DNA of 34,672 nucleotides. It comes from Chrysophaeum taylorii (lineage: Eukaryota > Sar > Pelagophyceae > Pelagomonadales > Pelagomonadaceae). Position numbers and translations under genes: made by a program. This document shows positions 1 to 34,672 of this stretch, in pieces (the stretch's first letter is position 1; every line of letters starts with the position of its first letter). The DNA lies in assembly GCA_029834535.1 (NCBI GenBank), contig JAQMWT010000079.1:1-34672 (forward strand), written 5' to 3'. Below the pieces are notes generated by a model. The model saw only the letters and a list, made by a program, of their open reading frames with translations. It ran no database searches and was not told where the DNA came from.

Positions 1-2016
1 CGGATTCACTGCAACGTCCTGTCCCTCAGAGGTTTGTTGTCGACGCCTCCTGCAGTACGCCCACGACATCCGCTAGCGGCGGATTTGCGCCCGCCTCGTC
101 GGCAGGCGTTCTGTCCGGCACTTGGCATGGGGCTTCTCGACCACCCCGATGTTCACGACCACGTCCAAGTTGCGCCTGACGGCACGCGTACTCGTTGAAT
201 CGTTGTCGTTTTACGGCCTCGTAATCTACGGTGTGCCCATCGGTTCCCCCGGCCACGCCGGAGATGCCTATGTCGAAGCTACCTTGCAACGCGAGGTTGA
301 CGCTCAGTGAGCTACATGACCGTATTCGCACCAAGCTCCAGAACGTCTCCTCCGCCACACCGCCAGCGTTGCATCGCCTCCCTGCGCGCACTGGCACGCG
401 CAACACTGCTACCCCCAAATGCCTGAGCGCGCTCCGCCGCTTCGACGTTGCCGCCTCAGCTTCGTCGCCACAGCACTTGGCGCAGATCCGCGTCAGGTTT
501 TGACTCCAACGGCATCGTCCTCCAACGCCTGTCTTCCTGCTCGAAGTGGGGGTGGCGGCATTCGCTCCCCTGCGCCGACCTCAGCCCCGCCGCCTTTGTT
601 GGCACGGCGGCCCAGGCCCTCACACCTCGTCGACCTTCGCGATCCTACGGGTGCCTTGGAGGTCCCTGGCTACCTCCCCGCCTGCCTCGGGTCCTGGTGC
701 CACTTTTCGCACAGGTAACGAGTTGCACCGTTGGCACCTCCTCGCCTCGGTCCGGTTGCCGCCTGGGGCGGGCACTCGAGACTACGTGGGACGGACTTCG
801 GGCTGATCTCCGTACCACGCTGACTTCCCACGGCGGCGCTGGTTCCGGCGACCCCGCCAACGTTCATCTCGTCGACGGTCCTCTCTCCCACGAATTCGTC
901 TCCATGGGCGTCCTCGTCGACCCACCATCTCGACACCCGTGCTCATACCCCAACTCCAGCGTGCTCTAACCTCCCAGCGCCAGACAGCTCGGGCCAGCAC
1001 TGTGTGCCCAGTACTTTGGTCACCCCTCTCCAGCTTGTTTGGGCCTCGTGGGCACTCGCATTCTGGGCACTGACGTCGTTCTCGACGCTCACGGCAAGGT
1101 GCTTCTCACGCAGGCCAACCTTGTCAACCGCGGAGGAGCGCGGACCACCTGGCATGACGGCCAGTCTCGACTGCGTCCACGGCAGCGTCAAAGAGGCCGG
1201 CATCCCAGCCCTGTCCGAGGTTTTCGGCATTTGCTGACGTCGTCGCCCCTACCATTCGCACGCGCCTTCTACGGCCGGTACCGAGGCAATCTCGCCCGAC
1301 GTCAAGTCGTCCAGACATCCCACCACGCTCGACAACAAGGAGCAACTCTACGACATCAAAACCCTCGCTTGGGGTTCGTTGCGCCACCGCCACCCCTCCA
1401 TCCCTCCCACCGTCGCCTGTCGATCGGCGCGCAGCGCAAGTTCACCGAATACCTCGCTCACGCCCGCGGCATCGACGCCATCACCCCCCAGCCGGGTACA
1501 GCACCACCGCTGGCTTCTTGGGCCCTGTCGAACGCGGCTACGTAGCTACGGCACCGTCGCCGGCCTCGTCTTTGGTGCCTTTGAGGCCAGCGCGGCGTGC
1601 TCCCGCCCAAACATGCGCAGCGGAGCGCAACCTGCGCGAACCGGGGACAAGCGGCTGCGCCAACATCACAGAGGCAAGGCGGCCCAAACTCGCCGCATCT
1701 ACCGTGAGGGGATCGCCAACGCATTAGGCCGAGCTCGCTGCCCTCACCGCCCTCCCATGTCGCCGCCTCGGGGAACCCCACCCAGGCCGCCCGATCCTTA
1801 CGGACGTCACCCTTCGTCGCACATACGTCCGGCGGCAGCATGCGGCGTACGACCTACGGGGGCCCGTCCTCTCTTGCCTGCCCCCACGCCTCGGCGATGA
1901 CCCCGACTAGGTCCCGCGCTATCTCCGCCCGTCAGGCACATCCTCATACCCCACAAACCCACCACCCCACATCCTTCATGCCCCCACACACCCCCTCAAA
2001 GAAGTTCTAAAAAAAG
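1..2016 (+). pseudogene. Decayed LINE (LINE-A) ORF2 C-terminal region, non-LTR reverse transcriptase remnant
   Basis: This GC-rich stretch has no long clean frame, but pieces in shifting plus-strand frames resemble the end of a non-LTR retrotransposon polyprotein. 'GLVIYGVPIGSPGHAGDAYV' (about 215-270) looks like the segment after the RT catalytic core, where LINEs often read 'GvxvLGxPIGs'. 'YGTVAGLVFGAF' (1547-1582) and 'ITEARRPKLAASTVR' (about 1665-1709) resemble the C-terminal tail of a LINE family that I know from protist and algal genomes. Frames change between these blocks, so several indels have occurred. From about 1850 to 2000 nothing codes, and the stretch ends with an A7 run (2010-2016) that may be the element's 3' end. 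The RT catalytic motif lies outside the window. I am fairly sure of a LINE remnant but not of its clade. The minus-strand frames here are probably chance openings in GC-rich DNA. Confidence 0.55.
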
Positions 2017-2076
2017 ACATTTAAATTAAATAATTAAATGATTAAACAGACAGACAGACAAACATCTGTCGATTAG
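2017..2076 (-). repeat. Helitron 5'-terminal remnant with (GACA)n tract
   Basis: AT-rich sequence, then a short cagacagacagacaaac tract, then 'catctgtcgatta'. That last string ends every Helitron-type unit in the window. On the minus strand it is the 5'-terminal zone of such an element. It lies directly after the LINE-A 3' end and shares 'gacatttaaa' with the unit end at about 5539. Confidence 0.55.
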
Positions 2077-2870
2077 GTGTCCTGGTCACTAAGTGCACCT
2101 AGTCCCAATCTCCAACCCGCAGTTCACCTGGCTCCAGCAGTTCACTGAACCCAGTGCCCACCTACAGTGCGCGTGTGACGACGCTGAGGGGGCTTATCGG
2201 CATTGCGCCACGTCGGGGTAGGGCGTCGTCGACTCGAAGCCGCATATCCTGGGGTTGCCGATCGACAGAGAGGCACGTAGAGCTGGGCGTGGCAGACGGG
2301 CTTGGGCGAGAGGACCGACCTCGCGGGGCGTCTGGCCCTGGCTCTTGTTTCGATCGTTCGGCGTAGGCGGCCTTCAGGGATACAGGTTGAGGAGCCCGGT
2401 GACAACGACACGATCGATCATGTATCTGGTACCGTTGCAGGGCCGTGCGACGGGTCGAGGTCGCGAAGACTTTAAGCTCGCGATCAAAGTCATCCCGTTG
2501 GTTGTCAGGGAGTTGAAAACTCTACTGTAAAGAGCGAGGCGTCGTCTTCCGACCCAGCCTAGTCAGCCGAAAAGAACTCCGACGCCTCGTCTCCGGGGAA
2601 AAAGGCCGCGGTCATGCGCGCGTTGTCAGCATCGACAACATCGTTTCGACGGGGCGTGAGAATGGCGCGCTGAAAGAGCCGCCGCGGCTCGTGGAAATAG
2701 TCTGCGAGGTCGCCGTAGACGGCTTGGAGGATCACTGTCTGGCTCTCGCGCCTACCTGATCCTTACTCTCGCGCCTACCTGATCCTTACCCTAAATCGAG
2801 GGACAAACAAACAGACAGACAAACAGACAAACAGACAAACAGACAAACATCTGTCGATTAGTAGTTAGGA
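2077..2870 (-). mobile_element. Helitron-derived unit H1
   Basis: First of five related units. Read on the minus strand it starts at 2870 with TCCTAACTACTAATCGACAG, followed by a (TGTC/TTTG)n tract, a spacer and a helicase C-terminal fragment. Short repeats built on 'ggtgaactgctgg' follow on the left. The next unit begins directly at 2871, so units sit head to tail. The left end lacks the usual CACTTG terminus and is diverged. The unit is non-autonomous: no Rep (HUH) domain and no helicase N-terminus are visible. Confidence 0.6.
2166..2737 (-). pseudogene. Helitron/PIF1-type helicase C-terminal fragment (H1)
   Basis: Minus-strand fragments in changing frames follow the C-terminal order of Helitron RepHel helicases. 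There is 'LFQRAILTPRRNDVVDADN', then 'FPGDEASEFFSAD', then a segment rich in acidic residues, then a 'QGQT' block and 'QLYVPLCRSA' (canonical QLYVALSR, helicase motif VI). H1 has four Gs at about 2595-2598 where H2-H5 have three. H1 therefore keeps the FPGDE frame that the others lose, so it is closest to the ancestor here. A TAG just after FSAD is shared by all five copies. The helicase would unwind DNA during rolling-circle transposition, but this fragment lacks the Walker motifs and cannot be functional. Confidence 0.7.
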
Positions 2871-3886
2871 CAAGTGCAGGGCAGTAAGTTCACCTACTCC
2901 CAATCTCTAACCCCAGTAAGTTCACCTAGTCCCAATCTCTAACCCCAGTAAGTTCACCTGGTCCCAGTAAGTTTCATATAAGTTCACCTGGTCAGTAAGT
3001 CACCTAGTCTCACACTCTTCCGGCCTGCTGTCGCTCTCGCCCGCCAATCTAAGCTGCTTGATCCGCACGCCGCCAACCTTTGAGTGAGTTTACTCAAAAC
3101 CCTTGCTCTAAAACCCCAGCAGTTCACCTGGTCCCAGTTTCACCTGGTTCAGTTCACCTAGTCCCAATCTCAAACCCCCAGTAAGTTCACGTGGTCCAAG
3201 TTCACCTATAGTGCGCGTGTAGACGCCGGGAGGGGGCTTATCGGTATTGCGCAGCACGTGTGGGGTAGGGTATCGTCGACCCAGATGATAGCCGACAGAG
3301 AGCCACGTAGAGCTGGACGTGGCAGAAGACGGGCTTGGGAAAGAGGACGCCGACCTCGCGGGGCGTCTGGCCCTGGCTCTTGGTGATCGTTTGGCGTAGG
3401 CGGGCCTTACGGGATCCAGGTTGGAGGAGCCTCGGTGACAACGACGCATCGATCATGTCATGTACCGTTGCAGTGGCCGTGCGACGGGTCGAGGTTGCGA
3501 AGACCTTAAGCTCGCGATCAAAGTCAGCATGCCGTTGGTTGTCAGGAGTTGAAAACTCTACTGTAAAGAGCGAGGCGTCGTCTTCCGACCCAGCCTAGTC
3601 AGCCGAAAAGAACTCCGACGCCTCGTCTCCGGGAAAAAGGCCGCGGTCATGCGCGCGTTGTCAGCATCGACAGCATCGTTTCGACGGGCGTGAGAATGGC
3701 GCGCTGAAAGAGCCGCCGCGGGTCGTAGTCTGCGAGGTCGCCGTATACGGCTTGGAGGATCACTGCCTGGCTCTCGCGCCTACCTGATCCTTACTCTCGC
3801 GCCTACCTGATCCTTACCCTACATCGAGGGACAGACAGACAGACAGACAAACAAACAAACAAACATCTGTCGATTAGTAGTTAAGA
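2871..3886 (-). mobile_element. Helitron-derived unit H2
   Basis: Head-to-tail neighbour of H1. On the plus strand it begins with caagtgcagg (the element 3' terminus, CACTTG on the minus strand) and ends with gattagtagttaaga. The left 330 bases hold repeated 'agtaagttcacctggtccc' and 'tagtcccaatctctaacccc' blocks plus a conserved spacer at about 3010-3110. The helicase fragment and a gacagaca/aacaaac tract fill the rest. Its right end forms one arm of a long inverted repeat. Confidence 0.65.
3210..3762 (-). pseudogene. Helitron helicase C-terminal fragment (H2)
   Basis: Same fragment as in H1. In two minus frames I can read 'TITKSQGQTPREVGVLFPKP' and 'VFCHVQLYVALCR', the PIF1/Helitron motif V-VI region. 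On the right is the segment that reads AILTPRR in the better copies. H2 has three Gs at about 3631 and so loses the FPGDE frame. It also carries the shared TAG. It is too short and broken to work. Confidence 0.7.
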
Positions 3887-4077
3887 CAAGTGCAGGCCAG
3901 TAAGTCCACCTAGTCCCAATCTCTAACCCCAGTAAGTTCACCTGGTCCCAGTAAGTCCTAACTACTAATCTTAACTACTAATCGACAGATGTTTGTTTGT
4001 TTGTTTGTTTGTCTGTCTGTCTGTCCCTCGATTTAGGGTAAGGATCAGGTAGGCCCGAGAGTAATGATCAGGTAGGC
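3779..4077. repeat. Long inverted repeat of Helitron 5' ends (arms 3779-3885 and 3970-4077)
   Basis: The left arm runs from 'gcctacctgatccttac' through 'ccctacatcgaggga', the (GACA)(AAAC) tract, 'catctgtcgattagtagttaaga'. The right arm is its reverse complement: 'cttaactactaatcgacag', the (TTTG)(TCTG) tract, 'ccctcgatttagggtaag', 'gatcaggtaggc'. The roughly 84-base loop is a Helitron 3'-terminal piece. Two units thus meet in opposite orientation, and the DNA could fold into a hairpin of about 107 bp. Confidence 0.85.
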
Positions 4078-4740
4078 GCCGGGAGTGGGCTTATCGGTAT
4101 TGCGCAGCACGTGTGGGGTAGGGTGGAGTCGTCGACCCAGATGAGCTTATCCTCGGGGTTGCCGATCGACAGAGAGCCACGTAGAGCTGGACGTGGCAGA
4201 AGACGGGTTTGGGCAAGAGGACGCCGACCTCGCGGGGCGTCGGCCCTGGCTCTGGTGATCGTTTGGCGTCGGCGGGCCGGGATACAGGTTGGAGGAGCCT
4301 CGGTGACAGACACGATCGATCATGTATCTGGTACCGTTGCAGTGGCCGTGCGACGGGTCGAGGTTGCGAAGACTTAAGCTCGCGATCAAAGTCAGCATGC
4401 CGTTGGTTGTCAGGGAGTTGCTCTACTGTAAAGAGCGAGGCGTCGTCTTCCGACCCAGCCTAGTCAGCCGAAAAGAACTCCGACGCCTCATCTCCGGGAA
4501 AAAGGCCGCGGTCATGCGCGCGTTGTCAGCATCGACAACATCGTTTCGACGGGGCGTGAGAATGGCGCGCTGAAAGAGCCGCCGCGGGTCGTGGAAATAG
4601 TTTGCGAGGTCGCCGTAGACGGCTTGAGGATCCGTCTGGCTCTCGCGCCTACCTGATCCTTACTCGCGCCCCATCCTTACCCTAAATCGAGGGACAAACA
4701 AACAGACAGACAGACAAACAAACATCTGTCGATAGTAAGG
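4078..4740 (-). mobile_element. Helitron-derived unit H3 with helicase C-terminal fragment
   Basis: This unit lacks the usual left subterminal repeats because it abuts the inverted repeat at 4077. The minus strand carries the helicase fragment (about 4078-4632). 'RNLDPSHGHCNGTRYMIDRV' at about 4310-4370 is the typical Helitron string 'RNLdPs.GLcNGTRliv'. 'SGNPEDKLIWVDDSTLPHT' at about 4115-4170 fits the extreme C-terminus. The frame breaks between these blocks. The unit ends with a short gacagacaaac tract. Confidence 0.7.
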
Positions 4741-5602
4741 CCAGTGCAGGCCGCACCTAGTCCCAATCTCAACCCAGTAAGTTCACCTGTCCCAGTAAGT
4801 TTCGTATAAGTTCACCTGGCAGCAGTTCACCTAGCTCACCAACCTTGCTCGTCGCCTCGCTTCCGCACTAAGCTGCTTTGATCCGCACGCGCCGCCAACC
4901 TTGAGTTTACTCTAAACCCCACTCCTCGGGGATGCCGATCGACAGAGAGCCACGTAGAGCTGGACGTGGCAGAAGACGGGCTTGGGAAAAAAAAAAGAGG
5001 ACGCCGACCTCGCGGGGCGTCTGGCCCTGGCTCTTGTTGATCGTTTGGCGTAGGCGGGCCTTAAGCGATACAGGTTGGAGGAGCCTCGGTGACAACGACA
5101 CGATCGATCATGTATCTGGTACCGTTGCAGTGGCCGTGCGACGGGTCGAGGTTGCGAAGACATTAAGCTCGCGATCAAAGTCAGCATGCCGTTGGTTGTC
5201 AGGGAGTTGAAAACTCGACTGTAAAGAGCGAGGCGTCGTCTTCCGACCCAACCTAGTCAGCCGAAAAGAACTCCGACGCCTCGTCTCCGGGAAAAAGGCC
5301 GCGGTCATGCGCGCGTTGTCAGCATCGACAGCATCGTTTCGACGGGGCGTGAGAATGGCGCGCTGAAAGAGCCGCCGCGGGTCGTGGAAATAGTCTGCGA
5401 GGTCGCCGTAGACGGCTTGGAGGATCACTGTCTGGCTCTCGCGCCTACCTGATCCTTACTGTCGCGCCTACCTGATCCTTACCCTAAATCGAGGGACAAT
5501 CCTTCAAGCTCCCCACACACACCCCTCTTAGCAGTCGACATTTAAAGACAAACAAACAGACAAACAAACAAACAGACAAAGATCTGTCGATAGTAGTTAG
5601 GA
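4741..5602 (-). mobile_element. Helitron-derived unit H4 with helicase C-terminal fragment
   Basis: The left side (4741-4915) holds the subterminal 'agttcacctg' repeats. The helicase fragment (about 4921-5428, minus) begins with 'GDLADYFHDPRRLFQRAILT' and continues to 'VFCHVQLYVALCR' through frameshifts, one of them at an A-run near 4986. The last roughly 80 bases of the fragment seen in H2 and H3 are missing. Near the right end, about 40 bases at 5500-5540 resemble the LINE-A 3' end (1970-2030) and are followed by gacatttaaa and a (GACA/AAAC)n tract. The unit ends in gatagtagttagga. Confidence 0.65.
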
Positions 5603-5656
5603 CTCGAAGGTGAATGTGGGGTTAGAAATCTGAGCAAACTTACTGGCCTGCACTTG
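5603..5656 (+). repeat. Helitron 3'-terminal piece in plus orientation
   Basis: The sequence 'aacttactggcctgcacttg' ending at 5656 is the reverse complement of the start of H2 and H5. It is therefore the 3' terminus of a unit in the opposite orientation. The next base is T, as at the H5 insertion site. This supports CACTTG|T as the true 3' boundary of the family and marks where the Helitron array meets the Ty3-type leader. Confidence 0.65.
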
Positions 5657-5866
5657 TGTTGCCGAAATGAGTCGTAGTGACTCCGCTCCCCGTTCGATCC
5701 GAATCACGTAAAATGAACCCTGCAGTAGTATCCGTGATCCCCTGGATCTTCACCCACAAATGCGTCGGCTTCGCACTCACTCGACCATTACGAACCGACT
5801 CGCCGCCGAAAAACAGGAGGTCGATAGTCCGGGAGTTGGACTATCGATTCCCGTTTCTGAGGCCAC
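5657..5866 (-). mobile_element. Ty3-type leader fragment next to LTR-A
   Basis: On the minus strand this sequence follows the inner end of LTR-A, so it is probably the leader of another Ty3-2-family element cut off at 5656 by the Helitron array. It starts G-TGGCCTCAGAAACGG, and a primer-binding site would be expected to start with TGG. One minus frame is open for about 40 codons to 5657 ('AKPTHLWVKIQGITDTTAG') but I do not recognise it. A perfect hairpin lies at 5821-5847. Confidence 0.4.
5821..5847. other. Perfect 10-bp hairpin in the Ty3-type leader
   Basis: tcgatagtcc (5821-5830), a 7-base loop gggagtt, then ggactatcga (5838-5847). It is a perfect stem within 50 bases of the LTR in the transcribed leader. 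Such a position would suit an RNA packaging or dimerisation structure, but that role is inferred. Confidence 0.6.
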
Positions 5867-6200
5867 TGCAGTGGTTTTTCTCAGACACCCGCCCCTCTTG
5901 GCCGGACCAGGGGCCTCAACAACCCTTTCTCCCAACCCGAACCGCGGGTGAAACCACCACACGCCCGATCTCAGCGTAAACACTCACGCCATCACGAAAA
6001 TCGGACAATCAAAAGAGGGTACTAGCAAGAAGACAGCAAGAACGCAATACAAATGCCAGGTACATTGAGTTCAGTGGAAGCGCAGGTGGGGGTGTCAAGA
6101 CGACACCCCCCCCCATAATTGCAAGGTCAGTACCAGGGCAACAATCAGGGTAAGTCAGTTGGCAGGCAAGCAAGTGGGCGGAATGGGCGTTACTACCACA
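5867..6200 (-). mobile_element. LTR-A of the Ty3-2 family (334 bp)
   Basis: It begins TGCAGTGG and ends TACCACA, so it has TG...CA ends. It matches LTR-B (6241-6481 plus 10564-10657) along its whole length with scattered differences. It keeps the uninterrupted sequence 'gacgacacccccccccat' at about 6101-6118, exactly where LTR-B is split by Ty3-1, so it serves as the empty-site control. Its 5-bp flanks (gccac and gatgg) do not match. It is therefore not an intact solo-LTR insertion and is more likely the 5' LTR of a neighbouring element. The 40 bases 6201-6240 between LTR-A and LTR-B show nothing recognisable. Confidence 0.75.
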
Positions 6201-6240
6201 GATGGTCTGTCCCCCGAATCAGGGTAAGGGGGAATTGTCC

Positions 6241-6481
6241 TGTAGTGGTTTCTCTCAGATACCCGCCCCTCTTGGCCAGGCCAGAGGCCTCAACAACCCT
6301 TTCTCCCAACCCGAACCGCGGGTGAAACCACCACGCGCCCGATCTCAGCGCAAACACTCACGCCATCACGAAAATCGGACAATCAAATGAGGGTAATAGC
6401 AAGAAGACAGCAAGATAGCAATAAAAATGCCTGGTACATTGGGTTCAGTGGAAGCGCAGGTGAGGCTGTCAAGATGACACC
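6241..6481 (-). mobile_element. LTR-B (3' LTR of Ty3-2), outer part
   Basis: It begins TGTAGTGG and matches LTR-A. At 6481 it is interrupted by Ty3-1. The last five bases (6477-6481, acacc) are one copy of the Ty3-1 target duplication. The other part of this LTR is at 10559-10657. Confidence 0.85.
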
Positions 6482-6792
6482 TGCGGCAGGAAAGGATTAT
6501 GCGCGCCGACATCTTACCCTGCTTCGACTGTGCCCTCGACGTCTCGGGGGTGCCGAGCGGGTCGAGGAGCATTTCCTTCCTGTTGATCAACCTTCAAACT
6601 GCCCACGAGCTTCAATCCGAAGACTCGTGAAATGATTTATGGTAGAGATTAGTCGATTTGAAAGGAGTAAACGCCTGGTGGCGTTACAAATACGTACGTC
6701 CGGGGTTGAAGTAGAGTCCAGTAAACGGGAAGTGGGGTAGAGAACTCGATAGAACTAGGGGTAAGGATGGCGGTGTAAGGGTTACCGCCACA
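6482..6792 (-). mobile_element. Ty3-1 3' LTR (311 bp)
   Basis: Plus-strand ends TGCGGCAGG...CCGCCACA. The direct repeat is at 10248-10558. On the minus strand it starts TGTGGCGGTAACC, directly after a G-rich polypurine stretch. Confidence 0.92.
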
Positions 6793-6805
6793 GGACTCCC
6801 CTGCT
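6793..6805 (-). promoter_or_regulatory. Polypurine tract of Ty3-1
   Basis: The minus strand reads AGCAGGGGAGTCC directly before the 3' LTR, the expected site for priming second-strand DNA synthesis. Ty3-2 has a comparable AGGGGGCTCC stretch at its own LTR. Confidence 0.6.
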
Positions 6806-6821
6806 TTGATAGGAGCTGTCC

Positions 6822-7580
6822 TCAGCGACGGCGGTGGTGCGACTGACGAGATTTTCGGCGCGGACCGTCGGTGGACGGGACTTGAGTGCGCGTCTGACGA
6901 GCGCGTTGTTGAGCTTGGAGTTGTTCTTGTTCTTGGCGCGCGCGATGCGCGAGAATATCTTTGACTCGTTGGACGATCGGAGGAGGGACCGATTTCCCCT
7001 GGAGCTTGAACCGGGGAACCAGGACGTCGATCTCGTCCGGGGCGAAGTCGGTCGCGCAAGGGGTGCAGTGAGGTGTTAATTTCTCGGTGCGGGTGAAGCT
7101 GCGGCCGAGTGCCGTCTTGAATTCCGAGCTCAGCGTGCGACCTTCAAGCGGTGAGGTCGGGTCGAAATACGATGGGTCGTCGCGCGGGCCCAGGTCGGAG
7201 TAAAACTGGAGGGCGACTCGGTCTTGAAGATCATAATAATCCTCGAAAACCTCGGCGACGTAGAGCTTCTTGCGCCAATCGGGGTCTCGGGCCGACGGGA
7301 TTCGGAAGATGACGAACTTGCCGCGCTCGTACTCGTCGCGGAATCCGGGGATCGGACGACGGATCGTGGCATCGAGTGCGGGAGGCATCGACACTGCGGT
7401 GATCTGTTGGACCGACACGATTCGCTCTTCGGTGGCTCCGTAAACCGATCGGATATTGTACGAGACAGGCGACAGACGCCCGGTGATGAGGAAGGGGCCG
7501 TGCCACTCCGGTCGCAACCTGTTTTGGGACTGCGGAATGTACAGTAATACGTGCGAATTGACATTGTATTCGACATCCAC
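6822..7580 (-). pseudogene. Ty3-1 integrase C-terminus plus conserved C-terminal domain
   Basis: This 252-aa frame begins with the integrase C-terminal barrel: 'NRLRPEWHGPFLITGRLSPV' is the usual Ty3 'kL.p.w.GPf.V...isp' motif. About 50 residues later comes a block shared with Ty3-2: 'GKFVIFR', 'KKLYVAEVFEDYYD', 'VALQFYSDLGPRDDP', 'TDFAPDEIDVLV'. This block (about residues 85-205) is not a chromodomain by eye. The strand pattern loosely recalls Tudor- or BAH-type reader domains, which is an inference. The tail is rich in Q and R and basic at the end. The frame is separated from the preceding integrase piece by a frameshift at about 7580-7640, so the protein is not made as one chain. Confidence 0.75.
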
Positions 7581-7639
7581 GTTCTCGGCGTCGTAAGCGA
7601 GTTTCTGCGTCTTCTTGGCATGATCCTGCGCTTTGGCGA

Positions 7640-8311
7640 CTACTTCGAGTAATACTTGAAGCTCTGCTTGACTTTCAGTAAAGCGTAGGATCGTGGTCGC
7701 GGCGAAACGGGGTCAGGCCGAACCAACAAGGTGAAGTCCGTGGGCGACATCGGCTGCCGGTTCAGGCGCAACAGGAATGGCGAGATTTGCGTGCCGGGTA
7801 TGAACTTTCGGTTGTAGCAAAACGACACGCACCGGACGAGGGCCGGCCAGTCGGTGATGCTGCGACTCCCGAGGCGGCGGGCCCGGAGGAACGCCTTGAG
7901 GAGTCGATTGACTTGCTCCGCGGGGTTCGCTTGGGCGTGGTATGGTCTCGGCGTCCTGTGCTTTCGGCCGGCCCGGAACGCTATGGCGTCCTCTTGCGGC
8001 GGGTTCGGCCCTCTGTCTGCAACCAACTGATCGTTGAGCGGATGTAAGTCGACGGCCGCGCGGAGAGCGTTAGATTTCCCGAGCTCTACCCCTTTCTTCG
8101 GAAGCATGAAGATCGGGAATCCCCGAGGGGAGTTGGCGGGTCTTACGACTCCGTCTCGGCGCCATTCGGAAATCTGCTTGCGAAGATATTCGATCTTGGC
8201 TGGAGCGAGGCGGTACGGCGACGTCTCGATGGGCTTTGGGTTCGCGTCTTTGAATCGGAGGGACACCGGTCGAGGTCCCCGGTCCTCATAATGGGATCGA
8301 AGGAGGCCCAA
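7640..8311 (-). pseudogene. Ty3-1 RT start fused to integrase end (internal deletion)
   Basis: The N-terminal half is the start of a Ty3 RT: 'RRDGVVRPANSPRGFPIFML' and 'AVDLHPLNDQLV' match the opening of RT and its counterpart in Ty3-2. After about 25 unmatched residues the frame resumes inside integrase at 'YHAQANPAEQVNRLLKAFL', the strand-helix around the catalytic Glu, and continues into 'CYNRKFIPGTQISPFLL'. The YxDD box, RNase H, the zinc-binding HHCC region and the first two integrase catalytic Asp residues are all missing. The deletion joint lies at about 7945-8025. Compared with Ty3-2, roughly 2 kb has been lost. The product could not reverse transcribe or integrate. Confidence 0.85.
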
Positions 8312-8778
8312 GAGTATCGAACGCAGTGCGCCAACATGAGTTTGGCATCCTCGTCCAAGTGCGAGTTGTTCGGGATGCCTAGCTCGTCGACTACCTTGTC
8401 CACTTCTTCCTTTGTGGGGTTATTGTCGATTATGGCCTCGTTATCTTTCAGATGGTTGGGCTGTTGCGGTTGCGGCGCGCCATCTTCGTCCCGTGGTGCG
8501 TTTTTCCCTAATACGTCAAACCGTTCCTCATATTTGAACCGGTCGGGCTCTTTGGTCTTGTCGCCCGTTGGTTTCTTGGTTGGTTCTTCGTCCCTTGGTT
8601 CGCCTTTCGAGGTTGCGTCGTTTTTGCTCGCGCGGGTACCCCCTTGGGAAGATGAGTGCATCGTCCCTGATGCAGCGGGCTTCGGAGGGGTCAAAGGAAG
8701 ATCCGGCGGTTGCCATTTCGCTTTGTCCTGGAGGTCGCGGTTGGGCACCCAGCGGATTACGCGAGTCGAAACGTTCAC
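8143..8778 (-). pseudogene. Ty3-1 linker between MTase and RT
   Basis: This frame is the same as that of the upstream MTase and is divided from it by one TAG (8878-8880), so MTase and RT probably formed one polyprotein. The first 100 residues are rich in P, K, E and T, with no domain visible. From 'RFKYEERFDVLG' to 'DEDAKLMLAHCVRYSW' it aligns with Ty3-2 ('YFNRYDVPW' to 'DEKLMMKHLISYSW'), a conserved stretch just before RT. Near 8275 a frameshift moves the RT start into the overlapping frame 7640-8311, and the last 45 residues here are out of frame. Confidence 0.75.
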
Positions 8779-8877
8779 GAGGGCGCTCCGAGGCTCGGGT
8801 GCGGTGGCTCCGGTGCGGGTGTGGTCGGAGGGGGCGCGCTCGATGATGTATGTTTCGGGGTTCGTCGGTGGGTACGA

Positions 8878-10152
8878 CTACGTTCGGGCGCGCGATTCCG
8901 ATGTTGCGGAGCGTGGGCGGCAGTTGTGGGCGTCGAGGACTATGTACGCCATGGAAGACGGGGGTATCACGGCCGCTAGATGCTTCATTCGGTCCGTGAC
9001 TGTGAGGTTACCCCATGCGAGATCGCTCGGCATTGTGAGAGCCTCCGCGAGCATCTCCAGTCTGAGCGCTTTGGTGTCCGAAGGCGTGGGTCCTGTTCGC
9101 ACCCCGTTCCGCGTGATGGTGTATATCGGTGCCGTGGCCTCTCGCGTGCATCCAGAGTTGTTGCGCTGGATGAGAGGCTGCGCGGGGTCGAGTCCGAGTT
9201 TGGGCGGCGAAGGTGACCTGAATGGTGCCGCACGTTTGGGACGTCGGATGAGCTGAAGAGGCCAGCTCGTGATGATCATGCGCCGACGGGTACTCATGAG
9301 GTCCGGCGTCGTCGTCCATAGATCGACGACGGTGATGAAACCTTGCCGCAGCGTGATTTTCGAGCGGATTGAAGGTTCCTGCTCGATGATCCAGCGTCCT
9401 ACTCCGGAAAGCTGGAAGAGCTTGATGGTCCAATTGGTCGCGGAGACTCCTTTCCCGGCGTCGCGGGCCGTAAGGTTGCACAAGGCGGAGTCTACGCATG
9501 GGGGCGTGCCAACGAAAAGTGCCGTGGGCCATTGGCTTTCATGCAGGTAACCTTTGACCAGAGAAAGGACCCTGTCGTACCGACCGCCGAGGGTGTGCTG
9601 GACGACAGGTACTCCTGGGAAGTTTCTCTCATGGACTTCTTTGGCGGTGTCGGGTGCGTCGATGACGAGCACGACCTTGTACGCGGTTCCGAACCACTCA
9701 TTGTTCCGGTAGATACCCTGTGTGCCCCCTCCAATCCCGCTGAAGAATATCACGACTGGCGTCACGTTCTCCGGGATCCAGGAGAGCGCCTGGTGCTTGT
9801 CGATGATCGCTTGCTCGGCGGTCCGGGACCTCGGCGGTTCTTGCGGCTGCGCCTGCGGGGCTTGTTGGGCGAGTCGATGCTCGTCTCCGGATTTCGCGCA
9901 AACATAAGTTTTCACACGTATGCCGCGTTCGACGCTCCGCTCAGGACCACGTCGGGAAGCTTCTTTGCCACTCAGTTCCCAGGCTGGTGGTGATGCCGAG
10001 AGATGTTGTCTCGGCCGGGTACCCTTCTTGTTGTTGTGCGTGTCTTCACGCGGGCGTACGATCTCGTCGACGACCGTACGGAGCACGTTACGTGTGCTAG
10101 TCTTCTCTCGAGCGCCTTGAAGAGCTTCGGGGGTGATCAATCCCCGCGGCAA
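8878..10152 (-). CDS. Cytosine-5 DNA methyltransferase encoded by Ty3-1
   Basis: This 424-aa frame has no internal stop and carries the C5-MTase motifs in order. Motif I is 'FFSGIGGGTQGI' (136-147), which binds S-adenosylmethionine. 'VVLVIDAPDTA' (160-170) is the motif II region. Motif IV is 'GTPPCVDSALCN', with catalytic Cys219 (codon 9496-9498). Motif VI is 'WIIEQEP' (Glu257), and 'STRRRMI' (287-293) matches QxRxR of motif VIII. A target-recognition-like stretch follows, and 'EMLAEALTMPSDL' and 'IPPSSMAYIVLDA' (396-408) match motifs IX-X. Residues 1-130 are low-complexity. The 5' LTR is only 95 bases upstream, and the frame would read on into RT but for a TAG. The role inferred is methylation of cytosine in DNA, perhaps the element's own copies. 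Target and activity are unknown. The shadow frame on the plus strand (8291-9256) is not coding. Confidence 0.85.
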   Translation of the reverse strand: MPRGLITPEALQGAREKTSTRNVLRTVVDEIVRPREDTHNNKKGTRPRQHLSASPPAWELSGKEASRRGPERSVERGIRVKTYVCAKSGDEHRLAQQAPQAQPQEPPRSRTAEQAIIDKHQALSWIPENVTPVVIFFSGIGGGTQGIYRNNEWFGTAYKVVLVIDAPDTAKEVHERNFPGVPVVQHTLGGRYDRVLSLVKGYLHESQWPTALFVGTPPCVDSALCNLTARDAGKGVSATNWTIKLFQLSGVGRWIIEQEPSIRSKITLRQGFITVVDLWTTTPDLMSTRRRMIITSWPLQLIRRPKRAAPFRSPSPPKLGLDPAQPLIQRNNSGCTREATAPIYTITRNGVRTGPTPSDTKALRLEMLAEALTMPSDLAWGNLTVTDRMKHLAAVIPPSSMAYIVLDAHNCRPRSATSESRART

Positions 10153-10229
10153 CTATCGGCGGTGCTTGTGCTGTTCCCAGCGCTTGGCTTGGGGTTGCAG
10201 GTTCGGAGATCTCGCCGATGTAGCAAGAT

Positions 10230-10245
10230 CTCGTATCCTCCACCA
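10230..10245 (-). promoter_or_regulatory. Possible primer-binding site of Ty3-1
   Basis: Two bases inside the 5' LTR the minus strand reads TGGTGGAGGATACGAG. A PBS complementary to a tRNA 3' end starts TGG, as here. I cannot identify the tRNA without the host tRNA set. Confidence 0.4.
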
Positions 10246-10247
10246 TC

Positions 10248-10558
10248 TGCGGCAGGAAAGGATTATGCGCGCTGACTTCTTACCCTGCTTCGACCGTGCC
10301 CTCGACGTCTCGGGGGTGCCGAGCGGGTTGAGGAGCGCTTCCTTCCTGCCGATCAACCTTCAAACTGCCCACGAGCTTCAATCCGAAGACTCGTGAAATG
10401 ATTTATGGTTGAGATTAGTCGATTTGAAAGGAGTAAACGCCTGGTGGCGTTACAAATACGTACGTCCGGGGTTGAAGTAGAGTCCAGTAAACGGGAAGTG
10501 GGGTAGAGAACTCGACCGAACTAGGGGTAAGGATGGCGGTGTAAGGGTTACCGCCACA
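10248..10558 (-). mobile_element. Ty3-1 5' LTR (311 bp)
   Basis: Direct repeat of 6482-6792 with the same TG...CA ends. About 11 mismatches by eye, of which five are C/T or G/A changes at CpG positions. As the 5' LTR it should hold the element promoter, but no core promoter motif stands out. Confidence 0.92.
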
Positions 10559-10657
10559 ACACCCCCCCCCCATAATAGCAAGGTCAGTACCAGAGCAACA
10601 ATCAGGGTAAGTCAAGTGGCAGGCATGCAAGTGGGGGGAATGGGCGTTACTGCCACA
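10559..10657 (-). mobile_element. LTR-B (3' LTR of Ty3-2), inner part
   Basis: Bases 10559-10563 (acacc) are the second copy of the Ty3-1 target duplication. From 10564 the sequence continues LTR-B and matches LTR-A to the end TGCCACA at 10657. Removing Ty3-1 and one acacc gives a 335-bp LTR, against 334 for LTR-A. Confidence 0.85.
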
Positions 10658-10692
10658 GGAGCCCCCTACTCGAGATGAAGTCGTCCTCGACT

Positions 10693-12021
10693 TCAAGGGT
10701 GACGAAGGTCACGCTCACAAATGGTACGATAAGCTCGGTCAGCTACATCAGCAGGAACTTTGTTGCTGTGGAGGCCGAAGTTACTGACGAGGACGTCGAT
10801 TTCATCCGGGCGAAAATCAGTCACACAGGGTTCACAGCCCTCCATGTTTGGTCGTAAGCGTGTGAAGCTACCTCCGTCCGGGTCTTTGTATTCTGGTCTT
10901 AAACGTCGCTCAGCCAGAGGCTTAGTAGGATCAAAAACACGAGGATCATCGCGCGGTCCCAAATCGGCATAGTAGTGAAGCGCAACTGTATCATTGTCGT
11001 GGTCATATTCTTCGTAGACTTCGGCAACATATATACGCTTCTTCCACGCGTTGGATCGTCCTTTCACCCTGAAAATCACGAACTTACCATGTTTGAAACG
11101 GTCGCGGTCTGAAGGTAAATGCAGAGGGGCTGAAGAAGTGTCGATGGTTGGCACTTTCAAAGGCACAATCTGTTGTACAGATACTACAACCGATTCAGCA
11201 TCATCGTCGTTGACGTCCTGGATTTCGCAAACGACGGGAGAGATCTTTCTGGTAACTATGTAAGGTCCGCGCCAAATGGGCCGTAGCTTGTGGCGCGTCT
11301 TAGGCACGAAACGCAGAACATAATCACCTGGGGGAAACTGGATGTCAATTTGGTGGGCATCATAGTTGAGTTTTTGGCTCTCCTGTGCTTTCTGGTGAGC
11401 TCGTGTAACGAGTCGACTATGAAATTCAAACTTGTTCTTAAAGTCCACCAGAATCTGATGACGTGATTGCGGTATATCACGCTGTTCACTCAAAGGATGG
11501 TAATCGGGTGGTAACAGGGGTTGCTTGCCAGTACGCATCATGAAAGGTAAAATCTTCGTTCCCGGAATGTACATCCTATTGTACATGAATGCCACATATG
11601 GGATGAAATTCGACCAATCTGGCTGACGCTGTTCATCGATCGCAGCTCGCAAGAAGGCTTTGATAAAACCGGTTGACACGCTCAGTATGATTACTCTGAG
11701 GGTGGTAGTACGATAACGTACGTTGAATTGACGAACAAACGTGCGAAATAACCTGTTCGCGAACTCATTTCCATTATCCGTGACTATGCACCGTGGGAGA
11801 CATCCCTCAAGTAAAATCTTGTCCACAAACGCGTTCCAAACCGAATAGTCATGTTGTGTGTTGATCAGAGCTAACTTCAAGAAATGCGATGCTGCATCGT
11901 ACATTGCGAGTATGTACGTGTACAGGTCAGCGCCTCGCAGAGGTCCAATCAAATCCATACCTAGGACATAGCAATCTCCGACGCGATTCGGTTGACAGAG
12001 CAAGACATGACGCCTAGGCAT
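10693..12021 (-). pseudogene. Ty3-2 integrase core and conserved C-terminal domain
   Basis: 442-aa frame. 'GMDLIGPLRGADLYTYILAM' holds the first catalytic Asp and 'CIVTDNGNEFANR' the second. The catalytic Glu (in 'HTERVNR', about 11671-11692) is out of frame. A single-base change near 11700-11710 and an extra base in the A-run at 11664-11668 take about 40 bases out of frame and back, so a full-length but catalytically dead protein would result. Then come 'CYNR'-like 'FMYNRMYIPGTKILPFMMRT', the integrase barrel 'HKLRPIWRGPYIVTRKISPV', and the C-terminal domain shared with Ty3-1 ('GKFVIFRV', 'KKRIYVAEVYEEY', 'VALHYYADLGPRDDPRVFDP', 'TDFRPDEIDVLVSNFGL'). Family role: insertion of the cDNA into the genome. 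Confidence 0.88.
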
Positions 12022-12085
12022 GGTGGATCGAATCTTCTTGCAAATAACACAGGCATCGACGAACTTACTAACTGACGATGAGACG

Positions 12086-13204
12086 TTACCAATACCGTTC
12101 TAATATTTGATTCGCGGTGGAGTCTCGTCCTACATGGCCTCCGAACAATCCTCGGCGATGCATGGCGATTACACGCTTTCGCATAGACGGAGGGACCACG
12201 ATCAGACGTTGAGAATCTGAATCATCGACCTTATACAACACGTTGTCATTGATCTCATATGGTACGGATGACTGCTCGTCTTGATCTTTCTGTTCAGAAT
12301 CGAGATTTCGTCTGATGCGCTTGCATGTGTCATCCTCAGCTTGTTCTTTCGCTATCTCATCGAGAGTGATCTCATCCTCCGCTTGATCCGCAAAAGGGAG
12401 ACGTTCGACGGAGTCAACTGGCTCAGATTCGTACGAGAATTGAGGCGGTTGTACGTTCTGTCGCGTACTAACTGCTACCATAGCTGCGGTGGGTCCGCTG
12501 TCCGTCAGCATGGGCATCGTCACCGAAGAGAAGGTGAAGCAAGCTGTGCCAGGGACATCGGTGGGGATTTCTTGGAAAATCAAAAAAGCTTCATTGATCG
12601 GTTCCCCGTCTTCATCTCTCTCGATCAATTTGTCGATAGGGTTGCGCGACAGACAATCCGGAATACGCATGCCAGGGGAGCTTCCAGGCTTGTATCCGAG
12701 CTCCCGATCGAACGCAGCAAGCCGCATAGCCCATCGTGCTAACTGCCCAGACGTATGATTCGAATCCCGCAGAAACGTTAAGTTACGATGATCCGTCTCT
12801 AACTTTGTCTGATGACCTTCGATATAAAATCGGAAGTTTTCGAGAGCAGAGAGTACTGCGAGGAGTTCCAAGCGCCGAGGATCATACTTCCTCATCGACT
12901 TAGGCACGGTTCGACTCCAGTACTCGATAACTCTCCCTTCGATTCTTTCTCTTCCATCGTCGTCAACGACTGGTACTTTTTGAAATAGGTAAGCACCCAA
13001 CCCATGCGCGGAAGCATCAGTTCGAATGTAAAAGGGCAACGAGTAATCAGGATGGTAGACGCCCTTCGACGTGACAATAGCCTCGATGATGGCATCCCAA
13101 GCTTCCGGACACTCTTTCGTCCACTTGAATTTTTCACGTCCGGCAACGTCAGTTGTCTTAATGGCTCTGCAAGTTTCGCAAAATTCCTTACATAACGCCG
13201 GCAA
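12086..13204 (-). pseudogene. Ty3-2 RNase H and integrase zinc-binding region
   Basis: 372-aa frame. The N-terminal part is the RT connection region ('KFKWTKECPEAWDAIIEAI'). RNase H follows: 'YIRTDASAHGLGAYLFQK' (first catalytic Asp), 'RKYDPRRLELLAVLSALENF' (Glu), 'LETDHRNLTFL' (Asp), 'PDCLSRNP'. After an acidic linker the integrase zinc-binding region begins with 'MHRRGLFGGHVGRDSTANQI'. A TAA and frameshift at about 12086 separate it from 'ACVICKK', which supplies the CxxC half of the HHCC site. Family role: RNase H removes the RNA template during cDNA synthesis. Upstream it overlaps the RT thumb frame through another frameshift near 13200. Confidence 0.9.
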
Positions 13205-13500
13205 AAGCTCCCCATTCCAGGGAAAGATCGCACTTGCTTCTTAGGGTCAGCGTCCGACAAAGTGCCAGGAATTGGCATGTGTCTGATGGCTTCTAAAGAC
13301 CTTGGTGATGGAAGAAGTCCGTTCGGGGTGGATAAATGACCCAAAAACTCAATGACTTCTAGCATAAAATGGATCTTCTTGATCTTGGCGCTGTACCCTT
13401 GCAAGGCGAGATGGCGATATAACTTACACAAGCCACTGCAAGTGATTATTTGTATCTGCGTGACCGGCGAGAATATCGTCGATATATGCCACGAGATCAC
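12892..13500 (-). pseudogene. Ty3-2 RT thumb region (frameshifted)
   Basis: Bases 13440-13200 continue RT in a new frame after the YIDD box: 'LCKLYRHLALQGYSAKIKKI', 'LEVIEFLGHLSTPNGLLPSP' and 'SFPGMGSFCRRYVRNFAKLA' are the palm-thumb segments of Ty3 RTs (canonical 'FLG..vs..Gi.pdp', 'FLGl..YYRrFI..fs..a'). The rest of this frame, below about 13200, is a shadow of the RNase H frame. One indel joins it to each neighbour. Confidence 0.85.
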
Positions 13501-14545
13501 GATATAGCCATTTCGACAAGTCAGTGTTCAGTTGCTTGCAAAACAAAGTTCCAGCTGGTTTGACTCCCAAAGGTAGGCGCATGTAGCTGTACGCTCCCAG
13601 AGGACTAGTGAAGGTTACCACATCTTGGGCATCTAGCGACAATCGTAAATTGTGATAGCCCCAACGAATATCCAAACTGGAACGACAGAACTTGTCGATG
13701 AGAAACATCAACGCGTCAGCCGTGCTCACACTCGGCCAGCTATCATCCTTGAGCAATGCACTGAGGCGCCGTAGGTCGACAGGTGCTCTGTAAGCATTGG
13801 AAGTGCCAGGCTCAGCACCTTTCTTAGGCAACATCAAAATAGGGAAACCCCATGGAGAATTCGCGGGACGAATAACTCCGTCTCGGGTCCATGCTTCAAT
13901 CTGCATCCGCATACACTCAATCTTTTCTTTCGACAACCGATATGGTGAGAGTTTGACGGGAGTCGGGTTCTCTTCTTTGAACCGGAGCGTCACTTCAGGT
14001 GAATCAACAGGTCCCATCACATAATCGGAAAATGCCCACGAATACGAGATTAGATGCTTCATCATCAGCTTCTCGTCATCATCTAAAGCAGGATGCGCTG
14101 CAATACCCAAGTCAGTCATCACCTCTTCGACCTGCGCGACGGTCGGAGGGATGACCTGCATGCTCTCTTGCTCCGCTAAATGAGGAGGCATCACCGGTAG
14201 AGGTTGACCATGTTCGTCGTGAGGCGCGTCCGCCCACGGAACGTCGTACCTATTGAAATACGCAGGTCGCTCCTTCGCGGTGCCTTCTTCATCCGCAGTT
14301 GCGGAGGGCTGGTTGCCGGCTTGGTTGCTCTGCATAATAGCAGTGGCGACGGTGCCCCCTGCAAAAGATTGAGCCGTCCCAGGCGATGTAACCGAAGGTG
14401 GTGGCGGGGGGGTGGAGGCAGCAGCTGATGGTGCAGGACTCGCAGGAGAATAGAGTTCATCGGGCGAAATCCATGACACACTTCGAGTGGCAGGGTCGAG
14501 CGTTGGAATGCGCGACTCTACCAACAACTGCCTGTCAGTGCACAA
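13424..14545 (-). pseudogene. Ty3-2 linker and RT fingers-palm
   Basis: 373-aa frame counted from a TTG codon. It is open at the 5' side only to a TGA, because the element is cut at about 14561. Residues 1-100 form a proline/serine-rich linker. Residues 105-175 match the pre-RT block of Ty3-1. RT follows: 'TRDGVIRPANSPWGFPILML', 'PVDLRRLSALL', 'SLDIRWGYHNLRLS' (catalytic Asp), 'TFTSPLGAYSYMRLPLGVKP', 'VAYIDDILAGH' (YxDD at about 13470-13490). A frameshift follows. All visible catalytic residues of RT are intact, so decay is by indels more than by substitution. Confidence 0.9.
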
Positions 14546-14561
14546 CCTTCACACTGACAGG
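14531..14561. repeat. Perfect 10-bp inverted repeat at the Ty3-2/Copia-3 junction
   Basis: cctgtcagtg (14531-14540), an 11-base loop, then cactgacagg (14552-14561). To the left lies Ty3-2 pol (minus). From about 14563 the sequence matches the Copia-4 leader (about 28738). The palindrome sits at the breakpoint between two 5'-truncated elements in head-to-head orientation. Confidence 0.8.
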
Positions 14562-14705
14562 AGCCACAGGCTGTACAGTTGCCATATAGGCACTTTCCAT
14601 TGTCTACCTGATGAGTGTACATAGACACCGCTAGACAGACCCCCTTAGAATGTCTAGCTGTAGTCAACTGCTCTGACTAAACCATAGGTTCACGTCACCG
14701 TTCTC
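14562..14705 (+). mobile_element. Copia-3 partial leader
   Basis: It matches the last 140 bases of the Copia-4 leader, including 'gatgagtgtacatagacacc' and 'gacagacccccttagaatgt'. The 5' LTR, primer site and first part of the leader are missing. Confidence 0.75.
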
Positions 14706-16029
14706 ATGGCGAAACGAGCAGCAATAGCCGCACCCAAGGCAGCCACCGGTGCGGATATCCTCGAGCTCGAAGCCCCTGTTGTTGAGCTTCTCAACGATGG
14801 AAATCGGTTTCAGCTTCAAAGCCGCAAAGTCTCGCTCCAAGTGAGACAGATTAGGCAATTACTGCGCTTTCACCACGCAGGTGCCCTCTTCGAGTACGAC
14901 TCGTACGAGGCTTACTCCAGGTCCAGCCCTGACTATGAAGTCGTGCCCAATAGGATCTCGGACCAGGTTTTCCTGGATTGGCAACGCGCCAGAGTGGCAG
15001 AACTCAACCTCCAGATGTTGAAGATTTGCCTCCTGAATATCAGAGCTGGCACTTCACATCTGAGGCGTTCCCGCACTTACCAGACCTCGAAGTTGCACAG
15101 TTGGCCACTGTCTGCTACGATAATGAGGTTAGGGCTCATCGGCCCGAGATAAATAATCGTTTTATAGATGCTGAACGGGTGCTCCATCGTACTTACCCCC
15201 GTGAGCTCGCCTTTGATGATAGAATTATCGCTCCAGTGTCTACATTTGCCTTTTCACATACCGATTGGCAAACTTATCAGAGTACCTATGCCACATTTTT
15301 GTATACTTTCTTTGAACATGAAAGTGTGGCCAAACCCGCTCTCGCGGCCTGGCCAGCCATTACCGAGGTATACAACCGGCAGTATCACCCAAACAAAACC
15401 CGAGCCATTATGCTCATTGCCTTTAACTGTTACGAAGCTGTTTCGTCTAATGATGTTTCGTATTTGAAACAGCAATTTAACGCTGTTGTGCATAATCCTA
15501 ACTGGCATGTACATGTTTTTATTGAGTCTGTGCAGTCCTTCAGACATCTCTCTTTTCAGCTTAACCAGGAAGAGACAAATCTGCAGTTCGACGAATCTAC
15601 ACTTTGTCGCAAAATATACGAAGAGCTCTATAAGCATTTCGCCGATAATGCTAGCAATAACCGCTATGATAGGGGTTGGGTCGACTGGTGTATGACTTAA
15701 GAGTCCAGGTCATCTGCGAGAGCACGACCCGATGCTGACAGACCATGTCACCCGTCTGATTCATCTGCCATTCTTGAGTTTGCTTTGGATCTATACAATT
15801 CAGTTTCCAACAATGCAAGCGATAAAACACGTCTTGAGCCCCCAGTCTCATGGATTCCTTATGTTGAAGGGCTGTCTACTCACCAGAAACCCAAACTACT
15901 TTTGACTCAGCTGCTGGACAACACGGACTCTGAGCTGGATTACACAGCTCATGTTTTCGCGTGGCTTACCACTCCAGCACATGGACAACACTCGAAACCC
16001 GCTTTTAACGCACGACGTCTCCGTAACCC
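14706..16029 (+). pseudogene. Copia-3 Gag (broken, C-terminally truncated)
   Basis: It starts at ATG 14706, placed by match to the Copia-4 start. Gag forms the capsid-like particle in which reverse transcription takes place. Here it is recognised by its place between leader and protease in Copia-4 and by the match among three copies. Shared blocks: 'GADILELEAPVVELLN', 'KVSLQVRQIRQLLR', 'YDSYEAYSRSSPDYE', 'LPPEYQSWHFTSEAFPHLPD', 'KPALAAWPAI', 'YLKQQFNAVVHNPNW', 'RYDRGWVDWC'. There is a frameshift at about 15010 and a TAA at 15698-15700 where Copia-4 has Tyr. The frame reopens to 16029 ('PVSWIPYVEGLS', 'FNARRLRN') and is then cut by the end of the Copia-R LTR. No zinc knuckle is seen. Confidence 0.8.
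16025..16029. repeat. Predicted 5-bp target site of Copia-R (AACCC)
   Basis: These five bases of the Copia-3 gag sit directly before the Copia-R LTR end (TGGTGAG at 16030). A second AACCC is expected at the far end of Copia-R, which is outside the window. Confidence 0.4.
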
Positions 16030-16143
16030 TGGTGAGATTTGACCCTCTCCGGGTACATGGTAGAGACTGCGTGCAGTCTTAGGCGTGCACAGACCATTCC
16101 GCTTGTCAGATGCGACTACACAAGGTAGGGATTTAAGCCCTAA
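16030..16143 (-). mobile_element. Copia-R 3' LTR, outer part
   Basis: Reverse complement of about 23136-23248. It begins TGGTGAGATTTGACC on the plus strand, the LTR end. It contains 'agactgcgtgcagtctta', an internal short palindrome also found in the Copia-2 LTR. It is cut by H5 at 16144. Confidence 0.85.
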
Positions 16144-16480
16144 CAAGTGCAGGCCAGTAAGTTCACCTAGTCCCAATCTCTAACCCTAGTAAGTTCACGT
16201 GGTCCCAGCAAGTTCACCTAGTCCCAATCTCTAACCCCAGTAAGTTCAGTGTAAGCCCACTCGTGCTCACACCCACTCACCCCACTCTCCTTCGAGCTCG
16301 TCGCTCTCACCTCCGCCAATCTAAGCTGCTTTGATCCGTACACGCCGCTAGCCTTTGCGTTCACTCTAAAAACCCCAGTAAGTTCACTTGGTCGCAGTAA
16401 GTTCACCTGGTCACTAAGTTCACCTAGTCCCGATCTCTAACCCCAGTAAGTTCACCTGGTCCCAGTAAGTTAACCTATAG

Positions 16481-17065
16481 TGCGCGTGTAGACGCTGGGA
16501 GGGGGCTTATCGGTATTGCGCAGTACGTGTGGAGTAGGGTGGAGTCGTCGACCAAGAAGAGGATATCCTCGGGGTTGCCGATCGACAGAGAGCCACGTAG
16601 AGCTGGACGTGGCAGAAGACGGGCTTGGGCAAGAGGACGCCGACCTCGCAAGGCGTCTGGCCCTGGCTCTTGGTGATCGTTTGGCGTAGGCGGGCCTTAA
16701 GGGATACAGGTTGGAGGAGCCTCGGTGACACGACACGATCGATCATGTATCTGGTACCGTTGCAGTGGCCGTGCGACGGGTCGAGGTTGCGAAGACCTTA
16801 AGCTCGCGATCAAAGTCAGCATGCCCTTGGTTGTCAGGGAGTTCGAAACTCGACTGTAAAGAGCGAGGCGTCGGCTTCCGACCCAACCTAGTCGGCCGAA
16901 AAGAACTCCGACGCCTCGCCTTCGGGAAAAAAAGGCCGCGGTCGTGCGCGCGTTGTCAGCATCGACAACATCGTTTCGACGGGGCGTGAGAATGGAGCGC
17001 TGAAAGAGCCGCCGCGGGTCGTGGAAACAGTCTGCGAGGTCGCCGTAGACGGCTTGGAGGATCAC
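16481..17065 (-). pseudogene. Helitron helicase C-terminal fragment (H5)
   Basis: It begins 'AVYGDLADCFHDPRRLFQRS', continues 'ILTPRRNDVVDADNAR' and after frameshifts 'TITKSQGQTPCEVGVLLPKP' and 'VFCHVQLYVALCRSATP'. It has the shared TAG after the FSAD region and the same start and end of captured sequence as H1-H4. All units therefore descend from one truncated derivative, not from separate truncations. Confidence 0.75.
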
Positions 17066-17109
17066 TGCCTGGCTCGCGCGCCTACCTGATCCTTACCCTA
17101 AATCGAGGG

Positions 17110-17201
17110 ACAGACAGACAAACAGACAAACAGACAAACAGACAAACAGACAAACAAACAAACAAACAAACAAACAAACAAACAAACAGTCTGTCTGTGT
17201 A

Positions 17202-17266
<65 letters not shown>

Positions 17267-17268
17267 GA
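17110..17268. repeat. Tetranucleotide tract that switches strand: (GACA/AAAC)n then (GTCT)n
   Basis: About 80 bases of gacagaca, aacagac and aaac repeats are followed, after 'cagtctgtctgtgtatg', by about 70 bases of pure gtct repeats. The other units carry only the first type on this strand. The two halves are partly complementary and could fold back. Confidence 0.9.
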
Positions 17269-17292
17269 ACATCTGTCGATTAGTAGTTAGGA

Positions 17293-17577
17293 CTCCTTAA
17301 GGACATTAGGTCCCATAGAAGCGTTTACACTGACAACGAGGAACGAAGCCTCTGTTAATTAAACATAAAACCCCGTACCTGACGGTACGCACCTGGAGGC
17401 ATATTCCATGTTGGTAGAAAGCCTCAGACGATTCTCATTGTCATGAAATATATAATTGCGGAAGGGTAAGGAAGGAAAGAGGGACAGCCGTATTGCGGAG
17501 AGAAACCCTATAGTGGAGAAAGGTGTGAAAGGAGTGAGGAGTTCCAGTGTCGTACACATGATAGTGTAGCGCTCTGG
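17293..17577 (-). mobile_element. Copia-R 3' LTR, inner part
   Basis: Reverse complement of about 22850-23136 of the Copia-2 LTR with scattered changes. It begins on the minus strand CCAGAGCGCTACAC directly after a TTGAGGGGGT polypurine tract (17578-17587). Confidence 0.85.
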
Positions 17578-17709
17578 ACCCCCTCAACGTGCGAAATAAA
17601 GCTTTATGCATTTCAGACGTTCTTGAGTGCGGAGCTTGTGTATGATACATGAGAACAACGAATAAATTAAACAAACAACAATAATATAAAGGAGGAAATA
17701 ACATAACAA
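17578..17709 (-). promoter_or_regulatory. Copia-R 3' untranslated region with polypurine tract
   Basis: 132 bases between the last downstream-ORF stop and the LTR. The minus-strand TTGAGGGGGT next to the LTR is the likely plus-strand primer site. Nothing else is recognised. Confidence 0.55.
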
Positions 17710-19696
17710 TTAAGTATAGGAGGATGAAGTTGGACGTGTTGTTACGTTGCGTAGAGAAACAACATCCACAACGTCAGATGTGTGGTCCAACTCATCATCA
17801 CTATTGTCTTCAAGTTCTTTTAATTCTGGAGAGGATGAGTCATGATCTTCGGGTTGGTCGTTAGAAGCATTATTTATAGTGATTGCACCACTGAGAGCGA
17901 CCAGTGGTGGCATGACAGAAGATAGATAGGACATAGCTGCGTCCGGTGTTAAAGTGTGCAAATCTGTCGAAGGAATAACATGATCGTGTGCATCAGACAT
18001 AGCGGTATACAAGTTAGTAGCTGTATCGTCGATTATTTTTGCTGTGCCTCCTCAAAAGTATTTGGAGGAAACTGTCCAACAGACGAGATAAGTGATCTAG
18101 AAATTATATGAGCAAAGACAGCAAGGGTGGACAATGTAGTATCCAGGTGCATTTGATAGCTTGATAGTACATTGTCTAAGAGCGATACGTGCTTAATGTT
18201 ATCGGTCACTTGCGCGTTAAGAGTGTCGTTAGCCTTTTTTAATTGAGTTATAGTTTTCAAAGCATCTGAAAGTTGTTGATCTCGTTCTATCGATTGCTGA
18301 TCACTCCTGGCGATATGCGAAGATATAGATTGTACTTCTTCTCTTAACTGACGCAAAGATTCAATTATATTGTCATTAAGTTCGTCTGGCGTAGGTTCGA
18401 CTCGTGCAGGTTTTTTATCCTCAGACAATTTAGTGTCTGAGAATGCGTATATTATGGCAGAGGGACAACCAACCTGGATCAGTACGTTCCTGAAGGCGGT
18501 TTGATGCTCAGGCGACAGTTTAAGAAAGTAGTCCAACATTGGCGGTAACATCTCGTGAGAAGTGTCATTAAGCTGGTGAAAGACATCATTAACGAAACTT
18601 TCAACGAGCACAGCAAGTAGCCCATCAGGGTTGGTCACGACACAGACTTTATCTTCGACAGACTGTAGTAATGACCAAGCCGCTGCAAGAATTTCAAGGT
18701 CGACAGTCGAGATATGAGGTAGCTGTAGCAAGAGGGGCGCATGGTCGTCCGGGTTCACGATGATGTTAGAAGCAGTAAGGTTGTGGGTAGCCATACAGCT
18801 CATGAGCGCATCTTTAAGCAGCTTGTTAATTGTAATGGATTTACCCAAACGTAGAATGATGGCTCGCATATGTGCAGCTGGATCATTATGGCATGAAAGG
18901 TGAAACGACGGAAGACTATTCCTAGTTAATGCTGTCCCATGCTGTGATAAATTACACATAACGCAGATCAAAAGGGAAATGGACGGGGTACGTCGAAGCA
19001 ATGCGAAGCATGTTGCTCCGAAGCTAAGTGATCTTCGATGATTTTAATGATTTTGTCCGTTTTAATTTCGTCTTCAGTGCAAATAGCGAGAACAAGTGGT
19101 GTACCCGGCGCATCGGTCTTATTGAAACGCTTAGTACACATTACGTGTACCTTGACAACGCCTTTAATGGGTGGGTATCGATGCAATCGAATACCCTCGC
19201 TTGCCGGTATGTTAGGAGCATTACGTACACGTTTCGCCTTTAGACACAGTAGAGAAATCAAGAATTGGAGATTGTCAACACAGTTGTTTTGTTGTGCATC
19301 AGTAAGTAGCTGTTGGATGGACTGATGCCAACATTGAGGATTATTAGGTGACGGTAGCAAAAAATTACGTGGTTGTGTGCCAAGCGAAAGAACGTTCCCG
19401 GACATCATCGCCATTACATCGAATTTATAATGCTTTAATGGGAAGTATTCTGTGTTTGCAACATGAGATTTAGTATTATGTTGTGTTGATTGTGACGTGG
19501 GAGTCACTGGGGAGGACTGATTTCCTTGAGCAACAGAAAGATACGTTTGATGTTTACGGCTATTGGGAGAACCAGTAGGGGCAATTCCTGGGTTCAGAGC
19601 ATTAAACGGAGAAGATAATGATGATATGCCGCCACGTCCACGGTTCAATACAGAGTAACGTCGGTTCGCAGCATCCTTGGTCTTGGCAGGATTCAT
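17710..19696 (-). pseudogene. Copia-R extra ORF downstream of pol, coiled-coil protein of unknown function
   Basis: Three minus frames (19696-18968, 19001-18033, 18012-17710) read on from one another after single frameshifts near 18970 and 18030, giving about 650 residues. It starts at a true ATG 106 bases after the pol stop ('MNPAKTKDAANRRYSVLNRG'). Residues 1-90 are polar and S/T/N/Q-rich. A mixed region follows ('YFPLKHYKFDVMAMMSG'), then about 90 residues of heptad-like sequence around 'LREEVQSISSHIARSDQQSI' and 'LKTITQLKKANDTLNAQV', then an acidic tail. I see no signal peptide, no convincing membrane segment and no known domain. The position recalls the extra 3' ORFs of some plant copia lineages (env-like in Sireviruses), but nothing here supports an envelope. 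Function unknown. Confidence 0.6.
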
Positions 19697-19801
19697 TTTA
19701 TAGAAATCCTCACATTGCGTATTTCACATTTTAGCGAGCCACGATACCGTTTTCCACGAGGGTTAGTTTAATGTCATTGCGGACATAGTGAAGGGTAAGG
19801 A

Positions 19802-22800
19802 TTAAGCATCTTGCTGGGCTATGGGTTGTTGTGAACCAAGTAACGTGCGAAATCTAGTGAAAAGCGGAGCGCCAAAGGGTTTGGTGAGTCCATCAGCGAT
19901 ATTCTGAGAGCCAGAAACGTGATGTAAGCGAATACGTCTTAGGTGCACATAATCACGAATACGAAACCAGCGTGTGCTAATAGCTTTGGCTTTAGTCGCA
20001 CTGTCAGGATTATTTGACAGATGGATAGCAGAAGCAGAGTCTCCAAGTATAGGACTATTGCGCATGAATGACATGTCTCCTGGGAGAGGGTTGTCATGAG
20101 CATCATAATCTAATAACAAATCTTTCCCTGGAGATTGGCGAAGATAGTATTGCGAATTTATAGCAAACGCCATTTCCATTAACAATTTGCGTAACCAGAC
20201 CACATCATCAGCACACACATTAAGGGTAATAAGTTCAATCTCATGCGTGGAAGTAGCTGTGATAGGCTGTAGTTTGGACTTCCAGGTGATGAGGGAACCG
20301 AATAAAAAGATGGCATAATTAGTTGTAGATTCGCGATCTTGTTCATAAGACGGTGCATTATCAGCATCGACGAACGCGACCAGTGGATCAAAATTACCTG
20401 AATTCACTTGTTCTTTAGTGTAATCCAACATGGTTGCCATGTCGGTACGATTGCCGATGAGAAGTCTAAGATGGTCCATTAGAGCGGAAGAACCGGAGTA
20501 GTACCATAGTCGAAGATTGCGATTCTCAGGCTTGCGCAAATAGCGAAGAGCTCCTGTTGATACTTGGACATGCAAATACGCTGGATTATGCATTCCTCGG
20601 GAACAGCGACTAAAGCTTTGTGATAAATGAGGGCGACAGGCCAACTGTACAAAAGTAAGCTTGCCAAGTAAGGTGGAGAAGGTGTGTTGGATGAACTTGT
20701 CCATATCAGAAGATGGCTCTCCAGTTCCATACGTAGTTGAGGGGGACATAGGAGTCGAAGTGGGACGTAACTGCGTTAAAATGGGATACTCTTCAAACAA
20801 TGCATCAATCTTAGCTTGGCAGTCAAGTGAGATGGAGCCATCGGTAGTGCGAGTTACGCGCATACCTAAGAGAGTATGAACTTCTTCAAAGTTCTCAACC
20901 GAGTATTCCTTCTTCATGGCTTGTTGGAATTCTCGACGTAGACTTTCCGATGTACAAATGATAACAACATCATCCACTGATAGCGTACAAAGTAAAAACG
21001 TAGCATCAGCTTGGACTTTAGCATAGATGCGTGTATCTGTTCGAAAACGTTTATAGCCTAGTGTGTCGAAGAAGCCATTTGTGGTTTCGTTCCAAAGAGC
21101 AGGACACTGTCGTAATCCATAAAAAGATTTAAGTAGTTTTGGGAGACGTCGCCCTTGATATTATTCATCTTCAGGATCGAGTAGGTAAATACCTTGTGGC
21201 AGTTTAACGTAGACATGAGAATCTATGGGAGCTTGAACAAAAGCATTAGGAACGTCTATGTGGTAGACGGGAAGTCGGAGGTGGGCTGCAAGCGCCAGAA
21301 CACAACGGATACCGGCGAGCTGCGCCATTGGGCTAAATGTGTTAAAAAGGTCAGTGCCCTGAGAAGCTAAGAATTCTCGTAGGACGAATCTCGCTTTATG
21401 TTTGATGTATTCACCTGCAGCATTGGTTTTTATACATAATACCAGTCGGGTATTAATGGGCTTGGAGTTGACCATAGGCAACGAGAGTTTAAAGCAGCCA
21501 AACTTAACAATGTCAAACATCTCCTTGGAAATAGCGGAGATATAAGCCTTACGATCAGCATCAGAGAGACCTTTGAGGCAGGTAAACTCATATTCATCAA
21601 TATTGATATCTTTGGCTTGAATTTTATATTCGTCAGGACCAACAGTGCTGGGATCTTGAGCGTTGGTAAGAAGGATGATTGTGTAAGAAGCGACCATATC
21701 GTTAGTGTGAGCGGGATCTGGATCTTCGACAAGTTGAATAACTAGTAGAGGGTTATCTCCAAGGTGTGCATCAATGTAATGAGACTGCACAGTAATGTAG
21801 TCTTCGATGGCGGAGAGGTGAGGCTCGCAGGCACCATAAGAAGCATCATTACGATCCAAAATAGAATGGGCCGTTAACAAAGCATAAGCATATTGAGCGG
21901 GAGGAACTCGAAAAGCTTGAGCGTGTTCGGAAATGAGATGAACGAGAGCGCGAGGAAGGTGAAAGTCCGCGAGGCTGAGGTCGTCGAGGAGATGAACAGG
22001 AGTAGCATCCGCCGACGAATGGCTAAGGGTCCTATGACACATATCAGAAGAAGACTGGAATAGCGCTTGGTAAACATGATGATGAAGAGTTTGTGTAAAT
22101 TCCCCCTCTGGAGGTATAGCCGTCCAGTGGATGCCATGAGCAATATGAAGTGAGTGGAGGGCGGGGTCGCAGAAAGTGACATACTGCTTGGCGAGGTCGT
22201 ACTTGAAGTCAGCAAGCGCACCACCAGCTTGTTTATAAGCGGCGGCGGTTGGCGAAGCAATACGAATGAGGACAGCCCTGAGATTAGTCTTGCGACGAGG
22301 TTGAGGGTGATTAGGACCGCGGGTGAGACGAAGGACATCTTGAGAATAGAGAGACCGATAGGATGGTAAAAGGGGTAAAGTGTTGGAGGACACTTCAGAT
22401 GCCGGAGGTGTGGCGACAGAAGCAGCGGATGCAGAAGCAGCGGGAGTAGGAGCGTGGGCGAGGGATGAAGGAGTCCCCCTCTCGTGTTCAATGTCGGTGG
22501 ACATAGCAATCCCCCTCTGCGCCGCATCACTGGGGGTGCTTTGAACAGAAAAGGGTATGTCGGGCGAAGGTTCGGGTGGGGGATGTTGTTCGTAATCGGG
22601 AAGAGATTTAGAAATGAGATGAGGAAAGGTAAGTTTAGAAGAAACACGGAATTGGCCGTTCTCAGGATTGAGGACAACATCAGCTAAGTGGTAAACATGG
22701 GGTGTGTTAAAAGGGTTTACAACATTAGCACCACATAAGTAGATATAGGGACGACATCGAGGTTCATATTTGTAAAATTCATTAGAATCCATATGCAAAT

Positions 22801-22849
22801 AACAAATAGAACCAAAAGGTTTGAGGTAATCTTGTTGGGGAACATTGCA
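19802..22849 (-). pseudogene. Copia-R pol: integrase C-terminus, RT and RNase H
   Basis: Frames 22930-21161 and 20977-19802 are the same frame, split by one TAA (21161-21163). The frame before 22849 is read from the Copia-2 LTR and is not coding. 'VPQQDYLKPFGSICYLHM' is the end of a copia integrase. A long P/S/A-rich linker follows (about 22600-22300). RT: 'FNTFSPMAQLAGIRCVLALA', 'YHIDVPNAFVQAPI' (catalytic Asp), 'KSFYGLRQCPALW', then 'LSVDDVVII' (about 20966-20980), which has Ser where YVDD has Tyr. RNase H: 'VAFVDADNAPSYE', 'STHEIELITL', 'GDSASAIHLSNNP', 'WFRIRDYV', 'ADGLTKPF'. One stop in about 1000 codons implies fairly recent decay. The region before the integrase lies outside the window. 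Confidence 0.92.
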
Positions 22850-23248
22850 CCAGAGAGCTACACTATTATGTGTACGACACTGGAACATTTCACGCCTTTC
22901 ACCCCTATCTCTGCAAGAGGGTTTTCTCACCGTAATGCGGCTTCCCTCTTTCCTTCCTTACCCCTTCCGCCCTTTATCTCAGACTATGAAGAATTAGATC
23001 TGCAGTTCACTTCCAACAAGGAGTAGACCTCCAGGTGCGTACCGTCAGGTGTGGGGTTGTCTGTTTAAGTAATGGGGGCTTCGTCCCTCGTTGTCCGTGT
23101 AAACGCTTCTATGGGACCCAATGTCCTTAAGGAGTTAGGGCTTAAATCCCTACCTTGTGTAGTAGCATGTGACAAGCGGAATGGTCTGTACATGCCTAAG
23201 ACTGCACGCAGTCTCTACCATGTACCCGGGGAGAGTCAAATCTCTCCA
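22850..23248 (+). mobile_element. Copia-2 5' LTR (399 bp)
   Basis: It begins CCAGAGAGCTACAC and ends GAGTCAAATCTCTCCA. It matches the Copia-R 3' LTR in reverse complement. The 3' end has the usual CA. The 5' end lacks the usual TG in both copies, so one or two boundary bases are uncertain. Confidence 0.82.
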
Positions 23249-23262
23249 GGTTATGGGCCCAG
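23249..23262 (+). promoter_or_regulatory. Copia-2 primer-binding site, half initiator-tRNA type
   Basis: GGTTATGGGCCCAG starts directly after the LTR. It is complementary to CTGGGCCCATAACC, the anticodon arm of eukaryotic initiator tRNA-Met. Drosophila copia is known to prime from a cleaved half of this tRNA at such a site. The same sequence is at the same place in Copia-4. Confidence 0.9.
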
Positions 23263-23739
23263 ATGCGTAGGTGTGTCAGCCCAACTGTGTTGTGCGTATA
23301 ATGGAGTGATCAGTTTACGCCTGATTATTTTTTTTTCGAGTACAATGCGACAATGTGTTTGGCGGTAGTCTACTGTACATATCTGTTGTGTGATGGTATT
23401 TGACCACCAGTTAATTTGGTTTGTGGCCGAGTTGGGTCGGCCACTGGTCATATGCACTCGCATAGCTAATAAAATTAAAATTTTTCCTACACATGCCGCG
23501 GAAACTTGTACGGGTTTTCCCTCCCATTCCCCAACAAAAGACTGACTGCTCGAGAATTAATCCATTCTTCAGTCTCAAGTCACCCTGTTTTAAATAGCAT
23601 GTTGATTTGTTTGGTCTTGTAAATAAGCCCACGCTTAAAATAGCGTACTGTACATATGGCCCGCACTCAAGAAACCCTTCATTCTTATGTGTCGAATCTG
23701 TATATCAATCCTATAACCTATTTTTAATAGGTCACAACT
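23263..23739 (+). promoter_or_regulatory. Copia-2 leader with strong stem-loop
   Basis: 477 bases without a gene. At 23401-23450 there is a nested hairpin: outer arms tgacca/tggtca, and an inner perfect 8-bp stem gtggccga/tcggccac (23423-23430 and 23437-23444) closing a gttggg loop. The position between primer site and gag suits a packaging or dimerisation signal, which is an inference. The rest is AT-rich with nothing recognised. Confidence 0.55.
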
Positions 23740-24820
23740 ATGTCAAAACAAAAACCAATATCCACTACGGATATTTATAAGCAAGAACAAATCCTCGTTG
23801 ATAAAATCAACGCTGGATTGCGCTTCCAAGACAAAACAATTCAACGAAGGTAAGCTTACAAATTGAGATGCTTCGCAGGCATATGACAAGTCCATACGTG
23901 GACGCGTTATTCTGCTTCGATTCGTATGAAGCTTCCACCCGGAATTCACCGGTGTATAACCAACTTCTTGAACAAGAAGTTGATATCATCTTCGCTCAAT
24001 GGAAAGCTGAAAAAATAAACGACTTACATTTACCTAATGAAGATGCCTTGCCTGATCATCTTAAAACTTGGCACGTCAACTCTTCACATCAACTATCAGT
24101 CGATGTTCGAAATAATCTCGAACGACTTTACTACCAAGAGTCATACAATCTCGTTCGTCCCGAATTAAATGAGGATGTTAAGCGTGTCCTCACTTTATTA
24201 GATACCCGATTCCCTAAATCAATTGTGTATGATTCATCTCCAACTAACATGTCCTTTACAGGTCCCTCTAATGCCGATTGGATCAAACACTGCGAAACTT
24301 ACGCTGGTTTCTTGTACACATTCTTCAATCTATAATCATAAGAACGCCCCGCTCTCGCTATGTGGCCTCAATTAAAGGAGATATATGCACTTACTGCACA
24401 TCCTAATAGACTACGTGCAGTAATGCTTTTAGCTTACCATCACTATGCGACAGTGTCATGTACAGATGTCACTGAGCTTAAATCTCAGTTTAATCGAATG
24501 TCTTTTAATGTTAATTGGTATGCCCATGTATTTGTCGAACAACTCCTTGCTTTCCAATCTCAGGCAAAGCAATTGAATAATGATGAATCATCAATCCAAT
24601 TTAATGATTCCATAATCACTCTCAAAGCTCACGAGGAGATCTATCGTCTATATGCTAATCCCTCGGATCACGAGCGCTATTCTCAGTCTTTATTGGAATG
24701 GTGTAAACTCTACGAGACACGCTCTGGGAACAACTCGACTCACGATCCTGAAGTGTTAAAGCTAGTTGATCCTAACGACGTTCGTCCGTTATTGGAGTGT
24801 TCCTGTTGAAGATATATAAT
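23740..24820 (+). pseudogene. Copia-2 Gag, N-terminal and central part
   Basis: It starts at ATG 23740 ('MSKQKPISTTDIYKQEQILV'). A one-base loss near 23850 shifts the frame, and 'KVSLQIEMLRRHM' continues it, matching KVSLQI of Copia-3 and Copia-4. Further shared blocks: 'FDSYEASTRNSPVYNQLL', 'YAGFLYTFFNL', 'RPALAMWPQLKEIY', 'LKSQFNRMSFNVNWYAHVFV', 'YSQSLLEWCKLYETRSG'. Two TAA codons at 24333-24341 replace sense codons found in Copia-4, and a frameshift at about 24800 leads into the next frame. It presumably formed the particle shell. By eye it is the most diverged of the three Gags. Confidence 0.8.
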
Positions 24821-26488
24821 GAAACAAAGTTTTCCTCTAACCGACGCTTGGATAACCCCGCATCATGGATCCCTTACATCCCTGGTACTACCGCTACCAA
24901 GCCACCTAAGGTATTATTGATGGATACTATTCATAAATCCCACGACTCTCTAAACAATGCTTACTCATTGTTAGCTACTGTGGCTGAACAGTCTGGCTTC
25001 GACGCTCGTAAGCTTCGTAACGCAAAAGATAAAGCATCGACAATTTTACCTCGTGACACGCCGTACTATCGTCCGCCTTCAAATTATAACGTCAAAGGTA
25101 CCAGTTTCGATCGTCCCGTCTACTCACACTCCTCTAACCGTAATGCACGCTCTAATATGTCTCTTATGGACCGGGCTACTTATCAAGTTGATCGTCTTCG
25201 CCACCTGTTTAGTAAATTGCAGGAAGCGAATCCCAGCCCCTCTACCGACTCTAAAATGGTACAGGAGGAAATGAAAAGCTTACTGAGTACCCTCTGGACA
25301 ACCGCTTCTCAAGCTTCGACACGGTCTTTAGATCCTGACGAAGCCACCCAAGTTCATCTCTACTTATCTCGAGTTGATACTATGTCCAATACCATATCGA
25401 ACCTCTTAGAAGCCGATAAGGAATCTCATGTTATAGAAGAAAAGTATCAAGCTGAAACTTCTGCCCCTGCAGCGTCCCCCAGTGATGCGGAGCAGAGGGG
25501 GACTGCTGAAACAGAGAAAATGTTTCACACTTTTCTGTCCATCAAAGATGATGAAATCGATAACATTCCTCAGCCGCTACTGCAGCACATAAACGCTAAA
25601 GCCCAGAATGCTATCGTTCGTCGTCAAGCTCGGGAAACTTCCTCGCACTCCGAGCTCCCCAATAATCTACCCAACGAAGATAATGAAGATGGTACAGATC
25701 CCCCTGTGTTGCTACCGAAATTAAACAATGGTTTCACACTCGTCGTTGTGCCTTCCGAACAAACGCAAAGTTTCATGACACAGTACGTGTTTGGTCAAAG
25801 CTCGACACATGCCTGTTATGCAACAATGCTTAAACTGTACAACGAGTACAATTTACCGCTAATGACTACGCCAGGATATGCTGACACATGTGCTTCTCAA
25901 CATGTAATTAACTTTAAACGTTACGCTGATCCCATACACATCGTTAAGCTACCCGAGTCCTTGTCACCCGCTATCCAGACTGCTACGGATACGCAGAGTA
26001 TCACACATGCCATGATTATAAGAACCGTCATTCCCGCTCTCCCAAAGCATCCAAATGTGGGATATGTAAAGCTAGACGTTGCGCTTTTCCTACCCAAGCA
26101 AAACGACCATAACGATCCCGATCTGCACATCATCAGCATGACTCAATGGGGAGAAGATAAACTTGGTATACATCTTTATGGGGTTGAATTTAAAGGACAA
26201 TCATCTATCCAGAGTAAAATTGACGATAATGTCAAGATTACTTTGTTTAGATTAAATAATTTGTTGCCCACTCTCCCAATTTATTCGCTACAACAAGCAA
26301 AAGCGCGTAGAATGGAACTTCGCTCATTACAGTTCAGACTAAGTGCTTTTAATGAACAACGCGAAATGCTTAAGCTATATTCCACCCTCATGGAACGCGT
26401 AATTTACGTCCCATGGCTCAAAACCATATTGGGGTCAATGCATTCGCAGTTGCCTTACATACGCAAGCATTTCCCACCTCCCGTATGA
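24797..26488 (+). pseudogene. Copia-2 Gag C-terminus and aspartic protease
   Basis: 563-aa frame. Residues 1-75 finish Gag ('PASWIPYIPGTTATKPPKVL', 'FDARKLRN'). Then comes a polar stretch with a conserved 'SNRNARSNMSLMDRATYQVD' and predicted helical, coiled-coil-like segments (about 120-290). The protease is at about 330-470: 'YADTCASQHVINFKRY' (Asp codon 25882-25884) takes the place of copia 'LDSGAS.H', with Cys instead of Gly. 'TATDTQSITHAMIIRTVIPA' is the expected flap and following strand, then 'GYVKLDVALFLP'. Copia-4 has the same Cys. The protease would cut the polyprotein. A TGA at 26486-26488 stops the frame, but the same frame reopens into the MTase. Confidence 0.78.
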
Positions 26489-26506
26489 CGCAAGGTTACT
26501 ACACGT

Positions 26507-27667
26507 TTGCTTCATACAGTAACTACGTCTCCTAGTTCACGAACACCTACTGTAACTCTACTTTGCTCTGGGATGTCCACTCCTGCCTTATTGGCTTGCG
26601 CTTCTAATGACTTGCAAATCAACATCAACGTTAAAGTTCTTGTTGAGAGCGACGAAAATCTCACGCACATGCTACGAAGACGTTTTGGTAATTCCATCGA
26701 AGTTTTCCCATCACTACCCAAGTTTCTCACATATCTCCATCGAGCATCGGACGTCGAACGTGCAAGATATTACACTGATATAGTGGAACTGACATCCCCA
26801 TGCACAAATCGCAACATAATCAATGGGAGATCCATTTCAACTTTCGAGCGTGATATGGACGACTCCTTGTTTCCAAGTGCTTTAAGTGTACTTGAGCTTT
26901 TAAAGCCGCTTGTTCTTTTCATGGAAATGACGCCACCACACTTCGCATCGTATGAAGACCATATACGAGTTGCTAATCTCATCTTCTCTACGATGCACTA
27001 TACGGTGGATATATGTGACCGATTTCCATGCAGTCTGTGCGGAGATTATCAAGCCAGAGGAAGATGGATCCTCGTTGCGCGCACAAATATAGCACCGGCC
27101 ATCTTGATTTGCTTTCCTGGCCTAACAAACGAGTCACTTCCTTTCTGGACATTGCAGATCACGCTAACTCCATCAGTCGCAAGCTAATAGTCGACGAACC
27201 TTGGACGCAGGTCTTTCCCGACATACCATTCGTGTCCACGCCGAAAACCTACCACATCTTCAGTCGTACAGGATCCGTGCGCTTAACTGTGACTGAGCTC
27301 GAAACCTTATCCATGCTGTTTCTTCGTCTGCACTCTAACAAAACAGTCGAACATCCAAGTCAAGATGAAATGGAGGGCATTTCTAACTTCCGCCTAGGAT
27401 TCTTGACTAATTCAAGAAAACCTCTTGCTTGTATGAGATCTCCTATTGAACTCAAAGCTTTTGTGCTCCTCTATAATATTATGGGACGTTTATTCCCTAA
27501 ATCCATCACATTACCTGTGTCCTTTCGTATTACAACTATCGAATATAACCAACCATCTCACAGGTTATTCTTAAATAAATCCTCTACTTCCTCCATCATT
27601 TACATCACCGGTGGAAGACACACAGGTGGAGACATAACAGTTTATAACACCTCTTCTAAATACCAGG
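26507..27667 (+). pseudogene. Copia-2 cytosine-5 DNA methyltransferase (frameshifted, C-terminus missing)
   Basis: The frame is that of the protease, so the MTase belongs to the polyprotein. Motif I: 'TLLCSGMSTPALLA'. II: 'VKVLVESDENL'. IV: 'ELTSPCTNRN', with the catalytic Cys codon at 26801-26803 (canonical PPC, here SPC). VI: 'LFMEMTPPH', with the Glu of ENV. VIII: 'GDYQARGRWILVART' (QxRxR-like, about 27041-27085). A frameshift at about 27090 then leads to 'LDLLSWPNKRVTSFLDIADH', as after motif VIII in other C5-MTases, and a target-recognition-like region up to 27667. Motif X is missing because Copia-4 interrupts the gene. The frame from 27668 to 27717 is Copia-4 LTR. The match to C5-MTases is by motif order, and overall similarity looks low. 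Confidence 0.75.
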
Positions 27668-28359
27668 TGCAGAGAAAGCTGCTGCCTCTTACCCTTATCC
27701 GTCCGTTGAGAACGTGATCTCTCCCTTACCCTTCTTCTTTCTTTCTACACAATCTAATCGTCCTCTGATTTGTGCCTACGCTCATCATCATGGTCTAGCG
27801 CGTCCCGAGGTATGTAGCACTATACACTTAACCTTTCTCGTGTAGTTCTAGATGCCGCCTGTCGTGTTCTGAGGATAACTAACTAACTAACTTCAGACCT
27901 CTCCCGAGCATGGGAGCCAGGCCGGACCGACAGGTGCCAGTCCGGAATCACGGGCCTGTAGACGAGGAGCGCCGAAAGGTCGGTCGGCGGAGAGTGACCA
28001 TCAAGCTTGTCGCCATGCGACGAGGAGACCGCGATGTGACTGACAACCAACTCGTCGATAACCTTCCGTCTTCGCCCCCCGGCCATACCCCGTCCCACTG
28101 CGAACGTTCCGGCTGCCAACCGGCCCGCCCGGGAGGCGAATAGGTGCCAACCTACGCCGGGAGGGCGGATGCCCTCACAAGGCTCAGGATTCATGAGGCA
28201 CCGTCCTCCATCGCAACCGCAGTCGGCGATCAGGGTAAGGGGCCGTTCTGAGGATATAGGGGACATAACCTTTCATTCCCCGAATTAACCTTCCAGACGT
28301 TCACGATGAGACGGGATGGTTTCCCAGGTGACTTACCACTGCTTGCTAAATGCTCTGCA
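27668..28359 (+). mobile_element. Copia-4 5' LTR (about 313 bp without its LINE-B insertion)
   Basis: It starts TGCAGAGAAAGC and ends AAATGCTCTGCA, a perfect 7-bp terminal inverted repeat (TGCAGAG/CTCTGCA) with TG...CA. The end touches the primer site. LINE-B plus one target duplication occupies 27876-28254. There is no second LTR in the window to confirm the start. Confidence 0.75.
27876..28246 (-). mobile_element. LINE-B copy 1 (371 bp) in the Copia-4 LTR
   Basis: Flanked by TCTGAGGA at 27868-27875 and 28247-28254 (8-bp target duplication). On the minus strand it ends in four GTTA repeats, a simple-repeat 3' tail typical of non-LTR elements. Copy 2 is nearly identical but 14 bases shorter at the other (5') end. 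A minus frame is open through the copy and stops at a TAG made by the tail itself ('SHARERSEVS' then stop). Within it, 'KVIDELVVSHIAVSS' and 'GHSPPTDLSALLVY' faintly recall the end of an AP-type endonuclease (ID..., SDH.P). That is weak. Confidence 0.75.
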
Positions 28360-28373
28360 GGTTATGGGCCCAG
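28360..28373 (+). promoter_or_regulatory. Copia-4 primer-binding site, half initiator-tRNA type
   Basis: GGTTATGGGCCCAG directly after the LTR, identical to the Copia-2 site and complementary to the initiator tRNA-Met anticodon arm. Confidence 0.9.
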
Positions 28374-28877
28374 GCGGGTCCCTGAGAAACCATGTGTCAA
28401 CATGCACGTAACCTATGGGTATTGGACTGTTACCGCGCCAGCCCAGCCTCGCCATGTGACACGCTTGTCAATATATCGCCATTACCATTGGGCTGTATAT
28501 AATATTTTTTTGCACACGTGATCGTGTAACCTTGTGTGCACCTGTTCATAGCATCGTATTGTCATGTCAATGTTGATGTGTGTGTAATTGGCTAACCTGT
28601 ACTCTTGCACACATGTTATGGAATATTTTGGGTACGTCCACTCGTACATTCCATGGCAATGCATTTAACAAGCTCCTTGAGAGCACCAAAACTAACCAGC
28701 TGCCTGAGTGACTACGCTTAGCGACACTACTCTGGACTCACAGCTTGCACAGTCGTCATATAGACACATTTTCCATCGAAAACGATGAGTGTACATAGAC
28801 ACCGATAGACAGACCCCTTAGAATGTCTAGACAGTGTCAACTGCGTGACTGAACCCACAGGTTCCCCGTCAACTGCT
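28374..28877 (+). promoter_or_regulatory. Copia-4 leader
   Basis: About 500 bases without a gene. The last 140 bases match the Copia-3 leader. A small stem tgcacac/gtgtgca lies at about 28512-28542. No ORF or other element is recognised. Confidence 0.5.
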
Positions 28878-30499
28878 ATGGCAGAACACGCAGCACGAGC
28901 CGCACCCAAGGCGATCACAGGTGCGGATATATTGAAGCTCGAAGCTCCTGTAGTTGAGTTTCTTAATGAAGGAAACCGCTTTCAGCTTCAGAACCGCAAG
29001 GTATCCTTGCAAATCAAGCATATCAAGCAATTACTACGGTCCAGTCATGCCGATGCTTTCCTCGAGTACGACTCGTATGAAGCATATACTCGGTCATGCA
29101 AGGACTACGAAATCCTCCGGAATCAAATTCTCGATCGCGTTTTCCTGGAATGGAAGACCGATAGGGCTGCTGATCTCCGTTTAGCTGTTGATGAATTACC
29201 CCCTGAGTATCAGGAATGGCATTTCACCAACGAAGCTTTCCCCCACTTACCTGATGCAGAAGTAGCTCAGCTAACTACTGTCTGTTACGACTATGAAGTC
29301 AAGGCATTACGTCCTGAAATCAATGCTCGTTTCTTAGAAGAGGAACGAATCTTAAATCGCGCGCACCCGAAGGCACTAGCTTTCGACACTCGTGTTCGTG
29401 CCCCGGTTACCATGTTTTCGTTAACTGCAGCTGACTGGCACACTTACCAGAACACGTACGCTACATTCTTGCATACTTACTTCAATCTTGAAAGTGTTGG
29501 AAAACCGGCACTTGCGGCCTGGCCCGCCATCAATGAGGTATACAACAAAAGTTATTTACCCAACAAGGCTCGAGCTATTATGCTCATCGCCTTTAGTCAC
29601 TAGTCTGTTACGACTACTGATGTGTCTTATTTGAAACAGCAATTTAACTCTGTTGTTTATAATCCTAACTGGTATGTCCATGTATTTATCGAAGCTGTCC
29701 TAGCATTTAGGCAAATCTCTTACCAACTTAACCAGGAAGAGACTGACCTTCAATTCGACTTTGGCACTCTTTGCAGGAAAATCTATGAAGAGATACATCG
29801 GCATTATGCCGATAATACCAGCAACAACCGCTACGATCGTGGTTGGGTAGATTGGTGTTATATGTACGAAACCCGATCTTCATCTCGACCTGTACCAGAA
29901 GCTGAACGATTGTGTCACCCTACCAACTCTAGCTACATTTTAGAATACGCTAACTAACTAACTAACTTCAGACCTCTCCCGAGCATGGGAGCCAGGCCGG
30001 ACCGACAGGAGCCAGTCCGGAATCACGGGCCTGTAGACGAGGAGCGCCGAAAGGTCGGTCGGCGGAGAGTGACCATCAAGCTTGTCGCCATGCGACGAGG
30101 AGACCGCGATGTGACTGACAACCAACTCGTCGATAACCTTCCGTCTTCGCCGGCCATACCCCGTCCCACTGCGAACGTTCCGGCTGCCAACCGGCCCGCC
30201 CGGGAGGCGAATATGTGCCAACCTACGCCGGGAGGGCGGATGCCCTCGCAAGGCTCAGGATTCATGAGGCACCGTCCTCCATCGCAACCATGCGGTCGGC
30301 GATCAGGGAATACGCATTAGACCTTTACAATGTAGTATCAAATGGGTCGAACAAAAGACGCTTAGAACGCCCTGTTTCCTGGCAACCCTATGTCGAAGGT
30401 TTATCAGCTCAACCAAAGCCAAAGTTACAACTTACACATACTTTGGACTCATCGGACAAAAGTCTGACTCAAACTGCTAACAGCATCTTCCACGTTTAA
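28878..30499 (+). pseudogene. Copia-4 Gag, interrupted by LINE-B copy 2
   Basis: Start ATG 28878 ('MAEHAARAAPKAITGADILK'), chosen over an upstream GTG because Copia-3 starts at the same point. It is the best-preserved Gag here: 'KVSLQIKHIKQLLR', 'YDSYEAYTRSCKDYE', 'LPPEYQEWHFTNEAFPHLPD', 'KPALAAWPAINEVYNKSYLP', 'YLKQQFNSVVYNPNWYVHVF', 'RYDRGWVDWCYMYETRSSS'. A TAG at 29601-29603 lies in the middle. LINE-B splits the gene at codons for 'ILEYA' (29950/30308). After it, 'DLYNVVSNGSNKRRLERPVS' continues, and a frameshift near 30495 leads to 'MRNSNDARQPFSRSDLSYYR'. No zinc knuckle is seen. Confidence 0.85.
29951..30307 (-). mobile_element. LINE-B copy 2 (357 bp) in the Copia-4 gag
   Basis: Flanked by GAATACGC at 29943-29950 and 30308-30315 (8-bp target duplication). 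It has the same (GTTA)4 tail, the same open minus frame and nearly the same sequence as copy 1. It ends 14 bases earlier on its 5' side, as expected if reverse transcription stopped at a different point. Removing it and one duplication restores Gag continuity. Confidence 0.85.
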
Positions 30500-30509
30500 T
30501 GCTAGACGC

Positions 30510-31310
30510 TTGCGTAACTCTAATGATGCTCGCCAGCCTTTCTCTCGCAGCGATTTATCGTATTATCGTCCTGGTGATTCTTACGTCACCAAGAAAACTG
30601 CCGGACAGTCCCATGACCGTCCAATTTACCCCCGCACTTTTGACAGGTCCTCTCGGTCTAACATGAAATTATTAGATCGAACAAACCACACCTTAAACAC
30701 CCTGCGAGAACAGTGTAGCGAACTCACGAAGCATGTGACAGATAATGATACCACGGCTCAGCTACAACATAATATCGACAAGTTATTTGAGACTCTGTTA
30801 CAATCAGCTGATATTCTGTCAACGACATCTACTGAGGACAACAGTAGTTTACTTCGTCTAAACGAACAGCTCATGTTTGCAGAAGACATCATTTATGATG
30901 TAGACGTTCATCTATCCTCGACCGAAAAGTCGTTAAACTACGTGGAGCCACAACACCATACTGTCGTTACTGCTCCCACCCAACAACAACTCCTCCTACT
31001 ACAAACACACAGGGTAATCCTTCCAATACTGTGTCTAACCTCTTTACCGCTTCCGCCATCTCGGCTTTACCACCAGCATTATTGTCCTCGCTATCTTCAC
31101 AGGTCCAATCTGCCCTCAACCTACCATCACAAGCCGAAACCAAAAGGGATGCCGATCATACTTCTCTATCGTCATTTGACGAAAAGCACGGCATGGCTGA
31201 TGAGGCTGACGAACCATCACCACCTGTTCAACCGATCATTATTCCAACGAATCTGGTATTGCTGAAGAATTTCTTTACAGCCAGCCTCTCCACTACGTGC
31301 CCACATTCGG
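30510..31310 (+). pseudogene. Copia-4 Gag-protease spacer, coiled-coil-like
   Basis: Frame 30510-31265 covers 'DLSYYRPGDSYVTKKTAGQS' and 'DRSSRSNMKLLDRTNHTLNT', which match Copia-2 ('NRNARSNMSLMDRATYQVD'). Polar helical sequence follows. Near 31010 the reading moves to the frame 31031-31336 ('MSNLFTASAISALPPALL', 'QSALNLPSQAETKRDAD'), which aligns with 'NIPQPLLQHINAKAQNAIV' of Copia-2. No enzyme motif. It is probably a structural linker of the polyprotein. Confidence 0.6.
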
Positions 31311-31839
31311 AAAACGCCTTCCTCCCAACTACATGAAGGTAAACAGTGCCCCTCCACATTGCTCTTTTTTATATTTTGACTCTTGTGCTACCATCTCATT
31401 GATGTCCACCTGCGATTTCGCAATACCCAATCATATAGTTCCATTGGACTCCACATACGCTCCGATTGTTATACAGACGGCAACAGGACAACAACGGGCA
31501 TCACACATGATGTTAACACGCAGCATCGTTATTCCCCTACCAGATCATCCACAAGTTGGCTATGTTAAGATTGACTTCGCTTTATGTCTTCAGCCAGTGC
31601 ATGACCGACATCTCGCTATCCTGAGTATGCTCGAGTGGAACCAGACCAACCTTACCACCGTGTTCAATGATCGAGCTGAGCCAAAGCTCAGCGCTGTCAC
31701 GAGCCGCATAGACAAAGATGCACGTATACCCATACACTATGTAGCAGCTAATTTACCCGCTCTCCCTCACTTACAACATCGCGCGCGACAAGCGGCTGGA
31801 ACTTCGCTCCCTTGCATTTCCCCTCAAGCGATACCATGA
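31297..31839 (+). pseudogene. Copia-4 aspartic protease
   Basis: 'FLYFDSCATISLMSTCDFAI' carries the active-site Asp (codon 31378-31380) in a D-S-C-A motif. Copia proteases normally have D-S-G-A. 'IQTATGQQRASHMMLTRSIV' and 'PDHPQVGYVKIDFALCL' match Copia-2 ('TATDTQSITHAMIIRTVIPA', 'PKHPNVGYVKLDVALFL') and give the flap and the next strands. It would cleave the polyprotein. After 'VAANLPALPHLQHRARQAAG' the frame is lost near 31800. The following 150 bases show no clear coding in one frame. Confidence 0.75.
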
Positions 31840-31990
31840 AAACAGGGACCTACTGGCATACTACAATTACCTACTCCAACGAGTTTTACCAGATCGGCCG
31901 TGGATTCGCCCTTTGGTTCTCAATCTTCGGAAACAGAACAAATTTGTTCAGCAAAATACGCAGCCAGCAACTTGACTACTCTCACGCCCA

Positions 31991-33350
31991 GTGTTTCTCT
32001 CACAAGAGTCCAATCTCCGCAAACCCTCTGTCATGTTACTTTGTTCTGGTTTGTCAACTCCGGCGTTCCTGTCTCAAGCCACTAATGACTTAGGCTCAAA
32101 TATCAATGTAAAAGTTGTTGTTGAGTCCGATAATACGCTTGTTCGTATGTTACGCCACCGTTTTCCTACTGTACTATTATTTGAATCTCTCCCCGCCTTT
32201 ATTAACCATCTTCACCTAATCTCACCAGAGGAAAGGCGCACATTCTATTGTGATATAATTGAGATCACTCCTCCCTGCACAAACAGGAATTTACTAAAAC
32301 AACAAAAAGTCAGAAGACTTACACAGCCTGCTGGACGATTCTCTTTTCGACAGCATGCTGTCTGTCATCAAGCTACTCCAGCCCTTGGTACTACTGGCTG
32401 AGATGACGCCTCCGCATAAGTACTGTCATCAAGACCACATCACAGTGGCCAACCTTATCTATACTACCCTTGATTACTGTGTCGATGTTGTTGATAGGTT
32501 CCCGACCTACCTATGTGGCGACTACCAATCTAGAGAAAGGTGGATATGCATCGCACGCAGATATTCTACTGGACCAATTAAACTATCATCGTGGCCCATC
32601 CTCCATCCACGCCCCTTCCAAAAGATCGTGGATGATCTACAAGCTATTCCCAAGCGCCTTTGGCTACCTAACCACATATCCAAAGACTGGATCCGGGTGT
32701 TCCGATCCTTCATATATATCCGTTCCTAAGACGTTTGCACCTTACTCTCGCACAGGTTCTGCTCAGCTTACTATGGCTGACCTTGAATCCCTCAATATGT
32801 TACTGCTTCGCCTTCACTCACAACAGGCTCACGAGCAACGTACTCACTCTGTTCAATCCGAGTGTACTTATCATCAGTTGTGCTTTAAACGCTCCTCTAT
32901 GGAGCCATTACCCAATGCAACACATCCTATACACGTCAAGATTTTTACAATCCTCTATAACGTGTTTGCAAGCTTACATACTAACTCACCCACTCCTGTG
33001 TCCTATTACATAACCGTTTTCGAAACTAACCAACCGTCACACAGGTTATTACTTACAACCTCATCAACATCACACAACTCCTACTTCTTAACTGGTGGCC
33101 ACCATTCCGACGGCAACCTCACCATAGAGAACGCCACCACAAAATCCTCCCATCAACGCCTTTGGGAGCACGTATACGTTCACTGCTTCCGACATCCCCC
33201 GCGACCGGGACAGGTCCATATATCTGGAGCCGTTTATGGGTTACTTGTGGATAGTCCAAGCCCTTCCCCAAGTTGGCTCCGCTACCACCTATGGCACCGC
33301 CATACAAAACCTCGTGTCCAGATGCGCTCTCGTGATGCCTGGCTGCCTTA
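31991..33350 (+). pseudogene. Copia-4 cytosine-5 DNA methyltransferase (frameshifted, all motifs present)
   Basis: Motifs across four frames: I 'MLLCSGLSTPAFLS'; II 'VKVVVESDNTLVRML'; IV 'EITPPCTNRN', with the catalytic Cys codon at 32276-32278; VI 'LLAEMTPPH' (about 32391-32417, after a frameshift near 32310); VIII 'GDYQSRERWICIAR' (about 32517-32560), a perfect QxRxR. There is then a roughly 200-residue target-recognition-like region ('SRTGSAQLTMADLESLNMLL') and, after another frameshift near 33170, 'QVGSATTYGTAIQNLV' (about 33263-33310), which fits motif X (GNAV...AI). It resembles Copia-2 throughout. Here motif IV is the canonical PPC. It sits between protease and integrase, so it would be released from the polyprotein. 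Substrate unknown. Confidence 0.8.
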
Positions 33351-34018
33351 CCTACAAGGCCACCGACAACTCTTTCGATTACAAGGATTCTCTTTTTGCT
33401 CTGGAAGATCATCACCTATCTCATAGTCGCTATATAGGGTATCTTCGTGGAAGTGACCGCAAACTCGGCTCTAAAATCCACTCAATGCTTGCTCCATTGC
33501 CAACCGTCCGAGGGTATGCCAATATTATTTTACTCGACCCTCGCAACGGGAAATTACGCTACCCCACTCGACCGGAGTTGATTCGTGCTAACAACCACAC
33601 CAAACAACAGGAATCTTTCCTCTTGTCTCTACGCCATGACCTTTGCTGTGACATGCTCAGCAATGCTCTGCCTGCCGGTACGTACAGCACTCTGTACAAG
33701 CACCTTTCGCTCATCGTCGCCGATATTAAATCCCTTATGTTGGACCCTACCTTCCAACATACTGCTGCCGTGACGAAGAAATCCTATGTATCCAATTTCA
33801 TGACCGTTGACCAAGCCTCCACCACGTGCAGCACAGATACCTTGTCTTTGGCACAATCTTTTATGATGTCTATTTCCAGCAACTGCTTGACCGAAATGTC
33901 GTTAAACTATATATCGTCGTCCTACGAAGATACTCTCGCTACTCGTGATAATGAGGATGCACCTCCAAGTGACCCTGCTGTGCACCAGGATGACGACGCA
34001 CCGCCTTCCCTGCCTTAG
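33351..34018 (+). pseudogene. Copia-4 linker between MTase and integrase
   Basis: The rest of frame 33236-34018. About 220 residues with no domain that I recognise ('HLSHSRYIGYLRGSDRKLGS', 'MLAPLPTVRGYANIILLDPR'), ending in an acidic, proline-rich tail and TAG (34016-34018). It may include the end of the MTase fold. The frame is clean over its full length, unlike its neighbours. Confidence 0.5.
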
Positions 34019-34672
34019 ACACCGAACTCAAGTTCGATGTTCGGCGCAAACGGCACATTCCCGCTCATCAATTCCTCGTAAGTCCCTCGCACACGGATCC
34101 ACCGAATATCTCAATGCCAAAGAACGTGCTAATTGCTTTCACCGGTGCATCACTGCCCCGACAACGTCGCTGCCAAGGCCCCAACGTACTTGCTCGCCCT
34201 GGATTCTCTGCTTCTGACATACCATATCGCGACTTATGCACCGACTGCATCGCACACAACAAGCGCCACCCGCACAAGCATTTCAATGCGACCAAGCCTT
34301 CTTTTGAGCAAACCCACAAAGCCGGTGAAGTCTGGGCGTGCGACGGCGGCTATGTGACCATCCCATCCGAATGGGAGGCTTCACACATATCATCGTCTTC
34401 AAGGAACTCTTTTCGAAATTTCTCTTGGTGTACTTTACACGCACCACCAACGCCACGGAGTTCCCTCAAGCTCTGGATTGTGTATGACTTCTGTCGTACA
34501 CAACTCAATGTGCACATGCACCCTCTACTCCGATGCATTCAAGCCTTACTTTAGCCAACATATTACCTCCCCGTACCGCGTCGATAAGGGCATTCAACTC
34601 ACGCTGCCTTCCCGCCGTACATGCACACTTTAACTTTGAAGTTGAGTCTGCCATCGGTTTCATCGCCCCCGC
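34019..34672 (+). pseudogene. Copia-4 integrase, N-terminal part (cut by the window edge)
   Basis: After the TAG, 'LDTELKFDVRRKRHIPAHQF' continues in another frame. 'SDIPYRDLCTDCIAHNKRHP' (34215-34275) supplies CxxC of the HHCC zinc site. 'EVWACDGGYVTIPSE' (34327-34371) holds the probable first catalytic Asp. A frameshift near 34372 gives 'FTHIIVFKELFSKFLLVYF', and later 'LYSDAFKPYF' (near 34530) is in the position of the second Asp (SDN.tEF). 'FEVESAIGFIAP' at the very end may hold the Glu. Integrase after the MTase and before RT is the expected copia order. RT must lie beyond the window. Confidence 0.75.

What the first reader, a model, noticed from the sequence alone, without database searches (positions are those of the whole stretch)
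8878..10152. Stop-free C5 DNA methyltransferase frame inside a Ty3-type element that has lost RT, RNase H and most of integrase
Seen: a 424-aa frame with motifs I, IV (PPC, Cys219), VI (Glu257), VIII (TRRR) and X in order, inside LTRs with a target duplication. The replication genes of the same element are deleted or frameshifted. Known: cytosine methyltransferases captured by retrotransposons have been reported in Symbiodinium dinoflagellates and the charophyte Klebsormidium. Inference: the MTase may have been kept under selection, or the element was mobilised in trans as a small MTase carrier. It may methylate new copies to hide or regulate them.
Basis: partly seen in the sequence, partly recalled or inferred. 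Interest (0 to 1): 0.95.

Follow-up and report, generated by a model that had tools for sequence, protein, structure and literature searches.

The report
Methyltransferase inside algal jumping genes
A DNA-methylating enzyme domain sits inside the main protein of jumping genes in an unnamed alga; the copy in this window is a decayed fossil, but related copies that lost their own copying machinery still multiplied and largely kept the domain.

Summary
The stop-free 424-aa frame is real (minus strand, 8881-10152) but is no free-standing gene. It is the C5-methyltransferase (MTase) domain of a Ty3 Pol polyprotein, in full copies followed by RT-RNaseH-INT. The window copy is a fossil: no in-frame ATG before residue 286, about 12 frame-scrambled residues, a ~5-kb gag-PR loss not seen in 21 other loci, and the RT-RH-INT deletion. 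The latter is shared: 14 of 29 places span the same junction, so a deleted element multiplied, presumably with RT and integrase from relatives that also carry the MTase. MTase Ka/Ks among 12 deleted copies is 0.25 against 0.61 for the RT remnant, but trees show MTase segments exchanged with autonomous copies. In the six copies whose MTase groups with no autonomous copy it is 0.40 against 0.75. Selection in the deleted lineage is thus likely, not proven. A sister Ty3 family shows strong constraint (0.06), and a Ty1/copia family in the same genome carries another MTase. The host has a red-type rbcL. Such elements are known from Symbiodinium and Klebsormidium; I found no report of an RT-less carrier lineage. 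No CpG-deamination footprint was found.

The parts
6482..10558 (-). Whole LTR element (minus orientation), target duplication ACACC at 6477-6481 and 10559-10563
   Evidence: LTR match and paralogous empty site; flank letters
10248..10558 (-). 5' LTR
   Evidence: 95.4% identical to the other LTR; 41 matches of a 300-base LTR query in the genome
6482..6792 (-). 3' LTR
10230..10245 (-). Candidate primer-binding site (TGG...; tRNA not identified)
   Evidence: 14-mer found at 29 places, control 0; at 9 of the 29 it directly abuts an LTR match listed; ARAGORN found no tRNA in 5 of these loci
8881..10152 (-). Stop-free frame; MTase domain about residues 110-406, residues 1-95 are former leader or upstream sequence
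   Evidence: homologues start at about residue 96
9487..9507 (-). Motif IV TPPCVDS with Cys219
   Evidence: Pro218 and Cys219 invariant in 19 aligned members
9727..9747 (-). Motif I FFSGIGG
9858..9879 (-). Junction of the second deletion (gag and protease lost)
   Evidence: Against L039 the window matches both sides with about 5 kb missing; about 7 nt microhomology; not seen in L010-L030, 21 loci
7952..8550 (-). RT N-terminal remnant, frameshifted
   Evidence: tblastn in two frames
7959..7967 (-). Shared RT-to-integrase deletion junction
   Evidence: Same position in 12 of 22 family-A loci; 14 of 29 places genome-wide
7392..7945 (-). Integrase C-terminal remnant, frameshifted
   Evidence: tblastn in two frames

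Best explanation
The frame is the decayed MTase domain of a Ty3-type LTR retrotransposon whose full form encodes Gag and a Pol in which the MTase lies between a protease-like stretch and RT. In one lineage a single in-frame deletion fused the RT N-terminus to the integrase C-terminus, leaving Gag, protease-like stretch and MTase. That non-autonomous element then multiplied, using RT and integrase of autonomous relatives with the same LTRs (shown: shared junction, many sites, mosaics; inferred: supply in trans). The MTase most likely travels in the particle as a Pol product and modifies new element DNA, or nearby nucleic acid, before or at integration (inferred). It is kept because this helps the element (inferred from Ka/Ks). 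The window insertion lost gag and protease as well, during or after its own insertion, and is now dead.
For: Order MTase-RT-RH-INT in an RT-bearing copy and in sister family B. Same junction at 14 of 29 places and 12 of 22 loci. Shared LTRs with RT-bearing copies, e.g. C451. MTase Ka/Ks 0.25 against RT remnant 0.61 in deleted copies, with autonomous values 0.20 and 0.32; 0.40 against 0.75 in the six copies whose MTase groups with no autonomous copy; Gag 0.29 in three deleted copies; shifted frames 0.87-1.53. Family B MTase 0.06 between subgroups. Catalytic Pro-Cys, Glu and Arg invariant in 19 members.
Against: MTase and upstream segments of some deleted copies cluster with autonomous ones, so low Ka/Ks may be imported. 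L025/L030 pair 0.81 (0.46-1.83). In one search, 5 of 12 deleted copies have a stop in the MTase and one is truncated; one search lists one more stop in L012. The integrase C-terminal remnant (0.32) is nearly as constrained as the MTase over all 12, so low Ka/Ks is not unique to the MTase. No CpG depletion or CpG transition excess. No activity, expression or methylome data.
Confidence: 0.5

Rival explanations
1. The deleted lineage is an ordinary defective passenger: it copies itself with borrowed enzymes, and its MTase looks constrained only because template switching with autonomous copies keeps importing selected sequence.
For: MTase trees mix L016/L017/L019 with L013/L024 and L010 with L018; no fixed differences between deleted and autonomous copies in the MTase or the region before it, 12 in the RT remnant. 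L025/L030 pair 0.81.
Against: Six copies whose MTase is split from all autonomous ones by a 100/99 branch still give 0.40 (0.28-0.57) against 0.75 (0.54-1.10) for the RT remnant.
Confidence: 0.3
2. The MTase acts mainly on RNA (DNMT2-like, e.g. the tRNA primer or genomic RNA) and not on DNA.
For: The only C5-MTases among PDB profile matches are two DNMT2 entries (E 0.06-0.07), and the host's DNMT2-like protein aligns at 64% probability. No CpG footprint.
Against: The matches are weak and rest mainly on motif I; other C5-MTases were not compared by profile. IEQE in place of ENV is not diagnostic. Published retroelement DNMTs tested in yeast include ones that methylate CpG (PMC5890265).
Confidence: 0.17
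3. The window frame is a domesticated host gene born from the element.
For: Stop-free frame directly behind the element's leader.
Against: No in-frame ATG before residue 286, scrambled stretch, frame exit after the domain, deletion not seen in 21 other loci.
Confidence: 0.03

Closest known systems
KnitGypsy-Dnmt3 of Klebsormidium nitens (PMC5890265; parts 1-3 of 7 of the text read, plus passages)
   Same: Ty3/Gypsy LTR element with a cytosine DNMT in the Pol ORF, many copies, purifying selection on the DNMT
   Different: Charophyte host, Dnmt3-type DNMT; position within Pol not stated in the text I read; no RT-less carrier lineage mentioned in what I read
SymbioLINE-Dnmt and SymbioDIRS-Dnmt3 of Symbiodinium (PMC5890265, same parts read)
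   Same: Hundreds of retroelement-borne DNMTs, some active on CpG in yeast
   Different: LINE and DIRS, not LTR Ty3 or Ty1; the paper says Symbiodinium Copia elements lack a DNMT domain
Statement that DNMT3s occur in LTR Copia and DIRS elements (PMC12344493, passages read)
   Same: Names Copia as a carrier of a DNMT
   Different: One sentence citing the 2018 paper, whose LTR example is Gypsy; no architecture in the passages I saw
Accessory-domain review (PMC6338049, passages read)
   Different: No RT-less lineage in the passages; does not say which of these hosts have the C5 type, so it limits any claim that the host lineage is new
Orchid Ty3/Gypsy elements with an RNA demethylase domain (PMC9289625, passages read)
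   Same: Nucleic-acid-modifying enzyme captured by Ty3 elements
   Different: Demethylase in an additional ORF, not an MTase inside Pol
Non-autonomous LTR elements such as TR-GAG, BARE-2, Morgane, LARD (recalled, no paper seen)
   Same: Multiply with borrowed enzymes
   Different: As recalled, none keeps an MTase

Membership tests
C5 cytosine MTase (PF00145) | Profile match | tested here: met
   11 of 19 aligned A/B members at E up to 0.1, best 1.3e-6; the window member none. dcm model weak (E 0.0007-0.001, under its cut-off) in the two B members and absent in the one A member tested
C5 cytosine MTase (PF00145) | Motif I glycines and motif IV Pro-Cys | tested here: met
   Gly139, Gly142, Pro218 and Cys219 invariant in 19 members
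C5 cytosine MTase (PF00145) | Motif VI ENV | tested here: not met
   IEQE: Glu kept, Asn and Val replaced
C5 cytosine MTase (PF00145) | Motif VIII QxRxR and motif X GN | tested here: inconclusive
   Arg289 and Arg291 invariant without the Gln; X-like stretch lacks GN (by eye)
C5 cytosine MTase (PF00145) | Methyl transfer to C5 of cytosine | not testable with these tools
   No assay; single-sequence model too poor (pLDDT 37)
Ty3/Gypsy LTR element | LTRs, target duplication, RT before RNase H before integrase | tested here: met
   LTRs and duplication in the window; domain order in L040 and L045. The window copy itself lacks these enzymes
KnitGypsy-Dnmt3 | DNMT inside the Pol ORF of a Ty3 element | tested here: met
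   MTase and RT in one frame in L040 and L045
KnitGypsy-Dnmt3 | Dnmt3-type DNMT | not tested
   No tree with reference DNMTs was made
Non-autonomous LTR element mobilised in trans | Shared internal deletion in several insertions | tested here: met
   14 of 29 places
Non-autonomous LTR element mobilised in trans | Autonomous partner with matching LTRs | tested here: met
   RT-bearing copy on C451 has LTR matches at 77091 and 87852 on either side; no movement observed

The most novel reading that the evidence does not exclude
An RT-less, integrase-less Gag-PR-MTase element is maintained as a dedicated methyltransferase carrier: it borrows polymerase and integrase, contributes MTase to shared particles, and is selected for that. 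In the same genome two LTR superfamilies (Ty3 and Ty1/copia) each captured an MTase just downstream of a protease-like stretch, so an MTase in the particle is a recurrent, convergent need of this alga's retroelements.
Probability: 0.3. Interest if true: 0.85.

Novelty: new variant of a known kind. Interest (0 to 1): 0.7.

Why it matters
Why a retroelement should carry an enzyme of the silencing type is open. Elements that cannot copy themselves and yet keep the MTase separate its benefit from RT and integrase, and Ty3 and Ty1/copia captures side by side in one genome give a natural replicate. Methylome and activity work in one alga could then answer the question directly.

Tried and rejected
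Structure prediction of the window frame alone gave pLDDT 37; no fold search was run on it. Three protein searches (none at E up to 0.01 among the candidates sharing short words) and one scan of viral contigs (50 pattern matches, none confirmed) found no relative, so nothing outside this genome is known from here; prokaryote genome contigs were not scanned. hhalign of the Ty3 MTase profile against the Ty1 MTase profile gave probability 0.2%: a shared capture is not supported, but the profiles are shallow and it is not excluded. ARAGORN found no tRNA in five PBS-matching loci or in the window; Rfam found nothing in the window at its gathering scores. The in-frame RNaseH-integrase deletion in family-B copy L047 was tested as a second carrier lineage: 1 of 40 scored matches (527 candidates) spans it, so it looks private. 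The window's Copia-like element matches the family-C RT weakly (32%) and shows no family-C MTase. Literature: nine searches of open PMC text; no listing showed a non-autonomous LTR element that retains an MTase, and most subscription papers are not held.

Full report
What is there. The window is a whole contig (C79) of an unnamed 70.8-Mb assembly in 697 contigs. The stop-free frame 8881-10152 lies on the minus strand. In that direction the element runs: 5' LTR (10248-10558), candidate primer-binding site (10230-10245), a leader fused directly to the MTase domain, an RT N-terminal remnant, an integrase C-terminal remnant, and the 3' LTR (6482-6792). The LTRs differ at 15 of 324 aligned positions. 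The flanks carry ACACC twice, and 5866-6201 is a paralogous copy of the target without the insertion. It is a clean transposition product.

The window copy is dead. It has no in-frame ATG before residue 286, so the catalytic part lacks an ordinary start. Two compensating single-base indels scramble about 12 residues, and after about residue 410 the frame leaves the family sequence. Against relative L039, 9858-10558 matches the 5' end and 6481-9879 the region from the MTase on, so about 5 kb (gag and protease) is missing, with about 7 nt of microhomology. None of the 21 other family-A loci (L010-L030) shows this second deletion.

The family. The frame finds 100 matches in the genome, with 99 of 951 candidates scored, so this is a lower bound. 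Family A comprises the window, L010-L029 at 81-90%, L030 at 63% and C490 at 68-82%; family B lies at 41-47%. In RT-bearing copy L040 the order is MTase, RT, RNase H, integrase zinc finger, integrase core, integrase C-terminus. A protease-like stretch before the MTase was read by eye from the translation and has no Pfam hit; a separate Gag frame precedes it. Family B has the same order in a 2,890-aa frame. Its MTase is strongly constrained between two B subgroups (Ka/Ks 0.06, 0.05-0.09, Ks 1.66), like its RT N-part (0.08); Ks this high is near saturation.

The deleted lineage. Of 22 family-A loci, 12 share the same RT-to-integrase junction, in two slightly different sequence versions; 8 carry RT sequence and 2 end before the junction. 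A search with the 140-base junction gave 29 places, 29 of 29 candidates scored: 14 span it, 12 match only the integrase side, 3 only the RT side. C25 and C521 look like duplicate haplotypes. In one deleted copy the fused Pol frame is uninterrupted (1,885 codons stop to stop), so the deletion kept the frame. One deletion followed by spread to many sites implies RT and integrase from elsewhere, and RT-bearing family-A copies with the same LTRs exist.

Selection. Pairwise Nei-Gojobori Ka/Ks over the deleted copies: MTase 0.25 (0.19-0.32), region before it 0.45 (11 copies; the window lacks it), RT remnant 0.61 (0.45-0.77), integrase remnant 0.32 (0.23-0.42). Over 7 autonomous copies (L028 left out as a duplicate of L027) the first three are 0.20, 0.27 and 0.32. 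Gag over three deleted copies is 0.29. Shifted frames give 0.87-1.53. The trees qualify this. In the MTase, L016, L017 and L019 group with autonomous L013 and L024, and L010 with L018; in the RT remnant no deleted copy falls inside the autonomous clade; fixed differences between the two sets are 0 before the MTase, 0 in it and 12 in the remnant. Segments have been exchanged, as expected if both RNAs share particles. Six deleted copies (L012, L014, L020, L025, L026, L030) are split in the MTase tree from all autonomous ones: there the MTase is 0.40 (0.28-0.57) and the RT remnant 0.75 (0.54-1.10). Two other groups (L016/17/19 and L009/10/23) give 0.31 and 0.31 against 0.63 and 0.81, but their MTases neighbour autonomous ones. 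The pair L025/L030 gives 0.81 (0.46-1.83). I take selection in the deleted lineage as likely, not proven. In one search, 5 of 12 deleted copies have a stop in the MTase and one is truncated; one search lists one more stop in L012. Two of the 7 autonomous copies also have a stop there.

What the MTase is. In 19 aligned members Pro218, Cys219, Gly139, Gly142, Glu257, Arg289 and Arg291 are invariant. PF00145 matches 11 of 19 (best 1.3e-6), not the window copy. The PDB profile search gives DNMT2 at E 0.06-0.07 on the motif-I region, other matches being unrelated proteins at E 0.46 or worse. hhalign with a DNMT2-like host frame gives 64%. It is a divergent C5-MTase; whether DNA or RNA is the substrate is open. 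Element CpG observed/expected is 1.24-1.26, and C-to-T per C cell over 21 family-A copies is 0.021 at CpG against 0.019, 0.013 and 0.022 at CpA, CpC and CpT: no sign of long-term CpG methylation.

A second capture. Of the 8 PF00145 loci fetched (L003-L008) belong to another family with LPCQ and ENV motifs. In L053 one 1,952-aa frame holds this MTase, then a weak integrase core (E 0.006) and RVT_2 (E 1.6e-38): a Ty1/copia order, with a protease-like stretch before the MTase seen by eye only. The genome gives 155 matches (150 of 642 candidates scored; some copies appear in two pieces). Its MTase Ka/Ks over 7 copies is 0.16, its flanks 0.18 and 0.20. Profile comparison does not link it to the Ty3 MTase.

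Host. One contig carries a 488-aa rbcL with an rbcS-like frame (by eye) beside it; its best PDB matches (7yk5, 5mz2 and others) are, from recall, red-type (form ID) enzymes. The host is thus probably an alga with a red-lineage plastid, neither a charophyte nor, by rubisco type, a peridinin dinoflagellate (recalled). The 18S request did not complete.

Comparison. C5-MTases in LINE and DIRS elements of Symbiodinium and in a Gypsy Pol ORF of Klebsormidium are published (PMC5890265, parts 1-3 of 7 and passages read), so the kind is known. What appears new is the RT-less carrier lineage and the Ty1/copia capture beside a Ty3 one. Against full novelty: PMC12344493 (passages) names LTR Copia in one sentence, citing the 2018 work, and PMC6338049 (passages) says methylase-bearing Ty3 and DIRS elements occur in stramenopiles and red algae, without separating adenine from cytosine types by host.

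Noticed in passing
L053 (G000:C96:59500-69400), 4506-5402: A different C5-MTase domain inside a Ty1/copia polyprotein, upstream of integrase and RVT_2; 155 matches in the genome (lower bound).
   Followed up: partly
L047 (G000:C477:2000-11900), about 5990: A family-B copy with its own in-frame deletion from RT to the region after integrase; found once among 40 scored matches.
   Followed up: yes
window 10693-14545: Neighbouring Ty3 element with RT, RNase H and integrase (RT N-part 56% identical to L040), broken into several frames; no MTase match there, but its 5' part is missing or replaced, so absence is not shown.
   Followed up: partly
window 2028-5600 and 16028-17290: Repeats of roughly 0.8-1.0 kb with GACA/AACA-type microsatellites, several copies in each region.
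   Followed up: no
window 19802-22930: Degraded Copia-like element (RVT_2, minus strand) without a family-C MTase match.
   Followed up: partly
L044 (G000:C634) 3822-4904; L002 (G000:C621): Two further C5-MTase frames outside families A-C: a 360-aa DNMT2-like one and a long frame with a dcm match.
   Followed up: no
G000:C25 and C521; C10 and C297: Pairs of contigs give the same hits at nearly the same positions, probably uncollapsed haplotypes, so counts are slightly inflated.
   Followed up: no
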